Source: a virus. From it: a stretch of DNA of 64,000 nt. The position numbers and the translations under genes were made by a program. Of this stretch, positions 1-64,000 are shown piece by piece (within the stretch, counting starts at the first letter, position 1; each line of letters starts with the position of its first letter). Below the pieces are notes generated by a model. It did no database searches. It saw only the letters and a program-made list of their open reading frames with translations, and was not told where the DNA came from. The stretch spans positions 1 to 64,000 of the IMG/VR virus record IMGVR_UViG_3300013004_000031; one strand, given 5' to 3'.

Positions 1-303
1 CCCATCACTACAGAACCCCCCATCACTACAGAACCCCCCACAACACCATCTTTAAGTTGTTGCGCTCCCCCTCCAAACCCACCAGTAATCAATCCCCCCA
101 TCATTCTGAACTTTACAACACGAACCATTCCCCCGTTAGTGATTGATATAACACCCCCGACATCTCTCAATCCATTTACCATTCAAATAACTACGACCAC
201 CACAACAACGACTACGACCACAACGACCACAACAACTGTTCCAAGAACTGGAACAGTTGTGCCTATTGAATGTGAAAGTTATTGTAAAAAGCTTGGGTTC
301 TGA
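1..303 (+). CDS. C-terminal part of a Pro/Thr-rich protein (partial)
   Basis: The frame is open from the first base of the window to a TGA at 301-303 (100 residues); the start lies outside. The visible part is low complexity: a tandem PITTEPP unit, proline-rich spacers, then a run of about 16 threonines, ending in a short tail with two cysteines (CESYCKKLGF). Such Pro/Thr linkers occur in virion surface or fibre proteins, but no family can be named. It ends 11 nt before a glycosyltransferase gene on the same strand. Confidence 0.6.
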   Translation, partial: PITTEPPITTEPPTTPSLSCCAPPPNPPVINPPIILNFTTRTIPPLVIDITPPTSLNPFTIQITTTTTTTTTTTTTTTTVPRTGTVVPIECESYCKKLGF

Positions 304-314
304 TAATTATTAAC

Positions 315-1151
315 ATGCGAAAACTCACGATTGGTATTCCCACCTATAATGATTATGATGGATTATATTTCAGCATTCAAGCCATTAGAACATATCATCG
401 GGAAGTTATAGATGATATTGAATTTATTATTATTGATAATAATCCTGATTCTCCCCATGGGCAATCCAATAGGAATCTCACGAATTGGATCAAAGAACCT
501 TTTCAATACCTCCCATTCACCAAATACAACGCATCCACCGTTAAAAATAAGGTGTTTTCCCTATCGGATACCCCTTATACCCTATGCATGGATAGCCATG
601 TGATGATTGTCCCCGGTGCCTTGAAAAAGCTGATCCATTTATACGATTGTGGTGGAGATGGTGGAAATCTTTTACAAGGTCCTCTGCTTTATGATGATTT
701 CCATCATTATTCCACCCACTTTGATGACACTTGGAGTTCCCATATGTGGGGAACGTGGCAAACGGATGAGAGGGGCAAGGAAACGGATGCTCCCCCCTTT
801 GAAATACCAGCCCAAGGCATGGGACTGTTCTCCTGTAGGACAGACTCATGGTTGGGATTCAACAAAGCTTTTAGGGGCTTTGGGGGGGAGGAGAAGTATA
901 TCCATGAGAAATACCGCCAACACGGTAAGAAGACGCTCTGCTTGCCCTTCCTGCGTTGGTTACACCGCTTTGAGCGTCCTGCTGGTATCCCATACAAGAA
1001 TGATCTCAAGGATCGCTTTCGTAATTACATGATTGGGCATCACGAATTGGGGCAAGATACCAAAGTTCTCAAGGAACAGTTCAAAGGGGTCGTATCAGTG
1101 GAAGATATGAACAAGATTGAAGTGGAAGCTACGATATTATCAAAATTATAA
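315..1151 (+). CDS. Glycosyltransferase family 2-like (GT-A fold)
   Basis: 278 residues. The N-terminus (LTIGIPTYNDYDGL) is the usual first beta strand of GT2 enzymes. It is followed by FIIIDNN and, near residue 95, CMDSH, which takes the place of the metal-binding DxD. GGEEKYIHEKY near residue 190 resembles the acceptor-side acidic motif. It probably transfers a sugar from a nucleotide-sugar to a phage or host surface acceptor. It stands alone, away from the sugar island at 44.6-53.3 kb, and its end overlaps the convergent next gene by 6 nt. Confidence 0.8.
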   Translation: MRKLTIGIPTYNDYDGLYFSIQAIRTYHREVIDDIEFIIIDNNPDSPHGQSNRNLTNWIKEPFQYLPFTKYNASTVKNKVFSLSDTPYTLCMDSHVMIVPGALKKLIHLYDCGGDGGNLLQGPLLYDDFHHYSTHFDDTWSSHMWGTWQTDERGKETDAPPFEIPAQGMGLFSCRTDSWLGFNKAFRGFGGEEKYIHEKYRQHGKKTLCLPFLRWLHRFERPAGIPYKNDLKDRFRNYMIGHHELGQDTKVLKEQFKGVVSVEDMNKIEVEATILSKL

Positions 1152-1331
1152 ACAATAGTTCTTCACATTACCCATCTCATCACGGTATCTTGCATATGAA
1201 TATGTAGCTACACAAGAATCTTCGTTTTCCTCCCATACTCCTAGAGTAGATTGCAATTCGTAAATTGCTTTAATATATTGTTCACAGGCAGATTTGGCAA
1301 GTGTAATATTTTCGTAGATTATTTCTTCCAT
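1146..1331 (-). CDS. Hypothetical protein, 61 aa
   Basis: A small acidic protein starting MEEIIYENITLAKSACEQY. Its ATG is 3 nt downstream of the stop of the preceding gene, which suggests translational coupling. It is the last gene of the minus-strand run and converges on the glycosyltransferase at 315-1151. No family recognised. Confidence 0.55.
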   Translation of the reverse strand: MEEIIYENITLAKSACEQYIKAIYELQSTLGVWEENEDSCVATYSYARYRDEMGNVKNYCL

Positions 1332-1334
1332 GTT

Positions 1335-1526
1335 TCAAATATTTCCCAATTGATGTTCAATTCTTGTGTCCCATAACATTGCAGGAAGTCTATCCTCAAT
1401 ATATTGGGTGATTGCCAACGGTTTGATCATCTCCGCTGGATTGACTTCAAGTTCTTCCGCCCTCTGTTGAATGAAATGGAATGCTTCCACCAAGCAAGCC
1501 CATTTTGCAAATTCCTCGATGGTCAT
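1335..1526 (-). CDS. Hypothetical protein, 63 aa
   Basis: The chosen ATG (MTIEEFAKWACL) follows a strong purine-rich Shine-Dalgarno sequence (GAGGGGTGAT) about 7 nt upstream. An in-frame start 39 nt further up would overlap the upstream gene more and has no such site. It is one of the few genes here with a clear ribosome-binding site. No family recognised. Confidence 0.6.
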   Translation of the reverse strand: MTIEEFAKWACLVEAFHFIQQRAEELEVNPAEMIKPLAITQYIEDRLPAMLWDTRIEHQLGNI

Positions 1527-1545
1527 TTTGATCACCCCTCTTTTT

Positions 1546-2076
1546 TTAGTTTGTATTTTTATCATTTAGTTTTGTTTTAATTAATTTATCGATGTTTAAA
1601 TCCTCAATCGGTTCCGTGATCAGAACAGTATCAAGCTTTAAAGTAACGGAATATGTGTTATTACAGGCATCACATTTCACTTCATATTCCTCCTCCGGTT
1701 TGAAAATACCCTCAAACATGTTTTGACCACAGTTGCAGGGGAATCTAACGGAAGCTTCTTCCAACATACTCTCGTAGTTTTTAATCACCTCTTCCTGTTC
1801 GACCATCACCCCATCCGCTTCCTGAAGCATCTTCTCCAATTGAATCACCCGCTCATCGGTCTGTTTCTTCTCAAGCTGGTTCTCCAATTCAATAACCCTA
1901 TCATCCTTTTGCTTGCGATTGTTCCACCAAAACATTCCCACCCCACATCCAATCATGGATAACACGAAATATCGTAGGAAATCCATCTCATTTGTGGTCA
2001 ACCCAAAAGCCAACCCAAGGGAAATAGTAATTCCTCCCAATATTTGCAGTCCTATTTTTTCTATTTTTTCTGTCAT
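1546..2076 (-). CDS. Membrane-anchored coiled-coil protein with zinc ribbon
   Basis: About 176 residues from ATG 2076; an in-frame GTG at 2091 is an alternative start. Residues about 5-50 contain two hydrophobic segments (LQILGGITISLGLAFGL and a second around FVLSMIGCGVGMFWW). A Lys/Glu-rich coiled coil covers about 55-110. The C-terminal part has two Cys pairs (CNCG and CDAC) about 25 residues apart, typical of a zinc ribbon. Likely an inner-membrane-attached scaffold; function unknown. Confidence 0.6.
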   Translation of the reverse strand: MTEKIEKIGLQILGGITISLGLAFGLTTNEMDFLRYFVLSMIGCGVGMFWWNNRKQKDDRVIELENQLEKKQTDERVIQLEKMLQEADGVMVEQEEVIKNYESMLEEASVRFPCNCGQNMFEGIFKPEEEYEVKCDACNNTYSVTLKLDTVLITEPIEDLNIDKLIKTKLNDKNTN

Positions 2077-2081
2077 AATTT

Positions 2082-2465
2082 TTATGTCCACATGTAGCCC
2101 CGCTGTTGGATGATGATCCGCATCACTTCCGAATCCTCATCATAAAGTTCTTTCTCAATCTTCTCATATTCTTTCCAATCCTCAATCGTGTCAAGAATTT
2201 TTACGATTTCAGATCGTCCCACCTTGATCCAATCATAACATTGTTTGAGCAAGCCTTCTCTGGCCTTGATCAGATCGACAGTCTCTTGCGTCACATGTCC
2301 TTTCTCAAGCTCTTCTTTGAATAGCTCATCAAGATTATCACGAAGACCTCGTTCTTCCTCCACATAATGAACCAGAGATTCAAATAAACAGATTTCCAGC
2401 AGTGCGTCCTTATCCATCCAAGTTCCTTTGAGCTTGTTTGTTAGCCATCTTTGTTGATTTTTCAT
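2082..2465 (-). CDS. Hypothetical protein, 127 aa, helical
   Basis: A charged, probably all-helical protein rich in Glu/Lys/Leu. The start ATG overlaps the stop of the upstream gene in the arrangement TAAATG, which suggests coupling. It has no cysteine-based metal site and no membrane segment. No family recognised. Confidence 0.55.
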   Translation of the reverse strand: MKNQQRWLTNKLKGTWMDKDALLEICLFESLVHYVEEERGLRDNLDELFKEELEKGHVTQETVDLIKAREGLLKQCYDWIKVGRSEIVKILDTIEDWKEYEKIEKELYDEDSEVMRIIIQQRGYMWT

Positions 2466-2648
2466 TTATTTTTCAGATTTATAGTGTGCGTATAACCCAA
2501 CCACACCCAAGAGTATCCATGTAAATGGAAGATAATCAAGATTTTTTATGTTAATGAGAAGCAATAGCGGGGTAGTTATCACACCCATCACACACCCAAA
2601 CATGAGTTGATTCCAAAGTTGTTTGTTCATTTCTTTATTACGTGCCAC
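2466..2648 (-). CDS. Small two-helix membrane protein
   Basis: 60 residues beginning with a GTG codon (MARNKEMNKQLW). An in-frame ATG seven codons in is an alternative start. Two hydrophobic helices (QLMFGCVMGVITTPLLLLI and YLPFTWILLGVVGLYAHY) are separated by a short polar loop, giving a hairpin in the inner membrane. Function unknown. Confidence 0.55.
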   Translation of the reverse strand: MARNKEMNKQLWNQLMFGCVMGVITTPLLLLINIKNLDYLPFTWILLGVVGLYAHYKSEK

Positions 2649-2682
2649 TTTTATGTTGGATTTCGTATTTCATATTTCATAA

Positions 2683-2865
2683 TCAATTAAAATTATCTTT
2701 ATCTCTGAAAATATTGTCAATTTCCCTCAAACAATTCTCCACACCTTCACTTGATAGTGAAATATTTCGAGCAATATAGAGCCTATTGCAGATATCCTGC
2801 AATTCCCCAGCTTGATCAATAAAATCCATTACCACGTCCAAATCAATTGTATTCTCGTCTTCCAT
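2683..2865 (-). CDS. Hypothetical protein, 60 aa
   Basis: A small acidic helical protein. It is supported by the promoter-like element at 2873-2891 (TACAAT box 7 nt before its ATG), one of four copies of a motif shared with the genes starting at 3537, 7480 and 9216. No Shine-Dalgarno sequence is visible. No family recognised. Confidence 0.6.
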   Translation of the reverse strand: MEDENTIDLDVVMDFIDQAGELQDICNRLYIARNISLSSEGVENCLREIDNIFRDKDNFN

Positions 2866-2872
2866 GCTTAGG

Positions 2873-2891
2873 ATTGTAGTCTAGTTTTTAA
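2873..2891 (-). promoter_or_regulatory. Promoter of the ACTAGA class for the gene at 2865
   Basis: On the minus strand it reads TTAAAAACTAGACTACAAT. The TACAAT -10 box ends 7 nt before the ATG at 2865. The upstream half overlaps the stop codon of the preceding gene. Confidence 0.55.
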
Positions 2892-3238
2892 TGTCCAATT
2901 GTGAATTTCTCAAGCGTTTTATCCCCGTTCTGCATGAGATACATAATAATCTTCTCCAGATTTCCCTTGAGTTTGATAAGTTCCCCGTTTTTCTGAAATT
3001 CCTCCATTTTCAGGAGATTTTCCAGATTTCGGGACGCTGCAAACGCATTATCCACGATATTTGCCATTTGTTGGGGTAATTCCCCAAATTCAAACGGTAG
3101 AGTGTGGGGAGCCTTGGCTTCTTTCTCATCCGTCTTGTATTTTCGCATCTGTTCCGAAGGATTCAGCGAACTTTCAAAGTCGAAATCGATGGCACCGGAC
3201 GCGATTGCAGTGGAATAGGGAGAATTTGAGGCAGACAT
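2888..3238 (-). CDS. Late-expressed hypothetical protein, 116 aa
   Basis: The protein has a disordered Ser/Ala-rich N-terminus (MSASNSPYSTAIASGAIDF) and a helical C-terminal half with a run of Leu/Lys (about 75-110). A late -10 box (TTAAATA) lies exactly 5 nt before its ATG, so it is probably a virion or head-assembly component. No family recognised. Confidence 0.6.
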   Translation of the reverse strand: MSASNSPYSTAIASGAIDFDFESSLNPSEQMRKYKTDEKEAKAPHTLPFEFGELPQQMANIVDNAFAASRNLENLLKMEEFQKNGELIKLKGNLEKIIMYLMQNGDKTLEKFTIGH

Positions 3239-3243
3239 ATTAG

Positions 3244-3250
3244 TATTTAA
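3244..3250 (-). promoter_or_regulatory. Late promoter -10 box (TTAAATA) for the gene at 3238
   Basis: The minus strand reads TTAAATA-CTAAT-ATG, with a 5 nt spacer to the start codon as in the other late genes of the window. Confidence 0.65.
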
Positions 3251-3537
3251 TCACTTTTTCCATAAAGCCTGATAATTCTATAAATATCAGATGCTTCACC
3301 CACCTTTTCAACACCTTGGCAATATGAATCGTTATTACCAGCTTCTTCCTCAACCTCTGTTGCCGTCAGTGTATTACCAATTCCCATTCCAAAATCAATT
3401 CCACCCCCAATATATACTATTTTATTTTCATTATGATAGATTCCTGTAAATATCCAAGTCTTCCCTTCTTCCCAATCATCACAATGCCACCGAATAACAT
3501 CACCACATTTCACCGTTTCCCCGTTTTTGTATGTCAT
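3247..3537 (-). CDS. Hypothetical protein, 96 aa, beta-rich
   Basis: Begins MTYKNGETVKCGDVIRWHCDDWEEGKTWIFTGIY, which suggests a small SH3-like or ASCH-like beta barrel; this is inference only. The gene is preceded by a TATAAT box 6 nt before the ATG and has no Shine-Dalgarno sequence. The upstream 48 nt are shared with the divergent gene at 3586. Confidence 0.6.
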   Translation of the reverse strand: MTYKNGETVKCGDVIRWHCDDWEEGKTWIFTGIYHNENKIVYIGGGIDFGMGIGNTLTATEVEEEAGNNDSYCQGVEKVGEASDIYRIIRLYGKSD

Positions 3538-3543
3538 ATTTTC

Positions 3544-3562
3544 ATTATATTCTAGTTTTTAA
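3544..3562 (-). promoter_or_regulatory. Promoter of the ACTAGA class for the gene at 3537
   Basis: The minus strand reads TTAAAAACTAGAATATAAT followed by GAAAAT and the ATG at 3537. The TATAAT box at 3544-3549 is 6 nt from the start codon. Confidence 0.65.
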
Positions 3563-3573
3563 CGCTATTTCCA

Positions 3574-3580
3574 CTAAATA
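3574..3580 (+). promoter_or_regulatory. Late promoter -10 box (CTAAATA) for the gene at 3586
   Basis: CTAAATA-CTATC-ATG: the box ends 5 nt before the start codon. It lies divergently next to the promoter for the gene at 3537. Confidence 0.7.
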
Positions 3581-3585
3581 CTATC

Positions 3586-4002
3586 ATGGCTAATAAATTC
3601 CACGCTAAATTCCTCAAAATTCTCCAAGAAGCTCCCCAACTTGACATTGATCCTGATTTGGAGAGAGGTGCTGCTGAGATGTCCCTAGACGATGATGTTG
3701 CCATGGATGATTATGATGTGGACATGGAAGTTGATCCATCCGCTGTGGATGAGATTGGGGATGCCATGGCTCGCCAGAATGAGCAAATGGTTGGTGTTGT
3801 TGATAAATGGAATTCAAATATTGATAAGTTCCTTGGTTATCTCAATGGTGATCAGCCAAACAGTATTCAGAGTGTTCTGGCTACCGCCAATCCTGAGTCG
3901 ATGTTGGGTAATTTGAAGAACCAACAAGTGAAAATTGGTCGCATTGCTTCCGATCTTGCTGCCCTTCAACAGTCGTTTATGACTGCGAAGAAGTCTCAGT
4001 GA
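3586..4002 (+). CDS. Putative internal head protein with capsid-targeting-like leader
   Basis: 138 residues. The N-terminal amphipathic segment MANKFHAKFLKILQEAPQ contains LQE, a match to the (L/I)xE cleavage consensus of T4-type prohead proteases. It is followed by a very acidic stretch (about 33-60) and a helical C-terminus. It is expressed from a late promoter. The leader resembles those of the late genes at 36.3-41 kb, so I infer that it is packaged in the prohead. No enzymatic domain recognised. Confidence 0.55.
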   Translation: MANKFHAKFLKILQEAPQLDIDPDLERGAAEMSLDDDVAMDDYDVDMEVDPSAVDEIGDAMARQNEQMVGVVDKWNSNIDKFLGYLNGDQPNSIQSVLATANPESMLGNLKNQQVKIGRIASDLAALQQSFMTAKKSQ

Positions 4003-5106
4003 TTATTTGATTAATTTCATTTTTACCGTAGCTGCCAAACCCTTGCAGCTATTTTTCACGATTAAATCCGTGGGATATTCATCCATGCCATAAGCCATAC
4101 ACACAGCATTCAGGTCTTTGAACTTTTTTCCATCATATTCTGGCCAGATGAAGACCTTTTCTCCCATATCAATCAGCTTTAGGGTCTTCTCCCGTGCTGT
4201 TTTATCGATCCACTGGCTATCCAATACCCAAATCCTCTCAAAGAACTTCAAACCATCCATCTGTTCCTGTTGATACGATGTGAAAAGCTGATCACCCTTG
4301 GTAATACCCCCAATACCAAGCCCATTGTTCACAAAACAAGCATCCAGTGGTCCTTCTATGATGAATACCTTATCCAAATCGGATGATATGCGCTCAATTC
4401 CAAACACACTCTTATCTCCCCCATCTTTTGATAGGTAAGAAGGGGATTCGTCATCCACCAATCGTCGGCTCTGGTAATAAACAATCTTCCCGTTCTCATC
4501 CTTGAAAGGTATCACCAGACGCTTATCATGCTTTTCATCCTTCAAAGAGATGTAGAAGGCATCTGGACGGTTCACAGCGGTATCCAATCGCCTTTCCTTG
4601 ATGTAAGCCAGAGCTTTTTGGACGATCTTGTTATTCTTGTAGTAATCGGTCTGATTCTTATCAAATAGATTGATACTATCCATCGGTAAGGATGCTGATT
4701 TGGGTTTTTCCTGTTTTTCTTCCATATCCATGACATTAATCATCCCATAATTACCTTTCTCAATCTCATCCACCATCTGATTGAAGGACAATCCCGACAC
4801 TTCCTTGATCCATTTGTAAGGCTTGGATGACCAGCCGCAATTGTGGCAAAATATGTTGTCATTTTCGGGAATGTAGAAGCATCGTTTCTTTGATCCCCAA
4901 CTTTTACCTTCCCGGCATATGGGACAACAGCAATTATAATTACCATTATGGCTGTTAAAAGAAACTTTATATCCATATTCGTAAAATTTGGACACCACAT
5001 AATCAGTGGGAAACTCAATGATCCTCTTTTGCAAGGACTTCGTATTGGGCTTGGACAACGCGGCGGATATTTTTTGGGAGATGTTCAACGAATTCAATAA
5101 TCTCAT
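4003..5106 (-). CDS. 61: DNA primase, T4 gp61-like
   Basis: About 367 residues from ATG 5106. It makes RNA primers at the fork with the gp41 helicase. An N-terminal zinc domain has CCCPICREG and CHNCGW (four Cys, about 45-80). This is followed by a Toprim-like core containing FIIEGPLDACFVNNG (EGxxD), with WVLDSQ later. A TTG 18 nt further up is not needed as a start. The 5' end overlaps the upstream 89-aa gene by 92 nt. Its stop abuts the convergent gene at 3586-4002. Confidence 0.88.
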   Translation of the reverse strand: MRLLNSLNISQKISAALSKPNTKSLQKRIIEFPTDYVVSKFYEYGYKVSFNSHNGNYNCCCPICREGKSWGSKKRCFYIPENDNIFCHNCGWSSKPYKWIKEVSGLSFNQMVDEIEKGNYGMINVMDMEEKQEKPKSASLPMDSINLFDKNQTDYYKNNKIVQKALAYIKERRLDTAVNRPDAFYISLKDEKHDKRLVIPFKDENGKIVYYQSRRLVDDESPSYLSKDGGDKSVFGIERISSDLDKVFIIEGPLDACFVNNGLGIGGITKGDQLFTSYQQEQMDGLKFFERIWVLDSQWIDKTAREKTLKLIDMGEKVFIWPEYDGKKFKDLNAVCMAYGMDEYPTDLIVKNSCKGLAATVKMKLIK

Positions 5107-5284
5107 GTTCTTTGGCAAAGTCAAATTTGTCTTCCGGGACTCTTTGGATTTTTATATCTGGAACAGAGAGAAACACATAATCATCCCCATCTTTTTTAAT
5201 AAAATTGAATAATTGTCCAACGAAATCCCCCGTTTGAACGGCATAAACATCACCTTTCTTAATTTTTGGTTTTTTAAAAAACAT
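5015..5284 (-). CDS. Hypothetical protein, 89 aa, SH3-like barrel
   Basis: Begins MFFKKPKIKKGDVYAVQTGDFVGQLFNF, with alternating beta-strand patterns typical of a KOW/SH3-like barrel. The ATG is 3 nt after the stop of the upstream gene. Its last 92 nt overlap the primase gene in another frame; both frames look protein-like. Function unknown. Confidence 0.6.
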   Translation of the reverse strand: MFFKKPKIKKGDVYAVQTGDFVGQLFNFIKKDGDDYVFLSVPDIKIQRVPEDKFDFAKEHEIIEFVEHLPKNIRRVVQAQYEVLAKEDH

Positions 5285-5287
5285 TAT

Positions 5288-5608
5288 TCAAAAATCGTCT
5301 GCAAGATTCATCCTACCAGCCATGAACTCTCCAAATTTCTGGATGAATAGGTTTTGCATGGCATTATCCTCCATCTTATTGGCGTGAAATGCGATTTCCA
5401 CAACATTTCCATCCAGATCATATCCGAGGAGCTTACCACATACTAAAAATTCCTTCAAAATAGCCTTTAGAGCATCGTTTGTCAGTGGATGAGAACCTTT
5501 CTTACGCTCGTTCCTAAGCTTCTTTTTCAGGGATTCCCGAAGAACTTCCAATACCTGCTCATCCACGAAGATTTCCTCCGGTTCTTCATCATTCTTGGCC
5601 ATATTCAT
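5288..5608 (-). CDS. Hypothetical protein, 106 aa
   Basis: Start set at ATG 5608 (MNMAKNDEEPEE), preceded by AAGGAT at a normal Shine-Dalgarno distance; the longer frame would overlap the upstream gene by 50 nt. The protein has an acidic N-terminus, a basic helical centre (ESLKKKLRNERKKGS) and ends in a hydrophobic/acidic tail (MNLADDF). The tail recalls clamp-binding ends of T4 transcription factors, but this is speculative. Confidence 0.6.
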   Translation of the reverse strand: MNMAKNDEEPEEIFVDEQVLEVLRESLKKKLRNERKKGSHPLTNDALKAILKEFLVCGKLLGYDLDGNVVEIAFHANKMEDNAMQNLFIQKFGEFMAGRMNLADDF

Positions 5609-5936
5609 ACTTATCCTTGACATAAACAGAATTAACATTCATCTGCCTCACTCCTTTTTCAATCAGAGTAGTGACAACAATTTCCATACTCTGAGTTTTA
5701 AGGTTGAAATTCTTGATAAAACGATTACCCCCGTCATTAAACTCAAACATCACATCCCCCAGAGCTTCCTTGTTCTGATAACAGGTAATAATAACCGAAG
5801 TATTGCTAGGATCAACCATGATCGACCATTTGCGGGGATCGTGTTGGGCATACTTATCAAACAGCTTAATGGTTGCAAACCCCGAATCCCTGAGTCTCTT
5901 GATGAAATACCCCTGTGTGCTAACGTTGTTCTTCAT
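5589..5936 (-). CDS. Conserved-looking phage protein, 115 aa
   Basis: The first ATG is at 5936 (MKNNVSTQGYFIKRLRDSGF); a TTG at 5969 would extend it but overlaps the upstream gene. The N-terminal GYFIKRLRDSG segment and the mixed alpha/beta composition look like a small globular domain. It overlaps the next gene by 20 nt. No function can be assigned. Confidence 0.6.
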   Translation of the reverse strand: MKNNVSTQGYFIKRLRDSGFATIKLFDKYAQHDPRKWSIMVDPSNTSVIITCYQNKEALGDVMFEFNDGGNRFIKNFNLKTQSMEIVVTTLIEKGVRQMNVNSVYVKDKYEYGQE

Positions 5937-5965
5937 GTTAATACTTAACGAATATTTTGGATAAC

Positions 5966-6370
5966 TCAAGCAAGATATTCTTTCATAATGTCACGAATAA
6001 TCCGTCTTCCTTCCTCATTTGCAGAGTGAACATAGACCTTGATGTTATCATTTGGAGACAATTTATCCTTCAGATACTTGGCACAGTGAATACCAGACTT
6101 TGTTTGGAAATTCTCCCATTCATAATAACCGGGATTCTTGAGAAAATTGATATAATATTTCATGTGTTCCAAGCACAAATCATTGTCAAATGAACAAATG
6201 GATGGAAACCCTCGTTCCTCAATAATCTTCACGAAATCGTTATAATTTCTAACAATTTCCCAATTTCCATTGGATGTTTTGGTCTTATCCAACAGCATCA
6301 CACCCCCGTCATTATATAGAAATGCATCTTTGGGTTGGCGCACATCATCAAGAAATAATAAATAAGACAT
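5966..6370 (-). CDS. Cyclic-phosphate-processing receiver-like domain protein
   Basis: 134 residues. LLFLDDVRQPKD at the N-terminus, ICSFDNDLCLEH near residue 60, SGIHCAKYLKD, and YVHSANEEGRR near residue 115 match the pattern LDDxRxP / SFDxDL / tGxxxAkxl / vHSxNxxG of the single-domain receiver-like family linked to cyclic-phosphate processing. The start codon overlaps the upstream stop (TAATG). Catalytic role inferred from the pattern only. Confidence 0.65.
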   Translation of the reverse strand: MSYLLFLDDVRQPKDAFLYNDGGVMLLDKTKTSNGNWEIVRNYNDFVKIIEERGFPSICSFDNDLCLEHMKYYINFLKNPGYYEWENFQTKSGIHCAKYLKDKLSPNDNIKVYVHSANEEGRRIIRDIMKEYLA

Positions 6371-7185
6371 TATTCAACACCCTCACTAAATTTTTGTTTA
6401 TCTCTAAATTCAGCCACCGATGGGTATCCACCATCAATAACTTTCAATTCCTCTGGATTAATTCCTCGAAATTCCCATACTACCTTCTTTTCAAAGGGGG
6501 ATATTTTGAAATTGGAATGCGCCCTCATCAGAATATCAACGATATCTTCATGTGATAATTCGGGATATATTTTGCTTTTTAATTCTTTGATCTCCCCCGA
6601 TGGCGTGTCCCTAAAAGTATCACCGTAATGAGAAAATTGTTTGGAATCTATGGCAACCCAAAAAATATCATCACCCGCAAAACAATTCTTAATACTTTTC
6701 AATATATTATTATCAATATTTTTAGTATCACACCAAAAAGCAATCAGAGAGACATTCTTACCAGCAGATTTGGATTTAATATTTTTCCAGATTCTTCCAG
6801 AAAATGTGTTGCGTCGAGTATTGCCCATGATCTGATCCTTTTGATTATCATAATAATAGTCAAGATCATCAGAAGTCGCTTCACCACAAACCTTAACAGA
6901 GTAATCTTTTAAAATACTCTTAAATTGTTTAGGGTCTGCTTTGACTTTAGCTAAAGCATTGAAAATAGATGGGTGTGTATTGGAAGTATGAAAGAGTGTC
7001 TTTCCTATGAAAGAAAAAGCTTCTCCCGATTCATATGAATAGGAGTCCCCATCAAAATTAATCTGATCAGGACTAGAATTTTTGGAAGGAATCTTAACGT
7101 TTTCCATTAAAATTACACCTCTTGCTGTAGCTCGCTCCTCAATTATCTTTTGGTAAAGCTCTCGTATGTTCAAATCATCCTTCAT
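6370..7185 (-). CDS. Hypothetical protein, 271 aa
   Basis: Start set at ATG 7185 (MKDDLNIRELYQKIIEER), preceded by GGGAGG; a TTG at 7221 would extend it into the upstream gene. The N-terminal helix ends in IIE/ER, resembling the leader of the late gene at 20897 (LYEEILEE), so it could also carry a capsid-targeting sequence, though no late promoter precedes it. The rest is mixed alpha/beta with FWCDTKNIDN and IFWVAIDSKQ strands. No family recognised. Confidence 0.55.
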   Translation of the reverse strand: MKDDLNIRELYQKIIEERATARGVILMENVKIPSKNSSPDQINFDGDSYSYESGEAFSFIGKTLFHTSNTHPSIFNALAKVKADPKQFKSILKDYSVKVCGEATSDDLDYYYDNQKDQIMGNTRRNTFSGRIWKNIKSKSAGKNVSLIAFWCDTKNIDNNILKSIKNCFAGDDIFWVAIDSKQFSHYGDTFRDTPSGEIKELKSKIYPELSHEDIVDILMRAHSNFKISPFEKKVVWEFRGINPEELKVIDGGYPSVAEFRDKQKFSEGVE

Positions 7186-7480
7186 TGTTCCAAATTTCCT
7201 CCCATTTTTTAAATTTTTCAATCAATATATCCAAATTTTTAGATTCATACCTACAATCAACTGAAGTTGTATAGTAATGAATGTTCCTATTCAATTCCTT
7301 ATAACCACCATAATTCAACACATCTTCCCCGTCAGAATGCTCAACTTTTAACACGAATGTATCATACATCCCATTGTCATCAACGTCAATAGACATGAAT
7401 TTGTCTTTTATTGGATAAAAACGAACATTCTCGTATTTGGAAGCATTTTCTTTGTATTCTTCTGGATAAAATATAATCAT
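7175..7480 (-). CDS. Hypothetical protein, 101 aa
   Basis: A small beta-rich protein (MIIFYPEEYKENASKY). Supported by an ACTAGA-class promoter with TATAAT 6 nt before its ATG. It overlaps the next gene by 11 nt. No family recognised. Confidence 0.6.
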   Translation of the reverse strand: MIIFYPEEYKENASKYENVRFYPIKDKFMSIDVDDNGMYDTFVLKVEHSDGEDVLNYGGYKELNRNIHYYTTSVDCRYESKNLDILIEKFKKWEEIWNNEG

Positions 7481-7486
7481 GATAGC

Positions 7487-7505
7487 ATTATACTCTAGTT
7501 TTTAA
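7487..7505 (-). promoter_or_regulatory. Promoter of the ACTAGA class for the gene at 7480
   Basis: The minus strand reads TTAAAAACTAGAGTATAAT, then GCTATC and ATG. The AAAAACTAG part also encodes the last codons (K-N-stop) of the upstream gene. Confidence 0.65.
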
Positions 7506-8094
7506 CCATAAAAATCACCACCGTAGGATTTGTGGGATCAACGTTTCCGTTATCATCCACAAAATATGAAATACCGTTTTTCACCGGATATTCTCCCTCC
7601 ATATTCAGCGTTCGATCAATCACGAAACCATTTCTACTGTAAAGCCTGAACAAACCTTCATCCTTGATGTTGCCTTTATCGTCTTGGGTTGCAAAACAGT
7701 CCAATCTTGTGGCTCCCTGTTTGATAGCCTCCTGCACCAGAGCATTACCCGAAGATTCCTGCGAGGAGAACACCGAAACCAATTCATCTTCATCCTTGAT
7801 ACAAAATCCACTGGAATTGTTCTTACCCAAGAAACACTTCATGCGCTGGTAATCTTGAACGGGATAAACACTGAGATTATTCTTGATGTTCTTAAAAAAT
7901 TTGGGATTTACCGTTTTGCGAAATTCATCATTCTTCGTGATATTTGTCAGGGCTTGGAAAAATACCCTACCGCTCACCTGTTGAAAATTATCAGGATTGT
8001 TTGGATCAAGTCTTTGACCCTTTCTTAATTGTTCGGGAGATAATTTGCCAATATCGGTGAATTTTTCCCAAAAAAATTGATAAAACGATTTCAT
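7495..8094 (-). CDS. Putative packaged GNAT-like acetyltransferase
   Basis: 199 residues from a late promoter. The first ten residues, MKSFYQFFWE, align position for position with the T4 internal-protein leader MKTYQEFIAE. The C-terminal half has LVQEAIKQGATRLDCFA, then GLFRLYSRNGFVIDRTLN (the 'LY.r.GF' hallmark of GNAT folds), and ends in a strand VVIFMVKN. I infer an acetyltransferase-like protein packaged in the head and injected, by analogy with T4 Alt. The acetyl-CoA loop (Q/RxxGxG/A) is not obvious, so activity is uncertain. Confidence 0.5.
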   Translation of the reverse strand: MKSFYQFFWEKFTDIGKLSPEQLRKGQRLDPNNPDNFQQVSGRVFFQALTNITKNDEFRKTVNPKFFKNIKNNLSVYPVQDYQRMKCFLGKNNSSGFCIKDEDELVSVFSSQESSGNALVQEAIKQGATRLDCFATQDDKGNIKDEGLFRLYSRNGFVIDRTLNMEGEYPVKNGISYFVDDNGNVDPTNPTVVIFMVKN

Positions 8095-8098
8095 TCAA

Positions 8099-8356
8099 TT
8101 ATTTAACTGATATATCGGCAATTACTGTTGAATGATTCAAACGATTATTAAAATCCGACCATTTAATGGGAGTATCCATCGTCACTCCATCGTCCCATGC
8201 CCAGCCATTGGGATTCACAATACGAATAACCTCTGGCGTTTCCTTGAGCCATTCGTGGGCGGTCTTCTTGGCGAAGATACGCTCCCACCCTTCATCATAA
8301 GCTTTGTTCTGGATACCAGACTTTATAACTTTTCCCGTCACATCATTGATCGCCAT
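8099..8356 (-). CDS. Hypothetical protein, 85 aa
   Basis: Begins MAINDVTGKVIKSGIQNKAYDEGWERI; the middle has the aromatic segment NPNGWAWDDGV. Overlaps the upstream gene by 14 nt. A late promoter for the downstream gene lies at its 3' end. No family recognised. Confidence 0.55.
   Translation of the reverse strand: MAINDVTGKVIKSGIQNKAYDEGWERIFAKKTAHEWLKETPEVIRIVNPNGWAWDDGVTMDTPIKWSDFNNRLNHSTVIADISVK
8100..8106 (-). promoter_or_regulatory. Late promoter -10 box (TTAAATA) for the gene at 8094
   Basis: The minus strand reads TTAAATA-ATTGA-ATG with a 5 nt spacer. It overlaps the 3' end of the upstream gene. Confidence 0.65.
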
Positions 8357-8585
8357 AGATACCCCTTTCTACCATTTTACCATATTCGGAAGAGTCACAA
8401 GGATAACTATTGAAACAATGATCCCATAGCCAAGGTTCTTGTTCTTCTGATGGCTCAATTTCATCAATCAACTTGTCATATAGATCATTCTGCTGCTGTT
8501 GAAGCTGTTCGATAACCGCTCGCGTTCCTTCAATCTTGCTCCGGTGCTGTTCCATACCATCTGTCGTATTTTGTTCTGTATTCAT
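8343..8585 (-). CDS. Hypothetical protein, 80 aa
   Basis: Gln-rich helical N-terminal half (EGTRAVIEQLQQQQNDLYDKL), likely a short coiled coil, then a C-terminal segment with two Cys (HCFNSYPCDSSEYG). The ATG at 8585 overlaps the upstream gene by 56 nt; an in-frame ATG at 8555 would reduce this. No family recognised. Confidence 0.5.
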   Translation of the reverse strand: MNTEQNTTDGMEQHRSKIEGTRAVIEQLQQQQNDLYDKLIDEIEPSEEQEPWLWDHCFNSYPCDSSEYGKMVERGIYGDQ

Positions 8586-9216
8586 TTATTTTATTTTGTA
8601 TTTCTTTTAAATCCGTGTAATAATCCTCAATTTGAGGAATCACATAATTCCTTCGGGTGATCTCATCAATCCCATCAATCAGCATTTCTTTGGCGTTTGG
8701 GTTTTCCAAACGATTCTTCCTAAGCCTGTCATTGATTTCCTTGCGGTTTTGTTCGACTTCTTCCAAATACGCTTTCAATTCATCATCCGTTCTCTTGTAA
8801 GGAATGTCGTGCTTTACCAAAGTAATATCACTCAATTCACCATCAATGAATTTAACATCCCATTCAATCCATCCACAGATAAATCTATGAGCATCAGGAG
8901 TGCCATACTGCATACCCTTATCTTCAGGATGACGATAAGATTCGTAAATACCAACCGTTCCGGTGAAGTCATATGGCTCCCACCATTCTTTTTCAACTAC
9001 GAATTCCATACCAAAGAACGGAATGTTGGGATTTTCAAAATGATGTCCTGTTTGTCTGAGGATTTCCAACTTCTTTTCAGAATTTACCCTGAAATTCAGC
9101 ATCAGATTTTCATCCAAATCCTTGGTTTGGAACACCAAAGTCTTCCGATCAATCTCTGAAGGAAGATCGGGTAGAGTGATGCTCTCGTCTATTGTGAGGT
9201 TGTTAAACATTCCCAT
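8530..9216 (-). CDS. Hypothetical protein, 228 aa
   Basis: An N-terminal beta-rich region followed by a long helical C-terminus (from about 140: DDELKAYLEEVEQNRKEINDRL). The ATG at 9216 (MGMFNNLTIDES) is set by an ACTAGA-class promoter 6 nt upstream. It follows the sliding clamp gene in the transcription order. Function unknown. Confidence 0.6.
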   Translation of the reverse strand: MGMFNNLTIDESITLPDLPSEIDRKTLVFQTKDLDENLMLNFRVNSEKKLEILRQTGHHFENPNIPFFGMEFVVEKEWWEPYDFTGTVGIYESYRHPEDKGMQYGTPDAHRFICGWIEWDVKFIDGELSDITLVKHDIPYKRTDDELKAYLEEVEQNRKEINDRLRKNRLENPNAKEMLIDGIDEITRRNYVIPQIEDYYTDLKEIQNKINEYRTKYDRWYGTAPEQD

Positions 9217-9222
9217 AATTTT

Positions 9223-9241
9223 ATTATATTCTAGTTTTTAA
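9223..9241 (-). promoter_or_regulatory. Promoter of the ACTAGA class for the gene at 9216
   Basis: The minus strand reads TTAAAAACTAGAATATAAT, then AAAATT and ATG. AAAAACTAG also forms the last codons of the clamp gene (K-N-stop). Confidence 0.65.
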
Positions 9242-9938
9242 GCGATGATAAGATGTATTCCATCTCAAAATCCCCACTCTTCGTGATGATGCAACCAACT
9301 CCCAGCTTGGAATTGATCTTGAACACATTTCCGTTCTTGGATACCTTGGAAAGCAATTTGAGATTATCAATCTTCAGAATGAATGATTCCAATTCAAAAT
9401 CCACTTCATCCCCCACGATGCTCAGAGTGTCACTGTTGGGAACCGTCTCATCGCCCAGCTTCCACACCAGAGAATCATTCTCAGTGAAGAGGTAAAGCTT
9501 ATTGGTGTTTGTGATGGATGATTTCTGAAGAACATTGGAAAGGAATTCAAAATCCAAATCAAATTGGAGATTGTATTCAAAATTACGAATCTTTTCCAGA
9601 GACAGCTTCGGTTTGGTGATCACTCCATCTTCGTGGAGATGATACTTGAACTTCAGGGACTTGTCCTTGTATTCCAGATGATTGTTATTCAGCTTGAGCT
9701 TGATATCATCGGAAGAAATCATATCCAAAGCTTTGGAAAGCTTCTTCAAGGATGGTAGATTGAGATTCTGATCCTCATAATCACCTGCAAGGTAAGCATG
9801 GGCATACATGGAATTATCCTCGCTGGAGGCAATCCCATGAATACCATCTTCCCTCAGTTCCAGAACACAGGTGTCATGGATTGTGCCGAGGCTTTGTAGC
9901 AAGAACTGGAACTCTTTCTTTTTCAGGCTTAATTGCAT
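9231..9938 (-). CDS. 45: Sliding clamp, T4 gp45-like
   Basis: 235 residues, close to T4 gp45 (228). It forms a ring around DNA for the polymerase and, in T4-like phages, activates late transcription with gp55. The N-terminus (MQLSLKKKEFQFLLQSLGTIHDTCVL), the repeating strand/helix pattern of two similar halves, and the C-terminal strand (FEMEYILSSLKN) fit the PCNA/gp45 fold. The gene lies two genes downstream of gp32. Overlaps the upstream gene by 65 nt. The fold is inferred from pattern and context, not from a single diagnostic motif. Confidence 0.75.
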   Translation of the reverse strand: MQLSLKKKEFQFLLQSLGTIHDTCVLELREDGIHGIASSEDNSMYAHAYLAGDYEDQNLNLPSLKKLSKALDMISSDDIKLKLNNNHLEYKDKSLKFKYHLHEDGVITKPKLSLEKIRNFEYNLQFDLDFEFLSNVLQKSSITNTNKLYLFTENDSLVWKLGDETVPNSDTLSIVGDEVDFELESFILKIDNLKLLSKVSKNGNVFKINSKLGVGCIITKSGDFEMEYILSSLKN

Positions 9939-10350
9939 ATTGCTTTTCTATCAGACTATTTTGCTTTGTCAACTTTAAAGAAATCTCTTTCAGTAAATTG
10001 ATGATGATATCTGCCTTGGATGGTTCCAAATTCAGTTCCAATTGCCCGTCATCCACTTTTTGGGGCATGGGAGCATATTGGGGAACTTGTGGAATGGGTT
10101 GAGGGGGATAATATGGCAGTGGAATATTGGTTGCCGCAACATCACCATAATGATGTGTTGGAACGGATTGTTGGGGTGGTTGAATGCGCTCTCGCTTCTG
10201 TTGCTCTTGATATTCTGCGATACCTCTCTTGAGAGTGTTGGTATTGGTAGCCAACTGTGCAGGATTATTGATCATCAACGAATCAATGGCAGCACTCTCC
10301 CCAAGTAGAGCAGCCATCGTTTTATATTCTTCTGGTATGTTCGGATTCAT
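9874..10350 (-). CDS. Hypothetical protein with Pro-rich centre, 158 aa
   Basis: The helical N-terminus (MNPNIPEEYKTMAALLGES) is followed by a proline/tyrosine-rich linker (about 60-95; PLPYYPPQPIPQVPQY) and a helical C-terminus. It lies between gp32 and the clamp gene, just after the gp32 terminator. It may be a linker or adaptor protein; no family recognised. Confidence 0.55.
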   Translation of the reverse strand: MNPNIPEEYKTMAALLGESAAIDSLMINNPAQLATNTNTLKRGIAEYQEQQKRERIQPPQQSVPTHHYGDVAATNIPLPYYPPQPIPQVPQYAPMPQKVDDGQLELNLEPSKADIIINLLKEISLKLTKQNSLIEKQYAIKPEKERVPVLATKPRHNP

Positions 10351-10366
10351 ATATTTAAAAAGGAAA

Positions 10367-10393
10367 CCCTCCCCACCGACTTGATGGGGAGGG
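10367..10393 (-). terminator. Rho-independent terminator after gp32
   Basis: A perfect 9-bp stem (CCCTCCCCA with TGGGGAGGG) with a 9 nt loop, followed on the minus strand by TTTCCTTTTTAAAT. It sits 7 nt past the gp32 stop, so it should limit read-through from the highly expressed gp32 gene. Confidence 0.85.
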
Positions 10394-10400
10394 AATCGGG

Positions 10401-11309
10401 TTAATCGTCTAGTCCTGCAAGAAGTTCGTCAATATCGTCGTCCTCCTGCTTCTCAACTTTCTTTGGTTTTGCCGCTGGTTTCTTTTCCTCATGTTTCATG
10501 GGAATTTCATCCTTGTCCTCGTCTTCAACCGCTTCTTTCTTGGCTTGTTTCAGAGTCTTGCGCTCTTCCTTTTCTTCGCCAACGAAGAAGTGTTCGTTAA
10601 GGACTTCCTGAAGCTCATCATAGGTCTTCACGGAATACACAGCTTCCAGATCATGGATTTCCGAACAAATCTTTTCAATCTCTTCCTCATCCAGAACAGT
10701 CTTAGATTTGGTTGTGATAAAGGAAGATTCAAAGGTTGTGTAGTCCCCTTTCTTCTCTGCCACGATCTTGAAATCATGTCCCTTGGTAGGGTCGAAGATG
10801 TCCCAACCAAGTTCATCGGAACGCTCCCCTTCGGTTGCATCATCAATGATCTTCTTGAGTTGTGGTCCCATGCGAAGAATCTTCACCGTGCCATTGTTCT
10901 CTGGCTTTGCGGGATCGTTGATCACATAGACATTCACAAGCCATTGCTCCTTTTGGGAGATGTCCGCACTGTATTCCCTGTTCTCAGCCTTTGGATTTGC
11001 TTCTTTCCAGCTTTTGAAAAGTTTCCAACGAAGCTCCGCAATTGGATCACGATCTCCCATGGTTTGAAGTCCAAGGAAGCTTGTGTATTTACCACTCGCC
11101 TTGCTGGTGAATCCATGCACCCAATGATGAAACAGACTCTTCTCAGGGTCTTCCACGTTGGGAATCAACCTAAGCGTGTAGGTGTGTCCTGCTGGGAAGC
11201 TCATGATATTGGAGAATTGACCCCCCGATGAATCGTTGTTCTTGTTTAATGCCGCTTTGATCGAATCGAACATAGCTGCGCCGAATTTTGTTTTTTGTTT
11301 TGTTGCCAT
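10401..11309 (-). CDS. 32: Single-stranded DNA-binding protein, T4 gp32-like
   Basis: 302 residues (T4 gp32 has 301). It coats ssDNA in replication, recombination and repair. A basic N-terminus (MATKQKTKFGAAMFDSIK) is followed by a core with YTLRLIPN, WLVNVYVINDPAKPENNGTVKILRMG and GHDFKIVAEKKGDYTTFESSF matching gp32, then a Lys/Glu linker and the acidic tail DDDIDELLAGLDD. The zinc-binding Cys/His cluster of T4 gp32 (around residues 64-90) is absent: the region HHWVHGFTSKASGKYTSF has no cysteine. Ends at a strong terminator. Confidence 0.9.
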   Translation of the reverse strand: MATKQKTKFGAAMFDSIKAALNKNNDSSGGQFSNIMSFPAGHTYTLRLIPNVEDPEKSLFHHWVHGFTSKASGKYTSFLGLQTMGDRDPIAELRWKLFKSWKEANPKAENREYSADISQKEQWLVNVYVINDPAKPENNGTVKILRMGPQLKKIIDDATEGERSDELGWDIFDPTKGHDFKIVAEKKGDYTTFESSFITTKSKTVLDEEEIEKICSEIHDLEAVYSVKTYDELQEVLNEHFFVGEEKEERKTLKQAKKEAVEDEDKDEIPMKHEEKKPAAKPKKVEKQEDDDIDELLAGLDD

Positions 11310-11313
11310 TGTT

Positions 11314-11943
11314 TTATTTTATTTGTTCTTTTATTTTTGTTATTGCTTTGTGAGAGAATTCCTTCATTTTCTTGCTCAGATGAAATTTGTTTTTCGTCTT
11401 TTGAAAAGTGATCCAAAAATCTGAGAATATGAAATCCAGAATCCGATTCTCCACCTCGATTTTTGAGACACCCAAAGAATGCAAAGCATACATATTAATG
11501 TGATGGTTCTTTAGATGGTCAATCATGTTTGGTAGTGACTCTTCTGTATATAAGGGATATTGTTCCAAAGTCAACCCTTTTTCTTTACAAAAGTTCTTAA
11601 TAAATTTGAGACTATCAACCAATCTCTTGAGAGAACTTTCAGAATCAGGATCATCCATCTCAATCTTCTTCATATACTGTGAATATGCCTTTTTAGCTTT
11701 GGAAGTCAAGAAGAATTCCAGATCAAAATAATCATCATCCTCGAAAATCCTATAAGGAGCAGAGAAGTAATCATCAATTTTAATATTATTATAACTGTTG
11801 AAGAACCTTTCCAGAGAAGCAAGGTGATCCAATTTGGATTGATCCATATCGGAGAAGTCCTTACGAATCCGAAATGGTTTGTCGCGCATCTTACGAGAAA
11901 TCGCCAGATGGGAGTTATATATTCTTTTTTGGAAATCAGTCAT
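11314..11943 (-). CDS. Possible helicase loader, gp59-like
   Basis: 209 residues, all-helical, basic, close in length to T4 gp59 (217). T4 gene order is 59 then 32 in the direction of transcription, as here. FFLTSKAKKAYSQYMKKIE, then IKNFCKEKGLTLEQYPLY and a segment MIDHLKNHHINMYALHSLG recall the C-terminal half of gp59 (IISFETFILLDSF region), but the similarity is weak by eye. If correct, it loads gp41 onto gp32-coated forks. Confidence 0.4.
   Translation of the reverse strand: MTDFQKRIYNSHLAISRKMRDKPFRIRKDFSDMDQSKLDHLASLERFFNSYNNIKIDDYFSAPYRIFEDDDYFDLEFFLTSKAKKAYSQYMKKIEMDDPDSESSLKRLVDSLKFIKNFCKEKGLTLEQYPLYTEESLPNMIDHLKNHHINMYALHSLGVSKIEVENRILDFIFSDFWITFQKTKNKFHLSKKMKEFSHKAITKIKEQIK
11316..11321 (-). 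promoter_or_regulatory. Possible -10 box (TAAAAT) for gp32
   Basis: The minus strand reads TAAAAT-AAAACA-ATG, the same 6 nt spacing as the ACTAGA-class promoters, but the upstream ACTAGA box is missing. A separate gp32 promoter would fit its expected high expression. Confidence 0.35.
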
Positions 11944-12256
11944 ACCATTTATTGGTTTTAACGTCGAATGATTTCAACTTTCTCCGTATTCTCCAAGTCT
12001 TCATCGATTTGGATTCTTTTTTAGGTTTTGATAAAAATTCTTTCAAATCTTTCTGGAGAACGAACTTATCATAAAATTCATCCCACGTTTTCTTAGAAGC
12101 ATTTTTCCTTGGTATTCTAGCGGTGGCGGAAATCATAACCTTCTCCCCAACACAGCCTTCTTCATGTGGTGTTCTCCAACCAAAACATTTACATGTTGGG
12201 CAATAATAATTGCGATGGGAATGTTGTGAACCGGAATCTCCTAAATTAAGTTTCAT
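11936..12256 (-). CDS. Zinc-binding hypothetical protein, 106 aa
   Basis: Start set at ATG 12256, overlapping the TGA of the upstream gene region (TGATATG). Residues about 15-40 hold YYCPTCKCFGWRTPHEEGC, a C-x2-C-x-C...H-x3-C cluster likely to bind zinc. The C-terminus is very basic (about 60-106). A small nucleic-acid-binding protein is plausible. It overlaps the possible gp59 gene by 8 nt. Confidence 0.6.
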   Translation of the reverse strand: MKLNLGDSGSQHSHRNYYCPTCKCFGWRTPHEEGCVGEKVMISATARIPRKNASKKTWDEFYDKFVLQKDLKEFLSKPKKESKSMKTWRIRRKLKSFDVKTNKWYD

Positions 12257-12257
12257 A

Positions 12258-12488
12258 TCAATCCATAATTGCCACAAATGCTGCATGAATGGTTACAGCC
12301 CCATCGTCATCCCTACCTTGATAAGTCACTGCTCCAATATGTCGTAAAAAAACATCACGGGCTAAAAGTCTATTAATTTGATCCTCATAACTTTTCCCAA
12401 GTTGCCACGAATCAAAATGAGGTAGAGATTCAATGTAATCATACACTTCTCTCACTCCTCCACTAATTAAATCGTATTTTTGTATCAT
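12258..12488 (-). CDS. Hypothetical protein, 76 aa
   Basis: MIQKYDLISGGVREVYDYIESLPHFD followed by a small mixed alpha/beta domain ending AAFVAIMD. The ATG overlaps the stop of the upstream gene (4 nt). No family recognised. Confidence 0.55.
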   Translation of the reverse strand: MIQKYDLISGGVREVYDYIESLPHFDSWQLGKSYEDQINRLLARDVFLRHIGAVTYQGRDDDGAVTIHAAFVAIMD

Positions 12489-12784
12489 CGTCTGTTCTTC
12501 TCTTGATTCTCTCTGATCTTCCTAGCTCTTTCCAATGCCCTCTCAGCAGCCCGTTCGTATTGTTCAGCAGTGGGGAATCCCGCGATCATACCAATACCCA
12601 CATCTTCATATTCTGTTAATTCGCGGATGATTTTTCCATCAGACCTAACCATTCTCAGATGTGGTCGTGGTAAATCGTGTTTTCTCCCATCCATATAACC
12701 GTCACAATACGATTTGATTTGATATTTGATGAAAGAGTTCCATTTGTTTAGACATGGACTTTGGATGCTATAGGTGTATTTCAT
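12485..12784 (-). CDS. Hypothetical protein, 99 aa
   Basis: The C-terminal half is a charged helix (EQYERAAERALERARKIRENQEKNRR), likely a single long alpha helix or coiled coil. Its ATG and the upstream stop overlap by 4 nt, continuing a chain of coupled genes from 13499. No family recognised. Confidence 0.55.
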   Translation of the reverse strand: MKYTYSIQSPCLNKWNSFIKYQIKSYCDGYMDGRKHDLPRPHLRMVRSDGKIIRELTEYEDVGIGMIAGFPTAEQYERAAERALERARKIRENQEKNRR

Positions 12785-13215
12785 TGTTCCAAGAGTTCTG
12801 GATTTTCAAATATATTACCACACACCACCCAATATGTCCAGTCGCATAAATTTACAAAATTATCATGCAGTGGAGATGGCGATCCATGTAAATTATTGAC
12901 ATTGTTATGGACGAAACAACATTCTTTATCATTCCAACCAACCACAATTTTACAAAAAGACCCATTACCCACCCTCTCAAGGATATCCCCATCATAAATC
13001 TCTTTGTTGTTTTTGTCTATCAATCCAGTGAATTGTTGAAGAACGTAATCATCGGAACAATCAACATCTCCACAATGTTTAAAATCTCCACGCAACTTGC
13101 CGTTCAATTGTAAATAGAATTTTTCAGCATATTCTCCATTCATTATCGGAGTCGAAGATGGGTAAAACATCTCTTTATATAGAATATTCCAAATCCTGAA
13201 TTTTATATCTCTCAT
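12781..13215 (-). CDS. YopX-family protein
   Basis: 144 residues. MRDIKFRIWNILYKEMFYP at the N-terminus, LQQFTGLIDKNNKEIYDGDILE in the middle and VVCGNIFENPELLEQ at the C-terminus are the three hallmark segments of the YopX family found in many phages. The fold is a small beta barrel; the biological role of the family is unknown. Overlaps neighbours by 4 nt on each side. Confidence 0.88.
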   Translation of the reverse strand: MRDIKFRIWNILYKEMFYPSSTPIMNGEYAEKFYLQLNGKLRGDFKHCGDVDCSDDYVLQQFTGLIDKNNKEIYDGDILERVGNGSFCKIVVGWNDKECCFVHNNVNNLHGSPSPLHDNFVNLCDWTYWVVCGNIFENPELLEQ

Positions 13216-13499
13216 TTCTTTTTAACTTTTTTCTGCTCGGAACGAACATACTTGGTGACAAATTTACTCTTCGAAATTGTGCTGTCTTGATCCAAAAACA
13301 CCTTAACAAGCTCCTGATCAGAGTCAAGGGACAATATCGTTTTCAGGATCGTTTTCAGCTTCTCCTCTTGGAGAGTTGTCACGAAAACGTTCTGGATGGA
13401 TAATTTCTTACCTTTGATGTTATTTACGAAAGTGCAATAACAGAGAAATAAGTGGTTCTGTTCATTTTCTATTATATTTGAGGAGGGGTCGTATATCAT
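13212..13499 (-). CDS. Hypothetical protein, intact copy of a duplicated gene
   Basis: 95 residues, starting MIYDPSSNIIENEQNHLFLC. Its first 30 residues are about 60% identical to the truncated frame at 14816-14941 (DPSSNIIENEQNHLF versus NPSSAIIESESDHLF; CYCTFVNNIKGK versus CYCSFVNHLKGE). The C-terminus is basic (SEQKKVKKK). This is the surviving full-length copy of a gene pair now separated by a TnpB gene. Function unknown. Confidence 0.65.
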   Translation of the reverse strand: MIYDPSSNIIENEQNHLFLCYCTFVNNIKGKKLSIQNVFVTTLQEEKLKTILKTILSLDSDQELVKVFLDQDSTISKSKFVTKYVRSEQKKVKKK

Positions 13500-13621
13500 A
13501 ATTAAATTGCGTGGGGTTGTTCGATAGATGAATCAAATAGGCGTTTCATATATATACTATAATCTATTTTTCACCGAAGTCAAATTAAATTACGATATTT
13601 CATAAAATATTAAGAAAAAGA

Positions 13622-13628
13622 CTAAATA
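13622..13628 (+). promoter_or_regulatory. Late promoter -10 box (CTAAATA) for the TnpB gene
   Basis: CTAAATA-ATAAC-ATA: at the position where every other late gene here has ATG, 5 nt after the box, the TnpB frame has ATA. Confidence 0.55.
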
Positions 13629-13633
13629 ATAAC

Positions 13634-14851
13634 ATAGAAGAGGAAATTACATACCAAGCTTTCAAATTCAGAATCTATCCGTTAGATTCTCAGAAGGAAT
13701 TACTAGCAAAGCATTTTGGATGCTCTCGATTTATTTATAATTATTTTCTAAAAGAGAAACAAGATCATTATTTGAATAATGGCAAAACTTTAAATTATAA
13801 TTATTGTTGTTCTGGTGTTAAAAAATTAAAAGACTCTGATGAATATTCATGGCTCAAAAAAGTCAATTCACAAACACTACAACAATCTTTAAAAAATCTT
13901 GAGACTGCGTATGGCAATTTTTTCCGTAAGAAATCTAAATTTCCAAAATTTAAAAAGAAATCAAACCAACAATCATTTGGGGTTTGCCAAGGAGTTAAAA
14001 TAAAAAATAATAATAAATTACAAATTTATAAATTTAAAGAAGGAATACCGATTCATCTCCATCGTAAATTGGAAGGAAAAATCAAATCAGCAACAATTTC
14101 CAAAACGCCCACCGATAAATATTTTGCTTCCATCCTTTGTGAAGTCCCCAAGAAATCTAAACCAAAGACTGGTAAGACTTTGGGTATTGACTTGGGTATT
14201 ACAGATTTCATAGTAACAAGCGATGGGGAGAAAGTAAAAAATCCCAAATTCAATCATTCTTTAAAACAAAAGCTTTCAAAAGCTCAAAAACATTTAAGTA
14301 GGAAAACGAAAGGTAGCAATAGATACAAAAGACAAAGAAAAAAAGTAGCGAGAATCCACGAGAAGATAACCAATTCTCGGAAGGATTTCCAACACAAATT
14401 AAGCACTCGTTTGATTAACGAGTATGATATGATTTCTTTAGAATCTCTGGCTGTTAAGAACATGATTAAGAATGTAAATCTTTCTTATAGTATTCAAGAT
14501 AGCTCTTGGAGTTCTTTTATATCAATGTTGGAATATAAAGCCAAGTGGTATGGTAAGGAGATTAGGAAGATTGATAGATGGTATCCTAGTTCCAAGACCT
14601 GCCATAAGTGTGATTATATTATCGATAAGCTACCTTTGTCAGTGAGGCGTTGGATATGTCCCAAGTGTGGTGAGAACCATGACAGGGACATCAACGCCGC
14701 AAAAAACATTCATCGTCAGGGATTGGCGATTACAGATGTGGAGATGGAAGCTCTGGTTGCCAGCAATGGCGACGAAACTACTGTCTGTGAAGCGTCTAAA
14801 AAGAAGTCTTATAGACTAAGACTGAAGCCGCTGGGTCTTGCCCATCGGTAG
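13634..14851 (+). CDS. tnpB: TnpB, IS200/IS605-type RNA-guided nuclease
   Basis: About 405 residues from ATA 13634. No ATG occurs before 13772, but the frame upstream encodes the typical N-terminus (EITYQAFKFRIYPLDSQKELL and FGCSRFIYNYFL), so the gene is longer than an ATG-based call. RuvC residues are intact: D186 (TLGIDLGITD), E270 (ISLESLAVKN) and D352 (HDRDINAAKN). A zinc finger has C323, C326, C342 and C345. No TnpA transposase is nearby. Likely start is ATA (or ATT), or the gene has lost its ATG. Confidence 0.85.
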   Translation: MEEEITYQAFKFRIYPLDSQKELLAKHFGCSRFIYNYFLKEKQDHYLNNGKTLNYNYCCSGVKKLKDSDEYSWLKKVNSQTLQQSLKNLETAYGNFFRKKSKFPKFKKKSNQQSFGVCQGVKIKNNNKLQIYKFKEGIPIHLHRKLEGKIKSATISKTPTDKYFASILCEVPKKSKPKTGKTLGIDLGITDFIVTSDGEKVKNPKFNHSLKQKLSKAQKHLSRKTKGSNRYKRQRKKVARIHEKITNSRKDFQHKLSTRLINEYDMISLESLAVKNMIKNVNLSYSIQDSSWSSFISMLEYKAKWYGKEIRKIDRWYPSSKTCHKCDYIIDKLPLSVRRWICPKCGENHDRDINAAKNIHRQGLAITDVEMEALVASNGDETTVCEASKKKSYRLRLKPLGLAHR

Positions 14852-14855
14852 TTCA
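14770..14855 (+). ncRNA. Putative omega RNA (reRNA) scaffold at the TnpB 3' end
   Basis: TnpB guide RNAs come from the 3' end of the gene and the right end of the element. Here the tail includes GCCGCTGGGTCTTGCCCATC, which can pair GGG with CCC, and ends GGTAGTTCA, a typical right-end sequence. The end at about 14855 is set by where similarity to the neighbouring gene begins. The 5' limit is arbitrary. The guide would start with CCTTTGAGATGG. Confidence 0.4.
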
Positions 14856-14941
14856 CCTTTGAGATGGTTCACGAAGGAACAATAACAAATGAATAAGTGA
14901 TCGCTCTCGCTTTCTATAATTGCAGATGAAGGATTGCTCAT
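14816..14941 (-). pseudogene. Truncated paralogue of the gene at 13212-13499
   Basis: The frame starts ATG 14941 (MSNPSSAIIESESDHLF) and runs 41 codons. Residues 1-30 match the N-terminus of the gene at 13212-13499; after KGE the similarity stops exactly at the TnpB element end, and the frame continues into tnpB antisense sequence to a TAG at 14816. Its ATG overlaps the TGA of the upstream gene (ATGA), so it was once a coupled gene. Cut by the element insertion. Confidence 0.7.
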
Positions 14942-15627
14942 AATTCTATTGTTTCTATGTGAATATTGTTTTCAAAAAGCGGTTGGAAATGACTCCAATT
15001 TTTATGAAATTGATTTAGACCAGAATTGTCAAATAAACCCACTTGATATCTAATACCTTTCAATGGGAATGTGTCCCTATTGATATTTTGGAACTCAATT
15101 GGAGGAGATTTACCATCAAAACGAATATCGATATTTTCATCATATTGTCTCCGCACCATCTCACATAATTGTCGGTTGGAAGAAAAATGGATAACATTTT
15201 TACCGTTGAAAGCTTCCCAAGCAGCCAGCGTCAACAAGAAAATGGATACACCTTTTCGTCTGGTAAAGGTGAGATAATTATACCCTTCAATATAACCACG
15301 AAACATCGTTTTTTGATCATAATTGATCGGATATCCATTAAAATTCTCAAAGAACTTATAGAATTCCCCCGTGGGATTAGGATTATTAGGCTTTGGTGTA
15401 TAGAACTCCCCAAGATATACCGATCCTTCATACGGATTATCATTATTCCATGCCAGAAACAGCATATGAGATATCCTTCGCACGTTATCCCAATCCTTTG
15501 GTTGTTTTTCCGCTGGATAGAATTTCTCAGAGATTTTAGACACTTCGGAGACGAATCGCAATTCCTCCCCCATTACCTTATTGGGGTTGTGTTTCTCGTT
15601 GATGTGTTGTATTTCGTATAATTTCAT
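14938..15627 (-). CDS. Hypothetical protein with degenerate P-loop-like segment, possible head cargo
   Basis: 229 residues. The N-terminus MKLYEIQHINEKHN has an INE match to the (L/I)xE prohead-protease consensus. The central YLTFTRRKGVSIFLLTLAAW and NGKNVIHFSSNRQLCEMVRRQY resemble the Walker A and following strand of a terminase-type ATPase, with GVS in place of GKS/T, so it would not bind ATP normally. LFDNSG occupies the Walker B position. This reading is by eye only. Confidence 0.5.
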   Translation of the reverse strand: MKLYEIQHINEKHNPNKVMGEELRFVSEVSKISEKFYPAEKQPKDWDNVRRISHMLFLAWNNDNPYEGSVYLGEFYTPKPNNPNPTGEFYKFFENFNGYPINYDQKTMFRGYIEGYNYLTFTRRKGVSIFLLTLAAWEAFNGKNVIHFSSNRQLCEMVRRQYDENIDIRFDGKSPPIEFQNINRDTFPLKGIRYQVGLFDNSGLNQFHKNWSHFQPLFENNIHIETIEL

Positions 15628-15629
15628 TA

Positions 15630-16112
15630 TTATTCAGGATTTCCAAAGTTAATTTCTCGTTTCTCCCCACAAGCATCAAACCAATGATGATTTTTGGGTT
15701 TCAGATATTTATAGAATGCTCCTTGAGGGCGCATCTTCCGCTTTCTAGCACAATACAGAAGACAACCATCGTCTCCCGCATCATTCAGAGATTGTTCCAA
15801 CAGATTCCATTCATCAAGCTCCTCACAATCACCGCAAGCCCACCAGAAAAAGTCATTGCAATTGATGAAGCACTTCACTTCCCCATCTTTCAATGTGAGA
15901 TAACGATAATCTTCCACTTTCTCCAGTAGAGTTCTCTGATTATCTTCCAGAGAGTAGAACCATTTTTCAAATGCTATGGTATTGTCTATGATTTTTGACA
16001 GACAAGCGTTCCACCCCTCTTGCCATTCGGTTCTTTCGGTAATAATCCCATCCTTTGTGGTTGATTTGGGATATCCGCCGATGCTATCCAGTGCTGTTTC
16101 GTAAAAGTTCAT
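15630..16112 (-). CDS. Hypothetical protein, 160 aa
   Basis: Begins MNFYETALDSIGGYPKSTTK. Rich in aromatic residues, with several Cys (CFINCNDFFWWACGDCEEL and LLYCARKRK) that could bind a metal. Start overlaps the upstream stop as ATGA. No family recognised. Confidence 0.55.
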   Translation of the reverse strand: MNFYETALDSIGGYPKSTTKDGIITERTEWQEGWNACLSKIIDNTIAFEKWFYSLEDNQRTLLEKVEDYRYLTLKDGEVKCFINCNDFFWWACGDCEELDEWNLLEQSLNDAGDDGCLLYCARKRKMRPQGAFYKYLKPKNHHWFDACGEKREINFGNPE

Positions 16113-16969
16113 ATTTCAGTTAAGGTTTCACTAAATTTCAAAAATTCCTTGGTGATTTTGCCTCCCGATGCCCATTCGCCCCCACCACCATCACAAAGAG
16201 TAGCAGCCATTTTAGCAATGTCAACCTCCGACCCCTTGTATCTCCTAAAAGAAATGAATTGTGTATCCGCATTCATCACGATAACCACATCTCCATGATA
16301 AGAATCCATAATAGCACCCGCTATTTCATTTACGGAGAACTTGGATATGGTCGAAATAACCTTGAATTCCTCCCATTCACCAAAATATAGAGTGATTTCT
16401 TCCAATTCCTTTTCCAATTCTTTAAAAAATCCATCTGCCAATTTGACTTCTGATGCCGTGAACCCATCAAAACCGTTCCAGAACCTATTTACAAAATTAA
16501 TGAAACGGTTTCCACCGGATTTCCTATACAATGCATTCAAATACTTGGTTTCTTCGTGTTTTAGATCATAAGAATTATAATCATCCACATAAAGGAAGAA
16601 TTTCTTCAAATTCTTGGTAAATTCCACCTTTTCTTTGAATTTTTTATATAACATCTTGGTGCAAGATGAGCATTCTTCCTGAATCATGGTGGAATCCCAC
16701 GTTTTGAAGTCTTCAGGACGGTCTGAAACGAACACCACACGATGGTCATCAATCTTTTTGATAAGATTTTGATCTAGAACCATGCCGACGATGAAGATTT
16801 TATCATAGTCCTCTGCGTTTTCCTTAGCCCATGGTAGGTATTGCTCTTCAAATTTGCCGAAGAAGCAGTGACGATACTCAAAATTTTTGAAAATGTTCCC
16901 CAATAGAATTGTTGATCCAATTCCATCCAAATCAGAGTTGACCCAAGCAAAAACACGCGACATATTCAT
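16109..16969 (-). CDS. DHH-family phosphoesterase
   Basis: 286 residues. FAWVNSDLDGIGSTILL corresponds to DHH motif I (DxDxxGS), FIVGMVL and VVFVSDRP lie where motif II and the DHH-like motif are expected (IDDHRVVFV), and the C-terminal CDGGGGEWASGGKI matches the glycine-rich DHHA1 motif (GGGxxxAxG). Likely a metal-dependent phosphodiesterase acting on short oligonucleotides or cyclic dinucleotides. An alternative ATG lies two codons in. It precedes a run of hypothetical genes. Confidence 0.7.
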   Translation of the reverse strand: MNMSRVFAWVNSDLDGIGSTILLGNIFKNFEYRHCFFGKFEEQYLPWAKENAEDYDKIFIVGMVLDQNLIKKIDDHRVVFVSDRPEDFKTWDSTMIQEECSSCTKMLYKKFKEKVEFTKNLKKFFLYVDDYNSYDLKHEETKYLNALYRKSGGNRFINFVNRFWNGFDGFTASEVKLADGFFKELEKELEEITLYFGEWEEFKVISTISKFSVNEIAGAIMDSYHGDVVIVMNADTQFISFRRYKGSEVDIAKMAATLCDGGGGEWASGGKITKEFLKFSETLTEI

Positions 16970-16992
16970 AATTAATAATTTTTATGGGTTTG

Positions 16993-18309
16993 TCAAGACG
17001 ACAATTTTTGCAGCAAGTCCAATTCATCATCATCCATAATTTCTTCCTCGTCGTCCTCCGATTGGTAAATGGAGAGCGTGGAGTAATCAATTCTCATGGC
17101 TTGAACCATACCACGAGGACCAAATCTATTTTTCATCATTCCCAATCGAATCACTGCCATTTCTTGGTCTTCTTCGTTCTGGAAGATGGAAACGATACAG
17201 TCCGCAGTCATAACAATTGCCAAGGACTCCGCAATTCCCGACATATCGGGGTTATTTTGACCCACGGCAGACCTATTCAATTGGGCAGCACTGATAAATG
17301 GGCATTTGAACACGTAAGATAGGGCGCGGACTTGCTCACAAATCTTCTTACCCTGTTCATAACTATTACTACCCGCAGCAGTAAGCAAAGTAAGGTAATC
17401 TACCACCACAGCATCGATTCTGACACCAGAATCCTTCATTTTCTTGATGAAAGCTCCCAATTGCTTTGGTGTAATCGTGGATGGGGGGAATTCCTTAATA
17501 TAAATCCTACCATCGGTGTTCTTATGCTCCTCTTCCAGAGCATGACGGAGCGTGGGAATACAATTGCGGAACTCCTTCATGGGAATCTTTGTCACATTGG
17601 ACGCGATTCTCTTGGCATAGAGCGTTTCGCTCATCTCCAGAGTCACCACAAGCACATGCTTACCCTGTGATGCCATGTTTGCTGCCACATTACCAAGGAA
17701 GATACTCTTACCAATGTTGGATTGTCCCGCGAATACATACAGAGCCTTACCAGCTTCCGTGAAACCACCATCCAAAGCTTGATCCAACCATTGCCATTTG
17801 GAAGAGATCATAGTCTCATCACTCAAAATGTCCTCAATGATCTTCTCCGTATCCCCATAAAGCTCAATACCCGTATCAACATTGAGATTGATACCCGCAA
17901 TCTTTTCAAATTTCTCAACAATCTTGGAAGTATCCACTTCTCCTTCCGATATTTCTTCCGCTGACTCCAAAATGGAATGATACATCCCCCGTTCCTTGAG
18001 AAATCTTTCCGTATTCTCCCACAATTCATCTTCATTGTGATTGGAATCTATCTCTTTAAAGGACTCGATTAACTTCTTAAAGTTGGTCTTGAGTTCATCT
18101 GTAGTGAGGTAGGTCTTAACTTCTGAAAATGTGGGGAGAGATTGTCGCTTATCATAGAAATCCGCGACAATATCAAAATATTTCGCAATATTCTTATCCG
18201 TGAAATATTTTGGCTGGACGTAATCTGCGATGGAAGCTAGGTAAGCTCCATTCGTGATCGCGTTCTTTACCAGAACCTTTTCAAAATAATCAAAATCAAT
18301 TTCACTCAT
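16993..18309 (-). CDS. 41: Replicative DNA helicase, T4 gp41 / DnaB-like
   Basis: 438 residues. N-terminal helical domain (to about 150), then a RecA-like core: Walker A GQSNIGKS (195-202), VLVVTLEMSE, Walker B IDAVVVDYLTLL, and CPFISAAQLNR. The acidic tail (DDEEEIMDDDELDLL) ends the protein. Start set at ATG 18309, which overlaps the upstream TAA (TAATG); a TTG two codons up is less likely. It unwinds DNA at the fork and works with the primase at 4003-5106. Confidence 0.93.
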   Translation of the reverse strand: MSEIDFDYFEKVLVKNAITNGAYLASIADYVQPKYFTDKNIAKYFDIVADFYDKRQSLPTFSEVKTYLTTDELKTNFKKLIESFKEIDSNHNEDELWENTERFLKERGMYHSILESAEEISEGEVDTSKIVEKFEKIAGINLNVDTGIELYGDTEKIIEDILSDETMISSKWQWLDQALDGGFTEAGKALYVFAGQSNIGKSIFLGNVAANMASQGKHVLVVTLEMSETLYAKRIASNVTKIPMKEFRNCIPTLRHALEEEHKNTDGRIYIKEFPPSTITPKQLGAFIKKMKDSGVRIDAVVVDYLTLLTAAGSNSYEQGKKICEQVRALSYVFKCPFISAAQLNRSAVGQNNPDMSGIAESLAIVMTADCIVSIFQNEEDQEMAVIRLGMMKNRFGPRGMVQAMRIDYSTLSIYQSEDDEEEIMDDDELDLLQKLSS

Positions 18310-18605
18310 TACCAATTTTCAAAATTATTATAAAAATCCCACCTTTGTTTAGCACGTTTTGGTAAACAATTAGAGCAATATGTAACATTGCGTTGTCCAT
18401 CTTTGATGTAAGGTTTCGGTAACTGTTCGTTTGATAGTGTTACTGAAAAATCTGCCCTCCCACCACATCGCACACAATCCCAATATAGTCTAGCTATTCC
18501 CATGATATCACCAATATCTGTGATATCAACATTTACCTTTTCCTTCATTTTGGTATTTGTATATAAATCTACTAACTGATCAATTTTTTCTTCTATTTCA
18601 CTCAT
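18309..18605 (-). CDS. Zinc-finger hypothetical protein, 98 aa
   Basis: Two Cys pairs, CVRCGG and CSNC about 30 residues apart, suggest a zinc ribbon. The N-terminal part is helical and acidic. It directly precedes gp41 with a shared base (TAATG), so they should be co-translated. Function unknown. Confidence 0.55.
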   Translation of the reverse strand: MSEIEEKIDQLVDLYTNTKMKEKVNVDITDIGDIMGIARLYWDCVRCGGRADFSVTLSNEQLPKPYIKDGQRNVTYCSNCLPKRAKQRWDFYNNFENW

Positions 18606-18798
18606 ATTTTTTCATTTTTTTGGTTCTGTTAGGGTTTTCAACAGGCATTAGAAATCCACACTCATCACACTTCCTCACATAATCCCACCTATAATTAAGT
18701 TGAGGTAAGCGCACGGAATGGACTTCCCCAAAAGTTCCGTTACACCATTTAGTCGCGCCGTTACCTTCAACTGTTCGCATGTCTGGATGCCCGTTCAT
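18598..18798 (-). CDS. Small Cys-pair protein, 66 aa
   Basis: One CDEC pair (VRKCDECGFLMP) and a basic C-terminus (RTKKMKKYE). Overlaps the downstream gene by 8 nt. No family recognised; moderately likely to be real given the tight packing. Confidence 0.5.
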   Translation of the reverse strand: MNGHPDMRTVEGNGATKWCNGTFGEVHSVRLPQLNYRWDYVRKCDECGFLMPVENPNRTKKMKKYE

Positions 18799-18806
18799 CT
18801 CTGTTT

Positions 18807-19283
18807 CTACCCATCATTATGTGTTAATACCACCCACTTATCCCCATCCTTGATGATACCACATTTTTCTGTCTGTCCTTTGAATTTACCATCCACCATC
18901 AACCAATTACATTTCACACCCGCCGAATAAGCAAGCGCAAATCTTTCATCCTCCGTCAAATCTTCCGCTTTTTGCTTGGTTGATACTGATTTAAGATTAT
19001 CGGAAATCCAATTATTATAAATATTCAACGTGTTTTGAAAGTCATTCTCATTATCCAACTGCCATTTTTTACAAAAATCTGGTGCGTCAGCGGAGAATTG
19101 AACTCCGATACCCGCCTTAATAGGGAACCTATTCCTTTCGGACTCCGTGATGTTCTCATCACTCGTTTCGCGCTCTACCATTGAGCTACTGACACTTTGT
19201 TCATCAAACATATTGTAAAAATGGTCATTGTCCTTGACATACATCATCTCATAGTGTTCATTAAATTTAATTTTATTTTCCAT
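18807..19283 (-). CDS. ORF running through a tRNA-like element, 158 aa
   Basis: The frame is open from ATG 19283, but residues about 30-68 (SSMVERETSDE...) are the translation of a tRNA-like sequence at 19080-19195, a pattern typical of spurious ORFs over tRNAs. The flanks (MENKIKFNEHYEMMYVKD and LTEDERFALAYSAGVKCNWL) look protein-like. Either a gene contains the RNA, or two coding pieces are bridged by chance. Treat the middle with caution. Confidence 0.4.
   Translation of the reverse strand: MENKIKFNEHYEMMYVKDNDHFYNMFDEQSVSSSMVERETSDENITESERNRFPIKAGIGVQFSADAPDFCKKWQLDNENDFQNTLNIYNNWISDNLKSVSTKQKAEDLTEDERFALAYSAGVKCNWLMVDGKFKGQTEKCGIIKDGDKWVVLTHNDG
19080..19195 (-). tRNA. tRNA-like element without a normal anticodon arm
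   Basis: On the minus strand: acceptor GTGTCAG (19195-19189) pairs with CTGACGC (19090-19084) over 7 bp with one G-U; D arm GCTC-AATGGTA-GAGC; T arm CGGAG-TTCAATT-CTCCG; discriminator A and an encoded CCA (19082-19080). All sit at canonical distances. The D and T arms are 64 nt apart instead of 23. That segment folds into small hairpins (GTGATG/CATCAC, TCC-GAAA-GGA, AATAGG/CCTATT) with no 7-nt anticodon loop. It may be a tRNA with an insertion, a decayed tRNA or a tRNA mimic; no amino acid can be assigned. Confidence 0.65.
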
Positions 19284-19452
19284 ATTTTTCTAATTCTTTT
19301 CTCTTACAAGCATGATGATAACTCTCAAATGTTTCATACGACACATCTGAATCAGGCGTGACCATAATGTGTGTAGCTAACCCCAATTCTAATGAATCGT
19401 ATGACATGAAACGCCCACAGATATCACATTTAATCGAATTTTTATTTTCCAT
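19273..19452 (-). CDS. Small zinc-knuckle protein, 59 aa
   Basis: ATG 19452 to TAA 19273. It contains IKCDICGRFM near the start and YHHACKRKEL near the end, a C-x2-C ... H-x2-C arrangement likely to bind one zinc. The ATG overlaps the end of the upstream glycosyltransferase by 11 nt and its end overlaps the next gene by 11 nt, as is usual here. Its first residues (MENK) repeat in the next gene. Function unknown. Confidence 0.65.
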   Translation of the reverse strand: MENKNSIKCDICGRFMSYDSLELGLATHIMVTPDSDVSYETFESYHHACKRKELEKYGK

Positions 19453-20122
19453 ATGTCTGAATATAATATGACTCCCCAGCTTTCCAATCCTCTGTAAATT
19501 CTCTCAGACCGGGAGACTCGTGAGTTATCATAACATCCCCCACCCCGATTTTCAAGCCCTTTTCTAAAATTGATGCGATCATGCAAAGGTCATAAAAATG
19601 GAACTTCGATGGACAATCCTCATCAAATCGCACTTTCTCAATCGCTTTCCGATTAAATGCCATGAAAACACCATCAATCATCACTACCCTTTGGGGATAG
19701 GAACCAAAGCTGGTCATGTATTTCTTATCAGCGTTCCCATGAGCTACTGCACCATGTAGATTACCACCTTCCCACCCACCACCCATGATGTGCCAGAGCG
19801 CGGGAGACTTGATTTCGGCTTGAGAACATCCTGCAACACCGACAATATCAAATTCCTGAAATAGTTTCTCCAGCTTTGGACGGGGATCGTGTTCCAGATG
19901 GACATCATCGTGGATGAACATGACGTATTCAAAGTTCTCTTTGATGGCTAGGTCTAGAAATTCGTTGTAAACCTTGGCAAGTCCTTGGCGATTGTTGAAT
20001 TTTGGGTGTATGAATTCATCCAGATTCAATTCCAATGCTGTTTGGGCTAAGGGAAAGTGCCAATTATTGCCTTTGGTTGCCGTGAAAATGGCGATATTGG
20101 ATGATACATTAGGATTTTCCAT
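19442..20122 (-). CDS. Glycosyltransferase (GT-A type)
   Basis: 226 residues. SNIAIFTATKGN at the N-terminus, EYVMFIHDDVHLEHD near residue 70 (acidic nucleotide-sugar site), VGVAGCSQ, and VVMIDGVFMAFNRKAI (IDGxxMA, the usual acceptor-side motif) mark a GT-A fold. AAGG lies about 5 nt before the ATG as a ribosome-binding site. It stands apart from the main sugar island, next to the kinase-like late gene. Confidence 0.75.
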   Translation of the reverse strand: MENPNVSSNIAIFTATKGNNWHFPLAQTALELNLDEFIHPKFNNRQGLAKVYNEFLDLAIKENFEYVMFIHDDVHLEHDPRPKLEKLFQEFDIVGVAGCSQAEIKSPALWHIMGGGWEGGNLHGAVAHGNADKKYMTSFGSYPQRVVMIDGVFMAFNRKAIEKVRFDEDCPSKFHFYDLCMIASILEKGLKIGVGDVMITHESPGLREFTEDWKAGESYYIQTYGK

Positions 20123-20140
20123 GAATTACCTTAACATGTC

Positions 20141-20872
20141 TTATCGGGAAGTCAACTTTGTTCTCCCACCTCTAAGCATGTTACTAGGTTCGTAATCCTT
20201 GGATGTCATGGCGGCAGTCAAAGGATTATCACTATTCTCATCCCCTGTCCAGACCGGATCAACCCAAACATATTGACCATCATCTCGCATCATCACATTA
20301 TCTCCATGCAAATCAGGATTTAAATCAGGCAAATCCCTACGGAGCAGATACCATCCTTCCAGCAGATTATAAACAGCTTTTGGTAAAGATTTGACTTTTG
20401 AAGATAGCTTCATGAATTGCGTTCTATCTTGTATTAATTTTGGATTTTCTTTCAAATGGAAATATAGCATCAAATTATTATCTATTAACCCCAACACATT
20501 AACAGGTGTTGGTTTAAGTCTTTCAATTCTCGCTAAATATTGCTTTGCTTCGTCCTTGTATCGTGTGAATTGCGGGACTACTCTTTGTGGTTTGCCGAAG
20601 AATTTGGGGAAGGATGGGTGAGGATTATCGTGAGCATATCTAGCGAATTTTAAGTAAGGATCATCCCAAGAGAAAACTTTTAGAACATACGGCCACTTGG
20701 GATGGGAATACACGATACCAAACGAACCGGAACCGATGACCTCCCCCCCTGATGCCTCAAATTCTGCAATAAGTTCATCATAGTCCTTATCTGAATTTTC
20801 AGGATTTAACATGAATTCGGTGACAGTATCAAACGCTTCTTTGATTAGGTAAAACTCTGAAAAGGAAATCAT
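20141..20872 (-). CDS. Kinase-fold protein, putative packaged effector
   Basis: 243 residues from a late promoter. The leader MISFSEFYLIKEAF contains IKE, a prohead-protease consensus site, and parallels the T4 leader MKTYQEFIAE. Kinase elements follow in order: glycine loop VIGSGSFGIVY (45-55), lysine K65 (YVLKVF), catalytic loop DLHGDNVM (D187, N192) and D205 (WVDPV, in place of DFG). The set looks catalytically complete. I infer a kinase packaged in the capsid and injected, analogous in purpose to T4 Alt or the T7 kinase. Confidence 0.7.
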   Translation of the reverse strand: MISFSEFYLIKEAFDTVTEFMLNPENSDKDYDELIAEFEASGGEVIGSGSFGIVYSHPKWPYVLKVFSWDDPYLKFARYAHDNPHPSFPKFFGKPQRVVPQFTRYKDEAKQYLARIERLKPTPVNVLGLIDNNLMLYFHLKENPKLIQDRTQFMKLSSKVKSLPKAVYNLLEGWYLLRRDLPDLNPDLHGDNVMMRDDGQYVWVDPVWTGDENSDNPLTAAMTSKDYEPSNMLRGGRTKLTSR

Positions 20873-20877
20873 GATAT

Positions 20878-20884
20878 TATTTAG
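20878..20884 (-). promoter_or_regulatory. Late promoter -10 box (CTAAATA) for the kinase gene
   Basis: The minus strand reads CTAAATA-ATATC-ATG (5 nt spacer). The box directly abuts the + strand box at 20885-20891. Confidence 0.7.
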
Positions 20885-20891
20885 TTAAATA
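20885..20891 (+). promoter_or_regulatory. Late promoter -10 box (TTAAATA) for the gene at 20897
   Basis: TTAAATA-TCAAT-ATG (5 nt spacer). The whole divergent intergenic space is 24 bp. Confidence 0.7.
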
Positions 20892-20896
20892 TCAAT

Positions 20897-21322
20897 ATGC
20901 TGGAAGATTTGCAACAATTATACGAGGAGATTTTAGAAGAAGGTCGTGTATCAAAACACCAATTTTCAGAAATGACGCTTAAAGAAGCGTATCAAATTTG
21001 TTATAATGTTTTCAAACAATTGGGAGAATCCACTGCTGCAACTTTTAATGTGATGAATTACATCTATCAAAATTTGCCAAATTCGATCAAAACACCAGAA
21101 GTTGAAGAAGAAAAAAGAAAAAATTTCGGAGCATATTTAAGACCGTTTGTGATTGATCTTGTCAACAATAATATAAAAAATATTGATATCGACGAATTAA
21201 AAATGAAAATGGTAGATAAACAAATGATACGAGATTATATTAATCGCCCTCCAACTGGTAGTAGAAGAAAGGGGATAGTCAATCAAATGAATAGACCCCA
21301 AAATAAACAATTACCTATTTAA
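20897..21322 (+). CDS. Putative head-associated late protein with leader
   Basis: 141 residues, helical. The N-terminus MLEDLQQLYEEILEEGRV holds LYE and ILE, both matching the (L/I)xE consensus at residues 8-15. The C-terminus is basic and Pro/Gln-rich (RPPTGSRRKG, RPQNKQ). Late promoter with 5 nt spacing. Probably processed and packaged; no enzymatic fold recognised. Confidence 0.55.
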   Translation: MLEDLQQLYEEILEEGRVSKHQFSEMTLKEAYQICYNVFKQLGESTAATFNVMNYIYQNLPNSIKTPEVEEEKRKNFGAYLRPFVIDLVNNNIKNIDIDELKMKMVDKQMIRDYINRPPTGSRRKGIVNQMNRPQNKQLPI

Positions 21323-21329
21323 CTAAATA
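21323..21329 (+). promoter_or_regulatory. Late promoter -10 box (CTAAATA) for the gene at 21335
   Basis: CTAAATA-TAATT-ATG, overlapping the stop region of the upstream gene. Confidence 0.7.
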
Positions 21330-21334
21330 TAATT

Positions 21335-22747
21335 ATGAGAAATTACGGATTTGATTACTTGGTGGAAAAGGTTCAAGTTTTGTCTGAGATGGCGAAAACT
21401 TCCTCAACAAGACCGGAAAAAAATAAAGAGGTTGCAAACTTTATCAATGTGATTCGACCAGAAATTGGAAAAAAACTGTTTGAAAAATGGAAAGTTCCTG
21501 CAAATGTTAAGTTGTTGAATGATTATGTAACGGAAGCATTATATGAGAAGATTTTTAAAACAACTTTTCAATATACAAGTGTTAATCAATACATTGCAAA
21601 GTTGTGGGAAAAATCTCCTGAATTACAGGATGATTATCTCGATTTCATTGGAACGGGATCAAATGATAGTAATAAACGATCCAAATGGATTATCTCATAC
21701 TTGGCAAATAAAAAACCCAATCTTGCAACTTCCGAAGAATTCTTCAACCAAGTAACCAGTCCTGAATATATTGAAAAATATAAACAAATACTTGAAGATA
21801 GATTAGAATTTAAAAACAGAGCAAAAGGATATGCTACCAGTATTCAAACGAAATATTCCATGTCTGCTAATGATTTTGCAACCATGAAGGGTGAGGTTTG
21901 GCCGATTATTACTAAAATCAATAGAAGAAGCAAAACTTTACTACCTCCCGGAACACTACAAACTCTTCGCAACAAAGAGAGAATCGTGATTGACACAAGC
22001 AATAAAGCAACTTCCGAAGATTTAAAACCTTTGGATGCGTTTATCGAAACTTTAATAGGCTTACGGGATGATCAAGAATTAGTTGAGTATTACAACGTAG
22101 ATGTTAAGGGATTGAGTGGGATCATTAAAACTTTGGAAGATAGATTATCAAATAATAAACCAGTCTCCAAGGAGAAACTTTATGATGCTTTTATCAATAA
22201 ATTTCCCGCAGAAATAAGCGAATATGTTGCGGATGAATATGAACGTGATCTGGAATCCCGTAAAACAAAAGGAGTATCTGAAGAAATGATAGATGACAAA
22301 CGGAAAGCTGTTGAAGATATTCTTGACATATATACTCCAGATTTTCTTAAAAGCGTTGCAACCAAGGGTATTATAACGGAACCGGAAATTGAAATAGTTC
22401 TCAAATGGAAAGAATTGATAAAATCTTCCGATGCTTTGGAAAAACAAGAAGTTTCCGCTGGTAGAAAAGCGGCAGGATTTAGTTCGGCAGAGATTGATAC
22501 ATCCGGTAATTTCTCTGATGTTGGAAAAGCTGCTGATAAAAGATTTTACGCTAAAGAAAAAGAAAGCCCAACTCAAAAACCAAAAAAACCTCGTAAACAA
22601 AAGCAAGAGGATGAAGAAAACGGTGTTATGGGTTATTTCTCCGAGCAAGTTAGAAAAGATAGTCTTCTAAACAATATTGGAGAGTTTAAAGAACGCGGAT
22701 TTAAGAAGCCAGTGAATTATCACCACTGGTTAAGCTTAAATGATTGA
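21335..22747 (+). CDS. Large late protein with leader, putative virion protein
   Basis: 470 residues, mostly helical and charged. The leader MRNYGFDYLVEKVQVLSEMA contains LVE (11) and LSE (18), candidate prohead-protease sites. A Lys/Glu-rich linker (about 415-440) precedes the C-terminal segment (GYFSEQVRKDSLLNNIGEF). Late promoter. It ends overlapping the convergent methyltransferase by 47 nt. Likely a packaged or head-core protein; no family recognised. Confidence 0.55.
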   Translation: MRNYGFDYLVEKVQVLSEMAKTSSTRPEKNKEVANFINVIRPEIGKKLFEKWKVPANVKLLNDYVTEALYEKIFKTTFQYTSVNQYIAKLWEKSPELQDDYLDFIGTGSNDSNKRSKWIISYLANKKPNLATSEEFFNQVTSPEYIEKYKQILEDRLEFKNRAKGYATSIQTKYSMSANDFATMKGEVWPIITKINRRSKTLLPPGTLQTLRNKERIVIDTSNKATSEDLKPLDAFIETLIGLRDDQELVEYYNVDVKGLSGIIKTLEDRLSNNKPVSKEKLYDAFINKFPAEISEYVADEYERDLESRKTKGVSEEMIDDKRKAVEDILDIYTPDFLKSVATKGIITEPEIEIVLKWKELIKSSDALEKQEVSAGRKAAGFSSAEIDTSGNFSDVGKAADKRFYAKEKESPTQKPKKPRKQKQEDEENGVMGYFSEQVRKDSLLNNIGEFKERGFKKPVNYHHWLSLND

Positions 22748-23471
22748 TCAACCGATCTCTTCCAGCTTCATAAAACTTCACATCTTTTTCAATACCAATA
22801 TATTTTCTATTGGTATTTAAAGTTGCGATACCACATGAGTTGGAACCATAACAAAAATCTAATACCAATTCGCCTTCATTGGAATATGTGTTAATCAAGT
22901 ATTCCAACAATGCTACTGGTTTTTGAGTTGGATGTATCTTACCTTTATTCTTTTCCCAAAATCCCTCTAAAATGGTTTCAGGATTTTTATGGGTGTATTC
23001 CCGATATTCCCCATCATTTTTTCCAATAAAAAAAGTATTATCTTTTTTATAGAGTTTTCGTTTGATGGGTTTATCACGTTTTACCATAACGGGGTAATAA
23101 TTAAGATTGGGATTACCGAATACCAAAATATTCTCATGTCTCACCATGGGCTTATACTTGGCGGTTTGCATTCCCCGTGAAATATGCTTATCCCAAATCC
23201 ATTCACATTTATATTCTTCCAAATTTGAATGAATCAACTTAGAAGTGAATGGTTGTTGAGAAAACAACACGGTGGGAGTTTTATCTTTCCTAATTCTTTT
23301 CAACTCTTCCCACATTTGATTCAGATCAATGATTGAATCCCATGAAGTTGCATACTTCATTTTCTCATATGGTGGATCAGCTAGAATCAAATCAACGGAA
23401 TTGCTTGGAAGCTTTTTGAGGACTTCCAAGCAATCTCCATGAAACAGGTGAATACCTTTTTCAATCTGCAT
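22701..23471 (-). CDS. DNA methyltransferase (N6-adenine or N4-cytosine)
   Basis: 256 residues. Motif IV LILADPPYEKM (DPPY) is near the N-terminus and motif I LVLDFCYGSNSCGIA near the C-terminus, with KIHPTQKPVALLEYLI preceding it: the beta-type order. The target-recognition region lies between. It transfers a methyl group from SAM to DNA, probably to escape restriction. The start overlaps the end of uvsX by 11 nt. Confidence 0.88.
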   Translation of the reverse strand: MQIEKGIHLFHGDCLEVLKKLPSNSVDLILADPPYEKMKYATSWDSIIDLNQMWEELKRIRKDKTPTVLFSQQPFTSKLIHSNLEEYKCEWIWDKHISRGMQTAKYKPMVRHENILVFGNPNLNYYPVMVKRDKPIKRKLYKKDNTFFIGKNDGEYREYTHKNPETILEGFWEKNKGKIHPTQKPVALLEYLINTYSNEGELVLDFCYGSNSCGIATLNTNRKYIGIEKDVKFYEAGRDRLINHLSLTSGDNSLAS

Positions 23472-24585
23472 CTAATTCATCATCCTCTTCCAATGCCACC
23501 AGATCATCATCTTCAGGAGAAGAACCATACGCCCAATGGATTTTGATGCGCTTCTCAAGTTCGGGTAGCAATTTGTGTTCCCAAAGATCAATATTCTTGG
23601 AGAATGATTTATAATAACCAAGCTTATTTCCTTCCCAATCGGTATATGATGAGCCAGAATTACTAACAACTCCCATACCCTTCATGATTTCCAGAAGACC
23701 AAAATACTTGTCAATACCCTTGCTAAAGGAGAGATAAAATTCTCCCTCCAGATATTGCTTGATGAAGCGATTCTTAACAGTTAGAGCGCGAATCACAACA
23801 CCAGAATAGTTCTTTTGGGAAGCAGATAACTTATCACTAACTTGCTTATTCTCCGAATCCTTGACAAGCTTTCGTGCAAGCTGAACTGTCACGGATGGAA
23901 GATACACCGCAGCCTTACCTCCCGGCATGTTCTTCTCTAGAGAAGGATACATAGCACTTGGATCATCATACACATGATTGGTGATGACGATAGGAGTCTT
24001 GGTGAGAGTTGACATGTTCGTGCAACGCTTGAGAAGACTCTTGATCGACTTAGCAAATGTTCCCATGTCTGCTGACATGGAATCCTTATCCATTCTCGAC
24101 AGTTCCATCTCAGAATTTAAGTTGGCAAGAGAATCAATCACGATAATGAATTTACCGAATTGCTTCTTCTCTCTTACATTAGTAAGGAACTTGTGAATGG
24201 CGTTTCTGGTTTGTTCAACCGATTCACAACCCACATACTTTACTTTTGAAATATCCAAACCGAATTTGGCAGCGGACTCAGGATCAATGGCACCTTCGGT
24301 ATCGAAGATGACGGGAATTAGCCCTTTCTTTTGGGCATTTGCCATGATGTTTAGAACAACGCCAGTTTTGAAGGCACCTGATGGTCCTGCAAATTGTGTA
24401 ATTCTTCCATTTGGAATACCACCATACAACGAACCGGAAATCAGGGCATTTAGCACCATACTTCCCGTGTCAATCCAATCATCAACCGATGATAGGGTGG
24501 ATTCACTTAGGAATGCCGAATACGGCACCACATCATCCAACGCTTTCAAAGAAGCGAATAATTCTTTATCAATATCTTTGCTCAT
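23461..24585 (-). CDS. uvsX: UvsX recombinase, RecA-like
   Basis: 374 residues (T4 UvsX has 391). N-terminal helix, then ITQFAGPSGAFKTGVVL with a phage-type Walker A GPSGAFKT (67-74), VIFDTEGAID, Walker B FIIVIDSLANL and TPIVITNHVYDD. The C-terminus is strongly acidic (PEDDDLVALEEDDELDAD). It catalyses strand exchange in recombination-dependent replication with UvsY (35841-36239) and gp32. Confidence 0.93.
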   Translation of the reverse strand: MSKDIDKELFASLKALDDVVPYSAFLSESTLSSVDDWIDTGSMVLNALISGSLYGGIPNGRITQFAGPSGAFKTGVVLNIMANAQKKGLIPVIFDTEGAIDPESAAKFGLDISKVKYVGCESVEQTRNAIHKFLTNVREKKQFGKFIIVIDSLANLNSEMELSRMDKDSMSADMGTFAKSIKSLLKRCTNMSTLTKTPIVITNHVYDDPSAMYPSLEKNMPGGKAAVYLPSVTVQLARKLVKDSENKQVSDKLSASQKNYSGVVIRALTVKNRFIKQYLEGEFYLSFSKGIDKYFGLLEIMKGMGVVSNSGSSYTDWEGNKLGYYKSFSKNIDLWEHKLLPELEKRIKIHWAYGSSPEDDDLVALEEDDELDAD

Positions 24586-24630
24586 AATTTAACAGTATCT
24601 TGTTTCTTCTTTGGGTGTTCTGATCTTTGT

Positions 24631-24834
24631 TCAATCAATCCCACCTAATGGCTTGGATGTTACTCCCGTAAATTCGGTGTCCAACAATTCATGTCCCGAT
24701 CTATCAGGAGTAACCTTTTCAAACACCAGAGCCAAATGATCCCGAATGATCTGAACCTGTTGGGGACTCAGATTATTGCTATCGGAGATTTCAAAATAGC
24801 CTTGTAGCCAATATGTGAACGATTCGGGAGACAT
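24631..24834 (-). CDS. Conserved-looking small phage protein, 67 aa
   Basis: MSPESFTYWLQGYFEIS followed by LSPQQVQIIRDHLALVF is a pattern I recognise from small proteins in many tailed phages; no function is known. The start overlaps the upstream stop (TAATG). Confidence 0.65.
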   Translation of the reverse strand: MSPESFTYWLQGYFEISDSNNLSPQQVQIIRDHLALVFEKVTPDRSGHELLDTEFTGVTSKPLGGID

Positions 24835-25214
24835 TACAGAGAGTTAATGCTTACAACCTTGGGAGATGCACTTGAAATAACTTGCGGTTCCAGCGGAGGG
24901 GTGTTGATCTTTTCGTATTGGGCAAGAATCCTCTCATCCAGAACGACATCACTTGTAGTGATATTAGCCTTTTGATAAGTCCAATTGTTTTGTCCACGGA
25001 ATTCCTTGTTGATAAATTCGAAGAAGAATACAGGGAAGCTCTGAACTTGAATCTGTCCACTTTGTTCGGGCTGGACAAACACAATAACTGGATTGTGGAG
25101 TGTCAGGGTGGTATCGGTTTCTCTCACCAAATTGCCGATGATGTTGCGTCCAATTTGGTCGATGATTACTACGTGTTTTTCTTTATCCATAATTGTTTTG
25201 TATGTTGCTGTCAT
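24834..25214 (-). CDS. Hypothetical Sm-like barrel protein, 126 aa
   Basis: HVVIIDQIGRNIIGNLVRETDTTLTLHNPVIVFV gives the strand pattern of an Sm/Lsm-type barrel. The C-terminal part is Pro-rich. The ATG at 25214 or the in-frame ATG eight codons in (MDKEKHVV) are both possible starts. The fold is inferred; function unknown. Confidence 0.55.
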   Translation of the reverse strand: MTATYKTIMDKEKHVVIIDQIGRNIIGNLVRETDTTLTLHNPVIVFVQPEQSGQIQVQSFPVFFFEFINKEFRGQNNWTYQKANITTSDVVLDERILAQYEKINTPPLEPQVISSASPKVVSINSL

Positions 25215-25230
25215 GTATTAACTTACCTCA

Positions 25231-25482
25231 TTATCTGGTTTTTTCAAGGTATTCTTTCTGTTCTTTCAATTTTTTCTTAAAAGACTTACCCATGTTATTA
25301 TTACGCTTGGCTAAATCATGATAATAATCACAACGATCTTTAATAATGTGTCTTACGATCTCCAACTTGGGATTGGGAAAAGGAACGTCATGATTGGGAT
25401 CGTTCAGAAGGTTGATCAGGTTGTCAATGATTCGGTTTTCTGCGTCCGTCAATCCTTTCAAATAAGCGTCTTGGGGTGTCAT
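25231..25482 (-). CDS. Hypothetical protein, 83 aa
   Basis: MTPQDAYLKGLTDAENRIIDNLINLL, then a basic coiled-coil-like C-terminus (KSFKKKLKEQKEYLEKTR). The start overlaps the upstream stop by 4 nt. No family recognised. Confidence 0.55.
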   Translation of the reverse strand: MTPQDAYLKGLTDAENRIIDNLINLLNDPNHDVPFPNPKLEIVRHIIKDRCDYYHDLAKRNNNMGKSFKKKLKEQKEYLEKTR

Positions 25483-25670
25483 ATTCTTTGTAATGTTATG
25501 TTGTTATCTATTCTTATCTCAGAATTTGAAAATGTCCAGCATTCTTTGGTGTCATTTATAAAACAAACCCAATATAGATCATGTTCTTGGGAATAATCTA
25601 TAATCAAATGCGCGTAACCCTTTCCTTTCGGGGTAACTATCGGTATGGTGGGATTTAACTGTAATATCAC
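25479..25670 (-). CDS. Hypothetical protein, 63 aa
   Basis: A small beta-rich protein: PTIPIVTPKGKGYAHLIIDYSQEHDLYWVCF. This segment looks like a small barrel found next to phage replication genes. Overlaps both neighbours by 4 nt. Function unknown. Confidence 0.55.
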   Translation of the reverse strand: MILQLNPTIPIVTPKGKGYAHLIIDYSQEHDLYWVCFINDTKECWTFSNSEIRIDNNITLQRI

Positions 25671-25975
25671 TGCAAATTAAGTTCAATATAAAGAGGGTGG
25701 ACAGACCAATCCCGATACACTTCAATGACTACCCCATATAATGTCAACCATATCTCATTCCCATCGACAATTTTAGAAAATCCTGATTTCGATAGATATT
25801 CAAAAAATTCAATACCAGCAATACATGATTGTAATACGGGCTTTCTACCAAATTCTGTTTGCCATTCCTCTAGAAATTCATCAATTCGTTTTACACAGTG
25901 AGCAGTCCTCTCAGATTGCCATCTTATATTTTTTTCAAGTTCTTCTCTATCTTCTATAATATCGTATTTTTTCAT
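25667..25975 (-). CDS. Hypothetical protein, 102 aa
   Basis: Helical N-terminus (YDIIEDREELEKNIRWQSERTAH) and a beta-rich C-terminus. It lies 3 nt after the DNA polymerase stop, so it belongs to the polymerase transcript. No family recognised. Confidence 0.55.
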   Translation of the reverse strand: MKKYDIIEDREELEKNIRWQSERTAHCVKRIDEFLEEWQTEFGRKPVLQSCIAGIEFFEYLSKSGFSKIVDGNEIWLTLYGVVIEVYRDWSVHPLYIELNLQ

Positions 25976-25978
25976 AAT

Positions 25979-28486
25979 TTATTCTCCAAACAAGTCATCC
26001 AATTCTACGGTTAAGTTTTCGCTGGGTTTTCTCAATTTCCAACCCACTGCCCTATAAAATCTCTCAATCGCTGCATAAAACACTTTACTAAACATCTTTT
26101 CAAAGTCAACTGTGAAGATGTTATCAAATTCTTCTGGCCAGTCCCCCTTGAATCCGATCATATCCAGATTGTATTTGTTGGGTTTCTTAACATATACCAT
26201 GCGAACCTTGTCTCCCGACTTGAATTTCTCATATTTGGAACCCCATCCGTTCTGTTCCATGATCATGTCGTGAAAATAAGCGGCTTTCAGATGGGATGGC
26301 ATACCTTTCACAGTGTTCATACCATTACACCTTGAGGAATATTCTGCAAAATTGTTCATACTGGAAATCTTGGAAATCTCCGCAATGGATAGATTCTTGA
26401 ATTCCTCATAAGCCTCGTTGAACATATCATTGGTTTCCTTCAAAGATTGAGACGTTATCATATGTTCAATAACTTTCTTAACATAAGGCTTAACCTTCTT
26501 GGGCATCGTTGTTTTCACAACATCAACTCCCCGATACTTGAACTTGTCCACCTTGGTTCCCTCATCATCCAAAACATGAAGGACATAATATTTCTTACCG
26601 ATGAAGATTCCGCTATCACAAATGGTTTCCCGCTTGAACACAAAACGTGGATCAGTGCTTCTCAGGGCTTTTCTTGCCCATTCTGTTATATTTATATTAA
26701 TATAATCCTCAATATCATCACACAGCTTATAAAATTCATCGGATGCGGTTTCTAGCCCAAATTGTTTTAAAGATAAAAATATACTGTCCGTATCACCGTA
26801 AACACAACTTTGTTGTAATAAGGATTCTGACAAATCCGGTAGATTTTCTCTTACATAATCCTGAAACAGATCATTGCTCTTCTTGATTACCGCTTGTCCA
26901 GTCAATGTAACCGATGTTCCAATATCCTCATCTCCAAGGGGAGCATATTTGTTGAGCATATAACCATACAGGGAATTGAGATGGATTTTGTAAGCGTATT
27001 GGATGCTATCGAATTTCTGCTCCCCTTCTTTATCCCCGTTCTTACGGCATTCCATCATCTTGTTTTTCATCTCTTTACGTTTAGTGTAAAGATTATCTAA
27101 GAATTCAGGAACCAGTCCGCGTTTCTTTTGGGAAAATAGAAATCCAGCCTTGGTTAAAGCCGCTTGTTCCTCATCAATGAATTTCTTGAAGTTCTCAGGT
27201 GTCATCTCAAATAACCTACCAGAAACATGATGGATTTTTACCTTATCCCCATCCTTCTCCACCCTCCCAATCTTCGTTTCAGGAGAGAGATTCAAGGAAA
27301 TCATCACCGATGGATACAGGGAATTGGCATCAAAGGATACGATGTTCTCCGCAAACCCAATTTTTGGTTCTGCCACATAGCCACCGGGAGCGCGGAAATC
27401 CGTCACGGGACGAATGAACGTGGGAATGTATTCCCCCCGCATACGGGCGCGTATGGCAATTGCTCCGTTCATTGCTGGAAGTGTTCTGATTGCGCTTTCC
27501 AGATCACATAATCCGGTGTATGCAAGGAATCGGATGAGATTGATATATCCCTTTTTTTGATCTAACCCCACAACGATTTCCACATCGCGTATATTGTAAT
27601 CAGTGTAGGTATTCCAATCATTCTTTGCGAGTTCCCAGAGATTGCCTTCGTGAGCTACCTTATTAATCCCCAATTCAACTTCCCCGATGTTATCCAGCTT
27701 ATACGATTCCTGTTTCTCCAGATTGAACTTCTGATAAATCACATAATAATCAAGGATTGACAATCCTTCGACCACATATTCCTTGGATGGCATTCCAAAT
27801 TTACCGTTTGGATTGGTCTTTTCATAAATTCTACCTGTTGGGGACAGCTTATCAGCCCATTCCTTCCCCAATTGAAAGGTGATTCGATTTACAAGATATG
27901 GAACGTCGAATGCTGCTATGTTCCAACCACTTAAAACATCGAAACCTTCCTTTTGAAATAATTTGATGAATGATTTAAGCAACTCCTCTTCGGATTTGCA
28001 CCAATAATATTTCACATCATCTCTCGTGGTGTGAAAATTCTTCAATCCAAATACATGATACATCTTGGATTCAGAATTATAGATCGTGATCAGATTGATT
28101 ATCGATTCAGCTAATTCCGGTTCGGGAAAATGTGAGGAATTCGGGCATTCCAAATCAAAATAAGCCACCTTCAAAGGATGTTGGGAGAAATTATCATCCT
28201 CACAAACAGACCAATAATTATCAATCAGGAATTGCTGATATGGTGGCAAATTCTCATAAATCCGCTTAATATTACTATCTTTTACGAAATTATTCCTGTC
28301 GTATCCACTGGCAAATTCGCGTTTCGTGAGAGATGTCCCATATATGGACTTCTCCGTTCCCTTCTTGTCTTCCAAAAGGATGTAGGGCTTGAAATCATGT
28401 TCTTCGCGGATGCGCTCCCCATTCTCATTCCATGAAAAAAGTGTGATCTTTCTTTCCCGATTGTTGTAAACACAGTTCCTATACAC
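25979..28486 (-). CDS. 43: DNA polymerase, family B, T4 gp43-like
   Basis: 835 residues (T4 gp43 has 898). Exonuclease motifs: VAYFDLECPN, GWNIAAFDVPYL and YNIRDVEIV. Polymerase motifs: A SFDANSLYPSVM, B LNSLYGYM and C VYGDTDSIF. The C-terminal VELDDLFGE resembles the clamp-binding tail LDFLFG of gp43. The start is a GTG (MYRNCVYNN); an ATG two bases upstream is out of frame. It is the replicative polymerase and proofreader. Confidence 0.96.
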   Translation of the reverse strand: MYRNCVYNNRERKITLFSWNENGERIREEHDFKPYILLEDKKGTEKSIYGTSLTKREFASGYDRNNFVKDSNIKRIYENLPPYQQFLIDNYWSVCEDDNFSQHPLKVAYFDLECPNSSHFPEPELAESIINLITIYNSESKMYHVFGLKNFHTTRDDVKYYWCKSEEELLKSFIKLFQKEGFDVLSGWNIAAFDVPYLVNRITFQLGKEWADKLSPTGRIYEKTNPNGKFGMPSKEYVVEGLSILDYYVIYQKFNLEKQESYKLDNIGEVELGINKVAHEGNLWELAKNDWNTYTDYNIRDVEIVVGLDQKKGYINLIRFLAYTGLCDLESAIRTLPAMNGAIAIRARMRGEYIPTFIRPVTDFRAPGGYVAEPKIGFAENIVSFDANSLYPSVMISLNLSPETKIGRVEKDGDKVKIHHVSGRLFEMTPENFKKFIDEEQAALTKAGFLFSQKKRGLVPEFLDNLYTKRKEMKNKMMECRKNGDKEGEQKFDSIQYAYKIHLNSLYGYMLNKYAPLGDEDIGTSVTLTGQAVIKKSNDLFQDYVRENLPDLSESLLQQSCVYGDTDSIFLSLKQFGLETASDEFYKLCDDIEDYININITEWARKALRSTDPRFVFKRETICDSGIFIGKKYYVLHVLDDEGTKVDKFKYRGVDVVKTTMPKKVKPYVKKVIEHMITSQSLKETNDMFNEAYEEFKNLSIAEISKISSMNNFAEYSSRCNGMNTVKGMPSHLKAAYFHDMIMEQNGWGSKYEKFKSGDKVRMVYVKKPNKYNLDMIGFKGDWPEEFDNIFTVDFEKMFSKVFYAAIERFYRAVGWKLRKPSENLTVELDDLFGE

Positions 28487-28520
28487 ATCAACAGATTACC
28501 ACAGGTTCTTTCTAAGTCAA

Positions 28521-29180
28521 TCACTTGGTAGCAACCAATAAATCATATCCCCTTGCACTGTTTGTATTGGGATCGACAAAAATGTTCGGGAAGTCCTTGC
28601 TGATATGTCGTTTCAGCAATGTTTTATAGAAATTCATCCGTCTTGGATTGTTCTTATCAACTCTCATCATGATACCAACCAACTTGTCCGCGAATCCACC
28701 TTGAACACTGTGGATGAATGATTGTTTCAACATCTCAAACAATTCCAAGGCATGGATTCCCACATTTCCAGTGTCATCATGTCGCCCACTGGAATCCTTG
28801 AACTCAACCATCATCACATATTCTCCATCTTGGATATTTAAAAATGGTTCATATCCTGAAACAATTTCCATCTGATTCTTGTGTTCCGCTTCAAGGGAAG
28901 CTTTGTTTGAAATATCGCGGATACGCTTGGCATTGTTGTAGCTCAAAGTTACTTGGAATTTCTGACCATTTTTCAATTCAATCTCATACGCATCAAAAAC
29001 GCCGTCATCAAACGGTTCTTTGTCTTTGATTTTCTCAAATGATTCCAGAAGGAATAAATCATTGTGGGGGATAGATTCAAATATCCCGTCCCATCCAAAA
29101 TCGGGTTCATCAATCAGAACGATATCGCCAAATCTGATAGACTCGTAAATAATTCCCAAAATTTTATCATCTTTTTTCAT
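28521..29180 (-). CDS. Hypothetical protein, 219 aa
   Basis: The N-terminus MKKDDKILGIIYESIRFGD includes IYE, a possible (L/I)xE site, but no late promoter precedes it. The middle is mixed alpha/beta (EIELKNGQKFQVTLSY); the C-terminal part has VDKNNPRRMNFYKTLLKRH. It lies between a glycosyltransferase and the polymerase. No family recognised. Confidence 0.55.
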   Translation of the reverse strand: MKKDDKILGIIYESIRFGDIVLIDEPDFGWDGIFESIPHNDLFLLESFEKIKDKEPFDDGVFDAYEIELKNGQKFQVTLSYNNAKRIRDISNKASLEAEHKNQMEIVSGYEPFLNIQDGEYVMMVEFKDSSGRHDDTGNVGIHALELFEMLKQSFIHSVQGGFADKLVGIMMRVDKNNPRRMNFYKTLLKRHISKDFPNIFVDPNTNSARGYDLLVATK

Positions 29181-29182
29181 AA

Positions 29183-30373
29183 TTAATCATTCCAATATTT
29201 CATGAACCTACGGGATGGATCACCCCATGCTGTATTAAGTGGCTCCAAGAATGCCCCGATATTCTCCGGTCTTTCAAGGAATCTGCTTTCCCCAAGCTTT
29301 CTAAGCTCTGGAACCAGCTTGTAATATTTGGAACGGTTCTTGTAATTTAGAATCGTTTCCACCTTCTGTTCCAAATCGGTAGAATCTGTGAATTTAAGGA
29401 AATCGGGAGCATCCTCATACGTCACCATATCCTGCACCATGCAAGGAATACCCAAACAAGCTCCCTCGATGTATTTGATATCGGATTTTGATCTGTTGAA
29501 TGGTATGTCCTTCAAGGGCGCAAGAAGCAATTGGGGATTCAAAGAAGCGATGAATTTAGGGTAATCCATCAAAGATTGCCAAGGGTGGAATTCAATCTCC
29601 TTGTTATTAACATAAGGATGAAGGGGAGGGGGATAAGCACCAATGAAAATAAACTGATACTTGTGGCGATTATCAATGATGAATTTCAGAACATGGGAGA
29701 AATCATCCTGTTGTCCCGTGACATTCTTCACATCAAAGTGCGCTCCCGATCCTGAATAAAGGATGCGTGGTTTCTTTTTATTTCTATCAAAATTCTGGAT
29801 GACCTTACCATAATTATAGTGATGTCCAATCCACCATTCGGGGGGGAAATTGGGGACTACTGAAGTCTTCTGTTGTCCCGTCTTCTCGATGAAAAGATCA
29901 CGCATGTATTTACATGTCACTGTCACCTCATCCGCCATGTTCATCATGTCCACACAGTTCTGACGAATCTCATCGGAAGCAAATGCATGTTTATATGAAT
30001 TATAATCAGGAATCTCTTCGTGGAATACCACATCATCCACCTCATAGACAATCTTAAATCCGCATTCGGGTTGGATGCTCTTGAGGAATTTGAAGAACTC
30101 CTTCTGTTGAGTGGAACACTGACGTTGCAGCTTGATGGTTTTTACATCCTGATACCAATCCTTGTTGAGAACCATTTTGGTGATTGTGGTGGAGTCTCCC
30201 AATCCGCACATATTGATGTGATTCTCACTCCATCCTATACGATATTGACCACAACCTCCCCTGTCGGCGGCAAAGTTTAGATAAGTATTACCCCTTTTAG
30301 GGGGTTCTTGAGTGGGGGTTTTTACCGAATAGGGATTCTTAGGAAAAGGACTGCTGAATGGCTGAACAAACAT
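29183..30373 (-). CDS. Glycosyltransferase, GT-B type (group 1-like)
   Basis: 396 residues. TYLNFAADRGGCGQYRIGW at the N-terminus, FKIVYEVDDVVFHEEIP near 110, KPRILYSGSGAHFD near 215 (donor-domain start), YQFIFIGAYPPP, and NRSKSDIKYIEGACLGIPCMV near 320 (the C-terminal donor-binding helix) fit a GT-B enzyme. Two late-type boxes lie upstream, so it is probably a late gene. Likely modifies a phage or host glycan. Confidence 0.75.
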   Translation of the reverse strand: MFVQPFSSPFPKNPYSVKTPTQEPPKRGNTYLNFAADRGGCGQYRIGWSENHINMCGLGDSTTITKMVLNKDWYQDVKTIKLQRQCSTQQKEFFKFLKSIQPECGFKIVYEVDDVVFHEEIPDYNSYKHAFASDEIRQNCVDMMNMADEVTVTCKYMRDLFIEKTGQQKTSVVPNFPPEWWIGHHYNYGKVIQNFDRNKKKPRILYSGSGAHFDVKNVTGQQDDFSHVLKFIIDNRHKYQFIFIGAYPPPLHPYVNNKEIEFHPWQSLMDYPKFIASLNPQLLLAPLKDIPFNRSKSDIKYIEGACLGIPCMVQDMVTYEDAPDFLKFTDSTDLEQKVETILNYKNRSKYYKLVPELRKLGESRFLERPENIGAFLEPLNTAWGDPSRRFMKYWND

Positions 30374-30378
30374 GTAGA

Positions 30379-30385
30379 GATTTAT
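30379..30385 (-). promoter_or_regulatory. Late-type -10 box (ATAAATC) for the gene at 30373
   Basis: The minus strand reads ATAAATC-TCTAC-ATG with a 5 nt spacer. A perfect T4 late consensus TATAAATA lies 10 nt further up (30389-30396) and would give a short leader instead. Confidence 0.5.
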
Positions 30386-30402
30386 CCATATTTATACATT
30401 TG

Positions 30403-31275
30403 TCAATTGTTTATTCTTCTAGTAATCCCACCTTCTTTTTCAAGTTCAATAATTGATCCCGTGACTTGTTTCAATATTTCCTTTCTATGGGAAATTGCAT
30501 AAACAGCCAAATCGTTCTTTTCAATTCTTTTTTTGACGAGTTCTACCAATAAATCAAACCCCCTCTCATCAAACGCCGCGTCAAAAACCTCATCTATCCA
30601 TTCCACGTTAGATGACACTCCTGAAATCTTCCTTTTCAAATCCTTGAATGCCCATGCACACGCGAGATCGACAGTTCTGCGTTCTCCACCGCTCAGATTC
30701 CAGTAAGAAATTTCCTTGCCCTTGTCATTGGAAAGCTGTTCATCAAAGTATTCATCGAATTTACAACGAATGGACATACCAAGATCATTAATATATTGCT
30801 GGATACTTGCGTTCATCATGGAAAGGAGTCTCTTCACCACAAAGCTACGGACACCTTCTTCTCCCAGAACGAATTTACACACCTCATAATCTTCCGATTT
30901 CTGCTTGAGCAATAGGAAATTATCACGTTCCGTGTCATATCTCTCCTGCGTCTTGATGATATTCTCCTCAAAAGCTGGTTTGGGTAATTCATCCAACTTC
31001 AAATTATCCAGAGATTCCTTGTATTGTTTGAGACTAATTTCCAGACCTTCCAATTTCTGCTTGGTGACTTTAGCTTCGTTGATTTGGTCTTGAAATTCAG
31101 CTACCTTTTGTTGAACCTTTTCTTTTTTGGAATGAAATTGGGATTTATCTTCCTTCAATTTATCAATTTCCTCAACAATATTATCCAATTCGGATTGATA
31201 TTGCTCCTTCATTTTCTCCAGATGTTCCACATGTGTATGGGGAATTTCTTGAAGGCACTTGTCACATTTAATCAT
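30403..31275 (-). CDS. 46: gp46 C-terminal half (Rad50/SbcC-like), starting at the zinc hook
   Basis: 290 residues. It begins MIKCDKCLQEIPHTH: CDKC is the Rad50-type zinc hook. A returning coiled coil follows (15-120), then the signature motif WNLSGGERRTVDLACAW, Walker B WIDEVFDAAFDE and the His switch AISHRKE. The Walker A half is a separate gene (31573-32490), so the ATPase must assemble from two chains. Together they total 595 residues (T4 gp46 has 560). Works with gp47 in DNA end processing. Confidence 0.88.
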   Translation of the reverse strand: MIKCDKCLQEIPHTHVEHLEKMKEQYQSELDNIVEEIDKLKEDKSQFHSKKEKVQQKVAEFQDQINEAKVTKQKLEGLEISLKQYKESLDNLKLDELPKPAFEENIIKTQERYDTERDNFLLLKQKSEDYEVCKFVLGEEGVRSFVVKRLLSMMNASIQQYINDLGMSIRCKFDEYFDEQLSNDKGKEISYWNLSGGERRTVDLACAWAFKDLKRKISGVSSNVEWIDEVFDAAFDERGFDLLVELVKKRIEKNDLAVYAISHRKEILKQVTGSIIELEKEGGITRRINN

Positions 31276-31576
31276 TTTTCAAAATTTCGTTTAAATCTTT
31301 TCTCTCCGTTTTGCATATAGCAAAAACACGATCAATCATTCTATTAGCGTTAGGTAACAATTTATAGGTTTTAAATTTATTCAACAAATCATATAATTTA
31401 GACATTCTAATATAATCACCATCAGATTTTTCATTATCTAAAACATTTAGAAAATCTTCAATAGATGTCAACTTACCCCAATCCAATGAATAAGGAATTT
31501 GTGTAAAATGAGATTGATGGTTTATCCAGTGTTCAACCCTACTTTTTTCAATAACGAATATTGGTTGTTTTTTCAT
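31268..31576 (-). CDS. Hypothetical protein inserted between the gp46 halves, 102 aa
   Basis: MKKQPIFVIEKSRVEHWINHQ and a helical remainder. It overlaps the N-terminal half by 4 nt (ATGA) and the C-terminal half by 8 nt, so the three are translated as a coupled set. It has no homing-endonuclease or intein motif that I can see. It sits exactly where the coiled coil would turn at the zinc hook. Function unknown. Confidence 0.6.
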   Translation of the reverse strand: MKKQPIFVIEKSRVEHWINHQSHFTQIPYSLDWGKLTSIEDFLNVLDNEKSDGDYIRMSKLYDLLNKFKTYKLLPNANRMIDRVFAICKTERKDLNEILKND

Positions 31577-32490
31577 ATCACTTTCTCAATTTGTTCAATT
31601 TCTTTCACCTTCAGCTTCCTCAAAGTCTCCTTGGAAGAGATTTCGTTATTCACATGACCGATCTTTCCATCCAGCTTTCTCCAAGCATCATCCCACTTCT
31701 CTTTCTCCGTTTGGATGGTAGAAATATCCATAATAGATGTTTTAGCAATCTTTTCAGATGTTTCATCAATCTTTTCCTGAATTTCTTTGCGCTTTTGATC
31801 AAGAATCGCTTCCCGCTCTTGGACTTTCTTCAAATAATCTTCTTGCTGCTTGTTTAGGGTTTCCAATGTGTTATTGATTTCTTCCAACTTGGCAGAAGAA
31901 ATGTTCATCTCCCCTTTATTATCACGAATCAAAGTCTTCAATTCGTTGCTCATCTTACCAAAGACTTCCAGAGAGAAAATGTCATTGATGAACTTGCGCT
32001 TCTCTTCAGGTTTCTTTGCCATGAATGGGATGTTATCCGAAAGAGATAAAATATCACAACTACGACAAATCACAGGATTGGAACCGATCAAATCACAGAT
32101 GAATTTGTCGGTGTTGGCAATGGAATCCTTGGTGATGTCTTCCTCGCATCTCAGAAGCGTCACAGTGCTTGGTTTGACTTGCCGCTTTATCGTGTATGTC
32201 TGAACGTCTTGCTCCGTCTCTACGTCGAACGTAAGCTCAATGGCACCCTTTCCTTTGGTGATGTTGTTGATGATGAAATCCTTTTTAATTTCACGGATGG
32301 TTTTACCGAATAATGCGAAATAGAAAAGTTCGGCCATAACTGATTTTCCAATACCGTTCACACGATCTGGATTATCAATATTCCTACCAGTGATCAGATT
32401 AAATCCTGATTGGAAGTCAACCGATATTTGGTCATTTCCCACACTGAGGAAATTTTGACCTTTTAAATTTTTATAAATTATTCGTCTCAT
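31573..32490 (-). CDS. 46: gp46 N-terminal half (Rad50/SbcC-like)
   Basis: 305 residues. FNLITGRNIDNPDRVNGIGKS is a P-loop with a 6-7 residue insertion before NGIGKS, followed by a Q-loop region and SDNIPFMAKKPEEKRKFIND as in SbcC-type ATPases. From about 190 to the end it is an ascending coiled coil, which stops before any hook. The rest of the protein is the gene at 30403-31275. Confidence 0.88.
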   Translation of the reverse strand: MRRIIYKNLKGQNFLSVGNDQISVDFQSGFNLITGRNIDNPDRVNGIGKSVMAELFYFALFGKTIREIKKDFIINNITKGKGAIELTFDVETEQDVQTYTIKRQVKPSTVTLLRCEEDITKDSIANTDKFICDLIGSNPVICRSCDILSLSDNIPFMAKKPEEKRKFINDIFSLEVFGKMSNELKTLIRDNKGEMNISSAKLEEINNTLETLNKQQEDYLKKVQEREAILDQKRKEIQEKIDETSEKIAKTSIMDISTIQTEKEKWDDAWRKLDGKIGHVNNEISSKETLRKLKVKEIEQIEKVI

Positions 32491-32499
32491 ATTATTTTA

Positions 32500-32700
32500 T
32501 CATCCGCATTGTTTCATTTTTTGGATAACTTCTTTATCAATCTCTTCTTGAATAATATCACGAAATATTTGCATTTCAATTGAATTGAACGCTTCATCAT
32601 ATTCTTCCTGTGTGTAATCCTTATACCACCTACCAGTGTGGTCTTCATACACCCGAATATAACCATCCTTTACGGGAAATTCCTCATCTACACTTTTCAT
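32500..32700 (-). CDS. Hypothetical protein, 66 aa
   Basis: Acidic: EEFPVKDGYIRVYEDHTGRWYKDYTQEEYDEAF, then a helix. It overlaps the end of gp47 by 17 nt and precedes gp46, so it belongs to the 47-46 transcript. No family recognised. Confidence 0.55.
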   Translation of the reverse strand: MKSVDEEFPVKDGYIRVYEDHTGRWYKDYTQEEYDEAFNSIEMQIFRDIIQEEIDKEVIQKMKQCG

Positions 32701-33703
32701 ACAATTCGTCGTTGATTTTTTTAACTCTTACCAATTTATCTGGTTCTAAATTCAATTGTTCATAGAACTCGTCAAACATTCCCACAATATCAATGGAATC
32801 CACCTGTTCAACATCCCCGATTGTCTTGGTTGCCACGTTGTATTCCGTTGTGAGGCGGAATGGAGCAAAGTTGGACAGGTAAATCTTTAACTTCTCCACC
32901 TTATCATCATCCATCTCCTTGTCAATGATCAGCTTTACGATGTTTCCTTCCACATCCTCCGCTTTGTAGTCCTTAATCTTGGACAGGGGAATTTTGATAA
33001 ATTCTGGAGACACCGTATTCTTCACGAATTCCACCGAATCATCTTCCAGATTCAGAATGTGATAGCCCTTATCATCTCCGCAATCGTTGAAATCGTGGGG
33101 AAAGGTATTGCCAATATAGCGGATTGTTCCCTCATTGTATTTCTTGATACTCTTAGTATGGAAATGACCAGACCAAACGTTGGTTGTTCGGGATGCTAGG
33201 AAATCCATAACTTGGAATCCATGATCACAAACCTTGTAATTGTTCATCTGAAATGATTGAATTTCAAAGTGTCCAAAGATGTGATCAAATTTACCTTCCG
33301 GCAATTCATGGTTCCATGGAACGAATAGCAATTTCTTACCAAACGCATCAAATTCCAAATTCTGGTCAATGATGGTGATGTTATCATGACCCTTGAGGAA
33401 TCCCAAGCTATGGACATCGGAACGGTTCTTGTAGAACGCATCGTGGTTGCCAATCACCATAAAGAGGTTGAAATTCTTGAATTTGGCGATCAATTCGGAT
33501 GCAACGTGAATTGTCTGAACGGAAATCTCCGAACGGTTGTGGAAGAAATCACCAAGGAAAAAGATGTCTGAAATCTTCTTTTTCTTTAAATCAGCGACGA
33601 TCCAATCAGCCCATTTTAAGGCTATCTCATGCCACTCCGTCGAATTTCCATATAGACCCAAATGAAGGTCTGAAAATAATGCTACTTTATTTTTCTTTAT
33701 CAT
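32684..33703 (-). CDS. 47: Recombination endonuclease subunit, T4 gp47 / Mre11-like
   Basis: 339 residues from ATG 33703, the same length as T4 gp47; longer in-frame starts overlap the upstream gene more. Calcineurin-type metallophosphoesterase motifs are in order: FSDLHLGL, LGDFFHNR, VIGNHD, and VWSGHFHTKS. It forms the nuclease with gp46, resects DNA ends and feeds UvsX-dependent replication. Confidence 0.93.
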   Translation of the reverse strand: MIKKNKVALFSDLHLGLYGNSTEWHEIALKWADWIVADLKKKKISDIFFLGDFFHNRSEISVQTIHVASELIAKFKNFNLFMVIGNHDAFYKNRSDVHSLGFLKGHDNITIIDQNLEFDAFGKKLLFVPWNHELPEGKFDHIFGHFEIQSFQMNNYKVCDHGFQVMDFLASRTTNVWSGHFHTKSIKKYNEGTIRYIGNTFPHDFNDCGDDKGYHILNLEDDSVEFVKNTVSPEFIKIPLSKIKDYKAEDVEGNIVKLIIDKEMDDDKVEKLKIYLSNFAPFRLTTEYNVATKTIGDVEQVDSIDIVGMFDEFYEQLNLEPDKLVRVKKINDELYEKCR

Positions 33704-33995
33704 ATTCTTTTGCTGTTTCATTAAGCACATCTCCAATATTTCGGAAAAAACTTTCAATGTGGTAGTTATCTCTCCACATCATATCTCGTCCAAAAGACGG
33801 TGTATATTGATCAATAATTTTAGCAGATTTCTGCTGAACCCTGTCGAGATAATCCTTTCTCACTTCGTTCAATAATTCATCCTTGTCGTATTCTGATCGA
33901 ATCAATCCTTCCACTTTTTCAATCAACAATCTCTGATCAAGAGATGCTTGCGATTTAATTTGTTGTAAGTTCATGCTATTCGTCATCATACTCAT
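33687..33995 (-). CDS. Hypothetical protein, 102 aa
   Basis: All-helical, with several Met near the N-terminus (MSMMTNSMNLQQ), so the exact start is unsure. It lies between gp55 and gp47, overlapping both by about 17-20 nt. No family recognised. Confidence 0.55.
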   Translation of the reverse strand: MSMMTNSMNLQQIKSQASLDQRLLIEKVEGLIRSEYDKDELLNEVRKDYLDRVQQKSAKIIDQYTPSFGRDMMWRDNYHIESFFRNIGDVLNETAKEYDKEK

Positions 33996-34425
33996 CTCCC
34001 TCCAAATTCGGTTTCACATATACATGTCCCATGGAATCCGGCCCACTCATGCTTTCCATATACACCATCTCCTTGTAATCCTCCAGACCCTTGTGTTGAC
34101 CGTTTTCCTTCTTGATGCGGTTACAGAAAGCGTTCCAAGCAATGCGGTTGAAATAGGAAAATGGGTTGTATTCCGATTCGATGTTATAGAGCTTCTTTTC
34201 CAAAGCTGCATACATTTTCAACACCGCATCCCCGACCATTTCCTGTTTCCAAGACTTGGAATAACGGATGAAATTGATCTTGTATGACAATCCCTCCGCA
34301 ATATTCATCAAATGGACACCCAATTCATCCAAATTCTCCCCCGTTTCATAATACTCAACCAATTGCTGTTTGAAGAGCTTGGAATTGACATAATGGGGTT
34401 TCTTAGCGTTTTTGTTTTCCGTCAT
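33976..34425 (-). CDS. 55: Late-transcription sigma factor, T4 gp55-like
   Basis: 149 residues (T4 gp55 has 185). YVNSKLFKQQLVEYYETGENLD, then LMNIAEGLSYKINFIRYSKSWKQEMVGDAVLKMY matches the gp55 core (IAEGLSKRFNF...SWKQEM). YNPFSYFNRIAWNAFCNRIKKE continues it. It directs host RNA polymerase to late promoters of TATAAATA type, matching the boxes found here. The acidic C-terminus (GDEYDDE) lacks the SLDFL-type clamp-binding tail of T4. Confidence 0.9.
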   Translation of the reverse strand: MTENKNAKKPHYVNSKLFKQQLVEYYETGENLDELGVHLMNIAEGLSYKINFIRYSKSWKQEMVGDAVLKMYAALEKKLYNIESEYNPFSYFNRIAWNAFCNRIKKENGQHKGLEDYKEMVYMESMSGPDSMGHVYVKPNLEGDEYDDE

Positions 34426-35840
34426 ATATTAATAGCAATTTCTTTAGATCGCCACACGATCTGTTCCTTATCATAAATCTCCTGCCTATGTAACGCATGG
34501 GAATAAGAATACTTTAAATTATCTGATACATCAATGATGCGGAGCTTGGATTTGTTATCATGCAACCGGAGTCCCCGACCAATGGATTGCACGACCCGAA
34601 TGAATGATTTACCAAGTCCCGCAAATATGATATTTGGGAGATTCTTGATATTAATACCAGTTGAAAAAATGGATGCCATTGCAATACAAATGATATTATC
34701 ATTCTTTTCCATCATGTCAATTATTTTCTTTCTTTCTTCGACTTCCATTTCCCCCTTAACAAAGAACACTCTCTTATCAGATCGGGAACGCACAATATGT
34801 AATAACTGATCCCCATGATCAAGGTGATTAACCATGATAAGGGTATTACCAATAAGTGCATCAGATAATTTAGCGATGATTTGATTTCTTTTTTCGTGTT
34901 TGTATAGATATTCCAGTTCATCTTTATATTTAAATTTTTTGGTTTTTGGGTGATTGAGTTGTAGAGACGTAATTTCCACATCAGAAATATATCCCTCATC
35001 CCTAAGTTCTTTGGATTTCTTCTCATATATCACGGAGCCAAATGTTCCAATTGTCTTCCATTGATCAATGGGCTTATCAGAAAGGGTTCCCGTGAAACCG
35101 AATTTATTGGGAGTGTGGATTTTGTTTATGATTTTGGAAATCTGATTATCGGCTGAAATTTTATGACATTCATCGGTTATGAGCAGATTTACGCTCAAAA
35201 TCCATGGATTGTCGGTAAATTGAGAAAGAAGGTTCTCAGAATTGCATATCACAACTTGGGTATCCTGCGGTTCCGTCCCTCCTGTCCATCCTGAATACGT
35301 GAATGTCACGCCATAATCTTCAAAATCACCCTGTAATTGGTTCACAAGAGATAGACCGGGGACTACTATGAGACATTTGAATGTATCATTTGATACGTTT
35401 CTCGTATAATTTTCTATGAGAAGTGCCTGTGCCAGAGATTTTCCGGCAGATGTCGCAAGTAGAAACGTCCCAAATCCTTTTTTCAGACCAGCAATCACTG
35501 AATCCTTCTGATAATATCGGGCATCGTATTTCAAATCATCCCAAAATTCCTCAATCACCACCCCGCACTTCAATCTCTTCTTGAAATCATCAGTTAGGGA
35601 TATATCGGTGATCTGGTTATCCCTGAGATATTTCAGAATCTCCCCATGGAATCCAAAATCAAACAAACCAGATGGTGTGATGGCATACTTGCGATCCTTG
35701 ACGAACCGATGTCCTTTCTTCTTGGCGAAGAATGCCCCATCATTCTTGGCGGAAAAATGATTACGAATCATCCCAAGGGTGTCAGAATCGGTGATGATCT
35801 GCCCCTGCCTTTTGGATGGTTTGTAGTCAAGGGTTATCAT
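34422..35840 (-). CDS. uvsW: UvsW helicase
   Basis: 472 residues, SF2. ATSAGKSLAQA (Walker A), LLITDECHKIS (DECH), FGFTGTLSD (motif III), and VVQSIGRGLRLHD (motif VI). The N-terminal region before the ATPase core is about 110 residues. It unwinds R-loops and branched DNA and helps the shift from origin- to recombination-driven replication. Next to uvsY as in T4. Confidence 0.92.
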   Translation of the reverse strand: MITLDYKPSKRQGQIITDSDTLGMIRNHFSAKNDGAFFAKKKGHRFVKDRKYAITPSGLFDFGFHGEILKYLRDNQITDISLTDDFKKRLKCGVVIEEFWDDLKYDARYYQKDSVIAGLKKGFGTFLLATSAGKSLAQALLIENYTRNVSNDTFKCLIVVPGLSLVNQLQGDFEDYGVTFTYSGWTGGTEPQDTQVVICNSENLLSQFTDNPWILSVNLLITDECHKISADNQISKIINKIHTPNKFGFTGTLSDKPIDQWKTIGTFGSVIYEKKSKELRDEGYISDVEITSLQLNHPKTKKFKYKDELEYLYKHEKRNQIIAKLSDALIGNTLIMVNHLDHGDQLLHIVRSRSDKRVFFVKGEMEVEERKKIIDMMEKNDNIICIAMASIFSTGINIKNLPNIIFAGLGKSFIRVVQSIGRGLRLHDNKSKLRIIDVSDNLKYSYSHALHRQEIYDKEQIVWRSKEIAINI

Positions 35841-36239
35841 TTAAGATTCTTGGAGAGTCTTGATACTGATTATATTTTTAATATCTTGGGAAATGAAAGT
35901 GATCAGACTCACCACCCTATCGAGATATTCCACCAGATACTCTTGTTCCTTGATCTTCTGGTTGATGTTCTCCAGCGATGGGGTCTTGTCCAGATCGTCC
36001 ATCACTTGCTTGTTGAGAGCCACTGGAGACTCCTCCATCAGCTTCTTCTGAAGTGTGTGCTTGGTGGATGCCTTGAGCTTGTAGAGATTGTCCTTTTCGA
36101 TCTTCGCATCGATTAGACGGCATACCCAGAAATGTTTCTCTGCGGGAACTCTCTTAGTGACACCCTCCAGCGTGAAGTCGTCAATTTTAACGAACTCTTC
36201 GAATTGTGTTTGGTATTTTTTAATCAACTCAAGCGACAT
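35841..36239 (-). CDS. uvsY: UvsY recombination mediator-like
   Basis: 132 residues (T4 UvsY has 137), all-helical. The region FWVCRLIDAKIEKDNLYKLK is followed by LVEYLDRVVSLITFISQDIKNIISIKTLQ, matching the layout of T4 UvsY (KWLNKHSSIKKEML..., ..YWGILLDFCSGALDAIKSRGFAIKHI). Its place beside uvsW supports the call. UvsY loads UvsX onto gp32-coated ssDNA. It is the first gene of a long minus-strand transcript. Confidence 0.75.
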   Translation of the reverse strand: MSLELIKKYQTQFEEFVKIDDFTLEGVTKRVPAEKHFWVCRLIDAKIEKDNLYKLKASTKHTLQKKLMEESPVALNKQVMDDLDKTPSLENINQKIKEQEYLVEYLDRVVSLITFISQDIKNIISIKTLQES

Positions 36240-36242
36240 ATA

Positions 36243-36249
36243 TTAAATA
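36243..36249 (+). promoter_or_regulatory. Late promoter -10 box (TTAAATA) for the gene at 36255
   Basis: TTAAATA-GTAAC-ATG (5 nt). On the other strand the same 15 bp give TACTAT with 7 nt to the uvsY ATG, so both directions are served. Confidence 0.65.
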
Positions 36250-36254
36250 GTAAC

Positions 36255-36503
36255 ATGGAATACTCTCGTGTCAAGGATGAAAAGAATATCGCAAATATTT
36301 ATCAACAAATGCTTAATGAGGATATGACAAGCGGTGGTGCGTTTGGTGGTGATATTGCGGGTCATGCTGGAATGGAGAACACGGATTGGTTTGCACCGGG
36401 GGATGCCAGAAACCCGTATGGAATGGGAATCACTACGAGAAGTGGTCAATTGAGTGCGAAAAAAGGTAAGAAACGTAAGAAAAAGCGTGTTCAGAAACAA
36501 TAA
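36255..36503 (+). CDS. Putative internal head protein, 82 aa
   Basis: Start set at ATG 36255 by the late promoter; a longer frame to 36132 lies within uvsY antisense. The N-terminus MEYSRVKDEKNIANIYQQML continues NEDM, giving LNE as a possible cleavage site at residues 20-22. Then a Gly-rich middle and a very basic tail (KKGKKRKKKRVQKQ) suited to DNA binding inside the head. Resembles small internal or core proteins of T4-like phages. Confidence 0.6.
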   Translation: MEYSRVKDEKNIANIYQQMLNEDMTSGGAFGGDIAGHAGMENTDWFAPGDARNPYGMGITTRSGQLSAKKGKKRKKKRVQKQ

Positions 36504-36679
36504 TTTTTGTACATAAGACCAAGCCCGCCCACCACCCCTAATTATATTCGCCATATTGATTTGTCAATAGTGTAATATGAATTATTTTCAAGTTTTTTCA
36601 ATTATTGTTCATCTATTCCCACCCTCCTCCCTATACCTTAACATGACTATTTCAAAAGTCAATACCTTATAATTAATTA

Positions 36680-36704
36680 GCTTATTATTAGATATTGATT
36701 AGAT
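36680..36704 (+). repeat. Direct repeat, copy 1
   Basis: Contains GCTTATTATTAGATATTGAT followed by TAGAT; copy 2 differs by one base and one added T. Confidence 0.7.
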
Positions 36705-36798
36705 ATTAACTATGATTAAAGATAACTAAAGAAAGAAACAAAGAAAAAAAAATTAATTCTAATAAATACAATCAATCAGCTTACCAAAGCGTACCAAC

Positions 36799-36824
36799 GC
36801 TTATCATTAGATATTGATTTAGAT
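36799..36824 (+). repeat. Direct repeat, copy 2
   Basis: Contains GCTTATCATTAGATATTGAT followed by TTAGAT, 119 nt from copy 1. Confidence 0.7.
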
Positions 36825-36843
36825 TAATTATAATTAAATATAA

Positions 36844-37314
36844 ATGGAAAAAATTTTGGAAACCGCCCCACAAATCACCACTTGGAAGAATTTCCCAACC
36901 GATACGGAAGGTGTTGTGGGATTTGTTTACCTCATCCGCAACAATCATCCAGAATCTACACGCAAATATTACATCGGTAAGAAACAGCTTCTCAAGCGTG
37001 TGAAGCGCAAACCATTGAAAGGTAAGACACGCAATCGCATTTCATTTGTGGACAATGATGTGGAGAAGTATTGGGGATCGTCCAAAGAACTCCTGAATGA
37101 TATTGAGAAATATGGGATTGAGCATTTTTCAAGGGAAGTGATAGAGGTGTGTTACTCAAAATTCCATATGACGTATTCGGAACTACTGTGGCAGATCAAA
37201 ACCAATTCATTAATGGATCAAAGATTCTACAATGGCATTCTAAATGTTAGGATTTCGAAGATACCCAAAGGATTTGTTGACATTGAACGTGATCCTGCTA
37301 TTTTGAAGCTGTGA
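36844..37314 (+). CDS. GIY-YIG-type endonuclease
   Basis: 156 residues. GFVYLIRNNHPESTRKYYIGKK carries the GIY-YIG core (VYLI ... YYIGKK), followed by KRVKRKPLKGKTRNR, KYWGSSKELLNDIEKYG and FSREVIEVCYSK, with acidic Glu in EVIEV. A TTAAATA box lies only 3 nt before the ATG. It may be a free-standing homing or repair nuclease; similar proteins occur in other large phages. Confidence 0.75.
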   Translation: MEKILETAPQITTWKNFPTDTEGVVGFVYLIRNNHPESTRKYYIGKKQLLKRVKRKPLKGKTRNRISFVDNDVEKYWGSSKELLNDIEKYGIEHFSREVIEVCYSKFHMTYSELLWQIKTNSLMDQRFYNGILNVRISKIPKGFVDIERDPAILKL

Positions 37315-37811
37315 CAAGGATTCAATTTCAAAATAGAAAGATCATCGACATTGATGAGATATTTCGGGATACGAATGGAAATTTCGCAATCCTTTTGGAA
37401 TCCCTTGGATTGACCACCACCTTTGATTTCTCCAAGCGCAATAACCAAAAATTATACACCCACGAGTTCATCAAGACCACAACACAATTCCTGAAATACA
37501 ACACCCACACGGATTTCATTTTCTTTTCCAATGCTCTTACCAAGGACAAGTTCCGCAATCGACTTTTGGCTAAAATCCGGCGAATCTTCAAGATAAGGAT
37601 TTGGGAAGCCAATTATGATTTGGAGCATTTAAAATACCTGATTGATATTCGGGACTGTTCCACCATCTCTGGATTGGAAATGGCATTTTCGGATCGCAAA
37701 CCCCCATCGTTCCGCAAGATTTCCAAATATCTGGAAAAGGAAGGTCTGACATTCCTAAATGAAAAATACTTTCAAGATGTGGTAAACAAAATGATAATTT
37801 TCAATCATTAA
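37311..37811 (+). CDS. Hypothetical protein, 166 aa
   Basis: Starts with GTG overlapping the upstream stop (GTGA). Basic, mixed alpha/beta: NRKIIDIDEIFRDTNGNFAIL and a C-terminal region ending KYFQDVVNKMIIFNH. It is coupled to the GIY-YIG gene. No family recognised. Confidence 0.55.
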   Translation: MTRIQFQNRKIIDIDEIFRDTNGNFAILLESLGLTTTFDFSKRNNQKLYTHEFIKTTTQFLKYNTHTDFIFFSNALTKDKFRNRLLAKIRRIFKIRIWEANYDLEHLKYLIDIRDCSTISGLEMAFSDRKPPSFRKISKYLEKEGLTFLNEKYFQDVVNKMIIFNH

Positions 37812-37812
37812 T

Positions 37813-37819
37813 CTAAATA
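37813..37819 (+). promoter_or_regulatory. Late promoter -10 box (CTAAATA) for the gene at 37825
   Basis: CTAAATA-GTATT-ATG, 5 nt spacer. The box includes the stop region of the upstream gene. Confidence 0.7.
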
Positions 37820-37824
37820 GTATT

Positions 37825-38274
37825 ATGAGCAAATTTCTTGAGATTTTAGAACAACACGATCCTGCCAACCAATCCAAGATGGATGCGGCATTTCAGGCGA
37901 AATTCTTCCTTTATGAACAAGAAGTCCCTTTCAGTTCCAAAGGTTCCCAAATCATCCTTCATGCGGAACAAGGGGATATTATTTTGGAAGCTGTGGGTAT
38001 GCAAGCCCGTCAAGATATGGGCGATCTCCCAGAGGAAGAACAACAAACAGTTGGTTCGTATGATATTGACGGAGAAGTTGAAAAATTGGGCGCAAAAGCA
38101 TTAAGTCTTGGCCCAATGGGTAAGCTTCTTGGGACGAAGGCACAGAAAGCGAAAGCGGCAGCTAAAGAGCGCGATAATGTTGCGGGTCAAGCGGTAGAAC
38201 AGTATAAAAACAACACCAACAGCCTAAGAAAAGCGGTTGCAAAATCCAAAGCGAAAAAATTCAACGTTGTTTAA
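37825..38274 (+). CDS. Putative internal head protein with leader, 149 aa
   Basis: The leader MSKFLEILEQHD ends in ILE (7-9), a prohead-protease consensus site. The rest is Ala/Gln/Lys-rich and helical, with a basic C-terminus (LRKAVAKSKAKKFNVV) that could bind DNA. Late promoter; first of a set of six adjacent leader-bearing genes. No enzymatic domain recognised. Confidence 0.6.
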   Translation: MSKFLEILEQHDPANQSKMDAAFQAKFFLYEQEVPFSSKGSQIILHAEQGDIILEAVGMQARQDMGDLPEEEQQTVGSYDIDGEVEKLGAKALSLGPMGKLLGTKAQKAKAAAKERDNVAGQAVEQYKNNTNSLRKAVAKSKAKKFNVV

Positions 38275-38275
38275 C

Positions 38276-38680
38276 ATGAAATCTAAAACCTTACAATTAA
38301 TCGCAAGATACCAAACCATCTTGGAACAAGATGAGCAAAATCCTGAAGCTGGTATGGAACAAGCACCACCCCAAGAAGGACAATCTCCTGCACCAGAGAT
38401 GCCTCCTGAAGAACCTCAAGAGACAATCCCCCTGAGTTCTCCCGCCGAAGTGCGTTACATGGAAGATGTGGTTCTAGCTGCTCTCATGGAACCCCCCAGT
38501 GGCACGGATCGCATTGCTTTGGAAAACATCCTAGATTTGCTACGCAGACCTGATAATATCAAGAGAATTCAAGCATCGGGACAAACCGCAAAGGATTTGT
38601 ATCAATCAAAAGTTCTTCCAATTATCCGTCCTGCACAACAAGGACAGGACATTCGGGATAATTTAGATCAGATGGACTAA
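38276..38680 (+). CDS. Putative internal head protein with leader, 134 aa
   Basis: Start set at ATG 38276, just after the upstream TAA. Leader MKSKTLQLIARYQTILEQDE ends in ILE (15-17). A Pro/Glu/Gln-rich linker (20-55) and a helical C-terminal domain (YMEDVVLAALMEPPSGTDRI) follow. No own late box; it probably shares the promoter at 37813. Confidence 0.6.
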   Translation: MKSKTLQLIARYQTILEQDEQNPEAGMEQAPPQEGQSPAPEMPPEEPQETIPLSSPAEVRYMEDVVLAALMEPPSGTDRIALENILDLLRRPDNIKRIQASGQTAKDLYQSKVLPIIRPAQQGQDIRDNLDQMD

Positions 38681-38683
38681 ATA
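38677..38683 (+). promoter_or_regulatory. Late promoter -10 box (CTAAATA) for the gene at 38689
   Basis: CTAAATA-ATATT-ATG, 5 nt spacer, overlapping the upstream stop. Confidence 0.7.
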
Positions 38684-38688
38684 ATATT

Positions 38689-39147
38689 ATGAAATTCAAA
38701 GGAGAAGAAAATGCCGTGCTTTGGGAATCCTATACTGGAAGAAATTTTAAACGAGAAGACGCAGAAGAAGACTTCATGAGCGATGATCTTGAAGACGATT
38801 TTTCTGATGATGGTATTGACGATTTTGACGATGACATGGATTTTGGCGATGATCTTGACGATGATCTTGGAGGCGGGGAAGCACAAGGAATGGTCATGCA
38901 AATTGATCCAATTGCTCCCGTGGAATCGCATGAGGTAAATGAGGTTCTGGTATCGGAACTCAAGAAGCTTTCGGAATATGGTAAGCGTCTTTATGACATG
39001 AAAGATTCCGCTGAATTTGAAGATTGGATGGTTTCAGCAATCACCATTGCATCTACTTACGTTTCCGATGTTTGGCACCGTCTGGATGCCAAGGCTGATT
39101 TCGCCAATACGGGGTTTGAGCAAGCCGATGATTTCGAACAATTTTAA
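38689..39147 (+). CDS. Putative internal head protein with leader, 152 aa
   Basis: Leader MKFKGEENAVLWESYTG with LWE at 11-13. An extremely acidic stretch of Asp/Glu (25-70) is followed by a helical C-terminal domain (LVSELKKLSEYGKRLYDM). The leader matches that of the next gene (K-x-EEN-x3-WES). The acidic region recalls prohead core proteins of T4 (gp67). Late promoter. Confidence 0.6.
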   Translation: MKFKGEENAVLWESYTGRNFKREDAEEDFMSDDLEDDFSDDGIDDFDDDMDFGDDLDDDLGGGEAQGMVMQIDPIAPVESHEVNEVLVSELKKLSEYGKRLYDMKDSAEFEDWMVSAITIASTYVSDVWHRLDAKADFANTGFEQADDFEQF

Positions 39148-39148
39148 T

Positions 39149-39415
39149 ATGATATCCAAATCAGAAGAAAATGAAATTATATGGGAATCGTTGAAAACAG
39201 ATTCTTCTCAAGATCATTTGTCTCTTCTTATGGACTCCAAGCACATGATCGAACATATGATTAAAACGATTAATAATTATTCAATGTTCCATAGCACCCC
39301 CGATAAACCTAAACCAAAATTCCCAAATATTGGGGAGATTTCATCTGCACATAAAAACGTAAAACGGATTTACGAAAGCATGGGCGTAGATGTTAATGAA
39401 AAACCAGTAATTTAA
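39149..39415 (+). CDS. Small late protein sharing the leader of its neighbour, 88 aa
   Basis: Start set at ATG 39149, one nt after the upstream stop. MISKSEENEIIWESLKTD: IWE at 11-13 and the same EEN-x3-WES pattern as the gene before. The C-terminal part has PKPKFPNIGEISSAHKNVKRIYESMG. Coupled to the upstream gene. Probably packaged. Confidence 0.6.
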   Translation: MISKSEENEIIWESLKTDSSQDHLSLLMDSKHMIEHMIKTINNYSMFHSTPDKPKPKFPNIGEISSAHKNVKRIYESMGVDVNEKPVI

Positions 39416-39419
39416 ATGA

Positions 39420-39878
39420 ATGAGAAGTTTCAAGCAATTCTTTGTGGAAAAAAACATCCTCGGTTTGGAAGAGGATATCGTAGTTGATGGTGTCGGAACC
39501 ATATCCGCCAAATTGGATACGGGTAATGGTGCTTACAATGTTTTACACGGAGAAGACCTTGAGTTCGGAAAAGACAGACAAACCAACCAACCCATAGTAA
39601 GATTTACAACCATGAATTCCATACGCTTAGAAAAACCAGTCAAAGATACCATCACTATTAATCTAGGGGCTGGTAATACGGAAGAACGTCCAATCTGTTT
39701 ATTTGATTGTGCAATTGGGGGTAAGAGATTCCCCAATACGCCATTTTCAATTGGTAATAGAGCGGATAACGATCATAAGGTTTTAATTGGTAAGGGATTT
39801 ATAGCGAAGCAGTTGGATGCGCTTGTCGATGTTGCCCTTAAAAATGTGGCAGATCAAAATTTAACAGCAGATGTCTAA
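39420..39878 (+). CDS. Aspartic-protease-fold protein with capsid leader
   Basis: 152 residues. The leader MRSFKQFFVE parallels T4 MKTYQEFIAE. Then GVGTISAKLDTGNGAYNVLH carries the retropepsin-like DTG (D33), with ICLFDCAIGGKRFPNTPFS and HKVLIGKGFI matching the C-terminal part of the RimK-associated aspartyl-protease family (DTGA ... LIGRxFL). I infer a protease packaged in the head. An overlapping ATG at 39416 is out of frame. Confidence 0.65.
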   Translation: MRSFKQFFVEKNILGLEEDIVVDGVGTISAKLDTGNGAYNVLHGEDLEFGKDRQTNQPIVRFTTMNSIRLEKPVKDTITINLGAGNTEERPICLFDCAIGGKRFPNTPFSIGNRADNDHKVLIGKGFIAKQLDALVDVALKNVADQNLTADV

Positions 39879-40554
39879 TAAAATATCACAAAAAGAACTT
39901 TTGAGTGAGGGATTTTGGGATGCTTTTGGAAAAGCAAAAGAAAAACTCAGAGAGAAATTTCCTAGAACTACTAGATTGGCATCTTTAGCTGGTTCTGTTG
40001 CTGATGTGGTAGCTCCAGAAATAATGCAACCTATTAGAAAGCAAAAAGAATGGAGAGATTCCGCCAGTGAAAAAGCTAAAAGAGCTTCAATGACTCAAGA
40101 TCAAATTACGTTGGATTACATTCATGAAGATGGGTTCCACGAAGAGCGAGGTGAAAAGCTCAATTGGAATCCGAAACGAAACGCCGATGGGACATACACA
40201 GCAACTATTAAAGTGGGGGAGTTGGTAAACGATCCACAGACGGGTGATCCTAAATTGGGTAGAACATTCTCTGCTGATAAATCAACATATATTGTTAAAT
40301 TTGATCCGAAAAATAGGACAGCCAAAAGAGTTAGAGGACCAGACAGACAGCTTGCTTCCAGTACCGACCAAATTAGGTATGCATTGGAAGATGCTGGTTA
40401 TAATACTGTGGGTGGTATTAAAATTACTGGAAATAATCGAGATGGTACTATAAATGTGGACGCATATATATTAACTAATATTGGTGGGAATCAACAACGG
40501 ACTTTACAACATTTTATTTATAATCCTTCCACGGAACAAATATCCATTCCTTGA
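39871..40554 (+). CDS. Late protein with leader, 227 aa
   Basis: Leader MSNKISQKELLSEGFWD has LSE at 11-13. A basic helical segment (FGKAKEKLREKFPRTTRLA) and a beta-rich C-terminal domain (TATIKVGELVNDPQTGDP; TYIVKFDPKNRTAK) follow. Overlaps the upstream gene by 8 nt. Likely a packaged protein; function unknown. Confidence 0.55.
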   Translation: MSNKISQKELLSEGFWDAFGKAKEKLREKFPRTTRLASLAGSVADVVAPEIMQPIRKQKEWRDSASEKAKRASMTQDQITLDYIHEDGFHEERGEKLNWNPKRNADGTYTATIKVGELVNDPQTGDPKLGRTFSADKSTYIVKFDPKNRTAKRVRGPDRQLASSTDQIRYALEDAGYNTVGGIKITGNNRDGTINVDAYILTNIGGNQQRTLQHFIYNPSTEQISIP

Positions 40555-40571
40555 CATTCTCAAATGTCTCC

Positions 40572-40578
40572 ATAAATC
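40572..40578 (+). promoter_or_regulatory. Variant late -10 box (ATAAATC) for the gene at 40584
   Basis: ATAAATC-CTATC-ATG, 5 nt spacer; the same variant box as for the gene at 30373 and the same spacer sequence as at 3581. Confidence 0.45.
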
Positions 40579-40583
40579 CTATC

Positions 40584-40943
40584 ATGCAAGTGGAAATCAA
40601 AGCGCAAGAGGATGAGAATTTCAAATTCATTACAACGGACGAAACGGATGATCTTAAAGATGATTCCCATGTCAGTTCTGTGAATAATGACGATAATGTA
40701 TTGGTTGGAAGAACTTGGAATAAATGGTATGGTGAATACATGACACCCGAAGAATTGGAAGAAAAGCAAAAACAACAAGAGATACGGGATGAAGAGCTTA
40801 AACAAAAATCAATTGAAAGATTGAAAGCAGAAAAAATCGCAGAACAACCCGTTCAACTGGAACCGCCCAAACGCATGGAAGCAACGCTGAACAATAAATC
40901 GGGACACGAATGGTTTAATGGAACATCTTGGGGATTGAAATGA
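40584..40943 (+). CDS. Hypothetical protein, 119 aa
   Basis: ATG 40584 (MQVEIKAQEDENFKF) is chosen because of the box above; a TTG 33 nt upstream is less likely. Acidic N-terminal region, a Gln/Glu/Lys coiled-coil (EELEEKQKQQEIRDEELKQKS), and a C-terminal motif NNKSGHEWFNGTSWGLK. Overlaps the ATPase gene by ATGA. Function unknown. Confidence 0.55.
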   Translation: MQVEIKAQEDENFKFITTDETDDLKDDSHVSSVNNDDNVLVGRTWNKWYGEYMTPEELEEKQKQQEIRDEELKQKSIERLKAEKIAEQPVQLEPPKRMEATLNNKSGHEWFNGTSWGLK

Positions 40944-41761
40944 TAACAAATATTAAAATTCTAAATGGGTTTGCCACTGAGCTTCCCAATTTCCACAAGG
41001 GAATTGAATTCCAATTTTCGGAAGGGCTAACTATTTTGAATGGTCCAAATGGCTGCGGCAAGACCAGTGTTCTAAAAATGCTCAAGGCATATTGTGGCAT
41101 CCCCAATGGATATGCGGGATGGTCTAGGATTTCTTCGGAACTTGCTCTGGGAGCGCAGCAGAGAAGTCATTTCCCTTACGTGTATCGCGCCTATTCCCCC
41201 GGTCAATCCGACTGTATTGTGGGTTGGGATGGAACACCAACCTTCTATAATGAAGGGGATGTAAAGATTGACCAATGGGGATGGTTCACTCACAAGGATA
41301 TTTCATCAGAAGATGGTATGACCACGGAAGCGGAACACATGGATGCAATGGTTGAGAAACCATCATCGGGTCAATATCGTTTGAAAAAGCTCAACAAACT
41401 ATTCAACATGCTCAAGAGTCCTCCTGATCTCACCAAGTATGTTTCTTCCCATCCCGCACAAGTTGGAGAGGTCGATTACATCCGTTCCCTACCGCGCACG
41501 GGCAGGGTGACATTGCTTCTGGATGAGCCAGAGCGAGCATTATCCCTACCCAAGCAGATGGAACTCTTTGCTCTTCTGAAAAGGATGTCCAAGGAATACC
41601 AAATCATCGTGGCAACCCATTCTCCCTTTGTTTGCCTCATGGATTTGGATGCTAAAATCTATGATATTGAAGTTGGATATAGTGATGAATGTAAGAATAT
41701 CATTGAAAATTTAGTAAAGTATAATGGGGAAGAACAATGGATTTTAAGTGGTGGTGAATAA
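40940..41761 (+). CDS. ABC-type ATPase (AAA_21-like)
   Basis: 273 residues. Walker A ILNGPNGCGKTSVLK, Walker B LLLDEPERALSLPKQ, and the following His-loop VATHSPF. No long coiled coil or membrane domain, so it is a soluble ATPase of the OLD/RecF-like type. It starts within the stop of the upstream gene. Its partner is unknown. Confidence 0.8.
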   Translation: MITNIKILNGFATELPNFHKGIEFQFSEGLTILNGPNGCGKTSVLKMLKAYCGIPNGYAGWSRISSELALGAQQRSHFPYVYRAYSPGQSDCIVGWDGTPTFYNEGDVKIDQWGWFTHKDISSEDGMTTEAEHMDAMVEKPSSGQYRLKKLNKLFNMLKSPPDLTKYVSSHPAQVGEVDYIRSLPRTGRVTLLLDEPERALSLPKQMELFALLKRMSKEYQIIVATHSPFVCLMDLDAKIYDIEVGYSDECKNIIENLVKYNGEEQWILSGGE

Positions 41762-41779
41762 TAAATATAATAGAATTTA

Positions 41780-41786
41780 ATAAATA
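41780..41786 (+). promoter_or_regulatory. Late promoter -10 box (ATAAATA) for the gene at 41792
   Basis: ATAAATA-ATAAT-ATG, 5 nt spacer. Confidence 0.65.
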
Positions 41787-41791
41787 ATAAT

Positions 41792-42028
41792 ATGAGCGGG
41801 TTTTTTAAAGAAAAATACGGAGGTTCTGCTGGGGCAATTTTGGATGCTTGGGGGCATGACCGAATCAATGCGGAGATTGGAAACATCTATGAGCAACATG
41901 TATTTGGTGCCAAGAGCATCAACATGGACGAACTTCTAAATGAATTTCATGGACAAGCTACGGGCGGTGCTGTGAGGTATTCGGCTGATATTAAGACTGC
42001 TCCCAAAGGGGGCTTACTGGAAGGATAA
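41792..42028 (+). CDS. Small late protein, 78 aa
   Basis: MSGFFKEKYGGSAGAILDAWGHDRI; Gly-rich and probably a small structural protein. No clear (L/I)xE site near the N-terminus. Late promoter. No family recognised. Confidence 0.55.
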   Translation: MSGFFKEKYGGSAGAILDAWGHDRINAEIGNIYEQHVFGAKSINMDELLNEFHGQATGGAVRYSADIKTAPKGGLLEG

Positions 42029-42033
42029 AAATT

Positions 42034-42423
42034 ATGAAAAACGTATATGAAGCGACATTTCCTAGTCCTATGACTGAGGAACAAAAAGAAGAAGCCACTA
42101 AAATTGCTAGACATCTGGCAACACATTACTTAAACGCTGTATGGGATATGTCAAGTGGACGAGGAGTCCCATCTGAAGAAGTAACAAATATCCAAGAGAA
42201 ATATAAACAAGTGGAACAGCAAGTCGTGAGGGAATATGAGAAATCTCTGAATGAAAAGGTTCTTAAATTCTTCATGTTAAAGCGTAAGAAGAAAGGGGAA
42301 AAGATTTCCATTGATGATGTTGTAAGCATTATCAAATATAAGCTAATATCCAAACCAAAGAGGAAATTGGATTGTTTCATGTGGGATAAAGAATATAATA
42401 TTTATCCGTTGGTTAGACGGTGA
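42034..42423 (+). CDS. Hypothetical protein, 129 aa
   Basis: Helical and basic in the second half (KVLKFFMLKRKKKGEKISIDDVV). A Shine-Dalgarno sequence (GGAAGGA) lies 9 nt before the ATG. Follows the late gene at 41792 by 5 nt. No family recognised. Confidence 0.55.
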   Translation: MKNVYEATFPSPMTEEQKEEATKIARHLATHYLNAVWDMSSGRGVPSEEVTNIQEKYKQVEQQVVREYEKSLNEKVLKFFMLKRKKKGEKISIDDVVSIIKYKLISKPKRKLDCFMWDKEYNIYPLVRR

Positions 42424-42466
42424 TCACACATAGATATTACTCAGATTTTGACTAAGTAATATCAAC

Positions 42467-43213
42467 ATGGCAATTAAAAATGCTCCGAAAGGAAAACGCC
42501 GGGAAGTCAATTTAGTAGATGTTGAAAGTGCTATCGCCAATAGCTACAATAAGATTGACTTCAAATTTAAAAACAGAGCTTTCAAATTAACCGACAAACA
42601 AAAAGAGTTGGTTTCAATTATAAACGATCCAAATACTAAGGTTGTTATAATTCAAGGCCCAGCCGGAACTGGAAAATCTTGGACATCTATTTATTGTGGA
42701 TTGACGTTGATTAAAGAACAAAGATTTGAAAAGCTTCTTTATGTGAGAGCCATGGTTGAAAGTGCTTCCAAATCCATGGGATATCTTCCGGGGTCAGAAG
42801 CAGACAAGACATTACCATTTAATGCTGTAGCTTTTGAGTTGATAAATAAGCTGGTAGAAGATAAGGATTTACCTAAAATTCAAAAAGCTGGTATCATCGA
42901 AACTATGCCAGTAAACCACGCTAGAGGACACACATGGGATAATATGTTTGTTTTAGTTGATGAAACGCAGCAAATGGAAACCAAGGAAATTCTTACGGTT
43001 GCTAGTAGGCTGGGGGAGAATAGCATTATGGTCTTAGCTGGAGATCACATGCAACCAGATATCCAGAGGAGTGGTTTTCAGGCTGTTTATAATGCCTTCA
43101 ACGATCAAGAATCCATTGATAATGGTATCAGGACATTTGAATTTACGGAAGATGATATCGTAAGGTCAAAAATTCTCAAATTCATCGTCAAGAAATTTAA
43201 GACAATTTCTTAA
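42467..43213 (+). CDS. phoH: PhoH-like ATPase
   Basis: 248 residues. VVIIQGPAGTGKSWTS (Walker A), LLYVRAMVES, MFVLVDETQQM (Walker B) and IMVLAGDHMQPD are the PhoH core. PhoH is common in marine phages; its role is not settled (RNA helicase or RNase links). A weak late-type sequence lies upstream. It converges on the HNH gene with a 17 nt overlap. Confidence 0.93.
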   Translation: MAIKNAPKGKRREVNLVDVESAIANSYNKIDFKFKNRAFKLTDKQKELVSIINDPNTKVVIIQGPAGTGKSWTSIYCGLTLIKEQRFEKLLYVRAMVESASKSMGYLPGSEADKTLPFNAVAFELINKLVEDKDLPKIQKAGIIETMPVNHARGHTWDNMFVLVDETQQMETKEILTVASRLGENSIMVLAGDHMQPDIQRSGFQAVYNAFNDQESIDNGIRTFEFTEDDIVRSKILKFIVKKFKTIS

Positions 43214-44465
43214 AATTTTTAACAGAATATGTTATCAGCCTATTCCAAAAATCCAATCCTTCAGGATGATGTCTTTCAATTATCAATCTGAGAGTCTTCA
43301 TTAAAACATTTAAATCTTTCATAATTTGATAAACATTTGAATGTTCTGTTATATTTGGTGCTAAAGATTCGTTGAAGATTTCTTCAAAAGTTCTTCCATT
43401 GTTGTTCATTCGTTGTAATCTTTCAGCGTGTTTTTTATTATCACTTTCTTTCTTTTTATATGTCATTTTTTTAATCCTACTCAGATCAAAATTAGGATCA
43501 ATTTGCTCCACTATACTTCTAATATAATGTGGTCGCCAGTTACAATTGGCTAATTGTTGTATTTCTTTAATATTTAAAGGTTTTTCTTTTAAAGCTGGTA
43601 TAATTATTTGTTCACATAACTCTAAATGTGTCATTCCATTGTTAGCATTTCGTTCCATTACTTCACTCTGTCTCGCCTTCCACGCATCAGAAAGTTTGAT
43701 ACCATATCTTGGATTTTTATCACCCTTCACCGATAATTCACCGGATGCGAATTTTTGTTTTCTTTTTTCTTTAGTTCTTTTAATACCCGCATCGTAGATG
43801 TGTGGATTTTCTAATTTTCGGATACGCCTAGTTTCTTTTTGTTTTTCAATTGTTTCTTTTGAATGTTTTTTACCTCTCATAAATGATCTATCGACCAATT
43901 TATTTGATATTCTCATTTTTTTCTTGGTTTCTTCACTATGTTTTCTACCAATCATATTACCAACTCTACCTTTTTTATACTCTTCTGGCATGATAGGTGT
44001 CCATCCTTGTAAAATCATTTCATCATAATGGTTGGGGTCTAATATATTAACATATATAACATTTTCACTCATGTATAATTTTTTATATTTAGGTTTTGCT
44101 TTTTTAAGAGATTCATAAAATCTAGAATTAACATATCGTTGTTCTTGGTGTTTATTTTTTAATCTCATTTGGAAGAAGGCAAAATTCATTTTTTGGTTCT
44201 TAATTTTACAATTAAACATTTTCGTCAGCAAAAGATGTGCTATAAAATGATCTCTTCCGGGTAAAATGACTACGTTATCATCACAAGATAGAATTTCAGG
44301 ATCGACAAATCGTTTAAACGATTTTGGTATGATGTGATGTTTTTCACAATAGACATCATCGGAATATTGAGTTGATAAAGATTTATTTATTATGGTAACA
44401 TACCATTTGACATATTTTGAGTTGTTCGATATTCTTGTTATTTCGTTTAGTATTGATTTGGTCAT
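43197..44465 (-). CDS. HNH homing endonuclease with NUMOD3 repeats
   Basis: 422 residues. The HNH site is near the N-terminus: DDVYCEKHHIIPKSF, then DDNVVILPGRDHFIAHLLLTKMF. Two NUMOD3 DNA-binding motifs (GRKHSEETKKKM and GKKHSKETIEKQ) follow, then a basic C-terminus. It is free-standing, on the opposite strand to its neighbours, and carries a late promoter. Likely mobile. Confidence 0.88.
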   Translation of the reverse strand: MTKSILNEITRISNNSKYVKWYVTIINKSLSTQYSDDVYCEKHHIIPKSFKRFVDPEILSCDDNVVILPGRDHFIAHLLLTKMFNCKIKNQKMNFAFFQMRLKNKHQEQRYVNSRFYESLKKAKPKYKKLYMSENVIYVNILDPNHYDEMILQGWTPIMPEEYKKGRVGNMIGRKHSEETKKKMRISNKLVDRSFMRGKKHSKETIEKQKETRRIRKLENPHIYDAGIKRTKEKRKQKFASGELSVKGDKNPRYGIKLSDAWKARQSEVMERNANNGMTHLELCEQIIIPALKEKPLNIKEIQQLANCNWRPHYIRSIVEQIDPNFDLSRIKKMTYKKKESDNKKHAERLQRMNNNGRTFEEIFNESLAPNITEHSNVYQIMKDLNVLMKTLRLIIERHHPEGLDFWNRLITYSVKNFKKLS

Positions 44466-44470
44466 ATAAG

Positions 44471-44477
44471 TATTTAG
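44471..44477 (-). promoter_or_regulatory. Late promoter -10 box (CTAAATA) for the HNH gene
   Basis: The minus strand reads CTAAATA-CTTAT-ATG, 5 nt spacer. Confidence 0.65.
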
Positions 44478-44581
44478 TATAAAAGTTCAAAATTTTTCAA
44501 AAAACGAGTTAATTACTATTCTATCAAGATTTGAACAAAGTAGCTTGCAATCCTATAATTATCTGTTAAGTTAATATTATT

Positions 44582-45316
44582 ATGAGAGCAGCCATTGTGG
44601 GGACATCGAATACCGGAAAATCAACATTAGTGAAAGCTTTTTTGAAAAAGTGGCCAATGTATAAGACAACTGCGAAAACATATCGTGACATTCTAACGGA
44701 GAATAATCTTGAACATTCTTCAAAGACCACAACGGAAACGCAGATTTTGATTCTTGATTGGATGACTACTACATTGGAAGAAAATAAAGATGAAAAATAC
44801 GTGGTATATGATCGCTGCCCCTTAGATAATCTTGCATATTCCCTACATGCCGCTGAAAATAACTTAATCTCTGAAGAAGTTTTGGGACTCACCGTTGATA
44901 TTGTTCGTCGTTCCTTAAAAAATCTAGATATCATCTTCTGGTTGAAATATGATCCATCAATCAAGATTGTCAATGATGGGACACGCGACACGAATCTTAA
45001 TTACATTCGGGAGATTGATGACATCTTCGCAGGTCTTTATGAACAATATTCCGATCATTTGGGAAACACCCCGTTTTTCATTGCGGAGGATTGTCCCGCG
45101 ATCATTCCCGTTGACATGTCAAATCTCGATGATAGGATTGCGTGGATTGGTGAGTTCATTGATCAGAAAGGTAATCTCGTTGAGACGGGGGAAAGCGTTC
45201 TCGATCCCAAGAATCTGGAAACGATGGAACAAATGCTGAAAGACCAAGGACTCTGGATTGATAAGGATAAGCAATACAAGAATCTGACGGATCAGATTAA
45301 GAATTTTAAAATATGA
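44582..45316 (+). CDS. P-loop NTPase/kinase (AAA_28-like)
   Basis: 244 residues. AAIVGTSNTGKSTLVKAF (Walker A), YVVYDRCPLDNLAYSLHA (kinase-type lid/LID Asp-Arg) and IIFWLKYDPSIKI fit a nucleotide or deoxynucleoside kinase-like NTPase. It opens the glycan island; a weak late-type box (GTTAATA, 5 nt spacer) lies upstream. The substrate is unknown. Confidence 0.65.
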   Translation: MRAAIVGTSNTGKSTLVKAFLKKWPMYKTTAKTYRDILTENNLEHSSKTTTETQILILDWMTTTLEENKDEKYVVYDRCPLDNLAYSLHAAENNLISEEVLGLTVDIVRRSLKNLDIIFWLKYDPSIKIVNDGTRDTNLNYIREIDDIFAGLYEQYSDHLGNTPFFIAEDCPAIIPVDMSNLDDRIAWIGEFIDQKGNLVETGESVLDPKNLETMEQMLKDQGLWIDKDKQYKNLTDQIKNFKI

Positions 45317-46116
45317 AGGAAAGAATCGGGTTAGGTATTATAACCAAAGATCGTCCACAATTTCTAAAAAAATTGTTGGATAGTATTGATGGGTGTAATT
45401 GGTTGGAGTTGATCATCATCAATGATGGTGATCCATTTGAATGCCCCGGATATAATTATTATATCCATACAAACGAAACAAATTTGGGAGTTGCGGCATC
45501 TAAAAATAAGGCAATGAAACATTTGTTGAACATTGGTTGTGATCACATCTTCCTCATTGAAGACGATATGCTTATCAAAGACCCAAACATTTTTCAAGCA
45601 TACATTGACGCTTCCAAGAAGAGTGGAATCCAACACCTGATGTTCGGCTACCACGGTCCTGCCAATAAGAATGGTATCTCCCATGGTAAGCCATGTCCCC
45701 GATTGGTGGTAGATTATGGGGATTTATCCCTAGCTTTCAATCAGCATTGCGTGGGAGCGTTCTGTTATTATTCCCGCAAGTGTCTGGAAGATGTCGGTCT
45801 GATTGACGAGAAATTCCGAAATGCTTTTGATCATGTTTCCCATAGCTATGAACTTGCCTTGAAAGGATATTCCACTCCTTACTGGTGGTGGGCTGATCTA
45901 GCCAATTCCTTGGATTACATTGAAGAACAAGCGTGTTCAGAGGAAAATTCGTCCATCAAGACTCCCGAATCCATGCAGAAATGGCAGGATAATATTCGGG
46001 GTTCCATGGAGTATTTCAAGGAAAAATTTGGTATATTCCCATTTGGGAGTGATGGTGTTCCAGATACGAGGGAACAAGAGGTATTGACATTTTTGAAAAG
46101 CGTGAGATCATTTTGA
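45313..46116 (+). CDS. Glycosyltransferase family 2-like
   Basis: 267 residues. RIGLGIITKDRPQFLKKLLDSID, ELIIINDGDPFE, and DHIFLIEDDMLIKD (DD in place of DxD) mark a GT2 fold; the C-terminal WWWADLANSLDYIEEQAC lies near the acceptor site. Overlaps the upstream gene by ATGA. Part of the sugar island. Confidence 0.82.
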   Translation: MKERIGLGIITKDRPQFLKKLLDSIDGCNWLELIIINDGDPFECPGYNYYIHTNETNLGVAASKNKAMKHLLNIGCDHIFLIEDDMLIKDPNIFQAYIDASKKSGIQHLMFGYHGPANKNGISHGKPCPRLVVDYGDLSLAFNQHCVGAFCYYSRKCLEDVGLIDEKFRNAFDHVSHSYELALKGYSTPYWWWADLANSLDYIEEQACSEENSSIKTPESMQKWQDNIRGSMEYFKEKFGIFPFGSDGVPDTREQEVLTFLKSVRSF

Positions 46117-46118
46117 TT

Positions 46119-46355
46119 ATGGTGAAAGAAATTAAAACAATCAAAGTTGATTATTGGTCACATCAAAAATTATCCGAAAAAATCATTTTGATGATTCAAA
46201 GTAGTATAGATAAAAATGAGAGTGTTTATGAATTGAATTGTGTTCCGAATATGAAAAAACCCTATTTTTGGGAATTTTGGAAATGGAGTACTTATCGAAA
46301 AGAGTGTGATAGAATCATGGAATCGGTTCGGTCGAGTATTAACAATTTTAAATAA
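46119..46355 (+). CDS. Hypothetical protein, 78 aa
   Basis: MVKEIKTIKVDYWSHQKLSEKIILM, then a helical region. A TTG at 46113 would add two codons and overlap the upstream stop. Sits inside the sugar island between two glycosyltransferases; role unknown. Confidence 0.5.
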   Translation: MVKEIKTIKVDYWSHQKLSEKIILMIQSSIDKNESVYELNCVPNMKKPYFWEFWKWSTYRKECDRIMESVRSSINNFK

Positions 46356-47164
46356 TGAAAACAGATTTAAATAATATTGGCTTGATGATTCACTTCCGTA
46401 GGGATGTGGATGACCGCTTTCGCAATCTGGAAATGGTTGTTAAATTTTATCGTGAGAATTCCGATAACCTGCAAATCGCCATTCTAAATGACGATAAGGA
46501 ATTGGATAAGGACTTCAAGAGACTCTGTAAGCAATACGATTGTAAGGGTCTATTCATGGAGAACAACGATGTCTATTGGAGAACCAAGGCATTCAATGAG
46601 ATGTCCAAAATTCTGGATGTGGAGTGTCTAATTGCGGGAGATACTGATGTGATCGTTGATCCGAAATTTATTCTGGAAGCAAAGCAATTGTTTGACGAAA
46701 ATACGGGGATTGTGTATCCTTACAACGGAATGTTCATACATTTGAAGCAACCGATGTTTGAAATATTCGCCGTAGGTCAAGCCCTACTTGACCTATTGGA
46801 CAAATCTCAAACACTGAAACCTATTCCTTATGATCAGGATGAGAATTTTCTCGTTGCACATCCTCAGAGCAAAGGGGGGATGGTAATGTTTAGTAAGAAA
46901 GCATTTTTAGATTGTAACGGATACAATCCCAATTTCAAGGGATGGGGATATGAAGATGATGAAATTCTAGCTAGATTTCAGAAATCGGGTTGGGATATTT
47001 TGAGAGTTGGTAATAAAGACGCAATTGCATGGCATCTTCCTCATGAGAATACGGTGAGAGAGAAACATCCATATTACGAAAACAATCGTAAGCATTCTGA
47101 TTTTGTTTGTGGCAATACTTGGGGACAAGAATTGGAAAATTATATCAAGAGTTGGAAGATTTGA
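46355..47164 (+). CDS. Glycosyltransferase (GT-A, galactosyltransferase-like C-terminus)
   Basis: 269 residues. CLIAGDTDVIVDPKF (DxD near 92), GGMVMFSKKAFLDCNGYNP and FKGWGYEDDEILARF, the latter the GWGxEDxE acceptor motif of GT7/GT27-like enzymes. WHLPHENTVREKHP follows. Overlaps its neighbours by 1-4 nt. Confidence 0.85.
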   Translation: MKTDLNNIGLMIHFRRDVDDRFRNLEMVVKFYRENSDNLQIAILNDDKELDKDFKRLCKQYDCKGLFMENNDVYWRTKAFNEMSKILDVECLIAGDTDVIVDPKFILEAKQLFDENTGIVYPYNGMFIHLKQPMFEIFAVGQALLDLLDKSQTLKPIPYDQDENFLVAHPQSKGGMVMFSKKAFLDCNGYNPNFKGWGYEDDEILARFQKSGWDILRVGNKDAIAWHLPHENTVREKHPYYENNRKHSDFVCGNTWGQELENYIKSWKI

Positions 47165-47859
47165 AACCTAGATTTTCCATATGTATTCCCGTTTGGGAAC
47201 AGCACGGATTTGGTCTTCAATATCTGAAAGACCTGATTCATTCGATTCAAATCCAAACATTTCATGATTGGGAAATTGTAATTTCCGATCACAGTCAAAA
47301 TTTTGATATTTCCGATTATTGCTTTGAAGAATGGAAAAATGATTACACCATACGATATGTCAAATATGATGAAAATTACGGCAACGGTGTCGCCAATCTC
47401 AACAATGCTTTAAAAATGGCAAATGGAGAAATTATCAAGATCATGTTTCAAGATGATTTCATGTTCACGCATAAATGTTTAGAAGCTTTACATGAAACGT
47501 TTCAGGATGAAAATACAAAATGGGCTGTTTGTGGGTGCAATCATACGAGAGATGGGGTAAAATTTGAAAGACCCATGGTTCCGTCTTGGAATAATTATTT
47601 ATTGGAAGGTATAAACACGATCAGTTCCCCATCCGTTCTAGCATTTAGAAATGAAAACATTGAATTGTTTGATGAGAACTTGACAATGCTCATGGATGTG
47701 GAATACTACTATCGATTGGGAAGACGATACGGATTACCTACGATACTTGAAGATTGTTTGGTTACTAATCGTTGTCATGAAAATCAAATCAGTAGTAGGT
47801 ATTCTGGAAATTTGGGAGATGAAGTAAGATATTGTAAAGAAAAATATGATAGTAACTGA
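47161..47859 (+). CDS. Glycosyltransferase family 2-like
   Basis: 232 residues from TTG 47161, which overlaps the upstream stop (TTGA); an ATG at 47107 is in frame but lies deep in the preceding gene. FSICIPVWEQHGFGLQYL, WEIVISDHS, ANGEIIKIMFQDDFMF (QDD as the DxD site) and the C-terminal MDVEYYYRLGRRYG are typical of GT2. Confidence 0.82.
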   Translation: MKPRFSICIPVWEQHGFGLQYLKDLIHSIQIQTFHDWEIVISDHSQNFDISDYCFEEWKNDYTIRYVKYDENYGNGVANLNNALKMANGEIIKIMFQDDFMFTHKCLEALHETFQDENTKWAVCGCNHTRDGVKFERPMVPSWNNYLLEGINTISSPSVLAFRNENIELFDENLTMLMDVEYYYRLGRRYGLPTILEDCLVTNRCHENQISSRYSGNLGDEVRYCKEKYDSN

Positions 47860-48736
47860 AATATACAACGGTCAAGGGCTAGGTAATCAACTTGCTTGTT
47901 ATGTGACAACACGGGTAGTTGCCAAGGATAAGGGATTTGATTTTGGGATTATGAATCCCCATAAATTTAAATGTTTGGATTTTATGGATTTAGATTTTGG
48001 ATTGCCTGTTACGGGTGGTTCTGGTAGGGAAGGTGGACCACCTGATACGCTTCCCGATGATATTCAGCATTATTTTAAAGAAAGATGGTTGTATCTTTCA
48101 AATGGTTCTAATGTGACAATCGATGATCTAAATTTGGAATCTATTCAGGATAATACAAAAATTGACGGGATTTTTCAATCGGAAGATCGTATCATCCATC
48201 GTAAAGATGAAATTAGACAATGGTTGAAAGTCAAAGCAGAAAAAGATTGCTATGATTATTCTGATCCAAATATTTGCATCATTAATTATCGTGGTGGAGA
48301 ATATGCGAGTGTTGTCCATTTCCATTTAAATGGGAAGTATTGGGATGATGCGATTGATAGAATGCGAAAAATTAACCCGAATTTTAGATTTGTAGTTATC
48401 ACTGATGATGTAGAAAGAGCAAGCAGACAATTCCCTGATTTTGAAGTGAAACATTATGATGTGGGGACAGATTTCACTATTATCAAGAATGCTCATTATT
48501 TGATTTTATCAAATTCCAGCTTCCCGTATTTTGCCACTTTACTAAGTGATACTGTAAAGTATATATTAGCTCCCAAGTATTGGGGTCGCCATAATATCTC
48601 TGATGGTTATTGGTCATGCGGATATAATATTTTTAGAAATCACAATTATTTAGATAGAGAGGGGAATCTCTTTACTTGGGAAGAATGTGTGATAGAACAT
48701 GAGGAATACAAAAAACGAACAGGAATTTATGGGTAA
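47846..48736 (+). CDS. Fucosyltransferase-like, GT11
   Basis: 296 residues. GQGLGNQLACYVTTRV is the N-terminal GLGNQ motif of GT11 alpha-1,2-fucosyltransferases; CIINYRGGEYASV corresponds to the donor motif (HxRxGDY), FRFVVITDDVE and ILSNSSFPYFA to the later conserved motifs. It probably adds fucose or a related sugar. The UDP-sugar enzymes at 51563-53292 may supply the donor. Confidence 0.75.
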   Translation: MIVTEIYNGQGLGNQLACYVTTRVVAKDKGFDFGIMNPHKFKCLDFMDLDFGLPVTGGSGREGGPPDTLPDDIQHYFKERWLYLSNGSNVTIDDLNLESIQDNTKIDGIFQSEDRIIHRKDEIRQWLKVKAEKDCYDYSDPNICIINYRGGEYASVVHFHLNGKYWDDAIDRMRKINPNFRFVVITDDVERASRQFPDFEVKHYDVGTDFTIIKNAHYLILSNSSFPYFATLLSDTVKYILAPKYWGRHNISDGYWSCGYNIFRNHNYLDREGNLFTWEECVIEHEEYKKRTGIYG

Positions 48737-49505
48737 AGTATTTGATGTATTTTCATTTTTCAATGAGTTGGATTTGTTGGAAGTTCGTCTGAACATTCTG
48801 GACAAATACGTGGATTATTTTGTGATTGTAGAATCGAGACAAACTTTCACAGGAGTTGAAAAGCCGTTGTATTACGAGGAAAATAAAGAGCGTTTCAAAC
48901 AATGGCATTCCAAGATCATTCATCATGTGATGCCTGATTTTCCCCAAGATGGAGATCATTATCAACGAGCATTGAGAAGTCCAAATGTTGGAGACGGTGC
49001 GGAGAATTGGTTGCGAGAATTTTATCAGAAGGAAGCTCCAATCCGTGCTTTGGAAAACATTTGTATTGATGATGATATTATTTTTCTATCAGATTTGGAT
49101 GAGATTTGGAATCCTGAAAATCCAGACATTTGTTATAATTTACAACATGGACAAGTTTATCGACCAATCCAAACAGCATATCCATATTATTTAAATAACC
49201 GTTCCAATCAGGATATCGGTTGCTGGACGGGAACAAGAGTCGGGACATATAAGACGCTAAAACATTATGGTTGCAATCATTTTAGGACAGAGCGAGAAGC
49301 TAAGAGCATCCCCGTTTCAAACGGGGGGTGGCATTTCAGTTGGACAAACAAGGATGCAAAATATGAAGCATTTAAATACAACGATGTCCAAGCTCGTTAT
49401 GAAATCGTTTCCAGAGAACAAACTTGGAAAGACGAATCGGATTTACCAGAGTATATTATGAAAAATAAAGAAGAATTGGTGGAGAAAGGATTAATGTTGC
49501 AATGA
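48729..49505 (+). CDS. Glycosyltransferase family 17-like
   Basis: 258 residues from ATG 48729 (MGKVFDVFSFFNELDLLEVR). FSFFNELDLLEVRLNIL, DYFVIVESRQTFTG, DDIIFLSDLDEIWNP (DLDE) and GGWHFSWT are the four characteristic segments of GT17 (N-acetylglucosaminyltransferase-like). The start overlaps the upstream stop by 8 nt. Confidence 0.85.
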   Translation: MGKVFDVFSFFNELDLLEVRLNILDKYVDYFVIVESRQTFTGVEKPLYYEENKERFKQWHSKIIHHVMPDFPQDGDHYQRALRSPNVGDGAENWLREFYQKEAPIRALENICIDDDIIFLSDLDEIWNPENPDICYNLQHGQVYRPIQTAYPYYLNNRSNQDIGCWTGTRVGTYKTLKHYGCNHFRTEREAKSIPVSNGGWHFSWTNKDAKYEAFKYNDVQARYEIVSREQTWKDESDLPEYIMKNKEELVEKGLMLQ

Positions 49506-50095
49506 CAAGAACTGAAATTATTAATGCGCTTATTGATAAGCATGGATATGAAGATTATCTGGAGATTGGCGTAAATACGCCATCACAACCGGGATATAAT
49601 TGGGTGGGGGTGAAAGCTAGAATTAAACACGGAGTTGATCCTAATGTTGATACAACATATCGGATGACATCTGATGAATTTTTCGAGAAACCTTTATCAC
49701 AGAATTATAGTATTATTTTCGTAGATGGACTTCATATTTTCGAACAGGTTTATCGTGATATTGTAAATTCTTTAAAATACTTGTCTCCAAATGGAACTAT
49801 TGTCGTTCATGATTGTAATCCCGTCACGGAAATCACACAGCGCAGAGAACGTGCTTCCGATGCGTGGCATGGTGATGTTTGGAAGGCTATTGTGAAGCTC
49901 CGCATGGAGGAAATCGGACTCACCATCCACACAGTTGACACCGACGAGGGATGTGCTATTATCCGTAGAGGTAGTCAAATTCTACTTCCCGTTTCTTCTG
50001 ATGAAGACCCATATGATTATTCGTTTCTGGAAAGACGAAGGGTGGAAGCTCTGAATCTGATTGGTGTTGAAGAATTTAAGAGAATTTATCTATGA
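49502..50095 (+). CDS. SAM-dependent methyltransferase
   Basis: 197 residues, Methyltransf_24-like. EDYLEIGVNTPSQPG (motif I), YSIIFVDGLHIFEQV (post-I acidic) and GTIVVHDCNP give the class I Rossmann order. In a glycan island it probably methylates a sugar. Overlaps both neighbours by 4 nt. Confidence 0.8.
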   Translation: MTRTEIINALIDKHGYEDYLEIGVNTPSQPGYNWVGVKARIKHGVDPNVDTTYRMTSDEFFEKPLSQNYSIIFVDGLHIFEQVYRDIVNSLKYLSPNGTIVVHDCNPVTEITQRRERASDAWHGDVWKAIVKLRMEEIGLTIHTVDTDEGCAIIRRGSQILLPVSSDEDPYDYSFLERRRVEALNLIGVEEFKRIYL

Positions 50096-50301
50096 AACCT
50101 ATGATAAAATGGCATCCAGCTTTTCGCTGGTCAGTTGGAGCTTTGATATGGATGTTCTTCATAGTTCCCGTTTGTGTAATTGGCTCGATATATTTGCTAT
50201 TAACTGATACATTGGAATCTATTGGTGATAGGTTTTCAGAGCTTGGCGATGTCTTAGGAGAAACTTTCGGAGGCATTTTATTCGGTGAAAAAAATTCATA
50301 A
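50092..50301 (+). CDS. Small single-span membrane protein, 69 aa
   Basis: A hydrophobic segment SVGALIWMFFIVPVCVIGSI crosses the membrane once, followed by a soluble tail (SIGDRFSELGDVLGETFG). Inside the sugar island; it may anchor a glycosylation step, but this is inference. Confidence 0.6.
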   Translation: MKPMIKWHPAFRWSVGALIWMFFIVPVCVIGSIYLLLTDTLESIGDRFSELGDVLGETFGGILFGEKNS

Positions 50302-51019
50302 AAATTTCGTAGTCGTTAGCGATTACAATTGGCTACCCGATAATCTTGAGGATTCTTGGGTTGACAGGTGGTGTGAGAATTATCTGATCTATGACCGCTA
50401 TCATCGATTTCCCGAATCGGATAAGGTGAAACATCAGAAGAATGTGGGGCAAAATGTTTATGATATGTTCCACTTCATTCTTGAGAATTACGATAATCTC
50501 CCCGATTCTACTTTATTCTGTCGAGCATGTCTGATGAATCAAAAAGATACGGGAACACCAAGGCACGATGAAAATGGTCGAGTTATTTCCAACGGAAATT
50601 GCACTGAAGAATTTTTCCTAAGTGTTGCCAACAATACAACATTCACAGAAATTCAGGATTTTACCACGGAGCCTTGGAGAATTAATAATGTGGCTAACAA
50701 GATCGGGGATGACAACAGCTACATGGAAATCAATAACTCTTGGTATTTTGGAAAACATCAAGGGAAATATTATTCAAACATCAACGATTTTTTCAATGAC
50801 ATGTGGGAGAATCCTGAGATTCCTGAGTGGTTCAGATTCGCACCGGGAGTGAATTATATCATCCCGAAGGAGTATATTTTGAAATACTCCAAAAAATTCT
50901 ACCAAAGAATCCTTGATATACTTGGATGGGATGTTATTGTTGGGGAAGCTCACATGATTGAGCGAGCATTGTGGACAATATTCCATAATGATTGGAAAGT
51001 AAAAGAAGAATATAGATAA
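50285..51019 (+). CDS. DUF3431-like glycan-associated protein
   Basis: 244 residues from GTG 50285. NFVVVSDYNWLPDNLEDSW, NVGQNVYDMFHFILENYDNLPDSTLFCRA, NINDFFNDMW and a C-terminal EAHMIERALWTIFHN resemble the DUF3431 family (glycosyltransferase-related). The start overlaps the upstream gene by 17 nt. The catalytic role is unknown. Confidence 0.65.
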   Translation: MKKIHKNFVVVSDYNWLPDNLEDSWVDRWCENYLIYDRYHRFPESDKVKHQKNVGQNVYDMFHFILENYDNLPDSTLFCRACLMNQKDTGTPRHDENGRVISNGNCTEEFFLSVANNTTFTEIQDFTTEPWRINNVANKIGDDNSYMEINNSWYFGKHQGKYYSNINDFFNDMWENPEIPEWFRFAPGVNYIIPKEYILKYSKKFYQRILDILGWDVIVGEAHMIERALWTIFHNDWKVKEEYR

Positions 51020-51573
51020 TGCAACCAATACATTTAAGAAACATCCCCCCTCCTGCTGAAACATTCAACCATACTGAATTTTTCGATTTGTTATTCAAGT
51101 GGATTCGTCCAGAACACTATCTAGAACTTGGTGTGCGGCATGGAGGTAATTTCGTCACGCTTGCCAAACACTGTAAGAAAGCGGTTGGAGTTGATATGAT
51201 TCCCGCCGAATTTCCGGTGGTGGGTAATATGGAATACCACCAAAAAACAACTGATGATTATTTTGAATCATTAACTACTGAACAATTTGATGCCGTGTTT
51301 ATTGACGCTGACCATTCCCACGAACAATCTTTGAAAGATTTTAACAATGTAAAAGATAGAGTGATCGAGGATGGATTTATATTTTTTCATGATACCTATC
51401 CTTGGGATTGGTCTATGACTGACAGAGGGCAATGTGAAGATGTTTACAAAACCGCGAAATATATCAAACAAAATCTAATCGATGACTTTGAAATTGTCAC
51501 ATTACCATTCAATCCCGGTGTGACGATTTGTAAGAAGATTTCTAGAACAAAACAAATGATTTATGACTGGTGA
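51019..51573 (+). CDS. SAM-dependent methyltransferase
   Basis: 184 residues. EHYLELGVRHGGNFVTLA (motif I), AVGVDMIPAEF, FDAVFIDADHSHEQSLKD and GFIFFHDTYPWD match Methyltransf_24. Paralogous in type to the gene at 49502. The start codon shares a base with the upstream stop. Confidence 0.82.
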   Translation: MQPIHLRNIPPPAETFNHTEFFDLLFKWIRPEHYLELGVRHGGNFVTLAKHCKKAVGVDMIPAEFPVVGNMEYHQKTTDDYFESLTTEQFDAVFIDADHSHEQSLKDFNNVKDRVIEDGFIFFHDTYPWDWSMTDRGQCEDVYKTAKYIKQNLIDDFEIVTLPFNPGVTICKKISRTKQMIYDW

Positions 51574-52495
51574 GAAAATTTTCATAACGGGCGGTGCTGG
51601 ATTTCTTGGTAGAAATTTAATTCGTCGCTTGCATCAAGATAATGAAATCACCGTGTATTCACGCGATGAGTCCAAACACTATTATCTGAAAAAGGAATAC
51701 CCAAAGGTGAATTTTGTGGTTGGAGATATCCGCAATCGTGATCTGCTGATCAGAAAATCAAGACATCACACTGTGGGTATTTTCGCCGCATCCCTGAAAC
51801 AGATTGAAGCTTGTAATGATAATTATGAGGAAGCTTCAAAAATCATTATTGATGGTGCAATCAATTCCAGAATTGCGGCAGAGGAAAATAATTTCAAAGC
51901 TGCTTGCTTCATCTCATCTGATAAAAGCAGAGCAGCAACTACAATTTATGGTGCAATGAAATATGTAGCTGGTGAGTGTTTCATTGCAGGAGAGTGGAGT
52001 CCTACCAAATTGACAACAGCGGTCTATGGCAATGTTATGAATTCCACAGGTTCAATCATTCCGTTGATTTGGGAATATATTAAGAGTGGTAAGACGCTTT
52101 CCCTATACGGGGAAGAAATGACTCGGTTTCTAATGGATGTGGATGATGCTGTTGATTTAATTTTAAAATCTACGAAATATAATAAATGTAACGTGATTCC
52201 TAGTCTGAGATCATTCTATGTAATTGATATTTTTAACATTTATAAAGAAAAATTTGGTCTAAAATATGAGATATCAGAACCACGAACGGGGGAGAAGATA
52301 CATGAAATCATGGCATCTTCCGAAGAAATTCGCCGGATGCGATATATGGATGGTGACGATTTATATTTATTATATCCAGATAAATGTGGTCATGACATTA
52401 CATTTTTTAATAATGAATATTCTTCAAGAGACAACTCACTTGAATATATAGAACTTGAAAGGTATTTAGAATCTAAAAATTATTTCAAACCATGA
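51563..52495 (+). CDS. Nucleotide-sugar epimerase/dehydratase (CapD/FnlA-like)
   Basis: 310 residues, extended SDR. IFITGGAGFLGRNLI (NAD-binding), VGDIRNRDLL, CFISSDKSRAATTIYGAMKYVAGE with S-D-K and YGAMK (catalytic Tyr/Lys). This pattern fits UDP-GlcNAc 4,6-dehydratase/5-epimerases that start UDP-L-FucNAc-type sugars. Next to an RmlD/FnlB-like reductase. Confidence 0.85.
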   Translation: MTGEKIFITGGAGFLGRNLIRRLHQDNEITVYSRDESKHYYLKKEYPKVNFVVGDIRNRDLLIRKSRHHTVGIFAASLKQIEACNDNYEEASKIIIDGAINSRIAAEENNFKAACFISSDKSRAATTIYGAMKYVAGECFIAGEWSPTKLTTAVYGNVMNSTGSIIPLIWEYIKSGKTLSLYGEEMTRFLMDVDDAVDLILKSTKYNKCNVIPSLRSFYVIDIFNIYKEKFGLKYEISEPRTGEKIHEIMASSEEIRRMRYMDGDDLYLLYPDKCGHDITFFNNEYSSRDNSLEYIELERYLESKNYFKP

Positions 52496-53292
52496 AAATT
52501 GTAGTATTTGGTAGCACAGGAATGTTGGGGACTTATTGTGTGAAGTATTTTTCCCAAATGGGATACGATGTGGTCGGGGTGGATAGAACCACGTTAGACC
52601 TAACATCGGATCATAAAACGATATTAGATTACCTACATCGGAACGTGACGGAAAATGATATTATAATCAACGCCGCTGGATGCATTCCCCAAAGAGTTAA
52701 AGATGATGATGTGATGTTTGCTGTTAATACCATATTTCCACATGTATTATCAAAATTTAAAATAGACGTTCCTTGCCAAATTATACATGTAAGCACTGAT
52801 TGTGTTTATAGTGGGGAGCGCGGGTTTTATGATGAAAATTCCCCCCACGATTGTAAAGACACATATGGAAAAAGCAAGTCATTGGGGGAGCCTCAAAATC
52901 TCACTATCATTAGAACATCGATCATTGGGGAAGAAATTCACAACAAACGGTCGTTATTAGAATGGTGTAAACGAGAATCTGATAATACTGTTCGTGGGTA
53001 TGTCAATCATTGGTGGAATGGTGTTACATGTCTGGAACTATGTAAGCATATGGAATATATCATCCGTAATTGGTATTTCTGGGCTGGGGTGACGATATAC
53101 TACTCACCAGACACCCACACAAAATATAATTTAATCAACATGATTTCGGATATTTTTAATCTAAATTTAACAATAATCCCAACTATTGGTAGTAAATGTT
53201 ATCGAAATATGAAATCTATTACTTCTCCGTGTTCATCTAAAACCATCAGGCAGCAGTTAATAGAATTGAGAAATTTTAATATATATTGTTGA
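52492..53292 (+). CDS. dTDP-4-dehydrorhamnose reductase-like (RmlD/FnlB)
   Basis: 266 residues. IVVFGSTGMLGTYCVKYF (NAD(P)-binding), INAAGCIPQ, HVSTDCVYSGERG, DTYGKSKSLGE (YxxxK). Reduces a 4-keto sugar, probably the product of the preceding enzyme. The start overlaps the upstream gene by ATGA. It closes the sugar island. Confidence 0.85.
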   Translation: MKIVVFGSTGMLGTYCVKYFSQMGYDVVGVDRTTLDLTSDHKTILDYLHRNVTENDIIINAAGCIPQRVKDDDVMFAVNTIFPHVLSKFKIDVPCQIIHVSTDCVYSGERGFYDENSPHDCKDTYGKSKSLGEPQNLTIIRTSIIGEEIHNKRSLLEWCKRESDNTVRGYVNHWWNGVTCLELCKHMEYIIRNWYFWAGVTIYYSPDTHTKYNLINMISDIFNLNLTIIPTIGSKCYRNMKSITSPCSSKTIRQQLIELRNFNIYC

Positions 53293-53308
53293 ATTATTTG
53301 ATTTGTCG

Positions 53309-53315
53309 CTAAATA
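53309..53315 (+). promoter_or_regulatory. Late promoter -10 box (CTAAATA) for the fibre gene
   Basis: CTAAATA-ATCATA-ATG; spacer 6 nt here instead of 5. Confidence 0.65.
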
Positions 53316-53321
53316 ATCATA

Positions 53322-56300
53322 ATGAGATTGTTTAGCGAAAAGGTGTCTCCCACCTTAACTGACTCTCCTCTTAACATCATCAAAGTTCAAGATTTCTCGG
53401 AAATCTTTTTCGGTGTCTATGAGGTCGAGATAAACAAGAATAAATATCCAGTCGAAAAGATTTCCGAACACAACGGCGATCCGGTGGTGTCTATTCCAGT
53501 TGAGATGGGGGGTAAGATAGCGAATTATCCCTTTGTTCTTACCAAAGGGAAATTTGAGGTTGTGTTCAATGAACACAGTGATTACGTTGATATTTTTGAA
53601 TCCAAATTGGAGGATTTCTCCGAAGAGGAACCCGATGTAATAATTGAAAAAAATGAGATTTTTATTCCCGAAGTTATCGAAGATCGGAAAAATGAAATTC
53701 TTTTACAGATTCAAGAGGCAAAGAAAAATGCCCTGATTGCCGCCAAAAAGGAATTGGAAATCAGAAAATCCCGTCAAATCAAACAGATTCGGGAGGAATC
53801 AAATACCAAGAAAAAAGCACTTGAAAGCTATCTGGAGAGTGCGCGGGAAAATCTGGTTGATGAATTTACGATCATATCCCAACGAATCAAAAAAGAAGTT
53901 TTTGATAGTAATGATGAGAAATATTTGGAGATTCGGGAAACGATTGATAACAAGATTGAGGAGATACGCGATTCCCTTGATGAATCTCTGAAAAAAGACT
54001 TTAGTAAATCCTCCCAACTGATTGACAAGTCCATCAAGCAATTGGTCAAGGATTTGTATGAAAATAATATCAATCCAAAAGTTGATAAAGAACTTCATGA
54101 TATCGCGGTTGAAATTCATGAAAAGGTTTCAGAGATTGATAATAATTTAAATTCCAAACTGAAAGAGAAAGCTGATCTTTCCTTACTTGAAGGAGTTGAT
54201 AAAGAATTATCTGCGATTCGGGATGCCAACATTGAACTCAACAATTCCCTGAACAAAGGTGTTCAAAAAGCCCTTTCCCGTGTGGGTAATGTTGATAAAA
54301 AAGTAATTCAAATTTCTGAAGAATTTGAAAGAAAACTGGATGAAAAGGAACAAGAAGTCGTAAGTTACTTTGATGAAAAGCTAGAATTGGTTAAGGAAGA
54401 AACCCTTGATATTACCGACGAAGCTAGAAAATATTTTCAAAATCTAATTCAGGAAAGCAGAAATAATCTGCTTACGGAGATTCGTAAGATCAAAGCTGAA
54501 AAACCCGTTGAATACGTTTTGGAAACGAAGAAATCTGGTAAGGTTGTCAAGGATTGGGATTCGATTGAGAAGGAATGGAATACTAAAATTCATGATAAGA
54601 TTGAGAATGTAAAGACCGATCTCCGTAAATATGTAGCTGTATATGCCTCTGGTGGGGGGACTAATGCCACCCAATACCAAGATGGGGGAACCATGAATGG
54701 TGACTTAACAGTGGTTGGAACCATCAGCGCATCACAATATCTTGGAATCCCTTATCCATCAGAGAATGATACATTAGATATTGTTACATCTAGGGGTAAT
54801 ATCACTAATAATTCAATAAAGGTTAATAATCTTTCCGCCAATTCAGTCAATTTAACATCGGTAATAGAGGCATCAGCATTCATTACTAATGGCGGCACAT
54901 CCTCGGAATTTGTAAAAGGAGATGGCTCTCTGGATAACACAAGCTATGTGAAGACAACGGATATGGCATCTACGCTTATCTTATATGCAACCAGTGCAGC
55001 TTCTGATATAGGCGGATATTCAAGATTAGTAACCTCAAATCTTGATCCAGATTATGACGATACGGCGGTCAATATTCCAACTGGGCCGATAACAGGAACG
55101 GATCAACTAATAGCATCACTTATTCTTGATGCTGGTGTGATTGTGGGAGATGTTGGTATTTTTGCGACCACCACTATTGGTAATGTAAAAAAGGTTGCTG
55201 GTTCTGGTTCTGCTGGAGGATCGTTTCATTTTCATATCTACAAAAGGGATTCGGATGGAACCGAAGAATTTATAACTGCTAGCGATCCAACTAGCACTGT
55301 TACATCAGATTTTTATTCCGAATTTTCTAGTTCTGCCATTTTCAACAATGGTGTATTTGCCGATACTGATAGACTCGTTCTTAAATTTTATGGTTCCAAA
55401 GTCGGGGGTGGCAGTAGTGCTTCTTTTGAATTCCAATTCGGAGGAGAAACGCCTGTAAGAACTTTGCTTCCTGTTCCTGTAAGCGTCTTGCTTAGTGATT
55501 ATGTACCATACACCGGAGCAACTGATAATGTTGATCTTGGATCGAGGTCATTGTCATCTTCAAAAGTATCTGTAAATGCAGGAACAGTAATCGAACCTTC
55601 TTATAACTTTACAAGTGATGATAATAGTGGAATGTGGAGTCCTGCTTCCGATACGTTGGCGTGGTCAACCAATGGCGTGGAGAGGATGAGAATTAATGCT
55701 AATGGAAATGTCGGTATAGGAATTACTTCGCCACGTTCAAAAATAGATATTGTTGGCAATTTGACACCTAACTCACATAGATTTAGTCAAAATTCGTTCG
55801 TTCTTGATGATACAGAAGGCTTGATGCAATTTATTGCCGCTGACTCTGCAAGTTATGCAGGTGGATTAGTATTCACATCTGCTCCGACATCAGGTAATAA
55901 TAAACACTGGGGATTATTTGCGGGTGGACCTAGTGTTTCAAATAATTTTTCAATAAGGTATGCAACTACGTCTAATAATACAACAGTAAATGTATTTAAT
56001 GACACTGAACTATTCACAATTCTTAAAACTGGAAATGTCGGTGTCGGGACAGCTACTCCAAATGAAAAATTAACTGTAGCTGGGAATACTTTTGTTACTG
56101 GCGGTTTGGGTATCGGCGCTACAAATACAGCAGCTGGAACTATACAACTTGGATCAAACGGTTCAAACGGCGCACCTTCTATTGGTTGGGAAACTACTGG
56201 GTTTTATAAAACAGCTGGTAATTCAGTTGTGTTCACAAGTTCTGGTGCAAATGCGACCACTTTTACCGCAGGTGGAGGTATTAGCACTTTAGGTAATGTT

Positions 56301-57344
56301 GCAGGTGGATCAGGGACAGTAAATGCTCCTTCTCATACATTTACTGCGGAGTCAAGTTTAGGTATGTGGAGGGCTGGTACAAATATACTAGCTTTCTCTA
56401 CGGCTAGTTCTGAGAGGATGAGAATTGATGCTAATGGAAATGTCGGTGTCGGGACAACTACTCCAAATGAAAAATTAACAGTCTCGGGAAATATATCTGC
56501 CACCAATATATACTCCGGTAATATTGTATATAATACAGGTGATCAAAGTATTGCTGGCGATAAAACCTTCACAGATGACTTGATTTGTAATGGACAAATA
56601 ACAGCACCAAACCAGACATCCTCAACGAGCGATTCGGTTATTACAAAAAGTCTAGGTGATCTCTTATATACCCAAGCATTTGGTGGTTGGTCTATTCATA
56701 TAGATCAGAATACTGGATGGACTCCTTCACTTTTAGGCAGTGGCACGGCAGCTGCGTTTGGCGGAAACATACTTGCTTGTAATACCTCCACAGTATCTGG
56801 AAACAGGGCAGCTATATATGCTGGTGGTTATGCGCCTTATACTTATTGTCCTCCGGGGGGGACACATGCCAATAATAGTAATAGTGGTGTATATTTTGAT
56901 AGAAAATTGGTTTTTGGATTCAGAATCACTCACAACTATGGCAGTAACCAAGGCATTGCCGCCAATGCGGAAGGTTATTTAAGGTTTGGGGGAAACCGTG
57001 GTGATACCACATTTGGTCCTCTTACCGAGGCGGGAATCGGTGTATTTATTTCCAATAGATTTTTATATGGAATGGTTCATAATGGAACATCTTTAAACCA
57101 AACAACACTTCCAATTTATAATATGGCTGGATGGCCATATCCAGTTAATTACATTGAGATTTACAGCGATGGATTGGGAAATGTTTCATTTTTCAATAAT
57201 AGAACTTTAATTCAGACAATTTCAGGTGGACCTACAAGCAGAACCGGAACTGCAGGAACCGGAACATATTTCGGAGCAAGAACAAACGAGAACTTAAATC
57301 TATCATTATTTATCCCACAGGGATTGACACTAACATACCTATGA
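53322..57344 (+). CDS. Long fibre protein
   Basis: 1340 residues. The N-terminal domain (1-105) is globular and acidic, likely the virion-attachment part. A long coiled coil covers about 115-430. Then beta-rich fibre segments follow with repeats of the type ERMRIDANGNVGVGT-TPNEKLTVSGN (three copies, about 785-1055). The C-terminal domain (about 1110-1340; IHIDQNTGWTPS, FGFRITHNYGSN) has no chaperone-like tail and probably binds the receptor. Most likely a tail or head fibre. Late promoter. Confidence 0.8.
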   Translation: MRLFSEKVSPTLTDSPLNIIKVQDFSEIFFGVYEVEINKNKYPVEKISEHNGDPVVSIPVEMGGKIANYPFVLTKGKFEVVFNEHSDYVDIFESKLEDFSEEEPDVIIEKNEIFIPEVIEDRKNEILLQIQEAKKNALIAAKKELEIRKSRQIKQIREESNTKKKALESYLESARENLVDEFTIISQRIKKEVFDSNDEKYLEIRETIDNKIEEIRDSLDESLKKDFSKSSQLIDKSIKQLVKDLYENNINPKVDKELHDIAVEIHEKVSEIDNNLNSKLKEKADLSLLEGVDKELSAIRDANIELNNSLNKGVQKALSRVGNVDKKVIQISEEFERKLDEKEQEVVSYFDEKLELVKEETLDITDEARKYFQNLIQESRNNLLTEIRKIKAEKPVEYVLETKKSGKVVKDWDSIEKEWNTKIHDKIENVKTDLRKYVAVYASGGGTNATQYQDGGTMNGDLTVVGTISASQYLGIPYPSENDTLDIVTSRGNITNNSIKVNNLSANSVNLTSVIEASAFITNGGTSSEFVKGDGSLDNTSYVKTTDMASTLILYATSAASDIGGYSRLVTSNLDPDYDDTAVNIPTGPITGTDQLIASLILDAGVIVGDVGIFATTTIGNVKKVAGSGSAGGSFHFHIYKRDSDGTEEFITASDPTSTVTSDFYSEFSSSAIFNNGVFADTDRLVLKFYGSKVGGGSSASFEFQFGGETPVRTLLPVPVSVLLSDYVPYTGATDNVDLGSRSLSSSKVSVNAGTVIEPSYNFTSDDNSGMWSPASDTLAWSTNGVERMRINANGNVGIGITSPRSKIDIVGNLTPNSHRFSQNSFVLDDTEGLMQFIAADSASYAGGLVFTSAPTSGNNKHWGLFAGGPSVSNNFSIRYATTSNNTTVNVFNDTELFTILKTGNVGVGTATPNEKLTVAGNTFVTGGLGIGATNTAAGTIQLGSNGSNGAPSIGWETTGFYKTAGNSVVFTSSGANATTFTAGGGISTLGNVAGGSGTVNAPSHTFTAESSLGMWRAGTNILAFSTASSERMRIDANGNVGVGTTTPNEKLTVSGNISATNIYSGNIVYNTGDQSIAGDKTFTDDLICNGQITAPNQTSSTSDSVITKSLGDLLYTQAFGGWSIHIDQNTGWTPSLLGSGTAAAFGGNILACNTSTVSGNRAAIYAGGYAPYTYCPPGGTHANNSNSGVYFDRKLVFGFRITHNYGSNQGIAANAEGYLRFGGNRGDTTFGPLTEAGIGVFISNRFLYGMVHNGTSLNQTTLPIYNMAGWPYPVNYIEIYSDGLGNVSFFNNRTLIQTISGGPTSRTGTAGTGTYFGARTNENLNLSLFIPQGLTLTYL
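56031..56074 (+). repeat. Fibre repeat, copy C
   Basis: 44 nt, one mismatch to the copy at 56436-56479; encodes GNVGVGTATPNEKLT. A shorter related copy (GNVGIGITSP) lies at about 55681-55730. Confidence 0.85.
56436..56479 (+). repeat. Fibre repeat, copy B
   Basis: 44 nt nearly identical to 56031-56074; could allow recombination that changes fibre length. Confidence 0.85.
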
Positions 57345-57730
57345 TTACAAACAAAACACAAACACAAAAGGATATTGATCAGATTGAAAAACTAGCTGAC
57401 AATACAATCAGAGCTTTAAAGGCGGCGGTTTCATCACTGAACAACTCTTTTGATTATTTTTGGAGTTTACCTAATGATAGACTCGAATCAGTTATAAATG
57501 AACTTTTAGTAAAAGGAGTTTTTGAAGATATATTCGAGAAACATTTCAAAACAGCTACAGCATTTAATAATATTCTTGCATCTAATGGAGTTATGGATAT
57601 TAGATGCAAATCAGAAATACCGAAGGTGATGACCTTCGATGTGGAAGGTGTAAAAATATCTGAAAAAACACATGAATCAGAAGCGATTATGGAACCTGTG
57701 ATTGTAGAAGAATCTATTCTCGAAGAATAA
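57341..57730 (+). CDS. Hypothetical protein following the fibre, 129 aa
   Basis: Helical N-terminal part (KDIDQIEKLADNTIRALKAAVSSLNN) and an acidic C-terminus (VIVEESILEE). The start overlaps the fibre stop by ATGA, so it is probably a fibre partner or assembly factor. No family recognised. Confidence 0.6.
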   Translation: MITNKTQTQKDIDQIEKLADNTIRALKAAVSSLNNSFDYFWSLPNDRLESVINELLVKGVFEDIFEKHFKTATAFNNILASNGVMDIRCKSEIPKVMTFDVEGVKISEKTHESEAIMEPVIVEESILEE

Positions 57731-57733
57731 ATA
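57727..57733 (+). promoter_or_regulatory. Late promoter -10 box (ATAAATA) for gene 4
   Basis: ATAAATA-ATCCT-ATG, 5 nt spacer, overlapping the upstream stop. Confidence 0.65.
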
Positions 57734-57738
57734 ATCCT

Positions 57739-58203
57739 ATGGGTTCTTTGGGATTATCAAAACGGAATAATAAGTTTCATCAAGGTTTCTACGCACCCAA
57801 AAATCTAAATAAATATGTCGGCAATATTGATAATATTATATACCGATCCGGTTTGGAATTAAAGTTGTTTCGCTTTTGTGATAATAATCCCAATGTGGTG
57901 GAATGGAATAGTGAGGACATTATTGTGCCTTATTTCGATACTCTTTTGAAAAAGAATCGTAAATATTTTATTGATGCCTATGTAAAGATACAGGAAGGGG
58001 ATATTGTCAAGAAATATTTGGTGGAAGTCAAGCCTTGGAAGCAGACGCAAGAGCCGAAAGCTGGGAAGGGTAAGAAGAAATCCAATCTGTTATATGAACA
58101 GGTTGCTTGGAAAAACAATTGTGACAAGTGGGCTTTCGCAAAAGAATTCGCCAAGAAACATGGGATGGAATTCATTATTATTACGGAAAAAGAACTAAAT
58201 TGA
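57739..58203 (+). CDS. 4: Head completion protein, T4 gp4-like nuclease
   Basis: 154 residues (T4 gp4 has 150). GFYAPKNLNKYVGN, IIYRSGLELKLFRFCDNNPNVVEWNSEDIIVPYFD, YFIDAYVKIQ and KYLVEVKPWKQTQEPK match gp4 closely (YRSSWELKFMKW..., EWNSEEVVVPY). The E-x-K and WNSE motifs suggest a nuclease fold. Needed to finish DNA-filled heads. Confidence 0.92.
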   Translation: MGSLGLSKRNNKFHQGFYAPKNLNKYVGNIDNIIYRSGLELKLFRFCDNNPNVVEWNSEDIIVPYFDTLLKKNRKYFIDAYVKIQEGDIVKKYLVEVKPWKQTQEPKAGKGKKKSNLLYEQVAWKNNCDKWAFAKEFAKKHGMEFIIITEKELN

Positions 58204-58224
58204 TATCAAAGTCCATTCATGGGA

Positions 58225-58231
58225 CTAAATA
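58225..58231 (+). promoter_or_regulatory. Late promoter -10 box (CTAAATA) for the gene at 58237
   Basis: CTAAATA-ATACT-ATG, 5 nt spacer; it fixes the start at 58237 rather than the in-frame ATG at 58219. Confidence 0.7.
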
Positions 58232-58236
58232 ATACT

Positions 58237-59997
58237 ATGGGTGGAAAGTATCATAGTAATAAAGATGTTATAGATCATTTCAAAAGAATACACTGTGATA
58301 AATACGATTATTCATTAGTTCATTATACTGGTAATCTAAATTTAGTCGATATCATATGTCAAAAACATGGAGTATTTAAGCAGTCTCCAAAAAAACATAA
58401 AATAGGTCATGGGTGTCATAAGTGTAATACCCAAAGAAAGCGAACTGAAGAGGAGGCAATTGAAGAGTTCAAAATAAAACACGGTAATAAATACGATTAT
58501 TCGGATTTGGAATATAAAAACGGTTCCAGTCTGATTAAAATAGGATGCCCAACTCATGGGTGGTTTTATCAAAAAGCCAGTGAACATAAAATCGGTTATG
58601 GGTGTGCTAAATGTGCCAATCACGAGAAAAGTCCCCCATATGAAGAATGGTTAAATTCGTGTGTTGAAAGACATAATAATTATTATGATTATTCTATTTC
58701 AAAATACGAAACATTGTCTAAATCAGTTAGAATAATTTGCCCAAAACATGGAATTTTCACACAAAAGGCGGGAACACATAGAAATGGTAGTGGTTGTAAA
58801 AAATGTGGGGATGATAGAAAAAGTTTGAAATATCAACAATTATTTACCACGGAATCTTATATAGAAAAGTTAGAAGAAAAACATGGTGATAAGTATGATT
58901 ATAGTAAGGTTAATTATACCACTTTAAAAAATCCTGTCACTCTTACATGTCCCAAACATGGAGACTTTACAAGATTTCCCCAAAATTTATTAAAAGGTGG
59001 TGGATGTGACAAATGTTTAGATGAAATCAGAGTTAAAAAATCTCTAACAAAAGTTAAAAAACATTTTAAACATAATAATTTCGAGTTGGTAATAGATGAA
59101 AGCAAGTTCAAGGGATTCAATAATGAGATATTTTTAACATGTTCAAAGCATGGAGAATTTGTAAGATTTCTTGATATGAATATTTTTGTTTTAAATCATC
59201 CGTGTTTAAAATGTGGGATGAAGATATCAAAATTGGAACAACGAGTGTCCGAAACGTTGGACGATCTTGGAATATCACACATCCAACACACTAGATATAA
59301 AGATGATAACGGTAAAATATACGAAATTGATATATTAACCCCTGATTTGAGTATAGGGTTTGAGATTAACGGACTTAGATATCATGGAGAAGTTATGGGT
59401 AAGGATTCTGACTATCATAGGTGGAAAACCGAAGAATGTTATAAACGAGGTATAAAATTGACACACATTTATGAAAATGAGATTATAGGATCAGACCACT
59501 TCAAACACAAAATTTTCAGAGAATTGGGATTGAGAACCCAAGCAAATGACTCGTGTGTATTTGAATATGTTGGAGATGATTCCATAAATGATTTTATAAT
59601 CAATAATCACCCATTGGGGTTGATGAAAAATTGTATTAATATGGTTTGTTGTAATGATGGAGATATATATGGTTGTATATCGTTTAAAGATAACACTGTA
59701 TTAAGAGTAGCCAATAAACACGATGTTGATATGTCTAAAGTGTTTCAATCTATGATAAGACAGTATATGAATGATCATGAATTAAATACAATAGTAAGTA
59801 ATGTGTTATTTGATTGGGATGATCTTACACTATTTGAAGAATCAGGATTTATCGTCAAAGATACCATCGAACCAGTTTGTTGGAAATTTATCAACGCGAA
59901 ACATGATAAGATTTACACCCACGATGAAGAATTATTGGCTGATAATGTTGATAAATTTTGGGATACTGGTGGATATTTGATGGAATTTTTGATTTAA
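58237..59997 (+). CDS. Zinc-repeat PD-(D/E)XK-type endonuclease, likely homing
   Basis: 586 residues. Five repeats of about 65 residues (HxxKYDYS ... I.C..HG.F.Q....H..G.GC.KC) each hold a Cys pair and a His-Gly, as in DNA-binding DUF723 repeats. Then KLEQRVSETLDDLGISHIQHTRY, IYEIDILTPDLSIGFEINGLRYHGE and YHRWKTEECYKRGIKLTHIYENE form a VSR-like PD-(D/E)XK nuclease. The rest resembles an accessory domain. It lies between genes 4 and 21, as mobile endonucleases often do. Confidence 0.7.
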   Translation: MGGKYHSNKDVIDHFKRIHCDKYDYSLVHYTGNLNLVDIICQKHGVFKQSPKKHKIGHGCHKCNTQRKRTEEEAIEEFKIKHGNKYDYSDLEYKNGSSLIKIGCPTHGWFYQKASEHKIGYGCAKCANHEKSPPYEEWLNSCVERHNNYYDYSISKYETLSKSVRIICPKHGIFTQKAGTHRNGSGCKKCGDDRKSLKYQQLFTTESYIEKLEEKHGDKYDYSKVNYTTLKNPVTLTCPKHGDFTRFPQNLLKGGGCDKCLDEIRVKKSLTKVKKHFKHNNFELVIDESKFKGFNNEIFLTCSKHGEFVRFLDMNIFVLNHPCLKCGMKISKLEQRVSETLDDLGISHIQHTRYKDDNGKIYEIDILTPDLSIGFEINGLRYHGEVMGKDSDYHRWKTEECYKRGIKLTHIYENEIIGSDHFKHKIFRELGLRTQANDSCVFEYVGDDSINDFIINNHPLGLMKNCINMVCCNDGDIYGCISFKDNTVLRVANKHDVDMSKVFQSMIRQYMNDHELNTIVSNVLFDWDDLTLFEESGFIVKDTIEPVCWKFINAKHDKIYTHDEELLADNVDKFWDTGGYLMEFLI

Positions 59998-60000
59998 AAC

Positions 60001-60007
60001 ATAAATA
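60001..60007 (+). promoter_or_regulatory. Late promoter -10 box (ATAAATA) for gene 21
   Basis: ATAAATA-AGAAC-ATG, 5 nt spacer. Confidence 0.7.
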
Positions 60008-60012
60008 AGAAC

Positions 60013-60684
60013 ATGGCATTAAAACTAAAGCTGATGTACAATGATCCCACCAACTTCGATGGATTGGAAATTGTCGAAGAACAGACTAATCGTGGAAGTG
60101 GTAGTAATCTATATGTGCAGGGGGTTTACCTTGGTTCGGAGATTAATAAGAACGGGAGAATCTATCCAGAGCATGAGCTTGATCGTGAAATTAATCGGTA
60201 TCTGAATGAGATGGTTGTAACTAAACGATCACTTGGGGAATTAAATCATTCCAATACCAGTGAGGTAAATCCAGAGCGTGCATGTCACCTTGTTACTGAA
60301 CTCAGGAAAGATGGTAAGGCATGGGTTGGGAAATCAAAGATTCTCTCTGGAGAAGGCATGATATGTGGAAATATTGTTCGCGGACTCATCAATAATGGAG
60401 TTTCCCTCGGTATGAGTACTAGATCGCTTGGATCGTTGCGTGAAGCGTCTGGTCATAAGGTTGTGGAAAACATGCATTTGGTTGCAATCGACTGTGTTGC
60501 CGATCCATCATATCCAACAGCTTTTGTTGACGGTATTCTTGAAAGTAAAAGTTGGACTATTACCGAAAACGGTGATTACGAACAAATCTACGAGGACTTT
60601 GGCAAAGCTCTAAAAACACTTCCAAAACACGATGTTGATAATTATCTTCGCGCACAGATCATAAAGTTTATCCAACAAATCTAA
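60013..60684 (+). CDS. 21: Prohead protease, T4 gp21-like
   Basis: 223 residues (T4 gp21 has 212). NLYVQGVYLGSEINKNGRIYPEHEL, SLGELNHSNTSEVNPERACH (His79) and GVSLGMSTRSLGSLREA (Ser about 135) are the serine protease core. It cuts scaffold, capsid and internal proteins after (L/I)xE during head maturation, and so is the likely processor of the leader-bearing proteins elsewhere in the window. Confidence 0.95.
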   Translation: MALKLKLMYNDPTNFDGLEIVEEQTNRGSGSNLYVQGVYLGSEINKNGRIYPEHELDREINRYLNEMVVTKRSLGELNHSNTSEVNPERACHLVTELRKDGKAWVGKSKILSGEGMICGNIVRGLINNGVSLGMSTRSLGSLREASGHKVVENMHLVAIDCVADPSYPTAFVDGILESKSWTITENGDYEQIYEDFGKALKTLPKHDVDNYLRAQIIKFIQQI

Positions 60685-60687
60685 ATA
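60681..60687 (+). promoter_or_regulatory. Late promoter -10 box (CTAAATA) for the gene at 60693
   Basis: CTAAATA-ATACT-ATG, 5 nt spacer. Confidence 0.7.
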
Positions 60688-60692
60688 ATACT

Positions 60693-61229
60693 ATGGGCAA
60701 AACATATAAAGATTTGAAGAAACAGGGCAAGCACGTTTTCGATGGACCGGAAGTGAAACAGCGCAAGAATTTTGCCCCCGCAACCAAAACGGAAAAGCCG
60801 AAGAAGGGCAAAGGATCGTATAATCGCGGGAACGCTTTTGATGAGGATGAGGAATCCGGTGATGATAAGAGAACCAAACGTATTAAACAGGCTGAATCCA
60901 TGGGTTACAAGAAATTACCACAACATGATGCGGTTTGGACACATAAAGGTATGAAAATTTATGGAGTTAATAATCTCCCACCATTGAAAGATGAAAAAAA
61001 TGATGAGGATGAGGAAAAAGCCTGTTGGAAAGGTTACGAAAAGAAAGGCACCAAGAAAAAGGGTGGAAAGACTGTCAACAATTGTGTGAAGGAATCAACC
61101 GATCTCTCCAAATTCATTGAGGCTATCATGACCAATGATCATGCCCAAGCTCATAAACAACTCAAGGATGCTGTGAATTTCAAAATCCAACAGAGAATTG
61201 CTCAAGAAATCGACAATCCTTTGTTCTGA
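60693..61229 (+). CDS. Prohead core protein-like, 178 aa
   Basis: Lys/Glu/Gly-rich N-terminal two-thirds (RKNFAPATKTEKPKKGKG; DEDEESGDD), the segment KACWKGYEKKGTKKKGGKTVNNC seen in marine phage proteins, and a C-terminal LSKFIEAIMTNDHAQAHKQL, KDAVNFKIQQRIAQE that resembles the end of T4-like core proteins (gp67/gp68 region). It lies between genes 21 and 22, where T4 also has core genes nearby. Confidence 0.55.
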   Translation: MGKTYKDLKKQGKHVFDGPEVKQRKNFAPATKTEKPKKGKGSYNRGNAFDEDEESGDDKRTKRIKQAESMGYKKLPQHDAVWTHKGMKIYGVNNLPPLKDEKNDEDEEKACWKGYEKKGTKKKGGKTVNNCVKESTDLSKFIEAIMTNDHAQAHKQLKDAVNFKIQQRIAQEIDNPLF

Positions 61230-61254
61230 TTTTCAAAAAATTCATACCCGATCT

Positions 61255-61261
61255 CTAAATA
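61255..61261 (+). promoter_or_regulatory. Late promoter -10 box (CTAAATA) for gene 22
   Basis: CTAAATA-ATAAT-ATG, 5 nt spacer; fixes the start at 61267. Confidence 0.7.
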
Positions 61262-61266
61262 ATAAT

Positions 61267-62154
61267 ATGAAGAAAAAAAGCACGAACCTTTTCTCGGAAG
61301 ACATCCAAAAAAGTCTGGGACTCAGCGATGAATCCATCAAGGCAATTCAGGAATCCCTTGAATCCAAGATTGATCTGGCCGTTGAAGCTGCCCTTTTGGA
61401 ACAGGATGAAGTATATGCCTCCAAACTCAAGACCCTGATGACATCCGTTGATAAGGATCGCACGGTCAAGATGAAAAAGATCATGGAAGCTTTTGATAGA
61501 GATAAGACCGCAAAGCTGGTCAAGGTTATCAAAAAGTATGAGCGCGAACAGAACGGCGATCTTCTCAAGTTCAAAAAACAACTTACGGAATCCGTTAGTG
61601 CTTTCCTTGACGAGTTCATTGATGAATCCATTCCAACCAAAGATATCAAGGAAGCTGTCAAGAACAAGACAGCCATGAATGTTCTGGAAAATCTCAAAAA
61701 GGTCTTTGCAATCGATCTTGCTGTCATGAAGGAATCCGTATCTGGGGCAATCGTGGAAGGTAAGAGTGAAATCGACAAGCTCCGCAATAAGAATGCTGAA
61801 CTTGAAAAGAACGTTCGCTTCCTCACCGAATCCAAGAACAAGTCGGAAGTCAAACTTTTCCTTGAAGGCAGAACTTCCAAGTATCCTGAAACCAAAAAGA
61901 ATTTTGTGAAGAAGGCTTTGGGAGACAAGTCCCTGCAATTCATTCAGGATAACTTTGATTACACCGTTCGCCTCTTTGAAAAACAAGAGAAAAAGCAACT
62001 GGAAACCATCAAGGAAGAAGCTGTTCAAAACCGCAAGCACAAGCCCGATTTCGTAAAAGAACAAAAAATTGTTACTGAAAAGGTAAATAATAATACGGAT
62101 GAAGAATCTGATCCTTATCTGGATGTTTTGAAACAACAAACATTCCGTAGGTAA
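61267..62154 (+). CDS. 22: Prohead core scaffold, T4 gp22-like
   Basis: 295 residues (T4 gp22 has 269), almost all helix and strongly charged. MKKKSTNLFSEDIQKSLGLS, a series of coiled-coil segments (60-220) and a C-terminal region VEGKSEIDKLRNKNAELEKNVR match the scaffold type. It contains several (L/I)xE sites for gp21. The start is set by the late promoter; a longer in-frame start at 61198 is upstream of it. Directly before gene 23 as in T4. Confidence 0.82.
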   Translation: MKKKSTNLFSEDIQKSLGLSDESIKAIQESLESKIDLAVEAALLEQDEVYASKLKTLMTSVDKDRTVKMKKIMEAFDRDKTAKLVKVIKKYEREQNGDLLKFKKQLTESVSAFLDEFIDESIPTKDIKEAVKNKTAMNVLENLKKVFAIDLAVMKESVSGAIVEGKSEIDKLRNKNAELEKNVRFLTESKNKSEVKLFLEGRTSKYPETKKNFVKKALGDKSLQFIQDNFDYTVRLFEKQEKKQLETIKEEAVQNRKHKPDFVKEQKIVTEKVNNNTDEESDPYLDVLKQQTFRR

Positions 62155-62217
62155 AAAATTTCCAACCCGCACTATGAGGAAGCAATTCCTGAACAATGTG
62201 AATAGAAAGTCAAATAT

Positions 62218-63684
62218 ATGAATAATCTACCATCTACTGATATCCAAGGCTCCAAGATGCAACAAGCAGTTGCCAAGTGGCGTAAGGTTCTCGATTATAG
62301 CTCGGACTCGATCCCAGCTATTCGGAACGAACACGTTTACAAGACCACTGCAATGCTCCTTGAGAACCAAGAACAGTGGTGCTACCAAGAATCGAATACT
62401 GCTGCCTCCGGTGGTGTGTTCGGTGCAACGACTTCCATTGGCAACGGTATCGCTAACAGCGACTCCTATGCTACTGGTGATGCTCGTCTGCCAAAGATTC
62501 TGATTCCTATGATTCGACGCACTTTCCCTGAATTGATTTCCAATGAGATCGTAGGCGTTCAGCCTATGGGTGGTCCTGTTGGTCTTGCTTTCGCTCTTCG
62601 TTACGCCTATCAAGGTGATACTCTGAGCGATAGTAGCATCGACGGCAAGACCTCTGGAGGTGGAACTGGTTCTAGCTTCGGTAATCAGCTTAAAGCTGCT
62701 TACGATGGTAGTACTGGTCTTCCAGACACCGAACTTGGTTATCAACTTCTGGACACACGTTTCACTGGCACATCTGCTGGATTCCTTTCGGGTAACACCG
62801 AACACTGGACATTCGCAGATCAAGACCGTGGTATTGCTGAACTTTTGAGCAACTACGAATTGACGGGTAAAATCCCTCAAATCGAACTCAAGTTTGAAAA
62901 GACCGCTGTTGAGGCCGGAACACGTAGATTAGCTACCCGCTGGTCGGTTGAGTTGGAACAAGACATCAAAAACATGAACGGTATCGATATCGATGGAGAA
63001 CTTACGAATGCAATGTCGTATGAAATCCAAGCCGAAATCGACCGCGAAGTTGTGATGCGTATGATCCAAACTGCCTTCAATGCTGGTGCTGGCGCAGGTT
63101 TCTCCATCTGGAGTCCTGTTAGTGCGGATGGACGTTGGACTGCTGAACGGAATCTTACCTTCTATCAACGCCTTATTATCGAAAGTGGTCGTATGGCTGC
63201 TCGTAACCGTAGAGGTGCCGCTAACTTTGTTATCGCCACTCCTCGTGTTTGCAGCATCCTCGAAATGCTTCCTGACTTTAAGGTTTACGAAATCAATGGC
63301 ACAGTCTCGACTGCTGGTGTTGGTATCGCAAAAGTTGGTACTGTTGGTAGCCGCTGGACGGTTTATCGTGATACTCGGACTGAAGTTCAGAATTCCTCGC
63401 TCTATAGCCCTAACTACTACTCTGGTCAAACCAGTGGTGTGGAATATGCGCTGTTGGGTTACAAGGGTTCTGAATACTATGATACTGGTCTGATATACTG
63501 TCCGTATATCCCGATCATGGTGCAAAGAACGATTGGACCAAATGATTTCGCTCCTCGTGTGGGTCTTATGACTCGTTACGGGATTGTGAACAACATTTTT
63601 GGTGCATCGCTCTATTACCACCTTATCATCGTAAAGGGTCTTGGTACTGCGTTTACACCGGGGTCGGTTTCAACCTACCTCTAA
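62218..63684 (+). CDS. 23: Major capsid protein, T4 gp23-like
   Basis: 488 residues (T4 gp23 has 521). LPKILIPMIRRTFPELISNEIVGVQPM, GPVGLAFALRYAY, and IEKTAVEAGTRRLATRWSVELEQDIKNMNGIDIDGEL-like segments are hallmark gp23 features. The N-terminal 49-60 residues, ending LLE|NQ, are probably removed by gp21. It forms the head shell hexamers. No clear late box lies directly upstream; it may be read from the gene 22 promoter. Confidence 0.97.
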   Translation: MNNLPSTDIQGSKMQQAVAKWRKVLDYSSDSIPAIRNEHVYKTTAMLLENQEQWCYQESNTAASGGVFGATTSIGNGIANSDSYATGDARLPKILIPMIRRTFPELISNEIVGVQPMGGPVGLAFALRYAYQGDTLSDSSIDGKTSGGGTGSSFGNQLKAAYDGSTGLPDTELGYQLLDTRFTGTSAGFLSGNTEHWTFADQDRGIAELLSNYELTGKIPQIELKFEKTAVEAGTRRLATRWSVELEQDIKNMNGIDIDGELTNAMSYEIQAEIDREVVMRMIQTAFNAGAGAGFSIWSPVSADGRWTAERNLTFYQRLIIESGRMAARNRRGAANFVIATPRVCSILEMLPDFKVYEINGTVSTAGVGIAKVGTVGSRWTVYRDTRTEVQNSSLYSPNYYSGQTSGVEYALLGYKGSEYYDTGLIYCPYIPIMVQRTIGPNDFAPRVGLMTRYGIVNNIFGASLYYHLIIVKGLGTAFTPGSVSTYL

Positions 63685-63695
63685 GTCGTTAATAC

Positions 63696-64000
63696 TCAAG
63701 CAGTTACGCAAATCAAATCTGAAACCCAAGGTGCCGAAGACCCTTGGGTTTCCTCGTTTTTATAGGTATCGAATGTTCTTATCTCTGAAATATATTTTAT
63801 AACCGTCTTAACTGGAAATGGGTGTTTTGTAAGTTTGGTTCTCTTCTTGAAGACATATTCGCCGTTTGTTCTGATGCGCGAGAATACATGATCTTCTGTT
63901 TTATATTCAGTTAGAAAATCTCTGAGTGTTTTACTCTCAACGACAGACTTGCCATCGGGATATGATATCTCATACGTGACAATACCGAATCCATTATCTA
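63696..64000 (-). CDS. C-terminal part of an unknown protein (partial)
   Basis: The minus-strand frame is open from the right window edge to a TGA at 63696-63698; no start is inside. The visible part reads ...YEISYPDGKSVVESKTLRDFL then RTNGEYVFKKRTKLTKHPF, a small mixed domain. Its last codons run through the gene 23 terminator hairpin. No family recognised; could be a real gene facing the capsid gene. Confidence 0.5.
   Translation of the reverse strand, partial: DNGFGIVTYEISYPDGKSVVESKTLRDFLTEYKTEDHVFSRIRTNGEYVFKKRTKLTKHPFPVKTVIKYISEIRTFDTYKNEETQGSSAPWVSDLICVTA
63722..63751 (+). terminator. Rho-independent terminator after gene 23
   Basis: A 10-bp stem AAACCCAAGG / CCTTGGGTTT with a 10 nt loop, followed by CCTCGTTTTTAT. 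It ends the capsid transcript 38 nt after the stop codon. Confidence 0.85.

Follow-up and report, generated by a model that had tools for sequence, protein, structure and literature searches.

A phage gp46 gene in two pieces at the zinc hook, and a probable site of cargo exchange between the pieces

In the window, that is, the whole 64,000-nucleotide stretch of viral DNA analyzed here, the essential DNA-repair gene gp46 (Rad50-like) is found as two genes that part at the zinc hook, with a third, small gene between them. We consider it highly probable that this is a derived gene in pieces, and that the break at the hook is now a swappable cargo site inside the core replication operon. Judged by its sequence, the phage is a distant T4-like virus; among the matches listed, its gp43 and those of the nearest cultured phages share about 30% identity. 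Related loci are given below by L numbers, and the features of the window on which the argument turns are as follows.

34422-35840, minus strand: uvsW-like helicase, named from a reading of the sequence and a gene order as in cyanophage P-RSM1
33976-34425, minus strand: gp55-like sigma factor (PHROG 234)
32684-33757, minus strand: gp47 (Mre11/SbcD-like), partner gene of gp46 (PHROG 100, E 9e-68)
31573-32490, minus strand: gp46 N-chain, 305 aa (PHROG 77, SbcC-like, E 4e-41; Pfam AAA_23, 7e-13)
31268-31576, minus strand: inserted 102-aa ORF (P0002), the putative cargo, AT-rich (26% GC), predicted to form a helical bundle
30403-31275, minus strand: gp46 C-chain, 290 aa (PHROG 77, E 7e-41)
25979-28486, minus strand: gp43-like DNA polymerase

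The two gp46 chains and their setting

Along the minus strand, the operon runs from the uvsW-like gene through the gp55-like gene, a 102-aa ORF, gp47, a 66-aa ORF, the N-chain, the inserted 102-aa ORF, the C-chain, a glycosyltransferase-like gene, and a 219-aa ORF to the gp43-like gene. The coordinates of the three ORFs at the break, and their overlaps of 4 and 8 nt, are exactly those given by the first-pass annotation. A search of the whole record (121.8 kb, linear, and possibly incomplete) with the N-half found one gp46 copy. Beside the replication operon, on the plus strand at 36844-37314, the window codes for a SegE-type GIY-YIG endonuclease (Pfam PF19835, 9e-21), and the whole record holds a second GIY-YIG match outside the window, at 73221-73448.

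The two chains match successive parts of one PHROG 77 profile, with the C-chain covering the later part. The N-chain carries the Walker A P-loop of the N-terminal lobe with a clade-specific insertion (GRNIDNPDRVNGIGKS), followed by the ascending coiled coil, and its C-terminal end reads EIEQIEKVI before the stop codon. The C-chain starts with the zinc hook, MIKCDKC, whose CxxC motif is CDKC at residues 4-7 (both cysteines are invariant in 27 relatives), and continues with the descending coiled coil, the signature LSGGERRT, and the Walker B motif WIDEVFD. The first-pass annotation had described both chains in similar terms and placed the split at the apex of the coiled coil, and this description holds well, as the break lies at the hook tip and both halves keep the conserved head motifs. 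It had also pointed to an unusual insertion in the P-loop, which is real (32340-32400) but conserved across the clade, down to about 37% identity and equally in fused relatives, so that we rejected it as a part of the split. Among known structures searched by sequence, the N-chain gives weak Rad50 matches only, while the match obtained for the C-chain was discarded as chance coiled-coil similarity.

Purifying selection acts strongly on both gp46 halves. In pairwise comparisons of the N- and C-halves, dN/dS is mostly 0.05-0.15 (with dS mostly 0.3-2), and pairs among split genes, among fused genes, and between the two are alike; the outlier is the N-half of the close pair L006-L007, with 0.25 at a dS of 0.095. 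A decaying pseudogene, with another enzyme doing the work, has as its sole point that the gene is broken. It is very unlikely, and we give it hardly any weight, because dN/dS is low in both halves, at dS values up to about 2, and the hook cysteines are invariant; the motifs are all intact as well, and the start and stop of each piece are kept across the split lineages.

Since both halves keep their head motifs and selection maintains both, a two-chain Rad50 head is likely, its assembly being suggested by this selection and by split enzymes that are known to work (PMC2988022). The N-chain, with Walker A, and the C-chain, with the signature and Walker B, would be held together non-covalently by their antiparallel coiled coils and, with gp47, make up the ATPase head, while the CxxC hook, which the split has left at the very start of the C-chain, would join two C-chains through zinc. 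A chain end tolerated at the hook is consistent with the finding that the Rad50 hook of fission yeast tolerates replacement by an SMC hinge (PMC6969161).

Origin and spread of the split

Exact matches to the split-type start, MIKCDKC, occur in 16 IMG/VR contigs, all of them split at that codon. A sequencing error, which the first-pass annotation had named among the things that would overturn its claim, can thus be dismissed, as the contigs share the same break while holding different inserts. The chances of an assembly error, an intron, or an intein are just as negligible: no Rfam match was found at E <= 0.5 and the ORF fills the whole interval, with no room for an intron core, and the chain ends show no extra sequence compared with fused relatives, the N-chain ending in coiled coil and the C-chain opening at the hook.

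The comparison of fused and split relatives that the annotation had proposed gave 11 distinct split C-halves against about 54 fused ones across all fetched loci. Near relatives have a fused gp46, both at 81-92% identity (for example L009, L013-L016, L035, and L041) and at 70-74% (L051), as does every more distant relative found, from which it follows that the fused gene is ancestral and the split derived. Fused genes have the tip KEIDKFSSVEDGIQCDKC, where split genes have KEIEQIEKVI and a stop (with small variants) and then MIKCDKC. Seven distinct lineages have a common break and the same kind of remodelled tip, in which EIEQIEKVI with its stop and MIKCDKC replace FSSVEDGIQCDKC. The remodelling is confined to the turn that leads into the CxxC; the two arms of the coiled coil are intact, and the chains sum to 305 + 290 aa, compared with 596 aa in the fused gene. 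There was probably one ancestral break, in which gp46 would have been cut at the turn of the zinc hook.

A single clade of split genes is rejected on either half-tree (AU p 7e-4 and 1e-4), trees in which the inner branches are poorly supported and which recombination inside the halves confounds; the junction is nevertheless shared. As the split genes are non-monophyletic and yet have this junction in common, the remodelled junction has probably moved between gp46 backgrounds.

A homing endonuclease could have interrupted gp46 at the hook and later been replaced by other genes, with co-conversion spreading the break, and we regard this as a serious possibility that stands somewhat below even. 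It has precedents in Aeh1 nrdA and T4 39/60 (PMC2988022), it would suit a non-monophyletic split state with a shared junction, and endonuclease-like genes do occur near gp46, namely, an HTH/DUF7487 gene with a copied gp46 tail in L010 and a GIY-YIG gene in L105. However, no split lineage has an endonuclease at the hook site, and searches of Pfam, PHROGs, and NCBIfam matched none of the inserts to a nuclease family. Such an origin is compatible with a cargo site, for which it would be the source of the break.

The L010 arrangement (5991-7529) looks like a homing-type insertion: the gp46 3' end is replaced by a new tail, followed by a gene for a 337-aa HTH/DUF7487 endonuclease-like protein, in which the gp46 tail is copied at the C terminus; after this gene come a 124-aa ORF and, at 7413-7529, the original gp46 tail in its displaced position. 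The L105 gene, a GIY-YIG/NUMOD3 homing endonuclease at 1449-2186, lies between the uvsW-like and gp55-like genes, and L055 has a shorter related ORF in the same place.

Two further candidates for a split gene were rejected. L204, flagged as split by a script, has a fused gp46 with an in-frame stop in the N-half (a sequencing error or a real nonsense codon), and the gp46 of P-RSM1, which shows two features under the match, is intact. No split gp46 was noticed among the about 100 matches listed from cultured phages, no gp46 C-half was found in bacterial genomes, and no description of a split gp46, Rad50, or SbcC was found in the open-access literature, which is weak evidence.

Contents and borders of the break

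The break is occupied differently among the split lineages.

Window, L006, and L007: the 102-aa gene
L012: a 108-aa gene, unrelated to the 102-aa family
L042: a GNAT acetyltransferase gene (Pfam, 6e-9)
L010: an open stretch of 70 codons that runs on in frame into the C-chain
L045: no gene, with a 45-nt spacer

The inserts have 26-33% GC, compared with 38-42% for core genes. L010 and L012 are nearly identical on both sides of the break (117/120 nt before the insert and 591/600 nt after it), while their inserts are no more similar than shuffled sequence. In the first 660 nt of gp46, L006 and L007 do not differ; thereafter L006 is window-like, its insert being 98.3% identical to that of the window and its N-half about 86% (Fisher p 5e-11); L006 would thus be a recombinant across the insert, although a metagenome contig such as this one could be an assembly chimera. 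A homologue of the 102-aa protein with 80% identity directly precedes the unsplit gp46 of L105, which is itself only 53% identical, and the 108-aa insert of L012 has a paralogue (65%) beside gp43 in the same phage. Whether the 102-aa protein and the 70 codons inserted in L010 are homologous was also considered, and hhalign gave no support (probability 0.4%). In a model of the L010 chain, the putative 70-codon extension has a pLDDT of mostly 35-58.

The insert sits between two short borders.

31573-31576, minus strand: left border, ATGA, a 4-nt overlap of the N-chain stop and the insert start
31265-31275, minus strand: right border, ATGATTAAATG, the start codon of the C-chain, where the two remaining frames read TGA and TAA

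The ATGA arrangement is the same in L006, L007, L010, L012, L042, and L045. The right border, within which the 102-aa ORF and the C-chain overlap by 8 nt (ATGATTAA), is identical in six of the seven split lineages, and L045 has ATGATCAAATG. Because this border holds both a TGA and a TAA, an incoming ORF in either of the other frames terminates where the C-chain starts, and an ORF that arrives in frame 0 is fused to the C-chain; the three outcomes are all observed, in L042, the window, and L010.

The first-pass annotation had offered a possible role for the inserted protein as a cap or bridge of the hook. As a dedicated third subunit of the broken hook, the 102-aa protein would explain why its gene stands exactly at the hook in the window, why the L105 homologue also adjoins gp46, and why the ORF overlaps translationally on both sides; the different insert of L010, in frame with the hook, would fit as well. 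We find this role unsupported and unlikely, though, as the same break holds unrelated inserts (the 108-aa gene and the GNAT gene) or none (L045), the homologue in L105 goes with an unbroken gp46, and the inserts are exchanged between nearly identical flanks. In the cargo site that we favor, the break would be a new gene boundary at which small AT-rich accessory genes settle, usually in translational overlap, and the short interval would be swapped repeatedly among phages as the conserved gp46 halves that flank it undergo homologous recombination. One such cargo would be the 102-aa protein.

This protein has no match in Pfam (above threshold), PHROGs, NCBIfam, or PADLOC, and no homologues were found in cultured phages, in bacterial genomes, or elsewhere in its own record. 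The family is known from four distinct sequences, which come only from split relatives and from the position before the unsplit gp46 in L105. Its dN/dS is 0.08-0.33, weakly measured with so few sequences, and the value of 0.08 that the window copy gives with its farthest homologue indicates that the ORF codes for a real protein. The AlphaFold2 model is a helical bundle of fair confidence (pLDDT 82), for which Foldseek against the PDB and viral models returned no E below 0.1; the bromodomain-like helical arrangements returned by VIA-align, with Z of about 6, are below the level at which that tool is informative for helical bundles. An accessory role in host takeover or counter-defence is plausible.

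Other junctions of the replication operon likewise hold variable genes. Between the gp55-like gene and gp47, L016 has a homologue of the CBASS inhibitor Acb3 (2273-2983; Pfam PF25187, 6e-36), and by clustering the same gene cluster is found in the same place in L037 and in L042 (from 694). Between gp47 and gp46, on the opposite strand, L013 has an anti-restriction-like gene at 2622-3974 (minus strand), coding for a 450-aa protein with an ArdC N-terminal domain (ArdcN, 4e-5) and a weak Peptidase_M78 match. As neighboring junctions in relatives carry Acb3 and ArdC-type genes, a counter-defence role of the hook-site cargo is plausible.

Comparison with known systems

The split genes known from T4-like phages are mainly attributed to interruption by homing endonucleases. 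A break that persists while its cargo changes, none of it with a nuclease match, suggests that breaks in genes can turn into stable sites at which accessory genes are exchanged. More generally, a core gene split at a structurally tolerant hinge may become a long-lived dock for exchangeable accessory genes, perhaps for counter-defence, which spreads by recombination in the halves with no endonuclease at the site, and the insert of L010 may even be fused to the hook; for this wider proposal the case is close to evenly balanced, leaning slightly against. No description of a cargo-exchange variant of genes in pieces was found in the open-access literature. A Rad50 that is naturally in two chains, with its break at the hook, would let the need for the hook and for a continuous coiled coil be tested, and the uncharacterized hook-site inserts are candidate genes for host takeover or counter-defence.

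The window shares with T4 gp46, SbcC, and Rad50 the Walker A motif, the coiled coil, the CxxC hook, the signature, Walker B, the adjoining gp47, and the PHROG 77 match. It differs from them in having two chains, a break immediately before the hook, and one putative cargo gene in between, as well as an extended P-loop that is common to its fused relatives.

In T4-like phages, genes in pieces include Aeh1 nrdA with mobE, the T4 topoisomerase with mobA, and 43A/43B in phages 25 and 44RR, and the split Aeh1 NrdA and phage 25 gp43A/B are working enzymes (PMC2988022). The window is like them in that a replication gene of the T4 core is in two pieces that are both kept, and, as in a gene split by a homing endonuclease, it is contiguous in relatives and its two coding pieces are complementary. 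Those genes are interrupted by a homing endonuclease or by a spacer that is not translated (PMC2988022), whereas the gp46 inserts are small genes, have no nuclease match, and vary among phages at a single site; the split gene here is also another one, gp46, and it is broken at the zinc hook. As in the HEG islands (PMC10448857), segments of the core replication region appear to be exchanged between phages, with boundaries at particular sites, but the putative exchange site in gp46 is internal to a core gene, and no endonuclease has been found at it.

Follow-up and report, generated by a model that had tools for sequence, protein, structure and literature searches.

The window, the stretch of 64,000 nucleotides analysed here, comes from an uncultured T4-like phage. 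As judged from the sequences, about a dozen unrelated proteins of this phage and its relatives, enzymes among them, start with short, swappable N-terminal leaders that match the signal for loading into the T4 head. In the same phage a gp21-family prohead protease occurs together with a gp23-type capsid, as in T4, where internal proteins are loaded into the head. The head genes, the leader-bearing proteins (carriers) and three of the late-promoter boxes are as follows. Carriers are named below by their lower coordinate, φ is a hydrophobic residue, and a slash after a leader marks its end.

60013..60684, plus strand: gp21-type prohead protease, the presumed leader-cleaving enzyme (PF03420, 3.6e-30; phrog_207, 3.1e-47)
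60693..61229, plus strand: basic protein adjoining the protease, presumed core protein (C-terminus like T4 gp67 by eye; late box)
61267..62154, plus strand: presumed scaffold in the gp22 position (gene order and composition; late box)
62218..63684, plus strand: major capsid protein gp23 (PF07068, 1.4e-83; match to T4 gp23)
3586..4002, plus strand: leader MANKFHAKFLKILQE/A of the (K)FxxφLx[E/Q] form, acidic body; late box
6370..7185, minus strand: second-form leader MKDDLNIRELYQKIIEE/R, body without assigned function
7495..8094, minus strand: 199-aa protein, leader MKSFYQFFWE/, exact T4 geometry, strong T4-type form; late box 5 nt upstream of the ATG
20141..20872, minus strand: kinase-like protein, 12-aa leader MISFSEFYLIKE/A with E at 12, strong T4-type form; late box
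20897..21322, plus strand: strong second-form leader MLEDLQQLYEEILEE/G, body without assigned function; late box
21335..22747, plus strand: provisional weak leader MRNYGFDYLVEKVQVLSE/M; one relative lacks Glu-11; [LI]xE around residue 19 is retained
36255..36503, plus strand: 82-aa protein with a strong second-form leader ending in NIANIYQQMLNE/, then a copy of the post-cleavage arm of the major capsid protein (SGGAFGGDIAGHAGMENTDWFAPGDARNP), then a Lys/Arg-rich tail
37825..38274, plus strand: leader MSKFLEILEQ/ of the (K)FxxφLx[E/Q] form, T4 geometry with Q at 10
38276..38680, plus strand: weak leader candidate ..ARYQTILEQ/D; (I/L)(I/L)EQ is kept in relatives
38689..39147, plus strand: short form ..EENAVLWE/S, acidic body; distant relatives have ..LIAE/AY or ..LLSE/AY
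39149..39415, plus strand: short form MISKSEENEIIWE/S, pattern φ(L/I)xE/[AGS]
39420..39878, plus strand: retropepsin-like protein (PF05618), leader MRSFKQFFVE/K, exact T4 geometry (F4, F7, F8, E10), strong T4-type form
39871..40554, plus strand: short form ..KELLSE/GFWD, kept in relatives and in the unrelated families 159 and 628
36243..36249, plus strand: late-promoter box TTAAATA, identified from sequence, 5 nt upstream of the 36255 ATG
37813..37819, plus strand: late-promoter box CTAAATA, 5 nt upstream of the 37825 ATG
38677..38683, plus strand: late-promoter box CTAAATA, 5 nt upstream of the 38689 ATG

Thirteen proteins of the window had been listed as carriers in the earlier note, and their open reading frames and N-termini are present as described. 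The list itself was revised. Leaders of 7495, 20141, 39420, 20897 and 36255 are strong, those of 38276 and 21335 are weak, and 6370 had been missed. The candidate 14938 (minus strand) was dropped, as it does not fit the pattern and has no late box, and its sole non-identical homologue has a different N-terminus. Beyond the window there are at least three more carriers: 91753-93276 (minus strand), one starting at 90988 (plus strand) and one within 86338-86739 (plus strand).

The feature by which the leaders had been defined, a segment of 9-22 residues usually ending in (L/I)xE, does not hold: in the window's phage genome the bare (L/I)xE occurs near N-termini at chance level (46 observed versus 37.9 expected, p=0.12). 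The general pattern φxxφφxE is enriched merely 1.5-1.8 fold in the whole genome set, and therefore stricter forms were adopted. The capsid-targeting geometry of T4, M..φ4..φ7φ8.E10, served as the strict signal. The pattern M..[FYW]..[FYW]φ.[E/Q] is found at 17 of 2,051 start methionines versus 3 of 5,855 internal ones (odds ratio 16, p=5e-8), the 17 matches spanning seven families within which homologues are not independent. By these counts MKSFYQFFWE and MRSFKQFFVE do align significantly with the T4 signal MKTYQEFIAE, as pointed out earlier. The second form, (I/L)Yxxφφ.E, occurs at 29 N-termini where 3.2 are expected, a nine-fold enrichment covering 16 families. The short form φ(L/I)xE/[AGS] of 38689, 39149 and 39871 is supported mainly by two families. 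In some carriers (90988, 37825, 99401) the Glu is replaced by K, Q or S.

A leader profile trained solely on the 39420 family has, at a score of at least 8, 53 start-region matches in 15 other, unrelated families and none at 8,191 internal methionines. When 100 kb of T4 were scanned with it, the best matches were exactly IPII, IPIII and IPI, although these had not been used in training; Alt was missed. The detector yields 10-15 carriers per genome here, versus three true and one false in the 100 kb of T4. The claim that the cargo is far larger than that of T4 thus fits as a prediction.

These data bear on the possibility that the N-termini are ordinary amphipathic helices in which (L/I)xE arises by chance, with no common function. 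It would agree with the frequency of the bare motif and with the doubtful members of the list (14938, 21335). However, the strict patterns are enriched 9-16 fold at true starts, the profile is silent at internal methionines and recovers T4 proteins foreign to its training, and the virion data described below are independent. For the T4-type form and the second form, chance can be regarded as largely refuted, whereas it may account for 38276, 21335 and 14938; as a whole this explanation is very improbable.

The box (C/T)TAAATA lies 4-8 nt upstream of the ATG in 8 of the 13 listed leader proteins, in agreement with the earlier statement that most have late promoters. The listed carriers near 38-40 kb that have no box of their own are situated downstream within the same gene run. 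Leader and late box co-occur both at the family level (odds ratio 18, p=6e-13) and when called starts only are considered (odds ratio 8.7, p=3e-19). Like the T4 proteins bearing capsid-targeting sequences, the carriers are thus predicted to be expressed late alongside the head genes, from the common box as the putative promoter. One could suppose that what is conserved at the N-termini is a signal for translating or expressing late genes and not an address at the protein level, as the box stands about 5 nt before the ATG and the 5' ends of late mRNAs may be constrained. However, the same box precedes the late genes for structural proteins (sheath, tube, scaffold, fibre), which have no leaders, and it is a hydrophobic pattern that is conserved, whereas the residues and the distance from Met vary. 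We regard such a signal as most unlikely.

The leaders are exchangeable. One body may be found with either leader form, the junction falling directly after Glu. Different leaders on one body were observed in the 7495 family, a CCA/poly(A)-polymerase-like family, family 659 and the 36255 family; for instance, the 7495 orthologue in relative G004 has the same body preceded by MKLTQKDQSEIANLYSEILVE/. Conversely, the leader MISF..[FY][YF]LI[KR]E/ is common to two unrelated bodies, and the leader of the kinase-like protein also stands on an unrelated body in relative G005. Relatives of 37825 have the leaders MSKFLTILEE/ and MNKFLKIIEE/, and in its orthologues in G003 and G005 the leader is present twice in tandem. 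Apart from 7495, 39420, 37825 and 20141, the carriers retain the core spacing at a different distance from Met. Replacement of the N-terminus is not significantly commoner in leader families (3/10) than in other late families (6/37), and the argument from exchange depends on what is swapped and where the junction falls, not on how often this happens. The suggestion that the leader is a faster-evolving segment was rejected, mean identity being 0.71 in the first 12 residues versus 0.63 in the body. That the leader is cut off behind Glu is inferred solely from the exchange junction, which directly follows this residue.

The gp21-like protease reported at 60013 is confirmed by the PF03420 match. 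In the alignment of relatives, the major capsid protein has a candidate cleavage site WC[YFV][QE]E/[SAG]N. At the position cleaved in T4 it has no (L/I)xE, and therefore the specificity of the protease may differ. This capsid protein is at most 34% identical to those of isolates, among the matches listed, and a DNA-level search of isolates gave no match.

Three enzyme-like folds had been proposed for the cargo. The aspartic protease is established: 39420 matches PF05618 (Zn_protease) in Pfam with 4.7e-8 and 33.5 bits versus a gathering cut-off of 27. It has 104 relatives in viral contigs, nearly all of which retain the leader pattern and the D[TS]GNG motif, and DTGNG or DSGNG is present in the 40 relatives listed. 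A kinase is suggested by a PHROG match (phrog_15752, 1.1e-7) and by sequence motifs of 20141 (the GSGSFGIVY loop, K65, D187..N192 and D205) that are invariant in close relatives; the predicted structure has a pLDDT of 43. The acetyltransferase is not established, since 7495 scores 15 bits against the Pfam cut-off of 26 for GNAT, and in a Foldseek search of the PDB with its model (pLDDT 60) no structure matched at E<=0.001; the best hits, mostly GNAT, stood at 0.17 and above. A relative of the 7495 body forms the C-terminal part of a VG15 minor head protein in Microbacterium phage UtzChips.

Kinase- and nucleotidyltransferase-like enzymes similar to this cargo have been detected in mature cyanophage virions (PMC10665884, PMC9602691). 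Among the 219 proteins of S-CREM2, the top four of the leader profile were all detected in virions by published mass spectrometry. Geometry matches were detected in 5 of 6 cases versus 52/219 overall (p=0.003; among non-structural proteins, p=1.7e-4). In S-SCSM1, the virion NMNAT starts with MKSFLQFLKE/A. The virion-associated kinase, cytidylyltransferase/NMNAT and SAM hydrolase of these two phages thus resemble the cargo here in having T4-type leaders on enzymes detected by mass spectrometry. However, the authors considered the enzymes a possible carry-over in CsCl preparations and put forward no loading signal, unlike the leader reading proposed here.

Together, the enrichment, leader exchange, late-box association and published virion proteomes support well the claim that the members of a large cargo set carry leaders resembling capsid-targeting sequences. 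Very probably, to the extent that sequence allows, this is an enlarged T4-type internal-protein route whose carriers would be packaged, cleaved and injected. We infer the following steps for the window's phage. Late in infection, a set of otherwise unrelated proteins would be made, each with a short leader whose core is φ(-6)xxφ(-3)φ(-2)xE(0). This core starts four residues from Met in the common form (M..F..FF.E), and in the second, (I/L)Y..φφ.E, the Glu lies about 13-27 residues in. The hydrophobic face of the leader would bind the prohead core, building the protein into the prohead, and the gp21-type protease would cut after Glu, so that the leader is lost. The mature protein would remain in the DNA-filled head and enter the next host with the DNA, where it probably acts early in infection by modifying proteins or metabolites or by inhibiting defence.

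Alternatively, the leaders may target the prohead core and be cut off, with the proteins serving head assembly and not delivery to the host. N-termini that are cleavable or bear LxE also occur in the T4 core proteins gp67, gp68 and gp22, and the bodies of 38689, 37825 and 36255 are small, acidic or basic, and bear no enzyme signature. However, kinase-, protease- and nucleotidyltransferase-like bodies would be odd scaffolds, and the cited enzymes of cyanophages are found in mature virions. A role in assembly is thus unlikely, though less so than the two explanations weighed above.

The mechanism of the proposed internal-protein route is that known from T4, whose capsid-targeting sequences are classical. 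IPI, IPII, IPIII and Alt share with the carriers a 10-residue leader with hydrophobic or aromatic residues at 4, 7 and 8 and Glu at 10, a gp21-type protease and gp23 capsid protein in the same genome, late expression and non-homologous bodies. In IPIII, mutagenesis assigned residues 4 and 7 to targeting and 8 and 10 to processing (PMC9026906). The system is therefore not undescribed, as had been suggested; loading of varied proteins by T4-like phages through such sequences has also been proposed (PMC9026906). Novelty lies in the breadth of the set, in the swappable leader forms and in the capsid-arm copy of 36255. Unlike in T4, 10-15 carriers are detected per genome, from sequence alone; the cargo includes retropepsin-, kinase- and nucleotidyltransferase-like proteins; and a given body may have, in place of the first leader form, a second, longer one. 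The ejection proteins of SPN3US are likewise retained in the head and ejected, and their N-terminal propeptides are cut by a T4-gp21-like protease, but these propeptides (PMC7411985) are 111-130 residues long, unlike the short, exchangeable leaders here. Effector domains are also loaded into heads at the C-terminus of MuF/VG15 head proteins (polyvalent proteins, PMC5512222), and the UtzChips protein to which the 7495 body is related is one of these. However, there the effector is covalently fused to a structural protein and has no cleavable leader.

The family HMM of 36255 matches 7 of 7 major capsid proteins (1e-9 to 6e-7). The protein scores z=8.0 versus its own capsid protein and 0.2 versus that of S-CREM2. 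About evenly poised, taken as one proposition, is the wider reading that T4-like phages have a common swappable head-loading code, accounting for the kinases, nucleotidyltransferases, SAM hydrolase and even the Cas9-like nuclease in cyanophage virions, and that 36255, to which S-CREM2 gp160 and SSCSM1_97 correspond, is a widespread small basic cargo that copies the N-terminal capsid arm of its own phage (the N-fist region of T4) and holds DNA by its basic tail. On that reading the arm, following the capsid sequence of its lineage, would probably occupy the same sites on the capsid or compete for them.

The capsid-arm copy suggests a class of head proteins so far unrecognised. A sequence rule predicting which proteins ride in the head makes candidate injected effectors of many 'hypothetical proteins' encoded by environmental T4-like phages. 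The same rule offers a testable route for enzymes that recur in cyanophage virions yet are doubted as contamination, and the leaders are small natural modules for loading proteins into phage heads.

The window belongs to a 121.8-kb IMG/VR virus record. Judged by its genes for the capsid, prohead protease, head-closure protein and tail-sheath stabiliser, the phage is T4-like. Two of its head genes are:
Starting at 60013: gp21-type prohead protease (PF03420, 3.6e-30), as proposed in the earlier note
Starting at 62218: gp23-type major capsid protein, MCP (PF07068, 1.4e-83)
The capsid protein is at most 34% identical to those of the isolates listed, among which cyanophages are nearest. The comparison set consisted of gene-called relatives of 77-207 kb, complete or almost so. 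A SegE-like GIY-YIG homing endonuclease gene (36844-37314) sits within the cargo cluster, and an HNH-type one (58219-59997) is flanked by the head-closure and protease genes. The C-terminus of the product of 60693-61229, FIEAIMTNDHAQAHKQLKDAV.., resembles by eye LIEAIKSNDLVAARKLFAEAM.. of T4 gp67.

Candidate leaders had been recognised by an (L/I)xE ending and by likeness to the T4 internal-protein signal. The ending does not discriminate: its Glu falls at positions 9-22 in 46 cases in this genome against 37.9 expected from protein interiors, and a list of carriers drawn from it alone would be mostly noise. The likeness to T4 is borne out. In T4 IPIII, targeting depends on residues 4 and 7, and processing on 8 and 10 (PMC9026906). 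When aromatics are required at 4 and 7, this geometry (M..φ4..φ7φ8.E10) is seen at 17 of 2,051 start methionines, in 7 families, and at 3 of 5,855 internal ones (p=5e-8). A profile built solely from 15 different leaders found in the 39420 family was then run on everything else, a search suggested in the earlier note. Scores of at least 8 were observed 53 times at start-region methionines (15 families) and at none of 8,191 internal methionines; on 100 kb of T4 the best three matches were IPII, IPIII and IPI. A second form, [ILF][FY]xx[ILMV][LIMV]xE within the first 28 residues, was found 29 times in 16 families against 3.2 expected (p=3e-14). It has the same spacing to Glu and differs from the T4 form only in the distance from Met. 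Leaders of both forms are very probably capsid-targeting sequences.

Three N-termini deserve mention. Orthologues of 37825 in two related genomes (G003:110475-110939, G005:98699-99163) have the leader doubled in tandem, MNKFLKIIEEHDP...KKSKFLEILEQYDP. A conserved late protein encoded beyond the window (G000:99401-99769, and orthologues) starts with ..LQQIYQEMALSN, leader-like without the Glu; this copy is short (122 vs 284 aa). The sole non-identical homologue of 14938-15627(-), G003:136406-136942, instead has a signal-peptide-like N-terminus, MKRRTFLGALGALFLPTVAVA.

In this genome the late box (C/T)TAAATA lies at most 12 nt from a called ATG in 17 cases, where 0.7 would be expected; the distance is mostly exactly 5 nt. 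Besides leader genes, it precedes those for sheath, tube, fibre and scaffold. At the family level it accompanies 19 of 32 leader families and 63 of 833 others (OR 18; 8.7 with called starts only). With boxes mostly 5 nt before the ATG (e.g. 37813-37819, 38677-38683, 36243-36249), late mRNAs would be leaderless or nearly so.

Five proteins of the published S-CREM2 virion proteome (PMC10665884, Table 3) begin with such leaders (slash, presumed cut after Glu): SAM hydrolase, MKDFDSFLEE/; gp13, MKDLHSFLTE/; APH/ChoK-like kinase, VKRFDAFLTE/; cytidylyltransferase, MKNFSSFLTE/A; and gp136, MQTFSMFFSE/. The profile and the geometry pattern were both fixed before S-CREM2 was considered. Among 219 S-CREM2 proteins the profile ranks gp136, gp154, gp14 and gp6 first to fourth, all four detected by mass spectrometry, as were 5 of 6 matches to the geometry (p=0.003; 1.7e-4 among non-structural proteins). 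The virion NMNAT of S-SCSM1 begins with MKSFLQFLKE/A (PMC9602691). Carry-over in virion preparations is possible, according to the authors of both studies. The MS-detected Cas9-like gp12 of S-CREM2 (L221:7704-10313, minus strand) has RFASFMAE/A in its N-terminal region, possibly a targeting sequence at a greater distance from Met.

Three enzyme-like folds had been proposed for the cargo. The aspartic protease holds: 39420 is retropepsin-like, matches PF05618 above the cut-off and retains the catalytic motif. The kinase candidate, 20141, has the motifs and a PHROG match, but yielded no usable structure model. Acetyltransferase identity is unproven for 7495. In phage UtzChips a relative of 7495 makes up the C-terminal portion of a minor head protein of the VG15 type, a fusion that would provide an alternative route for the same domain into heads. 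In related loci the same leader occurs on nucleotidyltransferases and DUF6267 proteins.

Leaders vary on the same body. The 7495 body follows MKSFYQFFWE/AFSDLGKLSP in G003 and MKLTQKDQSEIANLYSEILVE/AFSDLGKLSP in G004, both starts being confirmed by late boxes. A CCA/poly(A)-polymerase-like body (PF01743, 5.7e-23) has MKSFKNFYTE/Q in G004 and MIRFHKLYRQLMRE/ in G001 ahead of Y(V/I)EDFD. In family 659 the leader is either MISFHEYFLIRE/A or MNEFDKLFEKVLTE/G, and the 36255 family carries NIYQQMLNE/D, IFLYYLHE/D, TFKEYFIKLLE/D and others before a common (M/I/V)TxG region. Conversely, one leader, MISF(S/H)E(F/Y)(Y/F)LI(K/R)E/A, precedes two unrelated bodies. N-terminal replacement is not clearly more frequent in leader families than in other late families, and thus the argument for exchange lies in the type of segment and the junction, not in frequency. 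Some bodies that bear leaders elsewhere occur without them in cyanophages, as in S-PM2 and S-CAM9, where the DUF6267 protein begins at the body, so that the leader looks like an add-on.

The 82-aa product of 36255-36503 consists of a leader, SGGAFGGDIAGHAGMENTDWFAPGDARNP and a Lys/Arg-rich tail. SGGAFGGDIAGHAGMENTDWFAPGDARNP matches the phage's own MCP (62404-62508) just past the presumed cleavage, SGGVFGATTSIGNGIANSDSYATGDARLP, and the family HMM matches 7 of 7 related MCPs (E 1e-9 to 6e-7). S-CREM2 gp160 and S-SCSM1 SSCSM1_97, both published as virion proteins, bear the equivalent arm in cyanophage sequence (z=16.0 and 15.3 vs the S-CREM2 MCP, about 0 vs the window MCP). The 36255 product, a small basic protein, copies its own phage's post-cleavage capsid arm and has lineage-matched counterparts in gp160 and SSCSM1_97. 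The N-fist of T4, formed by N-terminal residues of gp23*, touches four subunits once expansion has taken place (PMC9958956); we hypothesise that the arm copy docks at N-fist sites. Small proteins at G000:100866-101087, outside the window, and G003:60984-61373 resemble the MCP pro-region (KWxxVLDYxDxxxPxLxEFxRLYxATLxENxE; E about 0.025) and are possibly a further scaffold-binding mimic.

By analogy with T4, the leaders would bind the core and be cleaved, and the proteins would be retained in the head and injected; most carriers are likely to reach the host. The mechanism is of a known kind, that of T4, rather than the undescribed system suggested by the earlier note. As far as a literature search of limited coverage goes, what is new is the scale, a second form interchangeable with the first, enzymes as cargo and the connection with enzymes in cyanophage virions that had lacked an explanation.
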